Assembly: GCA_016748015.1 (NCBI GenBank)
Contig: JAAOMT010000514.1
Coordinates: 356,924-420,923 of the forward strand
Source of the DNA: Geosiphon pyriformis
Lineage: Eukaryota > Glomeromycota > Glomeromycetes > Archaeosporales > Geosiphonaceae
Length of the DNA: 64,000 bases
Reading direction: 5' to 3'
The position numbers were made by a program, and so were the translations under genes. Of the stretch, positions 1 through 64,000 are shown one piece after another. Below the pieces are notes generated by a model. It was not told the DNA's origin, did no database searches, and saw only the letters and a program-made list of their open reading frames with translations. Each line of letters starts with the position of its first letter. Within the stretch, counting starts at the first letter, position 1.

Positions 1-150
1 GACTAAGATATTTTATGAGACTGATCTCACACATTGAATCCATACTTATTCAATTTGCTCTTTGAAGTTGAATTCTCTTTGATTATTTCTATCACTCTAC
101 AATCCTGTTCTCCCTTGCTATCCATTAGTTTGTTACTTCAACTCATAACA
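1..150 (+). repeat. 5' LTR of element A, last 150 bp
   Basis: It matches the last 150 bp of the gypsy-1 LTRs ending at 9553, 10566, 57926 and 59519, and terminates in CATAACA. The rest of the LTR lies outside the window. Confidence 0.92.
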
Positions 151-191
151 TAAAAGTGGTGCTCCCTGTAAGGTTGTCAAAATCCACTTTG
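151..191 (+). promoter_or_regulatory. Primer-binding region of element A with hairpin
   Basis: Six bases after the LTR end comes TGGTGCTCCCTGTAAGG, the expected place and TGG start of a minus-strand primer site. AAAGTGG at its left end can pair with CCACTTT about 25 bases further on. Element 2 has the same arrangement (TGGTGCTTTCTGTAAAG at 59526). gypsy-2 uses nearly the same core, TGGTGCTCTCTGTGAG. The matching tRNA was not identified. Confidence 0.55.
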
Positions 192-202
192 TTTCCTATT
201 GT

Positions 203-1539
203 ATGGATGATTATTTATATCTGCCACAACAATTAGAAGAACACTTTGAAGCACACAACAAAAACGATCTAGACTTTATTGAACTTAATCCTTTGTCTTC
301 CTGCTTGATTTGCTTTCCCATTGAAAATCAATTCAGTAGACAATTCCAAAATTTTTGGAATTGGTTCCTGAATAAGCATTCAGCTGAAACTTACACAGCC
401 TATACAACTTATTACTTTGATCAAGCTTATTTTGAAGACAACTTTGAAGAAAGAAACAACAGCATCAATCAACTTTTATACTCCACAACCTTTAAACAAC
501 AGCCCCCTGATTCCGAATATCTGAATCATCAAATTCACATTTGGATTGCTGCCTATTAAGCAACTGAAACTTCCTTTGAAACAGAAGAAGAAAGCTACCA
601 AACTGCTCCTGTTTTTGACCTTTTATCAAGCAAATCAGACTTATCTACACAAACAGTTACCTCCATACAAGCAAACATTCTGGCTGCCCTCCAAGGTATA
701 CAAACTGCTCTAGGAAGAAAAAACAATACCCCACTACTACTATTTAGAAGTAATGCACAAAATCCAATTGAATGGTTGAATGATTTTGAGAAAGCTGCCA
801 CAGCCAACCAGTATGATGAAAAATACAAGTTCCAAATCATTGGTGGCTATCTCTAAGGCTCTCCTGCTACCTGGTTTTTACAAGAAACAGATGCCAATGC
901 TCAAAACCAAATAATCAGATGGACACCAACCAATGTTGGAGAAGAAAATACCTCTTTTACTACCCAGTTTGAGACTAAGTTCAGAACCCCAATATTAATA
1001 TCCAAATGGCACATGGAATTAAAAAGAAAAACCCAAGGCCCTGGAGAAGTAGTGACTGAATATGCCAAAGCTATCAGAAAGCTAATCAAACATGTAGACT
1101 CTGGAAGAAATTGAACAGAAGAGCAGAAAATACATTCCTTCACAAAAGGACTGAGAACTGATCTATCATATGCTTTTTGGCCCCTCCTGGCCTTGAAAGA
1201 TAATTCCACAATAGATATGACCATTGAACTTGCTCAGAGAATAGAAAAAAATCAAAGGATGCACTTAGGATCCACACTTCCAGTTTTTGCTCCTGCTCCT
1301 GTTATGGCTTCTGCTCCCCAAATGGCTGCTACCTCTTTTGCTGCCCAAACTCAAGACCCAAATGAACAGTTAATAGATAGACTTACAGCTAATCTTGCCT
1401 GGCTATTTGAACCATTAGCCCAAGCAGTCAGAGACAACCAGCAACCCCAAAGACCCAGATTTGAACCCACTTCAATCAGCCCCAGCAACCACCATATTAA
1501 AGACAACAAAATCGTGGCCCATCTGTGTGCTATCACTGT
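203..1539 (+). pseudogene. gag of element A (N-terminal and capsid part)
   Basis: The frame opens at the ATG at 203, about 50 bp after the LTR, and runs in frame 2 to about 1480. In-frame stops are TAA at 557, TAA near 854 (Gln expected) and TGA near 1112, where element 2 keeps TGG (Trp). The first 118 residues, with CLICF and a Tyr-rich stretch, are shared with element 2 but match no domain I recognise. The middle part (IEWL, then FWPLLALKD, then ELAQRI) has the look of a retrotransposon capsid. A one-base loss near 1470 pushes the frame out just before the zinc knuckle; element 2 is still in frame there. Gag would assemble the cytoplasmic particle. Confidence 0.8.
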
Positions 1540-1719
1540 GGACTAACTGGACACTTTTCTAGAGACTGTAACAATCTTCTATTACCTCCTCCAGTTCCTA
1601 GAAACAATGACAATCAAAACAACAGGCCCATCAACAACAATGTTCCTAATCAAAGACCTAATCATGCTAACATCAATTTCTTTAGAGAGGATTCCTTGGT
1701 TAAAGCCACTGTTTATTAG
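1525..1719 (+). pseudogene. Nucleocapsid zinc knuckle of element A
   Basis: Frame 1 encodes CYHCGLTGHFSRDC, a perfect CX2CX4HX4C knuckle, followed by an Asn/Pro-rich tail. This is the RNA-binding end of Gag, now out of frame with the rest of gag. Element 2 has the same knuckle (CYCCRLTRHFSRDC) at about 60920 with several residues changed. Confidence 0.85.
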
Positions 1720-2173
1720 CCTTTAAACTGGTAGGTGCACCTCCAAAGGGTGAGAGTACAAGCCAACCAAAAGAAAACTTCTTTTATGCTTTTAACCTAA
1801 CTGATGATAACCATGATATGGATGAACACTTCTGAATCAACCAAAAAGAAGAAAGCCAAGATTGATTTCATCTTGAACCCAAACAAAGCATCCAAATCAT
1901 CTGCTGATAACAATAAGCCACCAAAGGCCAAAGTTTTCAAAGTTGAAACCCCCAGAAATAGTACAAAAATCTGGTCCTTATTCTGTTGTTAAAGATCTCA
2001 TGGAAACTCCAGCACACATTACATTTGGCCAACTAATGACCCACCCACAGTTCAGAAAAGATCTCTATAAATCATTAATACCTAAGAAAAAGACACCAAA
2101 GACCAACAAACACCCATGTTAAGCTGGACTTGCTGACAACAGCAATGTCACCTCTCTGATTTGTAAAGCCCAA

Positions 2174-2797
2174 GTGGCTGGTTACTTTATTGACCTGATC
2201 CTAGACAGTGGATCATCTGTCAGTATAATTGCCAAACACTTTTTTGAAGCAATTGGCAGAAAAATTGATGAGTCTTCCACAAGACCAATGACCAATGTAC
2301 ATGGTAACAAAAAGAAAGGCCTTGGCATAGCCAAAGCTATTCCTGTCTACATCAATGGTATCAGTATTGAAACAGATATGGAAGTATCTAAAGCAAAAGA
2401 GTATACCATCATTGTTGGTAATGAGTGGCTTAAGAAAGCCAAAGCACTACTTGACTATGAACTGTGCGAGCTAACCATCAAATGTGGTGAAAAACCTATT
2501 GTGGTTAAATGCCATCATTGGACAACTCCTCCAGCAACCAAACAGAACCAAGAAGAAGAACAATCAGATGAATCAGATAATAATGAGAGTGATGATAAAG
2601 AAGATCAAAAAGAACAAGAAGAAACTGCTGAACTCACTTATACCATCTTTACCAGCAATAGCAAGCCACTGGACAATGTTAAAGCTGACAAAGAAGGAAT
2701 TATGGTAAATGGCAAGCTAATCTGCTGGCCCTATTATAATATCTTCAGAAGAACCTTTGACAGAAAACCTAGTAAGAAACCCAAATACAGTTATTGA
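2174..2797 (+). pseudogene. Aspartic protease region of element A
   Basis: The segment contains LILDSGSSVSII, the DSG active-site motif of retroviral-type aspartic proteases, followed by a flap-like region and VGNEWLKKAKALLDY, which resembles the ILG(M)DWL end of gypsy proteases. A highly acidic Glu/Asp/Asn-rich stretch follows. The protease would cleave Gag-Pol in the particle. The catalytic motif is intact here, whereas element 2 has DSE. Frame 2 is used here while the knuckle is in frame 1, so at least one further frame change lies between 1719 and 2174. Confidence 0.85.
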
Positions 2798-2889
2798 TAG
2801 CATGGTCCTTGTGCATGGTGCTGGTGTAATAAACCTTTGTATTCACTAAGTGATGAATGCAAATCCTGTCTGATCTATTACAAAGATTG

Positions 2890-4440
2890 AAAACCAATTA
2901 GCTTGATACCTTAAGAAGAACTTAAAGAAGTACAAAAGTTCTTTGAAAATGAATCATCTGAAATCCAATCACTAGTTGTAGAACAAAGAAAACTTTCTCC
3001 TAAAGAAAGAAAAATAGACATTGAAAATCTGTTGGCTAGAAATAGCCCAATTATCTCAAAAGAAGGTGATACCCCTGGATGAACCCATGTGATACAACAC
3101 ACCATCACCACAAAAGAAACTCACCCCATCCATTTGAAGCCTTATCAATCCAATCAACACAATGATGAGTTTATCAAGAAATAAACTGGATGAAAGATCT
3201 TGGATTCATACAAAAAACCAAGAGTGAATGGGCTTTCTCAGTTGTAGTGGTATCCAAGAAAGGTGGAACCCTACACTTCTGTGTTGACTATTGCCAACTA
3301 AATGCCATAACTATAAGAGACATGTACCCACTTCCCAAAATTGATACAATGCTAGATAAATTCAATGGTGCTGCTTTTTTCTCAACCATTGACTTAACTG
3401 CTGGATTCTGGCAAGTAGAGATGGATCCAGAAAGCAGAAAGAAAACTGCCTTCATCACCAAATATGGCACCTATGAATTCACTGTCATGTCTTTTGGTTT
3501 CACCAATGCTCCTTCCATCTTTCAACACCTAATGAATAAAGTGTTTGAATCAGTAAAAAAAAACTTTATTCTGGTATACTTGGACGACATAATAGTATAT
3601 TCAAAAACCTAAGATGAACACCTTGAACATTTGCAGAAGATTTTTGACCTGCTCAGAAATGCTGGTCTTAAGATCAACCCAATCAAATCTTTTTTTGAAC
3701 ATCAATTCACTCAGTTTTTTGGTCATTATATTACAAAAAATGGAATCTTCTCTGATCCAGCTAAAGTTGAAAAAGTTCAAAACATTAGACAACCAATGAA
3801 TGTTTCTGAACTATGTTCTTTCCTTGGTTTGGTCTCTTATTATCGCAAATTTATCAAGGATTTCTCCAAAATTGCCTTTCCTCTCAATCAGCTACTCAAG
3901 AAAAATGTCAATTATTACTGGAGCACTCATCAACAAAAAGCTTTTGAATTTTTGAAGGAAAAACTTGTTACTGAACCAATTCTCAAACAATTTGATCTGG
4001 ACCAACTTTTTATCCTCCACACTGATACATCTGGCTATGGACTTGGTATTGTTCTTTCACAGAAAGATGAAAATAGCAGAGAACATGTCATAGTATATAT
4101 TAGTAGATCTTTCATACCAGCAGAAAAGAACTATTCAGTTATTGAACAAGAATGTCTAGCAGTAGTTTGGACTACTAACTACTGGGATCAATATCTTCTT
4201 GGTGCAAAATTCTTAGTGGTAACAGATCATCAAGCTTTGGTTTGGCTGCACAAGAAAAAGAAGCTGAAACACAAACAAATAACTCACTGAATACTCCACT
4301 TGAATGAATTTGACTATGATATTTAACACCACAAAGGAGCAAATCATCAAAATGCCAATGCTCTATTTAAACTTACCATCCAGTGACAGTACAATCTCTT
4401 AAACCAAACCAACTTAATTATTAGTAACTCCTTTATAAAC
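2890..4440 (+). pseudogene. Reverse transcriptase and RNase H of element A
   Basis: Frame 1 is open from about 3070 to 4288 apart from a TAA at 3610. The reverse transcriptase motifs appear in order: FCVDYCQLN, YPLPKID, STIDLTAGFWQVEM, FGFTNAPSIFQ and the catalytic YLDD at 3577-3588. The connection region (FLGLVSYYRKFIKDFS) leads to RNase H with HTDTSGYGLG, EQECLAVVW and VTDHQALVWL. Downstream stops replace Trp and Gln codons that are kept in relatives. This enzyme copies the element RNA into DNA inside the particle. Both the YLDD and the RNase H acidic residues are present, so the domain itself looks catalytically complete. Confidence 0.92.
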
Positions 4441-4450
4441 AAACACAATA

Positions 4451-5257
4451 ATGGACTTGGACAACTACTCTGCTTTAATGGAATTTTTGGGTAAAAGACA
4501 ATATCTACCAGAATACACTAAACATCAAAGAAAACATTTGTACAAACAATCAAATTTCTATTTGATCCACCAGAACCAATTATACAAAAGAAACAGAAAA
4601 GATTCTGACCACCCTCAGAGAGTCATCAGATTTTAAGAAAGAGAAATTGTAATATACAACATGTACACTGACCCATTAGCTGGACACTTTGGAAAAACAA
4701 AAACAATTCAGAAAACTTTAGCTCATTATTATTGGTCTACCTTGGAAAAAGACATTGCTGAATACATTAAAATCTGTAACATCTGCCAAAGAAGAGGCAA
4801 ACCCAATCGCAAAGAAAATATTCATCCAATCTCTGTTGGTCAACCCTTTGACAGAATTGGTATAGATGTTGTTGGACCTTTAACAATCACTCTTAATGGC
4901 AACAGATATATTATTACAGCTACCGACTATCTTACAAAGTGGGTAAAAGCAAGAGCCACCCCAGACCGAACAGCAGTCTCAATAGCCAATTTTATTTATG
5001 AAGATATCATTTGCCATCATGGCTGCCCCAAAGAACTTTTATCTGATAGAGGAAGAGCTTTTCTTAGTACACTGGTTAAAAAACTTTGTAGAAAAATGGG
5101 AATACATCATAAACTTTCCTCCCCTTATCACTTCCAAACAAATAACCTAGTGGAACATTTTAATAGAACATTATACAAAACCCTAGCCAAAACCAGTGAA
5201 GAAACAACTTATGAGACAAAGTACTGCCTTCAGCTTTGTTTGCTTATAGAACTGTAA
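4451..5257 (+). pseudogene. Integrase of element A, D,D-35-E intact
   Basis: Frame 2 begins near 4451 and holds an HHCC zinc region (AGHFGKTKT...CNICQRRG). The catalytic core has GIDVVGPL (first Asp), LLSDRG (second Asp) and NNLVEHFNRTL (Glu). I count exactly 35 residues between the second Asp and the Glu, the standard retroviral spacing. One stop (TAA) near 4634 separates the first 61 residues from the rest. A frameshift near 5225 moves the end of the core to frame 1. The enzyme joins element DNA to the chromosome; target duplications in this window show 4-bp staggered cuts. Confidence 0.92.
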
Positions 5258-5695
5258 ATCATGACATAACAAGTTATGAACCTTTTTATCTGCTCTATAG
5301 ATGCATGACAACACTACTAATAGAAACTGACATTGAAACAATATCCTTTGAAGAGATCACAATAGGAAATTACAAAGACATTTTGCAAAGAAAACTTGGT
5401 ACCATTTTTGACTCCTTGGTAGAAACACAAATAATCGCTTTTGAAAAGATAAAACAGTTCTAAAAAAAGCTTAAAAGAAAGAAAACCTATAAAACACTTT
5501 CTTTAAGTGTTGGTGACTTAGTACTAGAATACTATTCTAATAAAAACAATGTTTATAGTGATAAATTTTATAGCTGGTAGAAAGGACCCTTTATAGTCAA
5601 CAAAGTTTTGAACAATGGTTTTTATATTCTTCAAGATCAATCTGGAACAATCTTCAATGATTGTCCTGTTCATGATACATGACTCAAAAAATATA
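5236..5695 (+). pseudogene. Integrase C-terminal part of element A
   Basis: After the frameshift, frame 1 continues with FAYRTVNHDITSYEPFYLLYR, typical of the end of gypsy integrase cores. A TAA near 5461 is followed by SVGDLVLEYY and KGPFIVNKVLNNGFYIL, the GPY/F module that follows integrase in many gypsy elements. Several stops replace Trp codons. Confidence 0.8.
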
Positions 5696-5804
5696 ATAAA
5701 CGACCTGATTGGCTGTCTGTTGTGGTAATACCAACTCAAATAATCAGCAAAAATCAAGTATAAATAAATGCATCATTCTCAAAACAGAGGTATCTTCAAT
5801 CGAC

Positions 5805-6463
5805 ATGAACAATTATTTTCTGGATCAAAACATTCAAAATGCTTTCTATACTCTTCATGAGTATTGGATCAAAAACTATCCAAATGCTACTCTAACCATT
5901 GGAAAACAAACCACCATAATTGATAACAGTGGAACACATACTGTTATTAGACCAAAGAAAACTACTACCAGAAGAAAAAAAATTGGTAGTAAAATTGATA
6001 AATATCCGTTGGAAAGTATAACAACAGCTATACTCCCACCTTTTAACACAATTGGAAAAACACTTCAAGAAATCTTATCCATAGACAAAAACTTGTCATA
6101 TAGAAGGCAATTAGAACTCTATGGTCACCTTGGTGAAATCATAAAGGATATAAAACTTATGAAGAAAACAACTTTAGAAATACAGGCAGAAATTTTGGGC
6201 ATTATATGGTTAGATGCCTAAGAGTTTTAACTATTGCTAGAAGAGCCAAAACTCTAATACAAAAATTTGGTCTCTTGGATACAAAACTTATTTTGTTTCA
6301 AGTGTTATATACCTTATCCACAAAAGACTTCAACAAACTAGTTAGCTTTGAGTTAGATAAAACTCTTCCAATAGATTACACCATAAATAGCTTAATTTTG
6401 CCAGAGCTCAATCTCTTTAGAGAGAATGATGTTGTTATTGTTGAAACTTATACTTCTTATTAA
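5805..6463 (+). pseudogene. ORF3 of gypsy-1, function unknown
   Basis: After the integrase a further reading frame starts at the ATG at 5805 (frame 3) and runs to 6221. It continues after a -1 shift in frame 2 from about 6206 to 6463, overlapping the first bases of the 3' LTR. The product would be about 215 residues, basic in the middle (TTTRRKKIGSK), helix-like, with no membrane segment or signal peptide and no motif I recognise. The minus-strand relic at 55934-57247 keeps recognisable DNA similarity to this whole stretch, so it belongs to the family. It may be an accessory protein or a C-terminal extension of Pol; an envelope role is not supported. Confidence 0.6.
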
Positions 6464-6577
6464 TTATCACATGTATTAGCCACTAATGTTACATAAATTA
6501 GCCACTCTATTTTTAGAAAGTGATTATTAATCTGATTATTGACCAAGTTGTTAACCTGATCATTGACCACTTTTGAT
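6433..6577 (+). repeat. 3' LTR of element A, first part
   Basis: It starts TGTTATTGTTGAAACTTATAC, matching the starts of the LTRs at 9805 and 57248, and runs through the 12-bp minisatellite (about four units) to TGACCACTTTTGAT, where half-LINE F is inserted. Confidence 0.9.
6564..6577. repeat. Target duplication of half-LINE F, left copy
   Basis: TGACCACTTTTGAT is repeated at 9017-9030 as TGACCACTTTTAAT (13 of 14 identical). The uninterrupted LTR (for example at 10021) has a single copy. Confidence 0.9.
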
Positions 6578-9016
6578 TTTTTTTTTATGTTAATGTGTAG
6601 CCATGCTGATTATTTATTAGTTTTGTCCAACAATAAAGTTGGCACTTTCATAAAGCCAGCTCACCCAATAATACAAAGTTTACAAGATGCGGCTAACCAC
6701 TTAGTAAAAAGCCCTAACTACACACTAGTACTATCTTTGCTACTTAATGTATCAAACATTTCTAATTTGTATATCTTACCCATAATGCTAACAAGCTCAT
6801 GACTATTTTTAACCATACTACTCATCCACTTAGCAGTCTGATCAGGACTGGATTTGATACTGGAAGGCTAATCTTCCCATAGGGGCATCATAACATCAAA
6901 GGTATTATTATAAACTGAGAAATCTTTATCATCATCATCATCATCATCAACCATGTTATCAACATCTGATCTATCCTTCAAGCCAGCCTGCTTACATCTC
7001 TTCTCAAGCTGTGTAATACTCCTCTGCATTACAAAAACAACAGCAGCCAAGCCTTTATTTTGGTTAGCCAACCCATCCACACATTCCTTAACTGATACAT
7101 CCATGGCAGTTGGAGTAGACAGCAGCTTAGTAATCAATACAACAAGAGCACCAACAGGTTCAACTAAAGATTTTATCAACACAGAGAGTTCATTAAGATG
7201 GGATTCCAAAGAAGCCAACCTAGATTCAACAGCAGAATTGAGAACAGAAGATACTGCAGACACCATGGGTGGTGTAGTTTTGGGAGGACCACTGAGATCC
7301 AAGTTCATATCAGCAGCAGCAGCACCAGGAAGAACCACAAAAGCAGCAGCTTTGGCATAAGATTTAGATTCAGCAAATGAAGGTTTGAAAATTTTGGGGC
7401 CACCAGAAGTGTTGGAGGAGAGTTTGGGTGTAGAAGAAGACAACTTTTTGCAGTCCATGGCCAAATGATCCAAGTCTTGACACCTGTAACAGTGGTGACA
7501 CCCAGGAGTTTCCCACCAGATGCGACAACTATGCAAGATACCAGTTTTTAACACAGCAACATCCAGAGATTCCAAAGAATCAAAGGTAATCACAGCAAAA
7601 TGTTGACATCAATAAGATTCAGGAGAGCAAGAAATAAAACATGTACAGCCACCAACTTGGGAGACCAAATTACTTATCTCAAAGGCAGTACAGCCAAATA
7701 GAATATTGACCAACTTAGCTTTGAATGCATCTCTTGAAGAAATAATCTCCTTTTGGTTAGCAATGGGAAGAATCCTAACACTATCTTTTCTGACCAACAC
7801 AGACCAGTTAGAGAGAGCAACAGCAGTAGAAGAAATGTTCTTAAAATTAACCACAGCATATTGCCATAAGCCAGCAGGCTTCAACTTAACAGAAGTGACA
7901 ACACCAAAAATGCCAAGAGCAGTTTTGATGTCATTAGAAAAGGTACCCAAAGGTACATTGCATAGTGCAACTGACAAAGAAGGAGAAAAAATAGAGACCA
8001 CACCAGAAGATCATGCAATCTTAAGAGTGGTCAAAAAAACCTCACCACCAATGGCCACTTTGGTGGCACCAGTTAGACTCTCATGAGATGCAAATTCCAC
8101 ACAGAACAACTTAACAGCATCTTGTAAAACTGATTTAAGCCCAATACAACCAGACAGCAGCTGAAACAAGGAACTAAGAAGGGCTATCTTGATCTTGAAT
8201 GTGGCACCAGGCACAAGAGTGGAGGCCACCCACTCAGAGAACTTTTGTCGGCCATTCACATTTATCCAAGCACTATTATTAACAACACCAGAAACTGGGA
8301 GAAAAGTAGATGATTCTATTTCCATCTGATTAGCCCAATCTTTGAGATCATTTAAAATAATGGGCTGTTTTGCTACTGGGATTGGCGATGATCTGCTAGA
8401 GAGTATCACATTAGACAGTACAGCCAGTGGTTAATCTTGGCCCATCTTGGGAGACATGCTGCTGCTGTTGTCATCCATATCAGGAAGAAGATTGGCTGCT
8501 GCTGTGGAGATCTTACCAAAGATCTTATTTGGAACCACAAAGGGGTTCAGTGTAACCATATTAGTTGCGACTGCTTGCTGCTGTTTTTTGGAATTTTTTG
8601 CTTTCGCGGCCATTTGTGAAGCAGTAGTAATAGAAGTACAAGTGGAAGTGGTGAGAACAGGAAAGACCAACTTGTTGACTGGTCTGTTATTAAAAATCTT
8701 TGGGCTTTTTGAAGTGGTAGAGATAATACTGGAACTAACCCGAGTGTGTCTTTTTGAAGAAACTTTGACTGGAAAAGAACTTCCAGTCAAAGGTAAAGAA
8801 AATAAACCAGAAGCCACTAAAAGCAGCTTATTACTAGTATTTTTTAAAGGAAATGTTGCCAGAACGTTTTGTTTAGCTGCTTCAATAATAGAGAGATCTT
8901 CTCATGTTGAAACTTTATTAGTTACTATAGAAAAAGTAACGTTTGCAACTTTTTTACTCTTAGCTTTATTCGTGGTCATGAAATTTAGGAGAGAAAGAGT
9001 TTTTTAGAGCATTTTT
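6578..9016 (-). mobile_element. Half-LINE F: ORF1-only non-LTR retroelement
   Basis: This 2439-bp insert on the minus strand has LINE hallmarks: a short poly(A) tail (T-run ending 6586 on the + strand) and a 14-bp target duplication. Its first bases include AAAAACTCTTTCTCTCCT, shared with the 5' end of the full-length LINE (about 11016). It encodes ORF1 only and has no endonuclease or reverse transcriptase. Only about 130 bp lie between the end of ORF1 and the tail. It must have been moved by enzymes from another LINE. Confidence 0.88.
6718..8979 (-). pseudogene. LINE ORF1 protein (RRM-like domain plus CCHC knuckle) of half-LINE F
   Basis: One frame runs from the ATG at 8979 to a TAG at 6718, 753 codons, with stops only at about 8912 (TGA), 8431 (TAA), 8011 (TGA), 7609 (TGA) and 6868 (TAG). 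The order is a Ser/Thr/Lys-rich N-terminus, an RRM-like fold (IFGVVTSVKLK...YAVVNFK) near 7800-7950, a CCHC knuckle CHHCYRCQDLDHLAMDC near 7460-7510, a coiled-coil-like stretch (SRLASLESHLNELSVLIKSL) near 7160-7210 and a poly-Asp patch near 6930. The full-length LINE ORF1 has the same order, and half-LINE E keeps homology past the 6868 stop. The role would be an RNA-binding chaperone of the LINE particle. No frameshift is needed. Confidence 0.85.
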
Positions 9017-9553
9017 TGACCACTTTTAATAGCTATATAAGCAATGAATTTCTTAGCTGTAGAAAAGCATATAAGAATCAAAAAGAAATCAAATAAATAA
9101 AATAACAACTTTCATCTTAATCTTTCTTATTACTAATTTCCCTTTCTCTACTTTCAAGTATCTGAACATCTTAAAAATAAAAGATTACTTGTTGGTTATT
9201 CCTTACCCTTTTTCTGAAACATGTAATTGCAACATTTGGAGATTATTGAATAAAATGTGACTGAAAAGCACATCTAATACTTGATATTGAATTCTAAGAG
9301 CATTGACATAAGGCATAGAATTATACCAAGTGTGATCATTTGTTGACAGTATGGACTATCCCTCTACTTTCAGATTTCCCAGTTACCTTTTGAAAAGAAT
9401 AGTGACTGAAATATTTTATAAGACTAATCTTACATATTGAATTCATACTTATTCAATTCGCTCTTTGAAGTTGAATTCCCTTTGATTATTTCTATTATCC
9501 TACAATCCTGTTCTCTCTTGCTATCTATTAACTTGTTACTCCAATCTGTAACA
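9017..9553 (+). repeat. 3' LTR of element A, second part
   Basis: The LTR resumes with the duplicated TGACCACTTTTAAT, then AGCTATATAAGC, and runs to CTGTAACA. Together with 6433-6577 it makes an LTR of about 670 bp. The LTR holds GCTATATAAG, a likely TATA box in gypsy-1 LTRs. Confidence 0.9.
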
Positions 9554-9761
9554 ACAGTATAAACTATTTCTCTACCTTCAGATTCCCTGGTTATCTTTTG
9601 AAAAGTACAGTAACTAAGATATTTTATAAGACTGATCTTGTATATTGAATCTTTACTTATTTAATTCACTTCTTGAAGTTGAAATCCCTTTAATTATTTC
9701 TATTACTCTACAATCTTGTTCTCCCTTGCTATCTATTAGCTTGTTATTCCAACTTGCAACA
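9554..9761 (+). repeat. Extra gypsy-1 LTR 3' fragment
   Basis: Directly after the element A LTR end, the last 208 bp of a second gypsy-1 LTR follow (from ACAGTATAAACTATTTC to TTGCAACA). It is a partial tandem copy, perhaps left by recombination between LTRs, and is followed by ATAT. Confidence 0.85.
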
Positions 9762-9773
9762 ATATAATAATTA

Positions 9774-9793
9774 ATAAAAACTATAGTTTTTAT
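9774..9793. repeat. 20-bp perfect palindrome between LTRs
   Basis: ATAAAAACTATAGTTTTTAT reads the same on both strands. Its left half resembles the inverted start of one gypsy-1 LTR subfamily (AATTAATAAAAACTAT) and its right half the direct start, so it may be the scar of two head-to-head LTR starts. Confidence 0.6.
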
Positions 9794-9804
9794 CATAATA
9801 ATAT

Positions 9805-10566
9805 TGTTACAGTTGAAACTTATACTTTTTATTAAATTATCACATGTATTAGCCACTAATGTTATATAAATTAGCCATTCTATTTTTAGAAAGTAATTAT
9901 TGACCTGATTAATGACCTGACCATTGACCTGATCATTGACCTGATTATTGACCTGATTATTGATCTGATTATTTAATCTGATCATTGATCTGATTATTGA
10001 CCTGACCATTGACCTGATCATTGACCACTTTTGATAGCTATATAAGCAATAAATCTTTTAACTATAGAAAAGCATGTAAGAATCAAAATAAATAAATAAA
10101 TAAATAAATAAAATAACAACTTTCATCTTAATCATTCTCTTATCACTAAATTTTCCTTTCTCTACCTTCAAGTATCTGAACATCTTAAAGATAAAAGATT
10201 ACTTGTTGGTCTTTACTTACCCTTTTTCTGAAACATATAAGTATAGCATTTGAAGATTATTGAATAAAATATGACTAAAGAGCACATTTGATATCTGATA
10301 TTGAATTCTAAGAGCATCGACATGAGGCATAGAATTATACCAAGTGTGATCATTTGTTGACAGTACAGACTATCCCTTTATCTTTAAATTTCCCAGTTAC
10401 CTTTAAAAAGAATAGCAACTGAGATATTTTATGAGACTGATCTCACACATTGAATCCATACTTATTCAATTTGCTCTTTGAAGTTGAATTCCCTTTGATT
10501 ATTTCCATCACTTTACAATTCTGTTCTTTCTTGCTATCCATTAGCTTGTTACTCAAATCCATAACA
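9805..10566 (+). repeat. Solo gypsy-1 LTR, 762 bp
   Basis: It is complete from TGTTACAGTTGAAAC to CCATAACA with ATAT on both sides (9801-9804 and 10567-10570), the 4-bp target duplication. No internal region is attached, so it is a recombined solo LTR. It carries the longest 12-bp minisatellite array of the family (about ten units at 9901-10021) and a TATATAAGC box near 10040. Confidence 0.93.
9901..10021. repeat. 12-bp minisatellite inside gypsy-1 LTR
   Basis: About ten units close to TGACCTGATTAT / TGACCTGATCAT. The same array has about four units at 6520, nine at 34527-34634 (inverted), five at 57337 and 58915, and about ten decayed units near 55730-55850. Confidence 0.85.
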
Positions 10567-10570
10567 ATAT

Positions 10571-10981
10571 CTTTTTATTTTGTAAAATTATTTATATTTT
10601 GTAAAATTATTTATATTTTTTATGTTATATGTAATAATTTTTTATATTAACTGGTTATTATAAAAAAAAACCAGTTCTAAAATACCAAAAGTTTAATTTT
10701 ATTAAAATTAACTTAACAAAATCTTTTAAAACTAATATGTTAATTTTTAAATTACTAATCTTAATAGTAAAAATCTTTAAATTATTTGTATTTAAAAATA
10801 AAAAACTATTAATATTATTATAAATATATAATAATTAAAAACATATTTAGTTTATTAAAAACTAATAAAAAAAATACAAAATAAATTTAATTTGCAAAAA
10901 ATCTTAGAAATTTGGTTAAATAAAAGTTTTAAAAATATTTTAACATATTTAAATAAACTTTTAAAAAAAAATTATTAATAT
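10571..10981. other. AT-rich spacer without genes
   Basis: It holds a 19-bp unit (ATTTTGTAAAATTATTTAT) in two tandem copies near 10578-10615 and an inverted repeat AACTGGTT...AACCAGTT near 10650-10677. I see no coding potential. Confidence 0.7.
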
Positions 10982-10996
10982 AAAAAATTAATAAAA
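10982..10996. repeat. Putative LINE target duplication, left
   Basis: AAAAAATTAATAAAA is repeated exactly at 17850-17864 on the other side of the full-length LINE. The sequence is low-complexity, so chance is possible, but both copies sit exactly at the element ends. Confidence 0.65.
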
Positions 10997-11158
10997 CACA
11001 AAGCATTTTTTTAAAAACTCTTTCTCTCCTTCGTCCCAAATTCCTGAAAAAAAATCATATTTTGAAAGTAGTTTTTTGTTTTTTACTTGCTGTACATCAA
11101 CATTTCTCTTACAAATAATTCTTTTTTTGTGGACTTGGAAGCTGCTTCTGGCAGTAGT

Positions 11159-13035
11159 ATGTCGAATAAGAAAGCTCTTGTTGGTGCTTCTTCTGGTTCT
11201 GTCAGTGGTCCCTCCTCTCAAAAAAAAAGAGTTTTCCTTCGCCATATGAATCAGTCTGGTGATAGAAATAAAGCTGCTTTGGCCAAATCTCATTCTGGTG
11301 GGAGTCAATACTTGGATATGGAAAGTAATTCTGGTAACAGTGTTGCTGGTGGCATTTTGGCTGGTGGTGATGATGGGTCTCTTCTTGGCTTGGCTACAAC
11401 AACTCCTAAGGCAAAGAGAGTTAAGAATGATTTGGACTGTGGCTCCCCTCTTGGTTTGTTAGATTACAATATGAATGATGATGATGGTGGTCTTCTCCCC
11501 CCTCCTCTTGGTATTCCTTTAGAAAAAATGTGGTTGGATTCCAAAATTGTTAAATCTCAAGTAGAAGTTGCTGTTAGGAAGTTCTTTGCATTAGATATTA
11601 ATCTCTCATCTGTGGAAGACAAATCGGCGACTGCAAAAACTCAATTGGTCAGGAAATTGTTTTCAAAAATCAATGGTTTTGGGGGGGCCACTACCCCTTC
11701 AAAATTTGAAGGAATCATCAGATCGACATTTACTTTATCAGAGAGCATGGAAAAGGCCGCATCATTGGCCAAGGTAAATAAATCATAGTAAACAGCGATC
11801 TTAAGAGACAAGGAATTCACTCGAATCGGGCTGTAGTAATCAAGAAAATTCTCATGGATACGCCAAAGGAAATGATCATTGCCGCAGTATCCGAGTATGA
11901 TCAGATTGTGTCTATCAAAGTTCAGTTGATTGGACTGTGGCAGAAGACTGTGGTGGAGTTTGCTGAATCTAGCCAGACTAATCTGTTGGCGTCAAAATAG
12001 TCTTTCCTAATTGGGAAAAATTCTGTGCGTGTGGCCAAGACTGTGGAAGATTGTAAGATATGGGCTTTTAGGGATCAATTCAGAGCACTTCTGTTTACTT
12101 TGCCAATGGGAATGACAGCTCATGATCTTGGGAATCTTTTAGAAGGGGCTGGTGGGAAAACTTGTGTCATCAATTGCTCATTGGAAACTGGCAACAGAAT
12201 ACACTGTGCTGTGGTATGTTTTGAATCTGATGAAGCTATGGAATCAGCTTTTCACACGGAGCCAATTTTTGGTGGAGTGAAACTCTCATGGGCTAGGTTG
12301 GATTTGGTTCGCTGTGGATGGTATGGGAAGTTCGGTTATTCTGCCTTGGAATGTGATGCTGAGGTTGCATTAGCTTCTCAGTTACCCAAGTCATTTAAAA
12401 AACCTGCTAACCTAGATACTTGTCTCCAGTTGGCCAAATTATATGCCAAAAAAAAGGTTCTGATCTCTCATCCTGTCACTTTTGGAGACAAATCCTGGGC
12501 CTAAGTGGTCTCAGTTGCTTCGGTCTCTCATGGTTCTCTTGATGGCTCTGGTTCTGGTTCTCTGCTCTTTGGTGCTTCGAGTTCTGATGGTATTCCTTCC
12601 TCTCTCTCTATGGTCGATGCCCCCTTGGGTGCATGTTTGGCACATCTGAAATGCTCTGTAGAGCTTTTATCTGATCAAATTTTGAACATTCTTCTTTGTT
12701 TTGACAATCTCAGTTTGGTGCCTTTAGTTCCTCCTTCTAATATGGTTCCTCTGGTAAATACTCCTCAACCATTCATCTCTGGTTCTTTTATGGTGGTTAA
12801 CTCTGACTTGGATTTCAACATGGTGTTGGACGTTCCTTTGACTCAATCCATTTCTTTTTCTTCTGGCGATGATGTTTCTCAATTGGGTCATAGCAGTTCC
12901 AAGGTGCTGACTTCTAAAATTGGTGTTTTAGAATCGAAGTTGGTTGCTCTTGATGCCTCCATTGGTTCGATTTTGGTGAAGTTAGAGCAGATGTGTGCTG
13001 GTTCGGGTCCTCTGGTCCTCTCCTCATCTCAATAA
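11159..13035 (+). pseudogene. LINE ORF1 of the full-length copy
   Basis: The ATG at 11159 opens frame 2 to about 11780 (Ser/Gly-rich, then a helical region). An indel near 11765-11780 moves the continuation into frame 1, which runs from 11791 to 13035 with stops at about 11998 (TAG, Gln expected) and 12502 (TAA). An RRM-like domain spans about 11800-12060. The knuckle CGWYGKFGYSALEC near 12310-12355 should read CX2CX4HX4C, but the second Cys and the His are both Tyr (G-to-A and C-to-T). A coiled-coil-like end (SKIGVLESKLVALDASIGSI) follows. The layout matches the ORF1 of half-LINES F and E, though the sequences are clearly different subfamilies. Confidence 0.8.
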
Positions 13036-13058
13036 CCAGTTATGTTTGGAAAATTGCC

Positions 13059-13963
13059 ATGTGCAATGTTAGGGGTATAAACAATCCTGCAAAACAGGAG
13101 GATATTATTTGTTGACATAAAGAAATGAACAATATGATTTCAATTGTTACTGAGACTAAGTTGAAAGATGGGGTTTGCTCTTGGATTATGAACAAGTTTG
13201 TTGGCGTTCGGGTTTTTACTTCTGGTTTGAGTTCTGGTCACATGGGTTCTGGGGTTGCAATCATTATGAACAATTTTTTGGCTTGGCATATGTGTAAGGT
13301 TTTAGACATTCCTGGCCGGTTTCTTTCTATTAAGCTTCTCTTCAAAAATAAACTGTCTGTGTCAATTTTGGGGCTATATGCTGGATCATCTTTGGCAGTA
13401 CGTTTTTCTCAGGTGGGTGATGTCAATTTTTTGATTGCAAGGGCAGTAAATGAGTCTTCCTTCATCATCTTGGGTGGTAACTTCAATGAAGATGGTTCTC
13501 GCAAAAGTGCCAGCTTAAAAAAATGCTTTGATTTGGGTTTGGTTAACTCTTTGAGTAGAAGCTTGTTTGGAAAGGAGGCTATGTGAAACAATTCTCATGG
13601 AGTGGCTAAAATTATTAATTATGTGTTTGTGTCATCAAGTCTTGTTAATACAATTTTGGATCATGATGTATCTGGTGTCAAAGAGTATTTTGACACTGAT
13701 CATAAAGCTGTTTCTGTCTCCATGGGTCTTGGTGGTTTGCTGGATGTGCAGTTAAACTCATTGTGCAATCAAGCGAATAAGGATTGTTGGAAGTACAATT
13801 TTGTGAATGCTGGTGACGCCAATTGGATCAAGTTTAAAGAGGATACTTTGGCGAATGCTGCCATGTTCCATGATGAATTTTATGCTGCCAAGATATGTTT
13901 GGATCTGGACACAATGTGAAGTCACCTTCACCAAGTGGTGTGTTTGTTGGCTGAGAACGTTTT
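13059..13963 (+). pseudogene. LINE ORF2, endonuclease domain
   Basis: Frame 3 from the ATG at 13059 reads CNVRGINNPAKQ, the start of an exonuclease-endonuclease-phosphatase domain. TETKL (catalytic Glu), ILGGNFNED (GGDFN with Asp changed to Asn) and TDHKAVSV (SDH motif) follow. Stops at 13113, 13584 and 13917 are all TGA where Trp fits. An eight-A run near 13965 shifts the frame to 2 for the rest of ORF2. The enzyme would nick target DNA for target-primed reverse transcription. The Asp-to-Asn change alone should inactivate it. Confidence 0.88.
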
Positions 13964-13969
13964 CAAAAA

Positions 13970-16900
13970 AAATGGTTTAAGAGTTTTGACAATGTCTATA
14001 ATAGAGTATCATCCAGATTTCATAAATTAGAGCTTTTGGTGTCGAAGATTGTCAAAGCCTCTCGTCTGGTCTCTTGTGAGGAATTTGTTTCTTTACTTGA
14101 CACATGGAAGGGTATTGATACTGCGAATGCTTCTGTTGTGGAGTCTCTCTTTCTTTCGGGTTCTCATTTTGATACCATTTGTTCAGCTTTGGCCAAGATA
14201 AGAAAATCTTACCATTCATCTAAGTTGTCAGAATCAAACCATGCCAACAAATCTCAGATTAAGTCGGCAATTGACAAAAGAATAGAGAGTTTTGAGTTGA
14301 ACAAAAGTCATACTGTATGTAGTGTTTTAGAGCGACCCTTCTGCAAGGTGGTTTTGGATCATTTGGTGGTGGGGAATGAGCTGGTGTTGGATCCTGCTCT
14401 TGTGAAGTCTAAGGTGGATGAGATTATGGTAAGCTGGACTAGAAAGCGAAGGGTGGTGCTCAACATTAATGATGAGTGGTCTTGCCAGTATCATCCTTTG
14501 GATTATGTTTTCGACAAAGCTTTTTCTAGTGTAATGGGTTTGATCAACTTCGATGAATTGTTTGGGGTTGTTTCCAACCTGCCGGATGGCAAAGCTGCTG
14601 GCCTTTCAGGTATCTCAAATGAATTTTGGAAACATTGCGATATTTCAGTCCTTAATATGCTCTTGGTGCTTTTGAACTCTTGCCTATCTAAGGAAGCTGT
14701 CCCTGGTCCTTGGAGAGAAGCTTGGGTTTCGATGATTCCCAAACCGTATGAATGGGAGGGTGTTCTTACAAATACTTGTCCTATTGCACTGATTGAGACA
14801 GCTCACAAGATTCTCTCCAAAATACTCTCAGACAGGATTTCTTCAGCATGCAGCACTCATGATGTCCTTTGTGGTAATAATTTTTCAGTTTTGAAAGGTA
14901 TGACGACACAGTCCCCCATTTTTCCAGTTGGTTTGGTTGTTGAGGATGCCCTGGAAAAGAACCGAGAGCTTTGGCTGGTCTTGCAGGATATGAGGAAGGC
15001 GTATGATTCTATTGGCTGGGAGTATTTGGAGAAGTGTTTGGTCAGAATTAAAATGTGCGACAAGTTTATTCGGTTTTTTGGCGGCATTCACAGAGATTGC
15101 ACTAATCGAGTCATGACAGATTTTGGTTTGACAGATGGTTATCGTGTCCATGATGGTTTAGATCAAGGGGAGGTCTTTTCCCTCCTTCTGTGGTGCATTT
15201 TTTATGATCCCTTTTTGTGTGAAGTCAAGCGTCAGGAGAGTATCTGTGGGTATAGGCTAATTTCTCATTTTGTTTTCAAGAGTAGTCATGTCGAATCGCA
15301 AGCTGGGCTTTCTTTCTATTTTGCCGCTGGTGCCTTTGTTGATGATACAATTTGGGTAGACAGTAGTCAGAGTGCTACTCAACACATTTTGGACGTTGCT
15401 AGTGAGTTTTTTCGGATTAATGACATCTCAATAAACAATGACAAGACAGTAGCTATTCCTATCAATTGTAAAGTTGGAAATCCCACTTTTTTCATTAGTG
15501 GTTTGCCTATCTCTGTTGCCAAAAAGGGTGAATCCCATTAGTATCTGGGCATATTTCTGTCAACTGATGGCCTTTCCAAACCCAGTTTAGCTAAGGCGCA
15601 TTCAGACGTTTGTTTCTTTACAAATTTGGTTCTAAAAAAAGCTATCTCAAATAAGCAGTTTTTATATTTGGTTTCAGCAGTTCTCCAACCTATAATTAGC
15701 TACAGGACACAATTTAGCTTTGTTCCTATAGGCATTTGCAACAAGTGAGATGCTATGATTCATAAGGGTCTGAAGCTCAAATCTGGACTTCCACTTGATT
15801 TTCCTGGTGATTCGATTCACCACCTCTCCTTTTATGGTTTGAGATCTTTCCTGCAGATTCAGTCTGAAGGCAAGGTTGCTTCTCTTATTAATTTTGCCAA
15901 CGCTGGTGAGATTGTGGGATGTTTGTTCTTTCATAGGTTTCATGACCTGCAGGTTTTATGTTGGCACCCTATTCATCCATTGAGTTTTCCTGTTCGCATT
16001 TGTGTTAGCACCTCTAATAATTTTTTGGTGGATATGGTTTGCGTGCTTTATATTTGCAAATTGTCTTTGGGTGGATCCTTTACCAATTCTTTTCATGCCA
16101 ATAGTGGGATGCCCATGTCAACTGTTTTGGGTAAATCAGTTTTCTCTAGATGTCTCCCTTCACTTCAGTGGTATGGTGTGGCCTTTGTAGACCAACTTTG
16201 TGATCATTATGGTACTGTCTTTGATTGGTCCACATTTAAGTGATGGAAGAAACTGGACCCCCGTGGCCCTATTCCTGAGTGGTTCAGACTTTCTGCTATG
16301 TTTCTTGCTGGTGAGGATTCCTCTTCTGTCCGCATCCCTTTTTTTGCTAATATTGGTCCCTTGAACATTTTGGATTCCTTTGGTTTTGTGTCTGTCTGTG
16401 ATCGTCTTTCGCAAGTCAATGCAAGGGTACTATTGGTCTACACTGATGGATCATTGAGAAATTTGGGTACAGTTGGCTGTGAAGTGGGTGCTGCGGTCTT
16501 TTTCGAGGACATTGGTATGGGTTTGGGTGTTGGCGTGTCTGGGTTGATGTCATCTACTATGGTTGAATTATAGGCAATTGCGTTGGCTCTCGAGTGTGTT
16601 CCTGTTTTTAGTAATGTTTATTTATTTTTGGATAGTCAGTCTGCATTGGATGCTTGCAAATCGGAATTGGGTCTGGTGGTTCCTGATTTCCGTAATTGGT
16701 GTTGGGTTGAGCATCGGCACATTGCCAATGTCATTTACAGTAAGAGCTTTAAAGTTAACTGGCACAAAGTCAAAAGTCATTCTGGGATTTTGGGGAACAA
16801 GCATGCTGATGTAATTGCTGGTGCTGTTTCTGTTTCTGACTGGTTTCTTCCATCTTGTCTGGATGAACACTTTTTGATGGCTGATGGCAACGTTGTCTCT

Positions 16901-17779
16901 GGCAATTCAAGGCACTTCGTCTGTGACACTTTTTGTGCCATGTGTCATGTGCGTTGGGAGGTGGGGTCTGGTTCTAAATTTTTGCCTGTCGACTTGTGTG
17001 CTGATGTTAATTGGTCCCGCTCTTCTTTGGTGTGGCATCCTGATTTGCATATGGCCACCGGTTTTACTAGCAAAATTTTGGCTAATGCGCGCTCTTATTT
17101 TATGAAGGTTTTGCATCATTGCTTGCCTGTGGCTGTTTGAAAATGACTTTATAATAGATTTTATTCCAGTGTATTGTGTCTATATTGTGGTGAGGTAGAG
17201 GTGTCAGATCATGTTTTTTCTTGTAAAGTCGATAATTCTGCTTGGCGTCGGTTGTTGGATTCTCACATGAATGCTTGGAAAACACTTTCTGGTTCTTCTG
17301 TCTCTTCTTCAGTTTTGTTGCAGTTGTTGTTGTCTTGTGTTTCAGGGTTTTCAGTGTCCATGGCTTTCCATAAGGGTTTTGTTTTTGATAAATAGTTCAG
17401 TGAAGCTGTCTCCGTCTTCCATAATCCCAAGGTGGCATGTTTGAAGGTTGTTAATTTTGTGCGTTCTCTTGGCCTTGCTTTTAGAAATGAGATCTGGTTG
17501 GTTTGGGCCAAACACCATGCCTACATGGAAAAGCACAGAATGATTCCTTTAGATGGTTCATCTCCTATTTTGGTATCTGGTTTGATTTCACGGCTTTCTG
17601 CTGGTGTGGTTGATTTGCTTGGTATTGATGAAGCTTTTGGTGTGCATTTTGGTTTTCACAAGTCTTGTATGTTTTTTTCTGGCATTGGTGACTCGGCTTC
17701 TGTCTATATAGCTGCATAGTGTTGTCCTGACTGGCCCAAGTGGCTGGTCACATGTAGAAAGTGCATGATTCACGCCTAG
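13970..17779 (+). pseudogene. LINE ORF2, reverse transcriptase, RNase H and zinc knuckle
   Basis: Frame 2 is kept for about 3.8 kb. Reverse transcriptase: PDGKAAGLSGISNEFW, WVSMIPKP, DMRKAYDS (motif A), GLDQGEVFSLLLW (motif B) and AFVDDT (motif C) near 15340. RNase H: VYTDGS near 16440, STMVEL near 16555, LDSQSALDA near 16630, and SHSG...NKHADVIAG near 16775-16820, so all four acidic residues and the His are present. A C-terminal CLYCGEVEVSDHVFSC knuckle lies near 17177. In-frame stops are at 15539, 15746, 16241, 16571, 17138, 17144, 17393 and 17717; the last, a TAG, is shared with the second LINE copy and may be the true end. Reading through it gives PKWLVTCRKCMIHA to 17779. Confidence 0.9.
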
Positions 17780-17849
17780 TTTAGATTATTTCTTTGATGT
17801 ATAGTGCTAGGTTGTGTGTGGACCTTACTCGTTAAATAAAAAAAAATAA

Positions 17850-17864
17850 AAAAAATTAATAAAA
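17850..17864. repeat. Putative LINE target duplication, right
   Basis: AAAAAATTAATAAAA, identical to 10982-10996; see that entry for the caveat on low complexity. Confidence 0.65.
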
Positions 17865-18021
17865 TTAGTTAACAAAAAATCATTATAAAATATACTAAAT
17901 AAAATATTAAACTAATTATTATTAATTATTTAAGCTTATAAAATACTATTAAATTAAGTAATTAAACTGTTTTTTTTGGCATAAATAGCAAAAAATCTGT
18001 ATTTATTTAAATTTAAAAAAG

Positions 18022-21000
18022 ATTATCTGGTAGTTGATAATGAACTAATTCTGGAATCTGATTTGGTCAAGTTTAAGGTAGATGTGATCATAGAGAGTTG
18101 GACTAGAAAGTATAGAGTAGTAGATGATATTTCTGGTAACTGGTATTATTAATATTAACTTTTAAAGTATGTTTTTGATGAAGCTTTTTCTGGTGTCATG
18201 TATTCAATTAAATTTAATGAATTGTTTGAAGTGGTTTCTAATTTGTCTGATAGCAAAGGTGCTGGTCTTTCAAATATATTAAATGAGTTTTGAAAGTGTT
18301 GTGATAAGACAGTCTTGGATATGCTTCTGGTGCTTTTGAATTTTTGTTTGTCTGGTAAATTGGTGCTCAGCTTTTGAAAGAAGGCTTGGGTCTTAATAAT
18401 TCCCAAACTATATGAATAGAAGGGTGTTCTGACAAATACCCATCCTATTGTTTTAATTGAAACAGCTTGTAAAATTCTTTTCAAGATTCTCTCTGACAGG
18501 ATTTCTTTGGCATGTAGCACTTTTGATGTTCTTTGTAAGAACAATTTTTTGGTTTTAAAGGGTATGACAACTTAGTCTCCTATTTTTGCAATTGGTTTGG
18601 TTATTGAGAATGCTTTGGAAAAGGACTGGGAGCTTTGACTAGTTTTATAAAACATGTGGAAAGCATACAATTCAGTTGACTGGAAGCATTTTGAGAAGAG
18701 TTTGGTCAGAATTAAAATGTATGGCAAGTTCATTTGATTTTTCAGTGGTATTCATAAAGATCACACCAATTGAGTTATAACAGATTTTGGTTTGATGAAT
18801 AGTTATCATGTGCACAATAGTCTGGATTAGGGAAAAGTATTTTTTTCTCTTCTGTGGTGCATATTTTATGATTCTCTATTGTGTGAAGTCAAGTGTCAAG
18901 AGAGTGTGTGTGAGTATAGATTGAATTCTTATTTTATTTCCAAAAGTAGTCATGCTGAATTTTAAACTGAACTTTTTTCTTTTTTTGCTGCTGGTGCTTT
19001 TGTTGATAATACAATTTGGGTTGGTAACAGTCAGAGTACTACCCAACATATTCTCAATGTAGCTGGTGAATTTTTTCAGATCAATAACATTTCAATCAAT
19101 AATAACAAGACAATGGCCATTTCTATTAATAGCAGAGTCAGCAATTTTTCTTTTTCTATTAGTGGCTCACCAATCTTTATTACAAAAAAAGATGAATCTC
19201 ATTAGTATTTGGGTATTTTTCTTTCAACTAAAGATTTCTTGAAGCCTAGTTTGGCTAAGACAAATTCAGATGTTCATTTTTTCACCAATCTGGTCCTGAA
19301 AAAGACTATCTTGGATAAGCAGCTTTTGTATTTGGTGTTAGTGGTTTTCTATTCTATAGTCAGCTATAGGATGCAGTTTAGTTTTATTTCTGTTAGTGTG
19401 TGCAACAAGTAGAATGCTCTAATTCATAAAAACTTGAAACTTAAATCTGGTCTACCACTTAACTTTCCTAGTGATACAATTCACCACCCTTTTTTTTATG
19501 GTTTAAAATCTTTCTTACAAGTTCAGTTTGAGAGTAAAGTTGCTTCTTTTGTTAGTTTTGTGAATTCTGGTGGAGTTTTGGATCACTTGTTTTTTTACAG
19601 ATCTCATGACCTACAAGTTCTGTATTGATACCCTGTTTATCTATTAAGTTCTTCTGTTCATATTTGTGTCAGTATTTTTAATAACTTTCTGGTGGGCATG
19701 GTTCATATTTTTCTTGATTGCAATTTGTTCCTGAGTGGCTCTTTGGCCAGTTTCTTTTAGTTTCATGATGGGATTTTTATGTCTGCTGTTCTGGACAAGT
19801 CAAGATTTCTTAAGTTTCTCTCTTCTCTCCATCAGTATAGTGTAGCTTTTGTAAATCAACTTTGTAATAGTTATAGTGCTGTCTTTAATTGGTGTACTTT
19901 CAGGTGGTGAAAAAAACTAGACTTTCATGATCCTGTTCCTGAGTGGTTCAAGATTTCTGCAATATTTTTCAATAGTGTGGCTTCCTCTTCTGCTTGTTCC
20001 TTGGTTTTGAGTGGAGTTGGTTTTTTGAACATTTTTAACTCTAGTAATTTTGTATCTGTTTGCAACCATTTCTCTCAGGTTGGTTCTAGTAGTTTATCCG
20101 TGTATACAGATAAGTCTCTGAAGGATTTGGGCACAGTTGGCTGTAAAGCTGGTGCTGCCACTTTTTTCAAGAACATTGATTTAGATTTGGGCATAGGTAT
20201 ATTAGGTTTGATGTTATCAACTATGGTGGAATTACAGGCTATTGTGTTGGTCTTGAAGTGTGTTTTCTTATCTAGCTCTGTTTATTTGTTTTCAGATAAT
20301 CAATTTGCTTTGGATGCTTGTAAGTTAAAATTGGGTCTGATGTATCCTGACTTTTACAATCAGTATTGAATTGAGTGTCAGCATATTGTTAATATCATTC
20401 ATAGTAAAAATTTGAGGATTAGTTGGCACAAAGTAAAGGATCACTCTGGTGTTTTGGAGAATAAGCATGCTAATGTGATTGCTGGTGCTGCCTCTCTCTC
20501 TGGTTGGCGTTTTTCTTCTCGCTTGGATAAACACTTTATAGTGGCTGATGGTAGTGTTGTTTCTGGCAATTCTAGACATTTTGTATGTAATGTTTATTGT
20601 TTGGTTTGTCATGCACACTGGGAGGTTGATTCTAATTCCAAGTTTTTGACAAGTAATTTGCTTTTTGAGGTCAATTGGCTTCACTTGTTGCTGGTGTGAC
20701 ATCCTAACTTGCATATAGCTACTGGTTTTACCAGCAAGCTCTTGGCTAGTACATGCACTTATTTTATAAAAGTTTTGTATCATCGACTGCCTGTTGCCAT
20801 TCAAAAGCACCTTTATAACAAACATTATTCTAGTGTATTGTGTTTGTATTGTGGTAATATGGAAGTATTAGATCATGTGTTTTTTTGTAAGATCAATGAT
20901 TCTACTAGACATCAAATATTGGAATCTTATATGGCTTCATGGAAAATTCTTTCTGATTTTCTTACTTCTCTTCAAGTATGCTACAGCTATTGTTATCTTG

Positions 21001-21430
21001 TGTTTCTGATTCTTCTGTATTCATGGCTTTTTATAAGAGTTTTGTTTTTGATGATTGGTTTTGCAAGACTATTTCCATCTTCTGCAATCCCAAGATTGCC
21101 AGTTTGGAAGTTGTCAAATTTGTGCACTCTTTTGGTTTTGCCTTTAGGAATAATATTTGGATGGTTCATGTTAAATATTGTGTTTATATAGAGAAAACTG
21201 GATTGATTCTATTGGATGGTTTGACTTTTGTGTCAATTTCTGGTTTGGTATTGGAATTTTCTGCTGGTATGATTAAATTGCTTGGCATTACTGAAGCTTT
21301 TAGTGTTTATTTTAAGTTCCACAAATTTTGTTTATTTTTCTGTTTCAGTTTATATAGCTGTATAGTATTGTTCTGATTGGCTTGAGTGGCTGGTTATGTG
21401 TAGAAAGTGCATAATTCATGCCTAGTTTAG
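18022..21430 (+). pseudogene. ORF2 remnant of the truncated LINE
   Basis: It aligns along its length with 14355-17779. Open stretches include 19977-20369 (VYTDKSLKDLGTVGC, STMVELQAIVLVLK and SDNQFALDACK of RNase H), 20412-20699 (DHSGVLENKHANVIAG) and 20709-21191 (CLYCGNMEVLDHVFFC knuckle). The reverse transcriptase motif C has become FVDN near 19000, so it is inactive. Stops and shifts are frequent, and the copy is older than the one upstream. It keeps the TAG that follows YIAV near the C-terminus, as the other copy does after YIAA. Confidence 0.88.
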
Positions 21431-21497
21431 ATTATTTCTTTGATGTATAACACTAAGTAGTGTTTGGATTTCATTTATTAAATAATAATAATAATAA
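18022..21497 (+). mobile_element. 5'-truncated LINE copy in tandem
   Basis: It starts inside ORF2 (at the DHLVVGNELVLDP position of the copy at 14355) and runs through reverse transcriptase, RNase H and the 3' end to a TAATAATAATAATAAAAA tail. 5' truncation is the usual product of incomplete target-primed reverse transcription. It lies head to tail with the full-length copy, 160 bp of AT-rich DNA apart. Confidence 0.9.
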
Positions 21498-21965
21498 AAA
21501 GATTTTTAGTTTTAATTTTAAAAATTAATAAGATATTAAATACAAAAAAAATATAATCAAATTTTTTATATATAAAACATAAAAATAATCTTATTAATCT
21601 ATTTTAAATTAGAATTTTTAAGAATTAAAATTACAACTAATATTATTAAATAATTTTTGGTTTTAAAACAAATAATTATATATTTAATCTGTATATATAT
21701 AATCAAATAATAATTAATTATATATGTTTTTCTATTAATTAAGCTTAAAATTTTTTACAAATTATATATAGTTATTCTATAAACAAAATATAAAATAAAA
21801 CTTTATATTTATTTTTGGTATTTTATAATAATTTGTTAATATTAATTTTGTTATTTAAACTATATCTTTCTTAATCAAAATAAACTATTTAAAAACCAAA
21901 AAATTAATTTAATTATAATTAATAAATTTTATTAATATTTTTTATTAGAAGTTTATTAATTAAAT
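21498..21965. other. AT-rich spacer without genes
   Basis: More than 80 percent A+T by eye, with no open frame of interest. It separates the tail of the plus-strand LINE from the 3' end of minus-strand half-LINE E. Confidence 0.6.
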
Positions 21966-22470
21966 TTAACAAGCAAGACTTAACTACTATCTAATATACA
22001 AAAACATAAAAGAAAATTCAATTAAATATAGCTTACATGCTTTCTACATGTAACTAGTTACTTGAATCAATTCAGATCATACTAAGTTAATACAATAAAA
22101 GAAAACTTATCCAAAAATAATATTTTTTGAATAACATCAATCAAAGTAACACTATAAGAAACCAATCCAACCAGCCATTTAATTATTTTCAAAAAATCAG
22201 TTTTAATACTAATAGGCTTAACTGACCAAAAAATATCAAGTTAGAAAATATGTTATTATTTATACTTATTAAACACTTCAAATTACCAGACATATTAACA
22301 TTATTTATACAGCATTTTTTTTTTCAAAAAAACCATATTTCTTTCCAACTTACCAACAATTTTGCTAAAAAAACCCAGATAAATTATAAGCTTATTGACC
22401 TTTAAACTAAAAACACTGGTAAAAATAAGATTACCTTTAATAGAATATTCAAATACAATAATCAATACAC
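21966..22470 (-). mobile_element. Half-LINE E, 3' part (left of BD insertion)
   Basis: On the minus strand this reads the end of an ORF1 (NKLIIYLGFFSKIVGKLE, then KIIKWLVGLVSYSVTLIDV, aligning to TAKWMSSMVKNSHELVSIM of half-LINE F). It then goes straight into the LINE 3' end: ACTAGTTACATGTAGAAAGC matches GGCTGGTCACATGTAGAAAG at 17742, and the GTTAAAT end matches too. No ORF2 lies between. The other part is at 42754-44540. Confidence 0.75.
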
Positions 22471-23422
22471 TGTAACAAGTAATTATTTGGGGTCTCAAAG
22501 CAAATAACAAATCCATAACTTGGTATTTACTAGCTAATTTTGTTGAGTTATATCTAAAGATTTTGGTGTCTAAAGATTTTGGGTTGAGTTTTTTATATAA
22601 TAAACAGAGATTTAAGTTTTTTTTTCTCATAACCTCCCAGAATGTGTTATTTTGTCAAATTTTTTTCTCAATATGGTAACTGGTAATCTGACAAAGATGT
22701 TTTTTTGATAAGCTATCCTTATTTTACATGATTTCTACCCTTGTTCCCTAGGTCTTTTACCAGGCTAACTTTAATGTTAATAATTCAGTGCTTTAATCTT
22801 TAATTAATTAGTAAACAACAATCAAACAAATCAAAGCAATAAAATAAAGAAAATAAAGAGATTAAGCCAAGGCAAGAACAATTAGTATTTCATCAATAAC
22901 CATGATTAAGAACTATTGTTCCAGTGTGATTAAAAATTAGATTTTATTAACATGAAGTGTTGATAAGAAGAAGTTGTGATTAGATCTTTAAACAAACAGT
23001 AATAACATAAATTGGATGATAACAAATGTATTTTTATTTGGTAATTAATAATTTCACTTTTGTTAATAGTAATTATCCTTGAAGTAATTAATGAATAGAT
23101 AGGAATAGAGGTTTTTATTTTTGTAGATGCTTTTCTTGCTTCTAATGCTTCTACTATATATACATAATTCTTTTTACATGAGAAATTTTTTTTTGCTAGA
23201 TTTCCTGTAAAATTTTTGATTTCTTGAAACATTCAAGATTTTCTGAAAAATTCTCAACTTTTCTGAAATATCTTGAATTTTCTGAATAATTCTGAATTTC
23301 CTAAAACATTCAAGATTTTCTGAAAAATTCTTTTTTTTTTTTTTTTATTCTAATTGACTAATTTATAATTATGTGTTTTTTTTTTGATTATGTATTATTT
23401 TTTCTCTTTTTTAAGTGTAACA
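22471..23422 (-). repeat. 3' LTR of gypsy-2 element BD
   Basis: 952 bp, from TGTAACAAGTAATTATTTGGGG to AAGTGTAACA on the + strand, homologous to 41824-42753 and, inverted, to 26467-27287. It contains a run of imperfect AGATTTTCTGAAAAATTC-like repeats (near 23215-23335), echoed in the other gypsy-2 LTRs as CAGGATTCCAGAAATTC-like repeats. Confidence 0.9.
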
Positions 23423-25370
23423 TTATCTTTTCCTTTTAATATTAAGTTCCATCAAAATTTCCTAATATTTCTTTTTGTAATAATTCTATAATTTTCTTTT
23501 TTAAGATTATTTTATCTATTTTTCATGGAGTTCCTCAAACTGGCTGTTGATTATTCTTTCCTATTGATTAATGGATAAGCTACTAATTTTTGGTTATAAT
23601 AGTATCTCTGAATAGTTTTAAAAGATAGTGTATATTTAGTAGATAGTTTTGATGTATATATCCAAATTAGATTTCTTTCTAATAAAGTTTTCTATATCTT
23701 ATATAATCTTTTAATCAAAGACTCTTTTGGTTTGATTCATATACAAATTTTGAATCATTAATTTTTGTCCCAGATGCCAATAGCAATATAAAACTGGAAA
23801 TTGTTCTATCTATTGATTCCAATTTTTTGTTGTCACCTCTTTTGGTTGAACAATAACAGTTGGTTTTTTGAAAGTGCTATTTACTTTCTCAATGATTTTG
23901 TTGATATTATTGTTAATTTCTTTGTGTATTTATTGATATGATGTAGTTTTTTCCTTTTTCTTTTAGTGTTTTTATAGCAGATGGTTTAATGATTGATTAT
24001 TATTTCTATGTTTGTTTGTTGTTAATTTATGATCTGAAATAATTGTTGTGCTAGTTGGTGAATGTGATTTGGAATTTTTATTTTTCTGTTGTTGTTGTTA
24101 CATGCTTTGATTTCTTATATATTGTTTTAATAAATTAGATCAACATGTTTTGTTTCAATATGTATAATTGGTTCCAGATTTCGTGGGATCTTATTTGGTC
24201 TCACTAGTGTTCTTTGTACTTCCAGTTGTGAAATATTATTGGTAAATAATGATGTGTAATAATAAGATTTTAGTCAATTACTATGTGCTGTTTTGGCTAA
24301 GATTTTGTTGTTTCATTTTAGCTTATATGCTCTATTTTCCAAAATTTCTTTAATGTGAAATGGTCCATCTCATTTGGGGTCAAACTTTTTATTCCATTGT
24401 TTTTCTGCTTTGATACAATATAGAAATACTTTGTCTCCAATCTTGAATTCGACTGGTTTATTTGGTAATTGGTTATTATGCCATTCTTTTTGTTTTGCTT
24501 GTAACTTTTGGATGTTATCAACTGCTTTTTGTTATTTGTTTTCTAAAGTTTTTATTAAGTTATACATTCTTCTTAATAATGTTTCTTAGAAATTGTCTTC
24601 TGTTATTAGTTCTGTTGAATATGTATTGACTTCTATTTTAACTAGTAATGTTGGAGTTCTACCATATATTAATTCAAATGGTGTCACTTGTGTGGTATCT
24701 TGCTTTATTGTCTAATAAGCAAATAATACTAATGATATAAATAAATCTCATTTGTTCTGGTTTTCTTGGCTGATTTTAGCAATTGCTTCACACAATGTTC
24801 TGTTGAACTTTTCAACTAAACCATTTGTTTGTAGATAGTATGATGATAATAATGGTTTTTTAATTCCAAATTTTAACTTAATTCTGTTAGTATTCTGTTT
24901 ATAAAGTGAGTTCTTTGATCTGATAACAATTCTTTTAAATATCTATGTTGACAAATTAGATCTTAATAAACAAATTTGGCTATGAATTCTGCATCTGCTC
25001 ATTGAATTGCTTTTACTTCTGGCCATTTTGTGAGATAATCTATGACTATTGCAATATATCTGTTGCTTTTGTTGGTGATTGTTAATGGTTTAACTAAATC
25101 AATTCCAATTCAATTAAATAGTTGTCCTACTTTAATTGGTTTCAATAGTTCACTGGGTTTTGTTCCTCTTCTTCTCTAATAAGCATCACAATTTTGAACA
25201 TATTAGATAATATCTGAATACCATTGATGACCAATAATATTTTTTTCTGGTTCTTTCTATGGTTGCTTCTTTATAAAAATGTCCTGCTATCAGATCTGAA
25301 TACATGCTGTATAGTATTGTTTCTTTTTCTGGTTCTGTGATTACTCTGAATAATTAATTTGAATCCTTTC
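23423..25370 (-). pseudogene. Integrase of gypsy-2 element BD
   Basis: On the minus strand: an HHCC-type zinc region with NCDAY near 25190, GIDLVKPLTIT (first Asp) near 25100, ELLSDQ (second Asp) near 24922 and TNGLVEKFNRTLCEAIA (Glu) near 24812. The spacing is about 35 residues. A C-terminal module with YFYIVSKQKN...FTLKKFWKIEHIS lies at 24318-24521. Many stops are present. The DNA near 23423-23470 matches the region just before the 3' LTR of element C. Confidence 0.82.
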
Positions 25371-26466
25371 TGTTTTTCCAATATAATATATTTTGGTAAA
25401 TAATAAAATATTTTAATTGTTGTTTTATGTTGTTTCATTTCTTTTAAGATAATTTTTCTTTAAACTGCTGGGTATTAATATAGTATGGAGTTGTTAATAT
25501 TTTTGTGTATTCATCTTTTGTTATATTTTTGGGTTGAAATGTTCTCAGATTTGTTTCATTTATAATAGACTGTTGGTATTTTTCTTTTTTTTTTCTTTTT
25601 TATAATGTACATTATAATTAAATAGTGAAAGTTCTATTTTCCATCTTATATAATGATTATTTCAGAATTTTTGTTTCTGAATTGAAATCAATCCTTTGTA
25701 ATTAGTGTACATATCAAACTTTTGATTCAAGTATTTTTTCTATTTAATAATAGCCTAATAAATAGCCAAGTATTCTAATACTGAAGTTCCATAGTTTTTT
25801 TTAGCTAAACTCAAACTTCTGTTGGCTTATACTACTGGGTGTTCTTATCTATTTAGTTTTTTCTAAAATAACATGGCTTTTAATGCTTGGTTTGATGCAT
25901 TTGTGATGATAATAAATGGTTTATTGTGATCTGAATATATTAGAACTGGAACTTGAATAAGTTTTTTTTTTAATGTATCAAATGTTTTTTGTTGTTTTTT
26001 TTTCCATTTGTATTTTATGTTCTTTGCTTGGAGCTGGTGGAGTAATTGGGCCAATTTGGAAAAATTCTGGATAAAATAGTAGTAGTATTCAGCAAATTTT
26101 AAGAATGTTCTTAATTTTGTAAGATTAGTTAGTACTAGAAAGTTTTTAACAATCTCAATTTTGTCTGGATCTGTTTTGATGCCATTTTTGCTTATAACAT
26201 GTCCCAAAAACTTAAGTTTAGTTTTTTCAAAGAAACACTTAGTGGTATTTAACTTTAATCCAATTCTTTTTAGTTTTTCAAACACTTGTTAGAGTTGGTA
26301 TAAATAATTATCAAATATCTTGAAGAACACATTGGTGTTATCTAAGTAAACAACTACTGATTTTCATAATAGTTCTTTATAAACTATTTTTATTAGCCAT
26401 TAAAAAGTAGCTGAAGCATTTATTAAGCCAAAAGACATAACTTTGAATTTGAAATTCTCTTTTTGG
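25371..26466 (-). pseudogene. Reverse transcriptase end and RNase H of gypsy-2 element BD
   Basis: The open part at 25863-26285 reads KLNTTKCFFEKTKLKFLGHVISKNGIKTDPDKI, the connection domain, and the start of RNase H. The catalytic region lies at about 26330-26466. The domain breaks off at 26466 exactly where the 5' LTR of element C begins, and the missing upstream half resumes at 36690. Confidence 0.88.
26463..26466. repeat. Target duplication of element C, left
   Basis: TTGG; the right copy at 36686-36689 is TCAG. Both are single transitions from TCGG, so an original CpG probably decayed differently on each side. The rejoined reading frame (CTTTTACAACC then CAAAAAGAG on the minus strand) matches the uninterrupted copy at 33455. 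Confidence 0.75.
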
Positions 26467-27287
26467 TGTTATTTATAAAAGATAAAAATTATAATAGTAT
26501 ATATTAGCCAATCAGAAGTAAACATAGTAAAATATGAAATTTTAGAATTTCTCTCAAAGAAATTACAAGATTCTCATATGAGGAATCACAGAATTCCAGA
26601 ATTTCAGGATTTTTTTTGAAGAATTGCAAAATTTCAGGAATTCCAAGATTTCTGATAAAAAAAATAAAAGAATTGAAGAATTTCAAATATGTATATATAG
26701 CAGTAGCATTAGAAGCAAAAAAGACAGATATCTCAGTTTAGATTTTATCTAAGCAATATTCTAATTCACAAATATCAATAAATAATTATTTGCTATCTCA
26801 ATCCACTCTTCACTATTAACATGAAGTGTTAATAGCTGCAAATACTTAACCACACTGGAACAATAGCTTTTAATCATGGTTATTAATGAGATACTAATAT
26901 TTATTGCCTTAACTTATTTTTTTTATTTTCTTTTATTTTCTTTTGTTATTTCTTGTTGTTAACTAATTAATAAGGATTAAAAAGCACTGAGTTACAGATT
27001 TTATAAGAACTGATAAAAAACTTGTAAAATAAGGGTAGAGAACTCATAAATTTAAGGATAGCTTACCAGGAGAATTACTGGCCATCACACTGAAAAAGAA
27101 ATTCAATAGAATTGCAATTTTGGGAGGCTATTAAAACAACAATTGAATCTCTGTCTATTATACAAAAAACTCCAACCAAAACCTTTAGATAACCAAAATC
27201 TTCAAATATTAACAACAAGATCAGCCATTAAGCACCAAGTTATGGGTTTGTTATTTGATTTGAGATCTCAAATAATCATCTATAACA
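26467..27287 (+). repeat. 5' LTR of element C
   Basis: 821 bp, TGTTATTTATAAAAG to TCTATAACA, with a TATATATAGCAG box near 26692. It is homologous to 28458-29342 and 35875-36685. Confidence 0.92.
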
Positions 27288-27333
27288 TTTGGTGCTCTCT
27301 GTGAGATATAATTTAACAGAGAACCAGCACCAA
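27288..27333 (+). promoter_or_regulatory. Primer-binding site of gypsy-2 in a stem-loop
   Basis: Just after the LTR comes TTTGGTGCTCTCTGTGAG. TTGGTGCT (27289-27296) and CTCTGT (27297-27302) can pair with AGCACCAA (27326-27333) and ACAGAG (27316-27321), leaving a bulge of AACC. The BD copy keeps the same layout on the minus strand (TTGGTACTTCCTGT...ACAGAGAACTAGCACCAA near 41823). The downstream arm mimics a tRNA 3' end. Confidence 0.6.
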
Positions 27334-27384
27334 TAGCAACTATCTGAAACAGTAGCAGAATCTAAAGAAACAGAGACATTCCAC

Positions 27385-28457
27385 TTGGAATTTGCAAAAT
27401 TTTTATTCCAATATTATTACACCCATCTCGAATTAACAAATAATAGTTGGCCAATAAAATTAGCTTTCAATTGCCATGTTAACAAAAAAATAGTATATCA
27501 TTTGGGAAACCAAAGAAATCCAGAATCTGCTTTTAATAATTTTTTTAATGAACTACTCCAAAGCACCACACTGCCACAGAATTATTTATTTGCACTATTT
27601 ATCATGGAAATAAATAGAAAAATAGAAAAATACACCAAACAAAGATTTCCCATTACTTTTGCCAACAAAAGAAAATTGCAAACACCAGCAGAAATTCCAA
27701 AGCAAATACAATTATCTACTTAGAAAAAACAGAGAGTTGATTTACCTGTTAATCTATCATATCATCATACACCCAGAAATACCATTAATATAACATCAAT
27801 AGATGTGTTAACCACAAATATAATAATACCATTAAACAGAATTCTGTTCCAAAGTAAACAAAAGAAAACAGAGTTATTAGAAACATATAACAATTATTTT
27901 GAGGGATTTAAATTGTGATCCCCAATACTATCAAGAACTTAATCATCATTATCACAACCAGATTTTAGAGCCATTAGTTCTTGAAAAATAACCAATTCCA
28001 AAGAAAAAGAAGATAGCAATCAAAAAATTAATAAGTGAAATCCAATTCTAAAAAACCCAGAAATTTAAATCCTGATTATTTTAACTCAGCAAAATTAGAA
28101 CAATCCAAATACCATTCCTATTGTTGCCCAAAACTTACTTTCAGTAATCATGATTGATCTACTACCAGTTTTACCAATTACCAAACAGTAACAGCAACAG
28201 CCACAACCACCACCCCAACAGTAACTACAATAGCAATCTCAACTCCAACCACAATAACAACTATTATTAGTACTAATGACATATATACCTATTGCCAAAA
28301 TTGAGAAATTTACTGGTAAAAATAATGATATCTAAGTATGACTTAACAACATAGAAAAAGTCATCACAGCCAATGGATGGAATAACAACAGAGCTCTTCA
28401 AGCAATTTCCTATTTTCTCCAAAATACTGCCAATTTATGGTATTAAAGCTTAGCTGC
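27385..28457 (+). pseudogene. gag of element C, first part
   Basis: It is open from about 27385 to 27721 with KRFPITFANKRKLQTPAEIPKQIQ, closely parallel to YLITYANKNKKKLQTPAAILQRIQ of BD at 41384-41761. A Gln-rich, Pro-rich stretch (CAACAGCCACAACCACC) near 28190-28260 and a capsid-like part ending in LQNTANLWY follow before the solo LTR at 28458 cuts it. I recognise no named domain in the N-terminal 110 residues, but it is conserved between the two copies. Confidence 0.75.
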
Positions 28458-29342
28458 TGTTACTTATAGAATATAGAAATTATATTAGCATATAAATTAG
28501 CCAATCAGAAGTAGATATAGTAAATGTGGAATTCCAGGATTCTTTTCAGAGAAATTGCAGGATTCCAGAAATTTCAGAATTCTCATACAAGGAATCACAA
28601 GATTTCAGAATTCCAAGATTCTTCTTAAAAGAATTGTAGGATTCCAGAAATTCCAGAATTTCTGGCTAGAAAATTGAAGAATTCAAGGAATCTTATACAA
28701 TGAAATTTATGTATATATAGCAGTAGTATTAGAAGCTAGAAAATAAGTCAATTAGACTTTTAGACTTCTAAAGTCAGTAAGACTCTCAGAGTCAATTAGA
28801 TTTGCAAGTCATAATTATTAAATACCCTTCCTTCAAAAGATAGTATACTATAACTTGAAGTGAAATTGCTTCCATATTAATAAAATTATCTATTATTCTT
28901 AAATCCATGTTATTATCCACTACTTAATCTGCTGGCACAATAGCTCTTAATTATGGCTATTAACAAAACACTTATTTATTTTTTTATTTTTTTTATTTTT
29001 TTATTTTCTTTTATTTTCTTTATTTTTTTTTATTTTTTTTTGTTGTTTACTAATTGAAATTAAGGATTAAGTACTGAGTTATTGATGTCAAAGATAGCCT
29101 GGTAAAAGACCCCAAAGGAAGGGTATAAAGTTTGATAATTTAAGGATAGCTTACCAGAAGAGCATTTCTGCCAAATTACCAGCCACTATGCTAAGAAAGA
29201 AATTTGATGGAATTGTGATTTCGAAAAGCTATTAAAACATTATTGAATCTCTGTTCATTATACAAAGAACTCAACCAAAATCTTCAGATACAAACAATCT
29301 TCAGAAATCACCCAACAAACCATTTAAAAATTACCTGTAATA
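28458..29342 (+). repeat. Solo gypsy-2 LTR inside gag of element C
   Basis: 885 bp, TGTTACTTATAG to CTGTAATA, flanked by CTGC (28454-28457) and CTAT (29343-29346), which differ by two transitions. The gag frame continues on the far side (YFSNNNSINCLTNTFTTIKQ), matching uninterrupted gag of BD (YFNDYNSINYLTTNFTTIKQ). Confidence 0.88.
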
Positions 29343-30300
29343 CTATCAGACCACAAACTTTCTAAGAATTCAAACTTGAATTCTTGAGATATTTTAGTAA
29401 CAATAATAGCATTAATTGCTTGACAAATACTTTTACCACTATTAAGCAAGGAGAAAGTAAAGTAGTCATTACCTACCTAGGATGTTTTTACAGGAATCTG
29501 CACCAAATTTAAGCTATTGACACTAACTATTTTACAATGACTTAGATTTTGAATCAGTTTATTTATAGACTATACAATAGTATTCTCCAATATGTATATC
29601 CATTACATCCAATCAACCTTCAAGCTACAATCATCCACACCAGAGACTTTGAATCAGCTGAACTAGAAGCCAATCATGCACAAACTGTAAATTTAGTAAT
29701 AAACAGATTATTTTACTTGGATTCCAAATTAAAACAGTTCAGTAATTTGATCAATTAGAAATTAGAAAGATACTTAGTTAACAACAATCAGGCAATTTAT
29801 TAATCTCCACAATAATGCAATAATTAGGGAAATTTAAATTGTTCCCAAAATCAATTATGTCTATCATCATCAAGCAATCAACAATGACAACAGGAAATGC
29901 ATATTTGCCACTATTGCAGTAAACAAAAACATTTGAGAATTAACTGCTGACTAAGAATAGACAACCAATGATCAGAAAATTAGTATCAAAACTCCAATTG
30001 CAAATTTCAAACCTTGAACTACACCAACAATCTATTAACCAAACAATATTAATATTAGTCTCATTACTCTTAAATAATACAGCCAATATATCAAACACCA
30101 ATTTATCAACTGGCAACACCCATAATTTATTAACCACTGCAGCCACAAGTAATTTATTAGACATCTATAATTTCAATACTATTACCAAATACAGCTCAGA
30201 TAACATTAGAAAATTTCAGATTAAGAGTCACCCAAAACTGAAGATCAGTAATGGTTGTCCACAAACCAATTCTCAATTTCTCAAATCAGTCATCAAAATC
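29343..30300 (+). pseudogene. gag of element C, second part with CCHC knuckle
   Basis: The capsid end (FYRNLHQI, then LNQFIYRLYNSILQYVYPLHP) and FESAELEANHAQTVNLVI match BD around 40300-40640. CHYCSKQKHLRINC near 29900-29941 is a CX2CX4HX4C knuckle; BD has CHYCGKQGHLQI near 40086-40126 with its last Cys lost. A Thr/Asn-rich spacer to the protease follows. Confidence 0.8.
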
Positions 30301-30499
30301 ATGCCAGTGAAGTTCAAAAACCAGATACACTCAAAACCCAAATTTTCAACACTATTTAAGTCTCTTGGTTACCCCAGAAGACACCATATCTAACAACTTG
30401 GAAGCCAACCAAAAGCCACTTACCAGTAATATATTTCCAGCAATTATTACTGAAGACAAATTACTTGCAGCCATTTTTCTATTTGAACTCAAGGAATTA

Positions 30500-30890
30500 A
30501 CAACACTTCTTTTTAGCAGAGCCACTCTCAACACCAAACCTATTACTGTAATATACACTAATGCCAAAGTTGATGGTCAGTCTATTAAACTAATCCTTAA
30601 TAGCAAATCAGCAGACAGCATTATTACATGACAATTCATGGACAAATTAAGTCACTAAGTTAATTGCACTCTCAGCACCAGAATCATTACAGCTGATAGA
30701 GCAACCAAAACTTCTATAGGTGAAATTGACAACTTTCTATTTGAAGTCAACAGCATTATTATTTTCATCAAAGTCTTAGTAATAGAAGCCACTCAATACC
30801 AAGCACTTATTGGCAATGACTGGTTGTCTAAAACCAATACAGTGCTTGATTGGACTATACAAGAGCTCCAACTCAGTCAGAACGGATAAC
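30500..30890 (+). pseudogene. Aspartic protease of element C
   Basis: SIKLILNSKSADSIIT near 30580-30628 aligns with PIKLILDSSLANSIIT of BD and with the usual ILDSGSxxSII. The catalytic Asp is Asn here. IGNDWLSKTNTVLDW near 30812-30856 is the usual end of gypsy proteases. A TGA follows SIIT. Confidence 0.82.
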
Positions 30891-31276
30891 ACACATGTGT
30901 ACCAACCATATGTGGTCACTTCAAGACTATTTACATTCCAGCACTACTAATTAAGCTTGAAAAAGAAAAAAAATCTATCTGAAAAGCCTACCAAGTCTCA
31001 TAAGCCAACAACAAGCACAATGAACTACTGCTTATACTTTTATGGGACAAAAAAGGAAAGGAAAAGCAAAAAGAAAAACTTACCTAGAATAATAATCAAA
31101 TATTGTAAACTAATAACAATCAGAATGAGCTGACACTAATTTGGAAGTAAGAAGAAACTGAAAAAGAGAAAAAAAAAGAAAAAGAAGAAAAGCCAGCACT
31201 TGCAACCACTACAACTTATACATCATACATCTATACTTTACCACAATCATCTAATTATTGCCAATTGAAACTGATG

Positions 31277-31830
31277 TGCATCAATTATGGCAAAAAATTG
31301 TTATTAATAGGCACATGCTGTGATGATAATAAAGAATACCCAATAACAACAAAATTTTATTGCTAACCATGTGTCTTAAAGTGTTTTGGATGACTTAAAC
31401 AACAAGAAAAATAGAATAATAAATCATGTCTTACATGTAGAAAAACTCTATTATATGAAAAAATGTGGAATAACATTCTAGAGCAAAGAGGAATGTACAA
31501 TAAATTATGCTAATACATGATCCTAATAAGTAACTGGATAAGAAAAAAGACACCAATAGAAGCAGTATGGAGAAGAGCAGTAAGATGTTTGGACAGATAT
31601 CCACATAACAATAACAAAATATGGTGCATAACACTTGTCAAAATCAAAGAAATGTTATCAGAAAAAATAAAAATGTTTAAAAACAACTCACCAGAACTCA
31701 TAAAACTTAATTGGAGCCCAAATTCAGATATTATCTTAGACTCTATGGACCCAGAACAATTTTACAAACACTATCAAGAATTAGCACTCACTAAAGAAGA
31801 GCAAGAACAATGTTTAGAACAGTTAAACAC
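31277..31830 (+). pseudogene. Cys-rich domain and linker of gypsy-2 (element C copy)
   Basis: CINYGKKLLLIGTCC at 31277 is followed by KFYC-stop-PCVLKCFG and KSCLTCRKTLLYEKMWNNI. BD reads CVNCGKKLSTMGTYCG and KFYCCPYVFEHF at the same place, so the ancestral pattern is CX2CGKKL, GTXC, FYCXPC, CLXC, compatible with a treble-clef or RING-like zinc fold. An open stretch at 31517-31834 continues with VWRRAVRCLDRYPHNNNKIW and a Gln/Glu-rich helix. I know no gypsy domain with this signature at this position, and its role is unknown. Confidence 0.65.
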
Positions 31831-31849
31831 CTGATTATATAATTACTGT

Positions 31850-32100
31850 TTGATTCTATATAACTTTCAATATTGTAATAAGTGTGACTTCATCTATAAT
31901 CCACTACTACAAATAATTTACATGATTCCAGAGGAAGATGAACCAATTAGCAGCTGTGAAGTGAAATCAAAATTACAGTTCAATTCCAATTCAAACTCTG
32001 ACAATGATGACAACAAAAACAATAGTTCCAGCTCTATTCAAAATGACAATAAAGATAATAACAATTTGAACTCCAATTCAAACCCAAAACAATATATCAT
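31850..32100 (+). pseudogene. Asn/Ser/Asp-rich linker before dUTPase (element C)
   Basis: Low-complexity NSNSNSDNDDNKNNSSSS followed by IQNDNKDNNNLNSNSN, matched by a very similar stretch in BD (38075-38190). It probably acts as a flexible linker between the Cys-rich domain and the dUTPase. Confidence 0.7.
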
Positions 32101-32109
32101 ACTTTTTAA

Positions 32110-32650
32110 CCTCACTAAAGAGCAGAAACTTAAATGATTCAGTAATAATAATAAAGATATTATACCAAAATGCACACATAATACTAATACAGAATTTGAT
32201 TTAAGATATCCAAGAAAAGATGTTATCAAATTAGAACCCCATTTACACACCTGTATTAATCTTAAAGTAGCACTGGAAATCCTAGCAACAACAATAATTC
32301 AACTAGCATTTAAGAGTAGCTTAGCAAAAAAAAGAATTAATATTAGAGGAGGAATAATTGACACAGGTTATGTAGGAAATATTATTACAATGCTATAAAA
32401 TAACTTAGAAAAAGCCTATATTATAGAGCCAAATAAAAAGATAGCACAGACAATATTTCTGCTTCTGATTAAAATAGCTCAATTAGTATCAGTAAAAAAC
32501 AGAAAAAAATTAGAGATAACAGCAAGAGGAATTAGTGGATTCAGATCCACAGAAAAAATAGATGTACCAGTAAATATGGCTAAGAAAGAGATTGTTGACA
32601 AGAAAAAAATTATCTCCACTCATCAATCAATTTTTATTCTGCCATATAAC
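32110..32650 (+). pseudogene. dUTPase domain in gypsy-2 pol (element C copy)
   Basis: The frame reads in order: EFDLRY (motif 1 position, near 32190); LEPHLHTCINLKVAL, the beta-strand section; KSSLAKKRINI (motif 2, PRSGLA-like, near 32310); GGIIDTGYVGN (motif 3, with the Asp and the uracil-stacking Tyr, near 32349); NKKIAQTIF (motif 4, RIAQ-like, near 32437); and ARGISGFRSTEK (motif 5, RGxxGFGSTG-like, near 32523). Order, spacing and about 130-residue length fit homotrimeric dUTPases, which convert dUTP to dUMP and keep uracil out of DNA. One TAA near 32396 and the Arg/Lys substitutions in motifs 2 and 5 show decay. The BD copy has the same domain. It sits between protease and reverse transcriptase, so it would be packaged in the particle. 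Confidence 0.82.
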
Positions 32651-33180
32651 TAATACATATTAACCATAAAAAGGAAAATAAAGGATCAAGCTTAAATTTT
32701 TGAAGTGGAAACTACCATTTGTAAATCAGAAAAAATTGGACTTACTAATCTTTACATACCAGCCAAAAGCCCAAAACATATTAAAATTTCCATCTACAAC
32801 ACAACAGAAAATGTCATTAAAATACTAAAAGAAACCACCATCAGATATTTAAGCATTAAAGTTGAAGAACAACTACCAAACCCCATTCTAGACTTTCTAC
32901 AACTGTGTAGATATGTGAATATCATATCACAAACAATATATGGACAAAAAGAATGTTATCTGCTCTAACCAAAACAATTGAAACAGATAAACTTAGGAAA
33001 TTTAGACTTACTACAATATATACAACTTAAAATATTACTTAACAATTTTAATAACATCTTTGCCAGTGAAAACAAATTTGGCAGAACTGACATAATCCAA
33101 CATCAAATTAAGACTGAAGATATAATGCCAATTAAACAAAAAGCATACCAAGTACCATCAGTAAGCCATGAAATTATCTG
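32650..33180 (+). pseudogene. Linker between dUTPase and reverse transcriptase (element C)
   Basis: Open parts at 32705-32968 and 32978-33181 carry CKSEKIGLTNLYIPAKSPKH, YNTTENVIKILKETTIRYLS and LQLCRYVN, then NNFNNIFASENKFGRTDIIQHQI, which leads into reverse transcriptase. BD has a parallel 145-residue frame at 37169-37606. The first part looks like a beta-rich repeat of the protease/dUTPase type, but I do not assign it. Confidence 0.7.
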
Positions 33181-34008
33181 ACAAGAGATTAATCGGATGT
33201 TAGACAATGGGTTAATTCAACTATTAATGAGTCCATAGTCATTATCAGTGGTACTAATTCATAAGAAAAATGGAAAAATCCACTTTTGTGTAGATTACCA
33301 AAAACTTAATAGAGTAACCAAAAGAGATAGCTACCCAACTCCAAAGATCTAAAAACTTTTTGATGCATTTGAAGAAAAGAAATGGTTCTCAACTTTAGAC
33401 TTGGATAGTGGTTACTGGCAAGTAGTTATAAAACCAGAAGATAAGGAGAAAACAGCTTTTACAACCCAAAAAAAAAATTTGAAATTTGAAATAATGCTAT
33501 TTGGCTTAATGAATATACCAGCCATATTTCAATGGTTTATAGAAATTGTCTATATTAGACTATTATGGAAATCAGTAGTTGTTTACTTTGATAACACCAA
33601 TGTGTTTTCCAAGACATTTGATGATTATTTACACCATCTTCAACAAGTATTTAAAAGACTAAGAAGAGCCAATTTAAAGTTAAATACCACTAAATGCTTC
33701 TTTGGCAAAACAGAATTAAAATTCTTGGGACATGTTGTAAGCAAAAACAGAATCAAGATGAATTCAGACAAAATTGAGATAGTTAAAAACTTTTTAGTAC
33801 CCATCAACTTGACTGAACTACAAGCATTTTTAGGATTTATAAATTACTATCATTACTTCATCAAAGACTTTTCTAAACTGGCTCAGTTATTACACCAGTT
33901 CTAAATAAAAAACACCAAATATAAATGGATGGAAACCCAGCAAGAAGCTTTTAATATATTAAGAAAAAAACTTATTTAAGCTTCAATATTAATTTATTCA
34001 GATTATAG
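33181..34008 (+). pseudogene. Reverse transcriptase of element C
   Basis: FCVDYQKLNRVTKRDSYPTPKI, STLDLDSGYWQV, MLFGLMNIPAIFQ, and YFDN at the catalytic position (YLDD expected; the second Asp is Asn) are followed by KLNTTKCFFGKTELKFLGHV and FLGFINYYHYFIKDFSKL. Stops replace Gln or Trp codons. The domain is dead because of the Asp-to-Asn change. The frame runs into the solo LTR at 34009 and resumes exactly at 34727 (YSDYS then KPFIITIDVLG). Confidence 0.9.
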
Positions 34009-34722
34009 TGTTACGGGTTGGAGTAACAAGCTAACGAATAGCAAGGGAGAACAGTATTGTATGGTGATAGAAATAAACAAAGAAGGAATTACAATAAGGG
34101 AGCGAATTGAATAAGTAGGAATTCAATGTGCATGATCAGTCTCATAAAAATCACAGTCGCTAATCTTTTCTTAAATCTGAAGGTAGAGGAATAGTTTGTG
34201 ATTGTCAACAAGATAACACTACTGCTATTATTCTATGCCTCAACTCGGCGATTCTTAGAATCAATAACAGGTATCATTGTACTTTTCAATCGTTTCTTTA
34301 TTCAATGAATTACAAGAGCAAGCCAATTGCTTCTCAGGCTAATTCTAACAAATACAAATCAAGAAGGGGAAAAGATAAGGTATGTGAATGCCAACAAGTA
34401 GATACTTGAAGGTAAGGAAAGGGGAATAAGCGATTATGAGAGGAAGTAATTAATATTCTTTATTTCGTTACTTTGATTATGTCTTTCTACAGCTAAGAGA
34501 ATCATTGCTTATATAGCTATCTAAAGTGGTCAATGACCAGGTCAATGATCAGGTCAATGATCAGGTCATTGATCAGGTCAATAATTAGGTCAATAATCAG
34601 GTCAATGATCAGGTCAATGGTCAGGTCAATGATCACTATCTAAAAATAGGGTGGCTAATTATATGACATCAGTGGCTAATACATGTGATAATTAATAAAA
34701 ACTATGTGTTTTAACCGTAACA
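34009..34722 (-). repeat. Solo gypsy-1 LTR inserted in element C
   Basis: 714 bp on the minus strand, TGTTACGGGTTGG to AACCGTAACA, with ATAG on both sides (34005-34008, 34723-34726). The host reading frame rejoins perfectly after removal. It retains many CpG sites (for example ACTCGGCGATTC near 34236) that are TpG or CpA in every other gypsy-1 LTR here, so it looks like the youngest insertion in the stack. Confidence 0.95.
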
Positions 34723-34726
34723 ATAG

Positions 34727-35110
34727 CAAGCCATTTATAATTACAATTGATGTATTGGGTTAAGCATTAAAAGCTGTACTATCTCAGAAAAAACCAGATA
34801 GAAGAGAACACTTAGTAGCATATGCTAATTACAGCTTAAGTCTAGCTGAAAAGAACTATAGAACTCCAACACTAGAATACTTAACAATCTATTGAGTAGT
34901 CATAAAATAGAAAAAATACTTAAGCCATAAATTCAACATATATATTGACCATAAAGGATTGACTTCAATCCAAAAACAAAAATTTGGAGATGATTGCTAT
35001 GCTAAATGAAAAATATAACTTTCACTATTTAATTATATAGTACATTACAAAAAGAGAAAAGAAAACAGAAATGCTAATAGTTTGTTACAGATAAGACAAA
35101 TTTAAGAACA
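34727..35110 (+). pseudogene. RNase H of element C
   Basis: KPFIITIDVLG (Asp), AEKNYRTPTLEYLTI (Glu) and IYIDHKGLTSIQKQKFG (Asp) are the three conserved acidic blocks of gypsy RNase H, followed by NYIVHYKKRKENRNANSL. Several Trp codons have become stops. Confidence 0.85.
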
Positions 35111-35874
35111 TTCCAATCCAAAAATATAACAAAAAATAAATACACAAAAATATTAACAACTCTAACACTATATTAATACCTAGTAGTTCAAGAAAAAATT
35201 ATCTTCAAAGAAACAAAACAATATAAAACAACAATTTAAACATTTTATCACTCACCAAAATATATTATATCAGAAAAACAAAAAGGATCCAGATCAATCA
35301 TTCAGAGTAATCACAGAAGCAAAAAAAAGAACAATACTATTTAATATATATTCAAATCTAATGGCAGGATATTTTTATAAAGAAGCAATCATGAAAAGAA
35401 CCAGAAAAAGATACTATTGACCATCTATATATCCAGACATTATTCAATATATTCAAAATTGTGATGCTTGTCAGAGAAGAAGAGAAACAAAATCCAGTAA
35501 GCCACTAAGACCAATCAAAGTAGGACAATTATTTGATCACATTGGAATTGACTTAATCAGACTATTAATAATAACCAGCAGAGAAAACAGATATATTGCA
35601 GTAGTCATGGATTATCTTACTAAATGGCCAGAAGCAAGAGTCATCTATCAATTATATGCTGGATTTTAAGACTAACCAGAAATACTACTTAACATAGTAA
35701 TAAACACAGTTACTATGAATTAAATAGGTAAAATAACCAATGCCCAATTTAAAGAATTACAGACCAAAATAACACAAATAATTCTTGGAAAAAAAGTCCA
35801 AAAAATGATCAAAAAAGAAGAATTAAGAGAGTTTAGGGATCTTGATGGAGCTCAATATTAAAAAAAGTGAATAA
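35111..35874 (+). pseudogene. Truncated integrase of element C
   Basis: The zinc region (MAGYFYKEA...NCDACQRRR) and the first catalytic motif (GIDLIRLL, then MDYLTKWPEARV) are present to about 35660. The second Asp and the Glu motif seen in BD are missing. A short C-terminal piece leads to the 3' LTR. An internal deletion is the simplest explanation. Confidence 0.8.
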
Positions 35875-36685
35875 TATTACTTATAGAAGATAAGAATCAT
35901 AATAGTATATATTAGCCAATTAAAAGTAGACATAGTAAAATATGAAATTTCAGAATTTCTCTCAGAGGAATTACAAGATTCCAGAAATTACAGAATTCTT
36001 ATACAAAGAATTACAGGATTCCAGAAATTCCCGAATTCTTGATGGGAGGAATAGAAAAATTGAGGAATCTCAAATATGTATATATAGCAGTAGCATTAAA
36101 AACAGAAAAGACAGATCTCTCAGTTTAGATTTTATCTAAGCAACATTCTAATTCACAAATATCAATAAATAATTATTTGTTATCTCAATCTACTCTCTAC
36201 TATCAACACTTTATATTGATAACTGTAAATACTTAACCATATTGGAATAATAGTTCTTGATTATACTTATTGACAGAATACTAACATTTATTGTTTTGGC
36301 TTATTTTTTTTGTTTTTTTTTTATTTTATTTTATTTTATTTTGTTATTTCTTGTTGTTGACTAATTGATAAGGATTAAAAAGTGCTGAGTTATAGATGTC
36401 ATAGGGACTGGTAAAAGACCTGTAAAATAAGGATAGAAAATTCATAGATTTAAGAATAGCTTACCAAGCAAATTACCAGCCATCATGCTGAGAAAAAAAT
36501 TTGATGGAATTACGATTCTGGGAGGCTACTAAAACAACAATTGAATCTTTGTCTATTATACAAAGAACTTCAACCAAAACTTTCAGATAACCAAAATCTT
36601 CAAATATTAACAATGAAATCAGCCATTAAGCATCAAGTTATGAGTTTGTTATTTAATTTAAGACTCCAAATAATCACTTATAACA
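35875..36685 (+). repeat. 3' LTR of element C
   Basis: 811 bp, from TATTACTTATAG (TG changed to TA) to CTTATAACA, followed by TCAG, the decayed target duplication. Confidence 0.9.
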
Positions 36686-37168
36686 TCAGGTTGTAAAAGC
36701 TGTCTTCTTATTATCTTTTGGCTTCATGGCTACTTGCCAGTAACCACTATCTAAGTCCAAAGTTGAGAACCATTTTTTTTCTCCAAATACATTAAAAAGT
36801 TTTTGGATCTTTAGAGTTGGGTAGCTATCTTTTTTTGTTATTCCATTAAGTTTTTGGTAATCTACACAAAATCAAATTTTTTCATTCTTTTTCTGAATCA
36901 ATACAACTTGTAAAGACCATAAACTCATTGATGGTTGAATTAATTTGTTGTTTAACATCTGGTTAATTTCTTGTTGTATGATTTCATGACTTGCTGATGG
37001 TACTCAATATGCTTGTTGTTTAATTGGCATTGCATCTCCTGTTTTGATTTGGTGTTAAATGATGTCAGTTTTTCCAAATTCATTTTCACTGGCAAAAATA
37101 TTGTTGAAATTATTGAGTAACAATTTAAGTTGTATCTTTTGTAATAGATCTAAGTTTCTTAAATTCAT
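36686..37168 (-). pseudogene. Reverse transcriptase start of gypsy-2 element BD
   Basis: The minus strand reads NGLIQPS-like, FCVDYQKLNGITKKDSYPTLKI and STLDLDSGYWQVAMKPKD, and ends at AFTT at the junction with element C. It is the upstream half of the domain that continues at 26466. Confidence 0.88.
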
Positions 37169-37575
37169 TTATTCCAATTGTTCTGGTTGAAGCAAATAAT
37201 ATTCTTTTTTTCTATATATTGTTTGTAATATGATGTCCACATATCTACATAGTTGTAGAAAATTTGGAATGTTGTTTGGTGGTTGATTTTTAACCTTGGT
37301 GCTTAAGTATCCAATAATAGTTTCTTTTGTTATTTTAATAGAATTTCCAGTTGTGTTGTAGATGAAAACTTTGATGTAGTTGTTGTTCTTGGCTGGTATA
37401 TAAAGATTGGTAAGCCCAATTTTTCTTGATTCACAAATGGTTGGTTCCACTTCAAAAATCTGTGTCTGGTTCTTCACTTTTCTTTCTAATACTAATATAT
37501 ACCAGTCATATGATGAAATGAAAATTGATTGATAGATGAAGATAATTTCTTCCTTGTCAATAACTTCTTTTTTTG
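37169..37575 (-). pseudogene. Linker between dUTPase and reverse transcriptase (BD)
   Basis: Part of a 145-residue open frame (37169-37606) with CESRKIGLTNLYIPAKNNNY, YNTTGNSIKITKETIIGYLS and LQLCRYVDIILQTIY, closely matching element C at 32700-32968. Its conservation in two copies suggests real function in the ancestor. Confidence 0.72.
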
Positions 37576-38010
37576 TCATATTGACTGATATATCTATTCT
37601 ACTCATAAATTCGAATTCACTTATTCCTCTAGCTGTTATTCTTAATTTTTTTTTATTTCTTATTGAAACTAACTAAGTTATTTTAACCAAAAACAGGAAT
37701 ATTATTTACTATTTTTTTATTTGACTCTATAATATAGGCTTTTTCTGAATCATTTTGTAGTATTGCAATGATATTTTTTACATATTCTGCATCAATTATT
37801 CCTTTTCTTATATTGATCTCTTTTTTTGCTAAATTACTCCTAAATGTAAATTGAACCATTATTGTTGCTGGAATTTTCAGTGCTACTTTTAGATTAATAC
37901 AGATGTGTAAATGTGAATTTAATTTGATGACATTCTTTTCAGAATATCTCAAATTAAACTCTATATCAGTATTATGTACATGCTCTAACATGATACTTTT
38001 ATTATTATTG
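37576..38010 (-). pseudogene. dUTPase domain in gypsy-2 pol (BD copy)
   Basis: Most lies in the open frame 37683-38231. IEFNLRY (motif 1 position), HLHICINLKVALKIPAT, FRSNLAKKEINI (motif 2 with the Arg-Ser kept), KGIIDAEYVKN (motif 3, Asp and Tyr kept) and ESNKKIVNN (motif 4, decayed) are followed after a stop by ARGISEFEFMSRIDISVNM (motif 5) near 37575-37632. It agrees with the element C copy at the same place relative to protease and reverse transcriptase, which rules out a chance similarity in one copy. The two copies have lost different residues. Confidence 0.8.
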
Positions 38011-38069
38011 CTGAACCATTTGAGTTCTTGCTTTTTAATAAAATCAGAAAATACAATATATTGTTCAGA

Positions 38070-38240
38070 GTCTGAATTAGAATTTGAATTGTCATTATTG
38101 TCATTTTGAATGGAGCTGGAACTATTATTATTGTCATCATTGTCAGAGTTTGAATTGGAGTTAAATGGTAATTCTGATTCTAATATGTAGCTGTTAATTG
38201 GTTTTTTTTCCTCTGGGATTGTATAAATCATGCATAGCAG
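38070..38240 (-). pseudogene. Asn/Ser/Asp-rich linker (BD)
   Basis: NSNSNSDNDDNNNSSSS on the minus strand, the counterpart of 31930-32090 in element C. Confidence 0.7.
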
Positions 38241-38599
38241 TAGATTGTAAATGAGATCACACTTATTACAATATTAGAAGTCATAAAAAATTAAGCAGTG
38301 TTGACAAAGTCAAGTATTTAACTGTTCTAAATACTACTCTTGTTTTTTTCAAGTGGGTGCTAGGTTCTGGTAATGTTTATGAAATTGTTCTGAATTATTT
38401 TCAACATCATTAAAAACATCAAAAGTAAGAATATATTTGGATTTGGAAAAAGAAAGTAGATTGTTTTTAATTTCCAGTAGTTTGCTGGATGAAATACTTT
38501 TAACTTTGGCATTTACTATTCTTCAGATCTTGTGCTCATTGTGTAAATAACTTTTTAAACATCTGAGTGCTTGTTTCTAGGCATCATTAATTGAGGTTT

Positions 38600-38890
38600 C
38601 TTTTTTCACTTAGTTGTTTATAAGAATTGTGTATTAACACATTTCATTGCATGTTTTTCCTTGTCCAGGAATGTTATTCCACATTTCTTTGTCTAGTAGA
38701 GTGGTTTTACATGCAAAACAAGGTTTGTTGTTTTATTTTCCTTGTCTTTTTGGTCATCTAAAGTGTTCAAAAACATATGGGCAGCAATAAAACTTTATTG
38801 CAGTTGGCTATTCTTCATTATTGCCACAGTATGTGCCCATTGTGGACAATTTCTTGCCACAATTAACACATATTAGCTTGAATTAACAAT
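38600..38890 (-). pseudogene. Cys-rich domain of gypsy-2 (BD copy)
   Basis: The minus strand reads CVNCGKKLSTMGTYCGNNEE near 38822-38872, then KFYCCPYVFEHF and, further on, a second Cys cluster near 38700. It is the counterpart of 31277-31480 in element C and preserves the first CX2C pair that element C has lost. Confidence 0.65.
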
Positions 38891-39099
38891 AATTTGTTTA
38901 ATGGGTGATGGTGTGTAATATATAAGTAGAGGTAGTAGTTGGTGTTGATTTTTTCTCTCTTTTCTTTCTTTTTCTTTTTTTCTTCCAAGTTAAAATTGGT
39001 GATAACTTATTGTAGTTTTCTTTGGCCCATAAGACTTAAAATGCTTTTCAAGTAGTTTTTTTTTTTTTTTTTCTAACTTAATTAATAGTTGTTTGTTAA

Positions 39100-39660
39100 T
39101 GGTGGTCTTAAAATGATCACAAATGGTTGGTATTTGGGTATTTTGGCCATTTTGGCTCAGTTGTAATCCCTAAGTGTTCCAATATAATACTGTATTGGTT
39201 TTGAACAACCAGTTATTACCAATGAGAGCTTGGTACTAAGTGGCTTTTATCACAAGAACTTTGATAGGTATAGTAAGACTATTGACTTTAAAAGAAAAGT
39301 CATTTATTTTGCCAATAAGAGTTTTTGTGGCTCCATTAGTAGTAATGATTCAGGCACTGGCAGTACAATCAACTCAACAACCTAATTGGTCTATAAGTTG
39401 TCATGTAATAATGCTATTTGCTAAACTGCTATCAAGAATTAGTTTGATAGGATGGCTGTCAATTTTGACATCCATATATATTGCTGTAATAAGCTTTGTA
39501 TTCAAAGTAACTTCACTAAATAATGATATAATGATCAATTCTTCTATTTTAAAGAAAAAAATTGCTGCAAAAAATTTGTTTTTAGTGACAGTTGCTGGTA
39601 GAATATTGTTGGTAAGTGGTTGCTATTAATTGGATTCTGAGTTGTTGGTTTGGATGTCTT
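39100..39660 (-). pseudogene. Aspartic protease of gypsy-2 element BD
   Basis: The minus strand reads PIKLILDSSLANSIIT near 39403-39450, the DSG-type active site with Gly changed to Ser, and ALIGNNWLFKTNTVLYWNT near 39180-39240, the normal end of the domain. The long plus-strand frame across 39240-39629 is its antisense shadow. Confidence 0.8.
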
Positions 39661-39829
39661 CTGGAGTAACCAAAAGACTTAAGTTCTGAAAATTTGGGTT
39701 CTAAATATACTCAGTTCCCAAATTTCATAAATGTGATTCTAATGTTTGGTTAAAAGAGCTGAGAATTGGTTGATGTATAACCATTACCAATCTTCAGTTT
39801 TGTTAAGTGGTTCTTGGCCTTTGATTTCT

Positions 39830-41761
39830 AGATGACATTTGAGTTGGAATTTGTAGCAGAGTTTGGATTTGTTGGAATTAATATATTATTTGCAGCTGCA
39901 GTTAATAAATAACTAGTGCTGGAATTTGATAAATTGGAAATTGATAAGTTGGCTGTTGTGTTATTTGTATATAGTAGAGTGAATAATAATCTTAATTTAG
40001 ATACTGGTTCAGAGCTTAAAACCAGCAATCAGAGTTTTAATATTGATTTTCTGATTGTTAGTTATTTAAGCATATATAATATTTGATTTGTAAGTGGCCT
40101 TGTTTACCACAATAGTGGCAGCTATATGTTTTCATTTGCTATTGTTAATTGAGTATTAATAATGAATCTAATGAATTTCAGATCTAATTTGAGTGTCTCT
40201 AACTATTACAATGTTGTGACAGTTGATAGATTGCATAATTGTTGTTAGCTAAGTATTCCTTAATTTTCTGATTAATTAACTCACTGAATTGTTTTAGCTT
40301 AGAGTTTAATTCAGATGGTTCATTTATTATTAGGTTTATGGCTTGGATGTAGTTGGCTTCTAATTCAGCTAATTCTAAATCTTGGTTAATAGCATTCTAA
40401 AATATAGCTAGACATAATGAATATACATGTTGTAATAAGCTGCTGCATAGCCCATGAATGAACTGATTCAAAACCTAAAGTTTAGTAAAATAGTTTGTGT
40501 TAATGGCCTGAATTTGATGTAGATTTCTGTAAAAGCATCTCAAGTAAGTAATGACAGCTTCAGTGTCTCTCTGTTTGATAGTAGTGAAATTGGTTGTTAA
40601 GTAATTAATGCTGTTATAATCATTAAAATATTACAGAAATGCAACTTTAAACATGTTGAAATCTTGTAGTTTGTTTACAAGATTTTAGTACCAGGAATCA
40701 GTAATGTCCTGTAAAAAGTATGAGATAGCTTGTATTGCTTTGGTGTTATTCCAGTTGTTGGTGGTTATTGCTTTGGCTATATTATTGAGCTAAACTTGGA
40801 CATTATCTTTCTTGTCAGTGAATTTTTTTAACTTAGCAATTGGTACATATGTTATTAGTGCAATTAATAGTTGTTATTGGGGTTGCTGTTAAAGTAGTTA
40901 TTGTTGTTGTGACAGCTGTTATTGTGATAGTACAGCAACTGGTAATAGATTTATCATGATTTTTAAAGATAAGTTTTGCTAATTAATAATATTAAGGTTT
41001 GGATCATTTTGATTTTGCTAAGTTTGATTAATCAGGGTTTCAATTTTTGGATTTTCTAAGATCAGATTTTGGTAGTTAAATTCTTAATTTTCATCTTTCT
41101 TTTTTTCTGATTCAGTTACTTTCCAAGAACTTATGGTTCTGAAATTTGGTGAAGATAGCAGTAATTGAAATCCTAATGATGTTGATAATCACGATTTAAA
41201 TTCTTCAAAATAATCACCATAGATTTCTAATAACTTTGCTTTCTTTTGTTTACTTTGAAATAGAAGTTAGACTAATAATGTTTTTATATTTGATGTAAAT
41301 GTGTCTGCTAATGAAATATTGATGGTGCTTTTGGATGTGTAGTGATATGATAAGTTAGTTAGTGACTCTATTCTTGTTTTCTTTCAAATGGGTGGTTGTA
41401 TTCTCTGAAGTATTGCTGCTGGTGTTTGTAGTTTTTTTTTGTTTTTGTTTGCATAAGTGATTAGATATTTTTGTTGCATGTAATTTTTAATTTCTTTGTT
41501 AATCTTAGTGATAATTGATGCAAAATTATAATTTACTGGTAGGCTGGTGTTTTGAATTAATTTGTTATAAAAATTTTTTCTTGCTAATTTGGTATCTACT
41601 GGTGCTTTTAGAAAATAAAAAATTCTCTTATTGATGTAAAAGTTAAAGACTAATTCTGCTGATAGATGATTGCTGGTTAATCTCAAGTTTTGACAGTAAT
41701 GTTGGAATAAGGATTTAGCAAATCCTAAATGGTTTGTTCCTATTCTTTTTGATTTTGCCAC
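39830..41761 (-). pseudogene. gag of gypsy-2 element BD
   Basis: It starts as an open frame at 41761 (GTNHLGFAKSLFQHYCQNL) shared with element C. A Gln/Pro-rich stretch near 40860-40930, a capsid-like part (QAISYFLQDITDSWY; FYRNLHQIQAI; AELEANYIQAINLIINE) and a knuckle CHYCGKQGHLQI near 40086-40126 follow. Stops are frequent. It would form the particle and bind element RNA. Confidence 0.78.
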
Positions 41762-41823
41762 TTTTGAATAATTGTTGTTGGTGCTAGTTCTCTGTAAGAT
41801 TATATCTCACAGGAAGTACCAAA

Positions 41824-42753
41824 TGTTACAAGTAATTATTTAGGGTTTTAAAGCAAATAACAAACTCATAACTTGATACTCACTAGCTAATTCTGTTGAA
41901 TTATATTTGAAAGTTTTGATGTTTAAAGGTTTTGGATTGAGTTCTTTGTATAATAGACAAAGATTCAAGTTTTTTTTTCTTGTAGCTTCTCAGAATATGT
42001 TATTCCATTAAATTTTTTTCTCAGTATGGTGACCAGTAATTTGGCAGAAATACTCTTCTGATAAGCTATCCTTATTTTACATGATTTCTATCCTTGTTTT
42101 CTGGGTTTTTTACTAGGCTAATCTTGATGTTGATAATTCTGTGTTTTAATCCTTAATCAATTAGTAAACAACAATTAAACAAACCAAAGCAATAAAATAA
42201 AGAAAATAAAGAGATTAAGCCAAGGTAAGAATAATTAGTATTTTGTTAATAGTTATGATTAAGAGCTATTGTTTCAGTATAGTTAAAGATTGGGTTTTAT
42301 CAACATGAAATGTTAATAAAAAAGAGTTGTGATTAGATCTTCAAACAAACAGTAATAATATAGATTAGATGATAACAAGTGTATTTTTATTTAGTAATTA
42401 ATGATTTCATTTCTGTTGATAGTAATTATTCTTAAAATGATTAATAAATAGATAAAAATGAAGATTTTTATTCTTAAATAGATGCTTTTTTTGCTTTTAA
42501 TACTCCTACTATATATATAATTCTCTTTACATAAAAAATTCTTTTTCTTTGCTAGATTTTTTGTAAAATCTTTAAAAATTCTCAATTTTTCTGAAATATC
42601 TTGGATTTCTTGAATAATTTAGATTTTTTGAAACATCCAGAATTTTTTAAAAAATCCTTTTTTCTCTTTTTTTATTCTAATTGGCTAATTTATAATTATG
42701 TGTTTTTCTTTTTTTCAATTATGTATCATTTTTTCTCTTTTCTAAGTATAACA
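41824..42753 (-). repeat. 5' LTR of gypsy-2 element BD
   Basis: 930 bp, TGTTACAAGTAATTATTTAGGG to CTAAGTATAACA on the + strand, paired with 22471-23422. The primer-binding core lies immediately inside at about 41805-41823 (TTTGGTACTTCCTGTGAGAT on the minus strand). Confidence 0.92.
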
Positions 42754-44540
42754 GCACCAATAAGTTTGATAATTGATTTAACCAAAGTTAACAATTTAAC
42801 CAAATCAGACTTTAGAAACACTAGCCAAAAGAAAATTAAAGAATTATCAACAATCATAAAAAAAAAACAGAAGTCACCAAAGGAGAAAACTCAGAAGGAT
42901 TAGGATAAGCAAAGATCTTAGCATAAAAAACATTATTCACAAAACACAATTTGAATATCTTGAAAGCCATAAAAAGAGAAAATAAGAAAACTGTACAGCT
43001 CACAGTCAAATGTCATATTTCTTAATATCTAAAGCAATATCAATAACCAAAAGTTTTTTACCAAATTCAACACTTTTTTAGTGTACCAATTTTAATAATT
43101 GCAGAATTTAAATTAACTTGAGAACTAAATATAACCTAGAGCAAACCAAAAATAACAACCAGAATTAGATGAATAAGAAATGAAACAAGTCTGATCACCA
43201 ACTTGAAAAATCATATCACTAATCTTAAAAGCATTACAGCTAAAAAAAAAGTTGACCAACTTGATTCTAAACCTATTATAAAACAGAATGGTCTTATTTT
43301 GATTTACAAGGGAAAGAATCTGAATATTATCTTTGTTTATTAATACTGACTAGTGATTAAAAGCAAATGTAATAGCATCTAATTTATTAAAATAAACAAC
43401 TACATATTGTTAAACACCAACAAACTTCAATACAACACAAAAAATTTCACCAAAAACACTGAAAGCTAACTTAATATTGGCAGCAAATATATTCAAAAGC
43501 ATATTATACAGCACAACAGTAGCAGAAAAAAGACCAAACTTAGAAATTATCAAAGACTTAACAATTTTAAAAGTGGCAAAACAAATAAAGCTTGTAAGCT
43601 CAACCAGAAATACAGCATTCAGAGAACTTTGAGAAGCAAACTCTATACAAAAAAGCTTTATATTGTCTTTTAACATTGATTTTGCATTCAAAAAACCATG
43701 TACAGACTGAAAAACAGTCCTAACATAAGCCAATTTGATCTAAAAAATATCACTAAATACTAGAATAGAGGTTACTTATTTAGTAAATCTTTGACAACTA
43801 GTAATGATTTCCCAAATACCATTAATGGCAGCATCAAAAACCAGAAAAGATAATTTAATTTTCATTTAATTAGTCCAGTTTTCAAGAACAGATAATTCAA
43901 TAGAAGATAATTGCTTTGCTTTTAGAACTGGTAAAAATTTGCTAGAAAGCATCATATTTGGCAATACAACCAAAGAATAATCTTGGTTTATTTTGAATAA
44001 TATGCTAAATGAAACAGTAAAAATCTTATCTAAGATCTCAGTCAGAACCACAAAAAAATTTGGTATAATAATAGCAAAAGCAAATAACTGTCTTCACTTT
44101 TTTGAATCTTTGGTTTTTTTGATCATTTTGTTTAAAAAAGTGGTGCCAACAGCATCAAATATAGAAGCTTTAATAGAGAAAATCAGCTTGTTAATTAGTC
44201 TGTTATTAAAAATCTTTGGGCTCTTAGAAAAGATAGAAACAATATTAAAATTAACCAAAATGTGTCTCTTTAAAAAAACTTTAACTGGTAAAAAACCAGT
44301 CAAAGATAAAAAAAATGCTTTAGTAGTCATTAAAAACAGCTTATTACTATTAATAATTAAGAAAAATATAGTCAAAATATTATGTTTAGCTATTTCAATA
44401 ATAGAAAGACTCTTTTGTGTTGAAATCTTATTAGTTACTATACGAAAAGCAATAAATACAGTCTTTTTATTCTTTATTTTGGTCATAATTATAAAATTAA
44501 GAAGACAAAGAGTTTTTTTTAATCATTATAGTATTATCAA
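42754..44540 (-). pseudogene. Half-LINE E, 5' part: ORF1
   Basis: The minus strand from about 44540 reads AAAAAACTCTTTGTCTTCT like the 5' end of half-LINE F, then an ORF1 in one frame residue (blocks at 44486-44094, 44051-43866, 43733-43410) with SPKIFNNRLINKLIF (F: SPKIFNNRPVNKLVF), LFCIEFASQSSL (F: LFCVEFASHESL) and an RRM-like part. The decayed knuckle region is near 43000-43060. It breaks at 42754 inside the coiled-coil region and resumes at 22470. Whole-element length after removing BD is about 2.3 kb, close to half-LINE F. Confidence 0.8.
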
Positions 44541-45880
44541 ATTCAATAAATACAGTATATATAGTTTTTAGAAATATTTTTACAAGAATTTTTTTTAAAA
44601 TTACAATTTGATTTATATAATTGTTTATTGGTTTTATAAGTTTAATATTTAATATAATATTATTGCTATTGGCCAAATTTGATATTTCCAATATAGTTTT
44701 TTCTAACATAAAAATTGTATAAATAATTTATTAAATTTTGAAAAAATAAAATTTTTTTTAAAACTATTCACATATAAAAACAATTTTTAGTTTTATAATT
44801 ATTATTAACTAAAAAAACACTATTATTTTTATTACTAAACTTGTTTTTTATATTAAAAAACATATTAAAAATCTGTTTAAAAATATTATTAAAATTTTTA
44901 TATTGTTAATTAAAACTTTTTTTTTGAAAAAAAATATTATCAATTAGATTATAAAATATTTTTTTGGCTATTTTTTTCTTAATCATATTATTATTAAAAA
45001 CAGTTATTAGTTTTATTATAAAAAGGTTTTTTTTAAAAAAAATTGTGAATAGAAAAACAAAAAAAATAGAAAAATAAAAACTATAAATTTTAACTGTAAC
45101 AATATATTTACAAATATAAATCTTGTTTTATAAACTTTAATTAAAAAACTGTTATTATGTATTTTTTTAAACTATTAATAATATTAAATTCAGTATTTTA
45201 CTTAAATAAAATAAAAATTAATAATATTTTATTAATAATTATAATTAATAAATAAATACCAGTTGTATTTAATTTAAGATAAAAAAAATTTAAGATGTTT
45301 AAAGTTAAATATTTTCAATTTATTTAATAATTAATAATAAGATATTTATTTATTTAATATGTTAAAAAAAATTCAATTACAAATTCATTTAAAATTGTTT
45401 TTTATTAATTAAACCTACTTGTATATATATATTTGTAGTAATATAAGATGTTGTTTTAAAAACACTATTTTAAAGTAATTTGATAACTATAACAGCTATT
45501 TTATATTATTTTATATTGTTGTCAGTTATTATGTATTATAATATATTATTGCTTCGTTATTGATCTTTTTTATTTAAGATAAAAAACATTGAACTTTTTT
45601 GTTTGAAGAATACTAAAAAAATTAAAAAAGGAGGTAAGTATGCTTAAATGGCTTTAAATTTTTTGTTTAATTTTAATTTTTTTTTAAGTTTTTATTTTTA
45701 CTTGGTATTTAAGTTTTTTGCAAAAAAGTTTAACATAAAATAAATAAGTATACTTAAAACAAATTCTTACAATACTTTGGATTTGATTTATTTAATAAAC
45801 AGTCTTAACACAATTAATTAGTCTAATATCTTTTCAAGGATTAAATATTCAAGATTTTAATTTGAGAAATTAGTATTAAA
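44541..45880. other. AT-rich desert with a gypsy-1 LTR scrap
   Basis: Very AT-rich, with no gene seen. Near 45072-45104 AATAAAAACTATAAATTTTAACTGTAACA, followed by ATAT, resembles the inverted start of a gypsy-1 LTR, so a small LTR remnant is likely there. Confidence 0.55.
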
Positions 45881-46301
45881 AACGTTATTTCATCAGAACG
45901 ATTCCAGATAATAATTGGAGAAATGAACCCACACAAAAAAATTGTTTTGGATAGAAAAATAATGGGAATAGATGATTTTATGATTAAAAATTTTTAATAA
46001 TTATCACAAAGACAGAAATTAAAAAAAAGACAAGTAATATCAGGCGTTACACATTAATTTAAATTTCTGAGCCCTTCTTTCGTTAACGCAAAAGATCTAT
46101 AATGTGTAAATCAATTAATTCCCAGTTTTCATCGATTGATCTGATCTGATCTGATAATCAATTTTTTGAATCACTGTAAAATTTTCTCATTATGAAGATA
46201 GGTGTTATCCCAATTCTACGAGCATCTCTGCTTTTTAAATAATGGATGTTAGGACGAAAGGTATTTAACTTATAAGAATTTAATATTATTATTATCAAGA
46301 A
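45881..46301 (+). promoter_or_regulatory. 5' flank of the pantothenate synthetase gene
   Basis: Composition changes here: CpG reappears (AACGTTATT, AACGATTCC, CGTTAACGCAAAAGATC), so this is probably the host promoter and 5' UTR rather than transposon. I see no clear TATA element. An upstream ATG at about 46242 (MDVRTK) followed by GTATTT could start a small first exon. Confidence 0.4.
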
Positions 46302-47008
46302 ATGCAGAAAGTTGTTTCATCCTTTCCCAGAATCAGAGGTGGTTTAATGGGAAAACTTTAAAAATCAAAATGTATATGATCAAGTGAAATATGAGGAATT
46401 TGATTTTTCAATTTCGGATGAAAGAAATCGATTGGATAATCTATTAAAATTCATTATTGTCCTGCCGATAGAAAATATTAAGGTTTTTAAGACTATTGAA
46501 TCGTTACGTGAATGGGGACAAAAACAGGCTCATGATGGGTTGAGTGTAGGATTTGTACCCACTATGGGAGCATTGCATGAGGGCCATTTAAGTTTAGGTA
46601 AAGGGTTTGTTTAAAGTTGATGGAATTGAGATATCTGTTTAATCTTACTGTTATTTCTTTTCTAAATTTTCAAAAACGGATTTCAATTATTTGAATATCA
46701 AATCAACTCTTGATAAACGTTCCTGGATAGTCAGGCAAGCCCATAAGAAGTGCGACGTTGTAATCGTTTCGATATATGTGAACCCGGCACAATTCGCACC
46801 ACACGAAGATCTAGCTAAATATCCATGTAACCTAGATCGAGATCTTGACATATTATCAGATACAGATAGTTGTGATGTGGTATTTTTACCTCGGTCTAGT
46901 GATATTTATCCGGCCGGAATCCCGTTGGAGGTTAATAAACAACAAGGGACTTTTGTAGAGGTTAAAGGGATATCACATCAGGTAGTTATGATTGATGTTT
47001 CATCCAAA

Positions 47009-47083
<75 letters not shown>

Positions 47084-47745
47084 CAAAATTCAAACCTTTC
47101 CTCGTTTAATCTTTCTAATTCACTGAATGAACAATTCTTAACTTCAAACTTAAAATAACTGATCAATCCCTCCCTTACCAAAAACCAAAACGAAAGATGG
47201 AAGGCCAAACACGCCCAATCTTTTTTCGAGGCGTTGCAACTATCTGCGCAAAACTATTCAACATAATACAACCAGATCACGTCTTTTTCGGACAAAAAGA
47301 TGCTCAGCAATGTATCGTTATTCGTAACATGATTCGGGATTTACATTTTCCGATAGAAATGCATGTTGGCGAGACCATTCGTGAAAAAGATGGGCTGGCA
47401 ATGAGTAGTCGAAATCAGTATCTTACCTCCGCGACACGATCATATGCAACTGTACTGTATCGTGCTTTGATCGCTGCCAAAGCTGAATTCGAGGAATTCG
47501 GAGCCAAGACTCGGAATAAAATTCTTGGACCGGCTTTCGAATTGATACAGCAGGCTATTGAAGAGGTAGCCCGGGATGAGAAACTTGGATTTGAGATCAA
47601 ATTGGACTATCTTTCGTTGGTTAATCCAAATAGTTTGGAAGAAGTAGAGATCGTAGAAGTGGGACGAGGTTTTATTTTGTCGGGTGCGGTTTGGGTTGGT
47701 AAAACACGATTAATTGATAATTTATTAATTAATTATTCCCTTTAA
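46302..47745 (+). CDS. panC: Pantothenate synthetase (pantoate-beta-alanine ligase), three or more exons
   Basis: It joins pantoate and beta-alanine with ATP to make pantothenate, the coenzyme A precursor. Core exons: to 46597, 46731-46981 and 47197-47745 (TAA), with introns GTAAAG...GATAG (133 bp, phase 1) and GTAGTT...GAAAG (215 bp, phase 0). Motifs: FVPTMGALHEGHLSL (nucleotide-binding HxGH), SIYVNPAQFAPHEDLAKYP, FFRGVATI, FFGQKDAQQ and REKDGLAMSSRNQYL (KMSKS-like). From IKVF to the end there are about 305 residues, the usual length. The start is unclear: the core frame has no ATG before the PTMG motif, and a TAA lies at 46345. An ATG at 46302 (MQKVVSSFPRIR) could join by an intron from 46339 to about 46471, giving an in-frame Arg-Glu-Asn-Ile-Lys junction, but its GTGGTT donor is weak. 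No frameshift or stop breaks the core, so the gene looks functional. Confidence 0.93.
47008..47082. repeat. (ATT)n microsatellite, about 25 units, in panC intron 2
   Basis: An uninterrupted trinucleotide run inside the 215-bp second intron, taking up about a third of it. Confidence 0.97.
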
Positions 47746-49662
47746 TTCTTTGGAGTCACTGAACTTATCATTAAACCAATATTTAAATAATATAAATCGT
47801 GATAAATTTCAAAGAATTTATTGAATAAATAAGATGGTGAATAATAATAATAACATATACACATAATAAATAATATATATATATATATATAATATTTTAT
47901 TTGTAAATAATTTTATTTATTAAAAATTTTATTAAGTAATAATAATAATAATAACAATATATAAATATAATTTTATTACAAAAATATAAGTTATTATTTT
48001 GTTTTACTATTGTTAACAAATATATTTTTTGAAATTTGTTAAATATTATTATTATAATATATTTTTTATTTATAAATATAAAAAATTAATTATTATAAAA
48101 TTAATTTATCTATCAAGAAAAGTTTTGTTTATTACAAATTTATAATATATTTTTTAACTTAAAATTTATTTTAATTTTGAAAACATTCTTTTCACAATTA
48201 ATTTTAAGATATATAATTTATTATTTTAATTTTAATTTTAAAAAAAAATAATAATGACTGATAGCTACTGTTTGAGTGATGTCCCCGATTCTCATCATCG
48301 ACCAAAGTTTTTATTGTTACACGAAAATTAGAATTTTACATAATCAACGCATTATAATGCATGTAAATGATAAAAGAATAAGAATGTCCATTGTTTGAAA
48401 TATGCAAAAAACATTTTCCTAAATTATCCGGTGTTCAAAAGACAAACTTTTTAAGTTTTGAAAAGCATAAAAAGAGTTTGGAAAAAAAGAGCCTAAACAT
48501 AAAAACTTCATTAGGTCTTAACAGAAATTAGTTGCAGAAAACAGCTGATTCTTCGTTCATCGATATAACAAATGAGGATACAGGATCTTTGGGGTTAAAC
48601 ACTTTTTTCCCATTGTACCTAAAAACCCCAGGCAGGCAAGAGGAATTGATTTGAAATGAAATGAGATCAATTTCAAGTAAAATGAAACGAAATGAAGTGT
48701 ATCATGTTTTTACAAAGAATTAAAAAATAAACAGAAAAGAAAGGCTTCAAAGATAGGAAATTTCAAAATATTATCGAATTACCCTACCGTTTTATTAACT
48801 TCAATATTGATTTCCCGAGTCTCTTTGGACTGCCCTGGCAAAAAAAAAAAAAAAAGAATCAACGATCGTCATTTATAATCACAATAGTAAATCTATTTCC
48901 AGACAATTATCTCTCATTATTGGCAAGCTTTAATTAGCGTAATCTTTTAATGATTTCAGGGTAAACAGGAAGCGAGACTAAAAAAGGGACAAATAACAAG
49001 ATCTCCGGTTTTAAAACGCTACCTGCTATTAGCTTTCTAAAACTCATTTGGCATGTATCACAAAGTTTCCTTGTATGTTTTTGGGGAGCCGTTTTGGTAT
49101 TTGGTCTGACCTTCGCCTCACCCTCCGACAACGCACGTTGTCCTCTGTTATTTTCTCTCGCTAGAAGACTCATTATTAAGTTGGTCCTCCGTGTGTGTGT
49201 GTGCGGTGGAGGGTTATTTTTTGCCCTGCTTCATACTTTTCCCTAATCTCTAATCTAATCTTTCTAACTTATTAATAATAATCTCGTCGTTCTCAGTATA
49301 TTACTCTCTTAATTTTACCCACAAAACTCAACTTGCTCAATTTTACTAATAATCAGTAGAGTTGTTGGTGTTTTTTTTTCTAATTCTCGTCCAAAAACGT
49401 TGCTCTTACCCGTTACATTAGCTCTCTGTTACATTATCATTATCATTATTATCATTATAATTATTATTATTATTATTGTTGTTGTTTTTATATCACCTCA
49501 AAAAAGTTCTTCTCTTTGGTTCGTTTTCCAGGAAAAAGTTTCATTTAGTTGGTTTGACTACTCTTTTTGGCCAATCGCCACTTGAATCAGGTTTTGCTGG
49601 GCAAACTTGATATAACTTTAACTTAAGACAGACCAAACCTTTTAAAAAAGACTTTTGGAAAA
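47746..49662. other. Intergenic region between the two host genes
   Basis: The first 500 bp are AT-rich with TA runs (47873-47890). An AATAAA-like signal for panC may be TGAATAAATAAG near 47821. From about 48250 the DNA is of normal composition, with a 25-codon ORF (48254-48331), a poly-A run (48840-48855), a GT repeat (49189-49203), a CT-rich stretch (49210-49330) and an ATT/ATC repeat (49432-49490). The CT-rich block and what follows are probably the promoter and 5' UTR of the PUF gene. No other gene is supported. Confidence 0.5.
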
Positions 49663-52600
49663 ATGAATTCCCCACAAGCAGAACTAGGACAAGATTCGTA
49701 CACCGGAAATAACCCCGGAGGTTCACCACAACACGAAACAAGATATTTCTCTTCCAAAAGGTTTGTTCTCGGTATTTCTTTTCATAGTAGTAAAAAAAAT
49801 ACTGTTGACCTTTATATATTTTTAATGCAAAATGATCCCTGGGTTGGAGAGTGATGGATTTTTTATCCATCAAGTTTTCATTCAGATCTTGATATTTTCT
49901 AAATTATTCATCTTGTAGATTTGCCTAATTTGATTTCATTTTTAACCTTCCCATTGTTATTTTTAGAGCCCGTGAAATCCAAGCTGAAGAAGGAATCACC
50001 TCACCTTATCGTTCTGCTGCTCTCCCGCCACCTTCACTTTCAACTAGTGGCGCTTTTAACAATGGGACCCTTTTATCAGATTCCAATGCTTCTGCTGCGA
50101 CTATAGAATTCCTCAAGTCTGTCACCAGTAAATCGGTATCAAATTCTAATGGCACCAATAATGATCACCTTTCTCCATATCCACCTTCTTTTCGTCGTGC
50201 TCGTGCTGATACTCTTCCATCAAATTTATCTGGTGCTCGACCTCCCTTTTCCATTGGACATCATCCAGCATCTTCTCTCTCTATCTCATCTATACCTAAT
50301 CAACCATCTTCAAACTTTCTTTCCCCACAAAAAGCTTCCTCGCGTCTTCGTTCAGGTTCATTGACCTTACCTTCATCATCCTTATCTGCAGCATTTGGCC
50401 CATCTATCTTTACCACCGGATGGTCTGATCATCGTAATGAAAATAATGGGCCTCCTACACCACCAATGCAAACACCTACTACGGGTGATTTATTGCGTGG
50501 TGACGAAAATAACACTGTTGGAAAGACCTTGGATTATTTGGGCTTGGATGATAATGAGCATGCCACTCTCAACGCATTATCAAAACTTGCGGGAAATCCT
50601 AACCTCCCACAGATTAAAGTAGATATGAAAAATGCATCTTCCTCACCATATTCACAATCATCTGCTTTATCAGCCATCCCAGCACTTCGTCGGGATGCAA
50701 ACCGTATTCGCTCTTACTCAGTTTCGGCTACCGCTAAATATGAAGATTCACCAGTTCCTAATGCCGCATTAGCCGCTAATACCTTATTTCCTCCTGGTAA
50801 TGCAGCAGTGCAACAATTTCATCAGACACATTCACGACCACGCGCTATCAGCCTTGGAATTTTAGATTTGCCAAATGATATTACGATGCTTAGACAAGCT
50901 AGGAATGGCCAGATTTATACTGAAATGCCCGAACCATCACAACCAGCATCCTCTCGTTCTATGGGTGGTGAACAATTAATTGGTATGATGGTTAGTGGTA
51001 TGATGGAAGGAAAGAAAAAGCAACAGCAACAGATTCATGTCGAAGATGATTATCTAGTGGATCATATTGAACATGAGGTATTTAAAGCATGCAGTTCGTT
51101 TGGTACACTGGTAAAAAAAAATGTATCAAAACTTGTTGACACATTTTTAACTTTTCCTGATTCAGCTCTCACGTTCTGGCCTATCAAGTCCTCGTGCTCT
51201 CGCATCTGATCATTCACAGCAAAGTACACCGCCTCCTCAAACTCCAACACGATCTTTATGGATTGGTAACATTGATCCGGCTCTTACCGCACAAGATTTA
51301 ATCCAACTTTTTTCTCCCTATGGAAACATCGAAAGTTTACGTTTACTACCTGATAAAGAATGTGGTTTCGTCAACTTTGTTCGTGTTGATGACGCAGTTC
51401 GAGCAAAAGATGATATCATGAATCGAATGGGTGGTAGAGTTGGAAACTGCATTGTCCGCGTTGGATATGGAAAAGCTGATGCATTGAGCCCACATGATCT
51501 TTCTCCATCTTTACAAACTCAACTACAACCTACTCGTGCTTTATGGGTAGGCAATATACCTACCTCGACAACTCCGCAGACTCTGCAAAATATTTTTGCT
51601 CCATACGGCGCCATTGAATCTGCCAGAGTTCTAACACATAAAAATTGTGGATTTGTTAACTTTGAGAGATTAGATGACGCAATTAAAGCTAAGAAATTAT
51701 TGCATGGTAAAGAGGTGTTAGGAAGTGCTGTTGGTCCTGTTAGAATCGGTTATGCCAAAGTCCAACCAAAACCTTCACCTTCATCGACTCCGGAACCAGG
51801 ATCACCGGCTACACGTCACATTCGTAATCTCTCCTCATCATCTTCCTCATCTAACAATCAGATGTCAGGACAATGGAATGGACAAGTTGAAAATTATCAT
51901 AACAATATGGTAATGATGATAACTGGTGGGACGAATTCTAATGCCGATTTGACTGAAAAACAAGTGATGATGCGCGAATTAAGTGGAGGTGTTGATGATG
52001 ATATTGATGATGTCCATGGTAAATCATTTTGCAATACAAAACGAATCAAATTGAAATTTGTAGACAAGAAGCTCAAAATATAATTCTTTTTTTCTTTATG
52101 ATTAAAGATAATCGGCCGCCTACCACCTATTTCACATCTATACCACCTGTTGGTGATCCGAATCCTAATAGGAAACCAGATGCTTCCAGATTGCGTGAGA
52201 TCAGAAAACGATTAGACAGTGGACATTGTTCTGCTAAAGAAGTTGAAGCCATTGCTTCAGAGATTTTAGAGGAATGCGTAGAGTTGTCGAGCGGTAAGCT
52301 ATATTCGTTTAGTTCATTTCTCACAGCTTATCCATATAATCCTCAACATTTGACAATTTTTTGACTTAGATTATATCGGAAATACTGTAATTCAGAAATT
52401 ATTTGAGCGATGTTCTGAAAATACAAAAACTAAAATGCTCGAAAAGATTGCCCCTCACATGGCAACCATTGGTATTCATAAGAATGGAACCTGGGCTGCC
52501 CAAAAAATTATCGATTGTGCAAAGACACCATCACAAGTAAGGGGTTTTATTATCATGATGTTTATCGAAATAGGTTTCAATAAATTCATTTTCACTACCT

Positions 52601-54156
52601 ATTAGATGAATCTCATCACTACAAAAGTTAAGCCCTATACCCCACCATTACTTCTTGACCAATTTGGAAACTACGTGGTTCAATGTTGTCTTCGACTGGG
52701 CACCCAGAGAAACCAATTTATCTTTGACGCCATGGTAGATAGATGCTGGGATGTGGCCCAAGGCCGTTTTGGTGCGCGTGCTATGAGAGCATGTTTAGAG
52801 AGTCAGTATGTGAGCAAAAAACAGCAGGTATGAAATGAAAGATTTAATTTCACTCGACCAAGATTTCTATCTAACAATTTTGATTTTTTTCATATGTAGA
52901 AACAAGTTGCCATTGCTATTGTGATGAATTCTGTTCCTCTTGCAACTAATCCGAATGGTGCACTTTTGTTGACTTGGCTCCTTGACACCTCTTCATTCCC
53001 TGGCCGTTATCGAATTCTCGCTCCCCGACTAGGACCACACTTGGCCCATTTGTGTACTCATAAACTTGCCTCATTGACCGTTCTCAAGATCATCAATCAA
53101 CGTCAAGAGCCTGATGCCCGTGACTTGACCATTAGATCATTGTTCTTTTCGGCAAATGATCAAGTATTGGAAGACGTGCTCAATGATCAAGTCCACGGAG
53201 TTGGTGTGGTTCAAAAAGTACTTAGTAGCCCTTATATTGATCCCATGGAGAAACAACGACTAGCTGAAAAAGTTAAGATGGTATTGGGCAAACTCAAGGT
53301 TCAACAAGTTCAAGGGTATAAACGGCTATTGGAGGAATTAGGGATGGTGGGTGATCCGAATGTTAATGGATCGCCGTTAAATGGTGTCTCCTCACCTATT
53401 GGCATTCCGCCTCAAGGAATTTACTCTACTGCTGTACAACCAGATTTTGCAACTGCCGCCGCATATTATGCTGCTGCACAGGTAGCATTTGCCAATCAAC
53501 ACATGCAACATGCTGCTAGTAGTCCATCTTCGGAGAATCCTTCTTCCTCACCACTTGATCAACTTGCAGCGCAGTCATCATCTACTATTCTATCACCTAC
53601 GAGTGAACATTCTTCGACTCCATCATCAACATCAGGACCAGTATCTAGTCAAATGAATTCGGCACCCAACGGGAACTTTCCACCTCCAACACCAATGTTC
53701 ATGAATAATATGCCAATGTCTCCTCATCCACATTCACCATTTCCACCAGCTTCTCCTTATCCTCACATGAGTCCCTTCCCACCTTTCATCCATCCTTCAG
53801 CATTGGCAGCTGTAGCGGCCGGTATGTATGGTCATCCTGCGATGTTCAGCCCAGCTGCCTATCCTTACATGTTCGCAGCCAGTGGTGGGATACCGCCACC
53901 CATCTTAAATGCAGGGCCTCCAACTCCGGTTAATACGACGATAACGAATCCACAAATGCTTGCTTTCTTTCAACAACAGCAACAAATGTTACAACACCCG
54001 CAACAACAGATGCTTGAACAGCAACACTCACAGCTGCCACAATCATCCACAGGGAGTGATGCGCAGGCGCAGTCTTCACCACAATTAGTAATTACTGATA
54101 CCCTTGCGCAATCTTCAGCCATAAAAGTTGAGTTGCCAGTGCAAGCTCAACAATAA
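49663..54156 (+). CDS. JSN1: RRM-RRM-Pumilio RNA-binding protein, JSN1/PUF2 type, seven exons
   Basis: Exons: 49663-49760, 49967-51110 (or 51077), 51166-52018, 52108-52293, 52370-52536, 52606-52827, 52900-54156. With the longer exon 2 they add to 3927 nt, in phase, giving about 1308 residues. Residues 1-447 are Ser/Pro/Asn-rich and disordered. RRM1 (448-520: LWIGNI, CGFVNF) and RRM2 (538-615: LWVGNI, CGFVNF) follow. PUF repeats span about 705-1033, with base-contact motifs such as GNTVIQ, NGTWAAQ and GNYVVQ (Asn...Gln, uracil type). The end is Pro/Gln/Ser-rich with poly-Gln. PUF proteins bind 3' UTR motifs and control mRNA decay, translation or location; the yeast relatives act on mRNAs of membrane and mitochondrial proteins. 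The start ATG has A at -3. The frame is free of stops, so the gene is likely active. The Jsn1/Puf2 assignment rests on the RRM plus PUF layout. Confidence 0.92.
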
Positions 54157-54660
54157 ACGATTTTATCAAGCTTCATAAAAGAAATTTGAATCATTTTCGA
54201 TGTAACGGAGATATCCTAATATTTTTATTGTTATCGGAAGAACTTTAACTTGAATAGAAAAGGGTGGGAACCATCCGAAAATTTTGTATCTTTTTTTTTT
54301 GAATCAGTTATGGTAATTTTAAAAACTTCAACCTCACGATGGTAAGGACAGAAAAGACCAACAACCCTTATATGCCATCATGTATAGTTTTTCTTCGCTC
54401 CTGTCTCTCTCTTTAATATAATTTTCTGTGTGTTTGGGAGTCTGTATTTTTGTTAATTTTTGTGTTATTACTTAGAGGAAGGGGCGTGTGTGGGTTTTTG
54501 TTTTTTTATTTGTCTTTATTATATTCACACAAAAAATTCAGCATTTCAATTTTTCTTGATTCTAACACATTCATTTTTGCTTTTCCTTAATATATGTTGT
54601 TATTGTTTTAATGTGGTTTTTCACATGCAATAATAAACTCACTTTGCAAATAACTTTGTT
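54157..54660 (+). terminator. 3' UTR and poly(A) signal of the PUF gene
   Basis: About 480 bp of T-rich DNA ends with AATAAA at 54632-54637, followed by a G/T-rich stretch (TTTGTTGAGTGGGACGTTC) suitable for cleavage and polyadenylation. Confidence 0.55.
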
Positions 54661-55201
54661 GAGTGGGACGTTCTTAATTGCTTTTTGGATCAGTGATTTG
54701 AAAAAGTAAAAATGTATTACAAAAATTAAAATTAAAAAGCATTTTAATTAACAAAACTTAAATAGTGAATTCAAATAATTTAAATAATCAAAAAATTGTT
54801 ATTCAAACTTAAAATTTTAATAATTGAGTGTTTTAAAATAAAAAACCTTTATTGTTGCAATTTAAACATTTAAATTTAAATTAATTAAAATAAATGGTAT
54901 TATTTTTTTTGTTTATGTAAACATAATTTAAGCACAATTTATTGTAATAATGCATATACATAAATTAATATATTCAACAAAAAACAAATTTAAAAAAATT
55001 GGCCAATTATTTTTTTTTATTTAAGACAATTAAAAATTTATATATTTTATTAAAATTCAATTAAAACCAAACTTTAAATTTAAGTTTTCAAAAAAACAAG
55101 TTTTATTTTTATTTAACAAGAATATTATTATAGTTAAAAACCATAATTTTATTAATTATTATATATAATAATTACTAATGTTATATAATTAGTTATTTTA
55201 T
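54661..55201. other. AT-rich spacer without genes
   Basis: AT-rich DNA between the PUF gene and the minus-strand gypsy-1 relic; nothing recognisable. Confidence 0.6.
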
Positions 55202-55933
55202 TATTATAAGTTAGAATAACAAGCTAATAGATAGCAAGAAAGAACAGTATTATAGAGTAATAAAAGTAATCAAAAAGAATTTTACAATAAGAAAGCAAAT
55301 TAAATAAATATAGATTTAATATGTATGATCAGTCTTATAAAAATTACAGTTGTAAATCTTTTTTGGAAATCTAAAGATAGAAAAATAATCTGTAATTGTT
55401 AACAAAATAACATTACTGTTATTATTTTATGTCTTAACTTAGCAATTTTTAAAATTAATAACAGTGCTTTTAATTATTTTTTTATTTAATAAATTACAAA
55501 AGCAAGTAATTACTTTTTAAGTTAATTATAATAATATAAATCAAGAAAGAAAAAAGATAAAGTATGTAAATATTAACAAAAAATTTTTTATCCCAAAATA
55601 TTCAAATACTTAAAGATAAGAGAAAAAAATAAATATAAGAAAAAGTAATTAATAATAGGTTTTATTTTATTACTTTAATTATGTTTTTTATAATTAAAAA
55701 TTTTATTTATTTATATAGTTATTGAAAGTAGTTAATAATCAGATTAGTAATTAAGTTAACAATCAGATTATTGATTAGGTTAATAATTAAGTTAATAATT
55801 AAGTTAATAGTTAGATTAATAATTAAATCATTAATTAGATTAATAATTATCTAAAAATAGAATAATTAATTATATAACATTAGTAATTAATATATATAAT
55901 AATTAATAAAAACTATGAATTTTAACCATAATA
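55202..55933 (-). repeat. 3' LTR of the minus-strand gypsy-1 relic
   Basis: 732 bp from TATTATAAGTTAGAATAACAAGC to AACCATAATA, the most decayed gypsy-1 LTR here (TG...CA ends became TA...TA). Internal element sequence follows directly at 55934, so it is not a solo LTR. Confidence 0.87.
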
Positions 55934-57247
55934 TTATCTTTATTAAAAAGATTAAGCTTTAGTAAAATTAAATTATTTATAAGATATTCTATTTAAAGAG
56001 TTTTATTTAACTTAAAACTAACTAGTTTGGTAGTTTTTTGTAAATAAAATATATAATATTTGAGATGAAATAAGTTTTGTATTTAGAAAACCAAATTTTT
56101 GTATAAAACTTTTGGCTTTTCTAACAATAATTAAAACTTTTAGAATATTTAATTATATAATACTTAGAATTTCTATTTATATCACAAAAGTTGTTTTTTT
56201 ATAAGCTTTATATTTTCTATAATTTTATTAAGTTAACCATAAAGTTCTAATTATTTTCTATATGACAAATTTTTGTTTATAGGCAAAATTTTTTTAATTA
56301 TTTTTTCAAGTATATTGGAAAGTGATAATATGTTTGCTGTTATGCTTTCAAGCAAATATTTATTTATCTTACTATCAATTTTTTATTTTTTAGTAGTAGT
56401 TTTCTTTAGTTTAATAACAATATGTATTCTATTATTATTGGTTATAATAATTTGTTTTCCAATAATTAGAATAGCATTTAAATAATTTTTAGTTTAATAT
56501 TTATGGAAAGTATAAAAAACATTTTAAATGTTTTGATCTTAGAAATAATTGTTTATATTGATTAAAAATATTTCTGTTTTGGAAATAGTATATTTATTTA
56601 TATCTAATTTTTGTTAATTATTTAGGCCAATATTATTACAATAAATAACTAATCAGATTATTTGTAATATTTTTTAAGTTGTATATCATGAACAAAATAA
56701 TTATTGAAAATTGTTTTATATTGATTTTGTAAATATAAAAACTATTGTTTAAAATTTTGTTGACTATAAAAAGTTTTTTTCATTGGTTAGAAAATTTATT
56801 ACTATAGACATTGTTTTTGTTTAAGTGGTATTTTAAAATTAAATTACTAATATTTAAAGAAAGTGTTTTATAAATTTTTTTTTCTTAAGCTTTTTTTGAA
56901 ACTGTTTTATTTTTTTTAAAAACAATTATTTGTGCTTTTATTAATAAGTCAAAAATAATATCAAGTTTTTTTTGTAAAATTTTTTTGTAATTTCTTATTG
57001 TGATTTTTTTAAAAAGTATTGTTTCAATATTTGTTTTTATTAATAAAGTTGTTATTCATTTATAAAACAAATAAAAAGATTTATAATTTGTTATATTATG
57101 ATTTACAGTTCTATAAGCAAACAAAGCTAAAGACAATACTTTGTTTTATAAATTTGTTTTTTTACTAGTTTTGGTTAAAATTTTATATAATTTTTTATTA
57201 AATTATTTTACTAAATTATTTGTTTGAGAAAAAAATTTATAATATAT
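55934..57247 (-). pseudogene. ORF3 and integrase end of the gypsy-1 relic
   Basis: The minus strand aligns with 5130-6432 of element A, including the unknown ORF3. Many stops are present and nothing is translatable, but the similarity shows ORF3 belongs to the family. Confidence 0.75.
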
Positions 57248-57926
57248 TGTTATGGTTAAAACTTATACTTCTTATTAATTATCACATGTATTAGCCATTG
57301 ATGTCACATAAATTAGCCACTCTATTTTTAGTAAGTGATCATTGACCTGATCATTGATCTGATTATTGACCTAGTTGTTGACCTGATCATTGACCACTTT
57401 TAACAGCTATATAAGTGATGAATCTTTTAGCTATAGAAAAGCATAAAAAAATCAAAGAAATCAAATAAATAAAATAACAACTTTCATCTCAATCTGTTTC
57501 TTATTGCTAATTTCCCTTTTCCTACTTTCAAGTATCTGAACATCTTAAAGATAAAAAATTACTTGTTGGTTAATTCTTACCCTTTTCCTGAAACATATAA
57601 GTGTAGTATTTGAAAATTATTGAATAAAACATGACTGAAGAGCATATTTGATACTTGATATTAAATTCTAAGAGTGCTGACATGAGGCATAGAATTATAC
57701 CAAGTGTGATCATTTGTTGACAGTATGGACTATTCCTCTACCTTCAGATTCTCTAGTTACCTTTGAAAAAAATAGCAACTGAGATATTTTATGAGACTGA
57801 TCTCACACATTGAATCTATACTCATTCAATTTGCTCTTTGAAGTTAAATTTCCTTTGATTATTTTCATCACCCTACAATCCTGTTCTTCTTTGCTATCTA
57901 TTAGCTTGTTACTCCAACCCATAACA
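57248..57926 (+). repeat. Solo gypsy-1 LTR in the relic integrase
   Basis: 679 bp, TGTTATGGTTAAAAC to CCATAACA, with ATAT on each side (57244-57247, 57927-57930). Element A has a single uninterrupted copy of the target at 5095-5125, which confirms the 4-bp duplication. Confidence 0.94.
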
Positions 57927-58824
57927 ATATTTTCATTTTTCTACAAAATTTTTTAATCAGTATACTGAGAAAAGCTTTTTTTTTATTAAATAAAATTTTT
58001 TTTGAATAGTCATAACAACAAATAATATCTTTATAAATAAAATTGGTTATTGAAATTGCTGTTTGATCTAAAGTGGTTTTTGTTTTTACTTACTTTATAA
58101 AATAATTAATAACTGTAATAATATATCTGTTATTATTAAAAATTCAACAATATTTATACCAATTCTGTCAAATAGTTGGCCAACAAAAATTAGATAAATG
58201 TTTTTTTTACAATTGGGTTTTTTTCTTCTTTAACAGATATTACAGATTTTGATATAATTAGCAATATTTTTTTTTAAAATAGACCAATAATAATAAGCTA
58301 AAGTCTTTTAAATTGTTTTTTTAAAGTGTTTAGCTAATGGATTAGTATGTATATTATAGATTATAATTTTTTTTTCTTTAAATCTAATAACTTTTTAGAA
58401 GTGGTCAGAATCTTTTCTATTTTTTTGTATAATTGGTTTTGGTAGATTAAATAAAAATTTGATTGTTTTTACAAATATTTTTTGCTATTAAGTGTAGTTT
58501 GGTAGATATTGTCTTTTATTTAAAAATTTTATTAAAACAGAATGGTTGTTTAAATTTATTATTATGTTTGGTTAAGATAGAATTATTAATAATTAAGTTG
58601 GTTTGGTTTGCAAAGATTGTTTTATTACTGAATAAAAAATTTAGAAAAAACATCAGTGTTTTGATAATTTGCTTTATTATAATATTATATGTTATAGTCA
58701 AATTTATTTGTTTGTGTTTTAGCTTTTTTTTTTTAAACAACCAAACCAAAGCTTAATAATTTGTTATTATCAAGAATTTGACACTAAGAAGATATTTATT
58801 CCAGTAATTAATAGTTTATATTAT
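57927..58824 (-). pseudogene. Integrase and RNase H remnant of the gypsy-1 relic
   Basis: The minus-strand frame at 58749-58516 reads VWLFKKKKLKHKQIN (element A: VWLHKKKKLKHKQIT). Integrase zinc and core sequence lie at 57930-58350 and the RNase H end at 58750-58818. It breaks at the element 2 LTR. Confidence 0.85.
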
Positions 58825-59519
58825 TATTATAGTTGAAATTCATACTTTTTATTAATTATTACATGTATTAGCCACTGATGTCATACAATTAGCCAACCTA
58901 TTTTTAAATAGTAATTATTGATTTGATCAATAACCTGACTGTTGACCAGATTATTGACTTGATCATTGACCACTTTTGATAACTATATAAGCAATAAATT
59001 TTTTAGCTGTAGAAAAGGCATGTCAAAAAACAAAATATATTATAAATTAAGGAAATTAAATAAATAAAATAACAACTTTTATCTCAATTCTTTTCTTATT
59101 GCTAATTTTTTTTTCCTATCTTCAAGTATCCAAACATCTTGAGATAAAAAATTACTTGTTGGTTATTCCCTACCTTTTTCTAAAACATATAATTGTAGCA
59201 TTTAAAGATTATTGAATAAAATATAACTAAAAAGTATATTTGATACTTGGTATTGAATTCTAAAAGCACTGATGTAAAACATAGAATTATACCAGTGTGA
59301 ATTATTTGTTAACAGTACAGACTATCTTTTTACTTTTAGATTCTTCAGTTATCTTTTGAAAAAAATAGCAACTGATATATTTTATAAAACTGATCTTACA
59401 TATTGAATTTATACTTATTCAATTCAGTCTTTAAGGTTGAATTCTTTTTGATTCTTTTTATCACCCTACAATTCTGTTCTTCTTTGCTATCCATTAGCTT
59501 GTTACTCCAACCTATAACA
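58825..59519 (+). repeat. 5' LTR of element 2
   Basis: 695 bp from TATTATAGTTGAAATTC (TG became TA) to CCTATAACA, with five minisatellite units near 58915-58972 and a CTATATAAGC box near 58983. Confidence 0.92.
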
Positions 59520-59571
59520 TAAAAGTGGTGCTTTCTGTAAAGTTGTCATAATTCACTTTGTTTTCTATTGT

Positions 59572-61110
59572 ATGGGTAATTATTTATATTTATCACAACA
59601 ATCAGAAAAACACTTTGAAACACACAACAAAAATGATCTAGACTTTATTAAACTTAATCTTTTGCCCTCTTGCTTGATTTGTTTTCCTATAGAAGAACAA
59701 TCTAGTAGACAATTTTAAGACTTTTGAAACTGGTTCTTGAATAAACATTTAGCTGAAACCTACACAGTTTATACAACTTATTATTTTGACCAAGCTTATT
59801 TTGAAGACAACTTTGAAGAAAGAAACAACAGTATCAATTAACTTTTATATTCTACAACTTTTAAACAACAGCCCCCTAATTCTGAATACTTAAATCACCA
59901 AATTCATATCTGAATTGCTGCCTATTAGCTAGTTGAAACTCCTTTTGAAACAGAAAAAGAAAGTTATCAAACTGCTCCTGTTTTTGATCTCTTCTCAAAT
60001 GAATCAGAACACTTCACACAAACAGTTACTCCTGAATCAATGGTTTAAGATCCTATACAACAAAACATTCTGGTCGCTTTTCAAGGCATACAAACTGCTT
60101 TAGGACAAAAAAACAATACTCTATTATCATTATTCAGAGATAATGCCTAAGATTTAATTGAATAGTTAGATAACTTTAAAAGAGCTGTTACAGCCAATCA
60201 TTATGATAATAAATACAAGTTTCAAATTGTTGGTGGCTATCTTCAGGGCTCTTCTGCTATTTAGTTCTTACAAAAAACCAATGCCAATGCTTAACAAAAA
60301 ATTATTAAATGGACACTAGCAAATGCTGGAGAAGATAACATCTCTTTTACTATCTGGTTTGAAATGAAATTTAAAACTTCTATCTTAATATCCAAATGGC
60401 ATATGAAATTAGAAAAATAAACTCAAGATCCTAATGAAGTTGTGACTGAATATGCCAAAGTCATTAGAAAACTAATCAAATAAGTAGACTCTAAAAAAAA
60501 CTGGACAGAAGAACAGAAAATTCATTTCTTTACAAAAGAATTAAGAACTGATTTCTTATATGTTCTTTGGCCTTTTCTGGCCCTGAAAGATAATTTTACA
60601 ATAGATATAGCCATTGAACTTGCCCAACAAATTGAAGATAACCAAAGAATGCACTTAGGATCTACACTACCAGTTTTTGCTTTTGCTTCTGTTATGGTCT
60701 CTGCTCCTTAAATGGCTGCTATTTCTTTCACTGTTCAGACTCCAGATTCCAATAAACAATTGATAAATAGGCTCACAGCTAATTTTGCCTGATTATTAGA
60801 ACTCTTAGCCCAAGCAGTCAAAGATAATCAGCAATCACAAAGACCCAGATTTAAACTCCATTTTAATTAGTTCCAACAATTTTTTTATCAAAAACAGCAA
60901 AATTGTGGCCCACCTGTGTGCTATTGCTGTAGATTAACTAGACACTTTTCCAGAGATTGCAACAATCCTTCATTGCCTTCTCTAATTTCTAGAAACAATA
61001 ACAATTAAACCAACAGAACCATTAACAATAATGTTCTTAATCAAAGACTCAATCATGCCAACATCAATTTCTTTGAAGAGAATCTCTTAGTTAAAGCCAC
61101 TGTTTATTAG
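59572..61110 (+). pseudogene. gag of element 2
   Basis: The frame from the ATG at 59572 (GNYLYLSQQSEKHFETHNKN) aligns over its length with gag of element A, with more than ten stops, mostly TAA/TAG at Gln and TGA/TAG at Trp positions. It stays in one frame through the knuckle CYCCRLTRHFSRDC near 60920, unlike element A, and keeps TGG where A has TGA (KNWTEEQK near 60500). Confidence 0.85.
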
Positions 61111-61357
61111 CCTTTAAACTAATAGGTGCATTTCCAAAGGGTGAAAGTACAAGCCAACCAGAAGAAAACCTTTTTTATGCTTTTAATCTAACTAGTAATG
61201 ACCATAATATAGATAAATTAACAATCAACACTTTTAAATTAACAAGAAAAAAAAAAAAGCCAAGATTGATTTTGTTCTGGATCCAAACAAAGCATCCAAA
61301 TCAACTGCTGATAACAATAAACTACCAAAGACTAAAGTTTTTAAAAATTTTCCAAAG

Positions 61358-61937
61358 TTGGAACCCTTAGAAATAGTACAAAAATCTGGCCTCTATTCTA
61401 TTGTTAAAGATCTTATGAAAATTCCAGTACACATTACATTTGGCCAATTAATGACTCATCTACAATTTAGAAAAAATCTTCACAAATCATTAATTCCAAA
61501 GAAAAAAACACCAAAAACCAATAAGTGCTTTTACCAAGCTGAACTTGCTAACAATAGCAATGTTACCCCTCTTTATTTGCAAAACCCAAGTGACTGGTTA
61601 TTTTATTGACTTGATTCTAGACAGTGAATTATCTGTTAGTGTAATTGCCAAACACTTTTTGAAAGCCATTGGAAGAAAGATTGATGAACCTTCTATTTAG
61701 CCTATGACCAATGTACATGATGATAAAAAGAAAGACCTGAGCATAGCTAAAGCTGTTTCTGTTCACATCAATAGCATTAGCATTGAAACTAACATGAAAG
61801 TATCTAAAGTAAAAAAATATATCATTATTGTTGATAATAAGTGGCTCAAAAAAACCAAAGCACTACTTGACTATAAACTTTGTGAACTAACCATCAAATG
61901 TAGTGAGAAATCCATTGTGGTTAAGTGCTGTCATTAA
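61358..61937 (+). pseudogene. Protease region of element 2
   Basis: YFIDLILDSELSVSVIAKHF aligns with the element A protease; the Gly of the DSG motif is Glu, so it is inactive. VDNKWLKKTKALLDY closes the domain. A shift separates the two open blocks (61358-61609 and 61704-61937). Confidence 0.82.
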
Positions 61938-62559
61938 ACAACTCTTCTAGTAACAAAAAGAAAAACAATTAGATGAATCAGATAATGATAAGAGCAATAA
62001 TAAAGAAAAAGAACAAAAAAAAACTGTTAAACTCACTTATACCATCTTTATCAGCAATAACAAGCCACTAAACAATGTTAAAGCTGACAAAGAAGGAATC
62101 ATGGTAAATAAAAAGCTAATCTGCTGGCCCTACTATGATATTTTCAGAAGAATCTTTGATAAAAAGCCTGGCAAAAAAGCTAAATACAGCTATTGGTAGG
62201 ATAGTCCTTGTGCCAGATGCTGGTGCAATAAACTTTTGTATTCTCTTAGTGATAAATGCAAGTCCTGTCTGATCTATTACAAAGATTGGGAGCCAATTAG
62301 TTTAATACTCAGAAAAAAACTAAAAAAAGTACAAAAGTTTTTTGAAAATAAACCACCTGAAATCAATCACTAGTTATAGAACAAAAAAAACCTTTTTCTA
62401 AAGAAAGAAAAATAGACATTGAAAATCTGTTGGCTAAAAATAACTCAGTTATCTCAAAAAAAATGATACCCTTAGACAAACTCATATAATACAACATACT
62501 ATTATCACTAAAAAACTTGTCTTATTCATTTGAAGTCTTATTAATTAAATTGACACAAT

Positions 62560-63820
62560 AATAAGTTTATCAAGAAAAAAATAAACTAGATGAAAGATCT
62601 TGAATTTATACAAAAAACCAAGAATAAATGAACTTTTCAGTTGTAATAGTATCCAAAAAAGATGGAACCCTATGCTTCTATGTTGACTACAGGTAATTAA
62701 ATGCTATTACTATAAGAGACATGTACTTATTCCCCAAAATTGATGCAATACTAGATAAATTCAATGGTGCTGCTTTTTTCTCAACTATTGACTTAACTGC
62801 TGAATTCTGGCAAGTAGAGATGGATCCAAAAAACAAAAAAAAAACTGTTTTCATTACCAAGTATGGCATCTATAAATTCACAGTTATGTCTTTTGGTCTC
62901 ACCAATATCCCTCCCACTTTTCAATGCCTAATAGACAAAGTATTTGAATCAGTAAAAGAAAACTTTGTTCTGGTTTACTTAGATAACATAATGATCTACT
63001 CAAAAACCTGGGATAAATATCTTGAACATTTGTAGAAAGTTTTTGATTTGCTCAGAAATGCTGGCCTTAAGATCAACCCAATTAAATCTTTCTTTAAACA
63101 CCAATCCACCCAGTTCCTTGGTCATTTTATTACAAAAGATAGAATCTTCTCTGATTCAGTTAAAGTTAAAAAAGTTCAAAACATTAGACAACTAATGAAC
63201 ATTTCTGAACTACACTCTTTCCTTGGTTTGGCTTCTTATTATCACAAATTTATTAAGGATTTCTTCAAAATTGTCTTTTCTTTCAATTAGCTACTTAGGA
63301 AAAATGTTAATTATCACTGGAACACTCATCAACAAAAAGCTTTTGAAATTCTGAAGAAAAAACTTGTTATTAAACCAATTTTCAAGCAATCTAATCTGGA
63401 CCAATCTTTTATTCTCTACACTGATACATCTAGCTATGAACTTGGTATTGTCCTCTTACAAAAAAATGAAGACAGCAGAAAATATGCTATAATATATGCC
63501 AATAGATCTCTTACACCAGCAAAAAAGAACTATTCAGTAACTGAACAAGAATACTTAGCAGTAGTTTGGGCTACTAGTTACTGGAATCAATATCTTCTTG
63601 GTATAAAATTCTTAGTGGTAATAGATTATCAAGCTTTGGTTTGGCTGTGCAATTAAAAAAAGCTGGAACACAAATGAATAACTCATTGAATACTCTACTT
63701 GGACAAATTCGACTATAATATTTAACACCACAAAGAAGCAAATTATCAAAACACTGATGCTCTTTCTAGATTTACCATTCAGTGATAGTACAAGCTTTTT
63801 AAACCAAACCAACTTAATTA
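62560..63820 (+). pseudogene. Reverse transcriptase and RNase H of element 2
   Basis: YLFPKIDAILDKFNGAAFFS, STIDLTAEFWQVEMD, FGLTNIPPTFQ and YLDN at the catalytic site (near 62985; YLDD in element A) are followed by INPIKSFFKHQSTQFLGHFI and RNase H with YTDTSSYELG and EQEYLAVVW. Stops include TAG near 63034 and 63289. Confidence 0.88.
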
Positions 63821-64000
63821 TTAGTAACTCCTCTTTTAACAAACACAATAATGGACTTGGACAATTACTCAGTCTTAATAGAATTTTTAAGTAAAAAACA
63901 ATATCCATCAGAATGCCCTTAATAGCAAAGAAAACATTTGTGTAAACAATCAAATTTTTATTTGATTTATCAGAACCAATTATATAAAAGAAACAGAAAA
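63821..64000 (+). pseudogene. Start of integrase region of element 2
   Basis: MDLDNYSVLIEFLSKKQYPS matches the frame starting at 4451 in element A; the window ends before the integrase core. Confidence 0.75.

What the first reader, a model, noticed from the sequence alone, without database searches (positions are those of the whole stretch)
32110..32650. A dUTPase domain inside the pol region of a Ty3/gypsy element, between protease and reverse transcriptase
The five trimeric-dUTPase motifs occur in order and at normal spacing (EFDLRY; KSSLAKK; GGIIDTGYVGN; KKIAQTIF; ARGISGFRST), and a second copy at 37576-38010 (minus) has the same domain at the same place with different losses. Retroviral dUTPases are known next to protease in betaretroviruses and in pol of some lentiviruses; an equivalent in a fungal gypsy lineage would be a separate acquisition. 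It may counter uracil in element DNA, whether from dUTP or from cytosine deamination. That link is inference.
Basis: partly seen in the sequence, partly recalled or inferred. Interest (0 to 1): 0.88.

Follow-up and report, generated by a model that had tools for sequence, protein, structure and literature searches.

The report
Fungal retrotransposon carrying a dUTPase
A family of jumping genes in the soil fungus Geosiphon pyriformis carries, inside its copying machinery, an enzyme domain that should keep uracil out of newly made DNA, followed by a second domain that may be a worn-out relative of the same enzyme.

The parts
26467..27287 (+). 5' LTR of the inner (+) element (TG...CA); PBS-like TGGTGCTCTCTG starts at 27290
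   Evidence: 82% identical to the 3' LTR over 835 columns; limits read by eye
27385..29959 (+). gag-like region of inner element, interrupted
   Evidence: tblastn of P0001 residues 20-173, 308-363, 366-566
30335..31045 (+). protease region of inner element
   Evidence: P0001 residues 644-890, 43% identity; PR profiles on P0001 727-816
31247..31888 (+). Cys-rich module between PR and dUTPase, decayed
   Evidence: module profile iE 9e-37; alignment
32144..32575 (+). dUTPase domain, five motifs, interrupted by a stop codon
   Evidence: (PF00692 E 2e-12 read through)
32588..32956 (+). post-dUTPase domain, possibly a second, catalytically empty dUTPase fold
   Evidence: iE 2.6e-46 to the family profile; fold reading
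33023..34012 (+). reverse transcriptase and start of RNase H
34719..35084 (+). remainder of RNase H, after an inserted probable solo LTR
35421..35669 (+). integrase fragment (part of H2C2 zinc domain)
   Evidence: PF17921 E 3e-4, 21.3 bits, below the family cut-off of 25.5
35875..36685 (+). 3' LTR of inner element
   Evidence: limits read by eye
41824..42753 (-). 5' LTR of the outer (-) element
   Evidence: 81.7% identity to 22471-23422
39107..40840 (-). gag-PR region of outer element
   Evidence: P0001 residues 308-848
38253..38897 (-). Cys-rich module of outer element
   Evidence: iE 8.6e-39
37589..38009 (-). dUTPase domain of outer element, frame-split, motif 5 decayed
37202..37567 (-). post-dUTPase domain of outer element
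   Evidence: iE 1.3e-42
36689..37075 (-). reverse transcriptase of outer element, first part (continues at 26465-25728 beyond the inner element)
24550..26465 (-). rest of RT/RNase H and integrase of outer element
22471..23422 (-). 3' LTR of the outer (-) element

Best explanation
The window holds two old, nested copies of a Geosiphon Ty3/gypsy lineage whose pol order is PR - Cys-rich module - dUTPase - post-dUTPase domain - RT - RNase H - integrase. Most likely mechanism: the dUTPase domain, cut from or tethered in Gag-Pol, assembles as a trimer in the particle, as retroviral dUTPases do. It hydrolyses dUTP next to the reverse transcriptase, so cDNA made where host dUTPase and dTTP are low carries little uracil and escapes uracil-excision damage before integration. 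Shown: domain identity, order, predicted fold, high copy number, selection during amplification in one subfamily, no significant trace in two other gypsy elements of the same window, C-to-T decay after insertion. Inferred: catalysis, trimer, particle localisation, the low-dTTP setting, and any role of the post-dUTPase domain (fold partner, spacer or binding surface).
Against: No activity, expression or particle data. Both window copies are broken. The selection signal comes from one subfamily; the 23 L001-type copies have too few non-C-to-T variants to test (0 shared by 3 or more; 3 S and 3 N in 1-2 copies), and their shared C-to-T variants show a deficit of nonsynonymous change (30 N: 24 S, p 0.009) that vanishes when CpG context is allowed for. 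Copies were picked by best dUTPase score, which favours intact domains, and rows under 90 bits were dropped. A conserved dUTPase could also serve a non-catalytic role.
Confidence: 0.7

Rival explanations
1. The dUTPase is retained for a non-catalytic reason (Gag-Pol folding, trimer scaffold, signalling), not for dUTP hydrolysis.
For: The neighbouring post-dUTPase domain, which has no dUTPase motifs, is also constrained (12 N: 27 S). Non-catalytic dUTPase roles are described in PMC4531489 (passages).
Against: Motif 3 Tyr, motif 4 Gln and motif 5 Phe are near-invariant and motif 3 Asp is kept in 152 of 182 rows; 28 of the 30 Asp losses are Asp to Asn, the kind that C-to-T decay makes.
Confidence: 0.15
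2. The dUTPase is ancestral to this part of the Ty3/gypsy tree and was lost in dUTPase-less Geosiphon elements, so there was no separate acquisition.
For: Holding Geosiphon and other PR-dUTPase-RT dUTPases together is not rejected (p 0.23); same slot between PR and RT.
Against: RT rejects all PR-dUTPase-RT elements as one clade (p 0.021). P0172 and P0174 show no significant hit to the Cys module or the post-dUTPase domain. Geosiphon dUTPase elements share RT ancestry with dUTPase-less elements A and C (96/94).
Confidence: 0.3
3. The domain after the dUTPase is an unrelated beta-rich spacer; its match to dUTPase is convergence of a short strand-loop-strand pattern.
For: No PF00692 hit in any of 7 linker sequences at E up to 10 (the only hit was a tRNA synthetase at E 0.11, below cut-off). 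Against the Geosiphon-only dUTPase alignment it scores 16.3, reached by 3 of 100 shuffles, although a copy of the neighbour should match it best. No match to two shallow dUTPase sets, lentivirus plus gypsy (5 rows) and C-terminal gypsy (3 rows). Low model confidence (mean pLDDT 59); Foldseek TM about 0.3, and VIA rows barely cover this half.
Against: Score 26.4 and 27.5 against two broad dUTPase sets, with 0 of 100 column shuffles as high (highest 18.3); 9.7-13.6 for six control domains of the same pol; 32.0 and probability 62% against a 5-row set of yeast, human, chlorella-virus and two copia dUTPases. Strand order matches domain 1 (3 of 2000 shuffles as good). The five best PDB matches are two-domain Epstein-Barr virus dUTPases aligned over 223-240 columns.
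Confidence: 0.45
4. C-to-T change in the copies is a RIP- or deaminase-type attack that the dUTPase evolved against.
For: 171 of 178 LTR-pair differences are transitions; 121 of 127 two-state sites in the L001 type are C>T or G>A. Besides CpG, a preceding T raises the rate (13% in LTR pairs, 14% in the L004 type).
Against: CpG is by far the most changed context (33 of 99 against 5-8.5% before A, C or T), with no CpA preference, and both strands are hit in each of the 39 copies counted. CpG o/e is 0.02-0.08 in the window elements, 0.50 in the fetched 10-kb loci and 0.72 in a gene-like part of the window. This fits methyl-CpG decay; CG methylation of transposons is reported in Rhizophagus (passages). 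dUTPase acts on free dUTP only.
Confidence: 0.05

Closest known systems
dUTPase-containing fungal Ty3/gypsy elements: PosPlaTy3-5 of Postia placenta, Phanerochaete chrysosporium elements, Tmt1 of Tuber (PMC2864245, passages)
   Same: LTR retrotransposon with a dUTPase; PosPlaTy3-5 has it between PR and RT
   Different: Basidiomycete and ascomycete hosts. A post-dUTPase domain or Cys module is not mentioned in the passages seen. Their sequences could not be compared here.
Bdelloid rotifer Juno, Vesta and TelKA LTR retrotransposons (PMC5408684, passages)
   Same: dUTPase between PR and RT; Juno also has an extra zinc knuckle upstream of RT
   Different: In Juno the zinc knuckle follows the dUTPase; here the Cys-rich module precedes it and is some 200-250 residues long
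Planarian giant gypsy elements (PMC6431247, passage)
   Same: dUTPase-like domain between PR and RT
   Different: Giant element with other host-like domains
P0172 and P0174, unnamed ENA polyproteins
   Same: PR - dUTPase - RT order (P0172 scanned; P0174 by its precomputed domains)
   Different: Other dUTPase and RT branch; no significant hit to the Cys module or post-dUTPase domain
Non-primate lentivirus pol dUTPase (FIV, EIAV)
   Different: Elsewhere in pol (recalled: between RNase H and integrase); distinct clade from the two lentivirus-type rows used
Herpesvirus two-domain monomeric dUTPase (Epstein-Barr virus, 2bsy)
   Same: Possibly two dUTPase-fold domains in one chain; best Foldseek match
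   Different: Here all five motifs lie in domain 1; in herpesviruses the motifs are arranged differently (passage)

Membership tests
Trimeric dUTPase (PF00692) | Five sequence motifs in order | tested here: met
   window copies carry decayed letters in motifs 1, 2 and 5
Trimeric dUTPase (PF00692) | Catalytic Asp and conserved Tyr in motif 3 | tested here: met
   Asp 152 of 182 rows, Tyr 182 of 182; both present in both window copies
Trimeric dUTPase (PF00692) | Beta-rich dUTPase fold | tested here: met
Trimeric dUTPase (PF00692) | Homotrimer and dUTP hydrolysis | not testable with these tools
   needs protein
Ty3/gypsy LTR retrotransposon | LTRs, gag, PR, RT, RNase H, integrase in that order | tested here: met
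Ty3/gypsy LTR retrotransposon | Primer-binding site next to the 5' LTR | tested here: inconclusive
   TGGTGCTCTCTG at 27290 read by eye; not matched to a tRNA
Chromovirus (chromodomain Ty3/gypsy) | Chromodomain after integrase | tested here: inconclusive
   none in the 8 ORFs downstream of RT scanned from other copies; weak SH3_Tf2-1 in 2 of them; frames are broken
dUTPase-bearing fungal gypsy elements in print | dUTPase between PR and RT of a fungal Ty3/gypsy element | tested here: met
   PosPlaTy3-5 passage
dUTPase-bearing fungal gypsy elements in print | Common origin of the dUTPase with those elements | not tested
Herpesvirus-type two-domain dUTPase | Two dUTPase-fold domains in one chain | tested here: inconclusive
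   for; (two subsets), 122, 124 against
Herpesvirus-type two-domain dUTPase | Motifs arranged differently from trimeric dUTPases over one chain | tested here: not met
   all five motifs in usual order in domain 1, none recognisable by eye in domain 2; so not filed as this type

The most novel reading that the evidence does not exclude
A retrotransposon lineage of early-branching mycorrhiza-related fungi encodes a tandem dUTPase: a catalytic dUTPase domain fused to a second dUTPase-fold domain that has lost every motif but is still under selection. Together with a Cys-rich module it sits between protease and reverse transcriptase. It would be a retroelement parallel to the two-domain herpesvirus dUTPases, with the dead domain serving as a structural or regulatory partner. 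(Odds lowered from 0.40 to 0.35 on checking, because the second domain does not match the element's own dUTPases well.)
Probability: 0.35. Interest if true: 0.6.

Novelty: new variant of a known kind. Interest (0 to 1): 0.42.

Why it matters
dUTPase capture has happened repeatedly in retroelements, and here one genome offers well over a hundred copies next to related elements without it, so what a dUTPase buys a retrotransposon becomes testable by comparison. If the domain after it is a dead dUTPase fold, it shows a tandem dUTPase with loss of catalysis inside a pol polyprotein. The case also separates what a dUTPase can prevent (dUTP use during cDNA synthesis) from what it cannot (later CpG decay).

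Full report
What is there. Window 32144-32575 (+) encodes a dUTPase domain. Read with stops as X it matches PF00692 at E 2e-12 over profile positions 6-128 of 129; its two open pieces alone give 1.4e-4 and 0.046; the minus copy gives 1.5e-4. The frame is stopped just before and inside the domain, so this copy should make no whole enzyme.

Setting. The window lies in a 124.7-Mb assembly. Two related elements are nested: an outer minus element with LTRs at 22471-23422 and 41824-42753 (81.7% identical), interrupted by an inner plus element with LTRs at about 26467-27287 and 35875-36685 (82% identical). Both are therefore old. The outer RT resumes on the far side of the inner element.

Architecture. 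In an open 1433-aa frame from the same genome (P0001) Pfam finds gag capsid, aspartic protease (727-816) and dUTPase (1169-1298, E 7.8e-22), with RT and RNase H in the next frame. P0003 carries dUTPase, RT and RNase H in one frame, part of it masked. Two further pieces belong to the lineage. A Cys-rich module lies between PR and dUTPase (alignment, 11 rows, six invariant Cys), and a domain of about 120 residues lies between dUTPase and RT (alignment, 9 rows). Both are present in the two window copies and in P0010, an unnamed ENA protein 41% identical to P0001 over 89% of the region queried. Integrase parts follow RT in other copies.

Copy number. A family search scored 150 of 3181 candidate places and all 150 passed at E<=1.8e-19, so 150 is a floor. 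A protein search with one domain found 176 proteins among 199 candidates; the 120 listed are all Geosiphon.

Is it a maintained enzyme? The motif count used 183 rows: 45 DNA copies (the two window copies included) and 138 rows from predicted proteins (P0010 among them, the rest Geosiphon; row make-up rechecked). One exact duplicate and rows under 90 bits were dropped; rows are not independent, as a protein and a DNA copy can be the same locus. Motif 3 Asp is kept in 152 of 182 and Tyr in 182 of 182, motif 2 Ser in 150 of 182, motif 4 Gln in 149 of 153, motif 5 Phe in 124 of 124. The common losses are of the kind C-to-T change makes (Asp to Asn, Gly to Glu/Arg/Lys, Ser to Leu/Phe). Selection was tested in 44 DNA copies without masked letters, split into a 23-copy and a 16-copy subfamily (5 copies fit neither). 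In the 16-copy subfamily, variants that are not of C-to-T type and are shared by at least 3 copies are 4 nonsynonymous to 33 synonymous (6 more sites unassigned), against neutral nonsynonymous fractions of 0.59 and 0.84 (p 9e-8 and 1e-7), while C-to-T type variants fit neutrality. The 23-copy subfamily has almost no non-C-to-T variants; its shared C-to-T variants are 30 N: 24 S (p 0.009), a deficit that disappears when CpG context is modelled. The post-dUTPase domain of the 15-copy L004-type set is also constrained: 12 N: 27 S. Reading: the protein was under purifying selection while the family spread, then each copy decayed neutrally. Copies were chosen by best dUTPase score, which biases toward intact domains; the C-to-T class in the same copies serves as the internal control.

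Decay. Fifteen of 20 ten-kb loci showed a repeat pair flanking a dUTPase (11 at LTR-like offsets of 8.0-9.0 kb). The pairs differ at 178 of 5827 aligned positions, 171 of them transitions; CpG changed in 33 of 99 cases against 5-8.5% before A, C or T, and a preceding T gives 13% against 6-9%. CpG observed/expected is 0.02-0.08 in the window elements, 0.50 in the fetched 10-kb loci and 0.72 at 50-54 kb of the window. LTR pairs are identical at insertion (established knowledge), so this is post-integration change. It fits methyl-CpG decay; CG methylation of transposons is reported in Rhizophagus, and RIP was said not to be detected in Gigaspora margarita (passages of PMC8647823). A dUTPase acts on free dUTP and cannot prevent it.

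Origin. In a 28-row dUTPase tree, Geosiphon rows, the window rows and P0010 form one clade (100/99), apart from yeast, human and 3c2t (labelled cellular, though 3c2t is probably a chlorella virus enzyme by the title of its near-identical entry 3c3i), and from lentiviral, Ty1/copia, C-terminal gypsy and other PR-dUTPase-RT gypsy dUTPases. Constraint tests: with other PR-dUTPase-RT gypsy p 0.23, with the two lentivirus-type rows p 0.40, with the yeast/human/3c2t group p 0.059, so the deep link stays open. RT says more: Geosiphon dUTPase elements group with dUTPase-less elements A and C of this window (96/94), other PR-dUTPase-RT elements fall outside, and one clade of all PR-dUTPase-RT elements is rejected (p 0.021). 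A and C have PR and RT only about 0.6-0.7 kb apart, with no significant hit to dUTPase, Cys module or post-domain. P0172 and P0174 have no significant hit to the Cys module or to the post-dUTPase domain; in P0172 dUTPase and RT lie about 130 residues apart, against about 235 in P0010. Separate acquisition is favoured; gain followed by loss is not excluded.

The post-dUTPase domain. For a second dUTPase fold: profile comparison of 28 linkers with 28 dUTPases scores 26.4, and with the 13 non-Geosiphon ones 27.5; 0 of 100 column-shuffled linkers reach either (highest 18.3), and reversed linkers give 12.5 and 9.8. Five random halves of the linkers score 26.6-29.4, six control domains of the same pol 9.7-13.6, and the yeast/human/3c2t/copia subset (5 rows) gives 32.0 with probability 62%. 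In the AlphaFold model (mean pLDDT 59.3) the second half repeats the strand order of the first (3 of 2000 shuffles as good). Foldseek ranks two-domain Epstein-Barr virus dUTPases first to fifth over 223-240 columns (E 2e-9 to 4e-8), above single-domain ones, and herpesvirus dUTPases also lead among viral models. Against: the Geosiphon-only dUTPase alignment scores 16.3, reached by 3 of 100 shuffles, and an earlier 9-row comparison gave probability 2.4%, although a copy of the neighbour should match it best. The lentivirus-plus-gypsy (10.9) and C-terminal gypsy (13.7) subsets do not match, TM is only about 0.3, long Foldseek alignments also occur with other proteins, and Pfam gives no dUTPase hit in 7 linkers.

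Mechanism. Studied retroviral dUTPases are trimers that keep dUTP low, and lack of activity is linked to more mutations, G to A above all, in non-dividing cells (passages of PMC4531489). By analogy the Geosiphon domain most likely protects cDNA during reverse transcription. That the coenocytic fungus has nuclei or stages with low dTTP and low host dUTPase is inference.

Known or new. dUTPases in fungal gypsy elements, including the PR-RT position, are in print (PMC2864245, passages), as are rotifer (PMC5408684, passages) and planarian ones (PMC6431247, passage); PF00692 enrichment is noted in Entomophthora (PMC10515909, passage). Searches of the held library for dUTPase with gypsy, with fungi, with mycorrhizal, and with tandem and herpesvirus terms listed no title or abstract describing Geosiphon elements or a tandem dUTPase in a retrotransposon; only the listings and the passages named were seen. 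The Geosiphon genome paper (Curr Biol 2021) was not read.

Noticed in passing
window 2123-5185 (+) and 61581-63770 (+): Two further Ty3/gypsy elements (74% identical in RT) with no significant hit to dUTPase, Cys module or post-dUTPase domain; a small Cys-rich stretch (C..C / C..C) lies in their short PR-RT spacer.
   Followed up: partly
window 34009-34720: About 0.7-kb insert with TG...CA ends (TGTTACGGG...CCGTAACA) and a possible 4-bp duplication, probably a solo LTR of another family, splitting the RNase H region of the inner element.
   Followed up: partly
window 28460-29303: Fragments resembling the inner element's own LTR (76-82%) between two parts of its gag, probably a solo LTR of a related element inserted in gag.
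   Followed up: no
P0171 and P0173 (ENA, unnamed): Ty1/copia-type polyproteins with a dUTPase after the retroviral SH3-like domain (in P0171 between it and RVT_2): dUTPase capture also in copia elements.
   Followed up: partly
P0167-P0169 (ENA, unnamed): Ty3/gypsy polyproteins with the dUTPase near the C-terminus, after integrase in P0167 and P0168, like the position reported for PosPlaTy3-4.
   Followed up: no
G000:C262:402626-402751: Best hit to a yeast dUTPase piece (52% identity, 39.1 bits, above the 149 other scored places): candidate exon of the host's own dUTPase.
   Followed up: no
BFVD Q9WMY7 and A2T3A0: Dioscorea bacilliform virus entries annotated as dUTP diphosphatase align to the two-domain model over about 285-292 columns; whether that plant pararetrovirus shares the arrangement was not examined.
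   Followed up: no
window 13955-15541, 46643-47158, 51151-52083 (+): RVT_1 in a 528-aa frame without other Pfam hits (possibly non-LTR); a pantoate-beta-alanine ligase piece; an RRM protein in the GC-richer, CpG-rich part.
   Followed up: no
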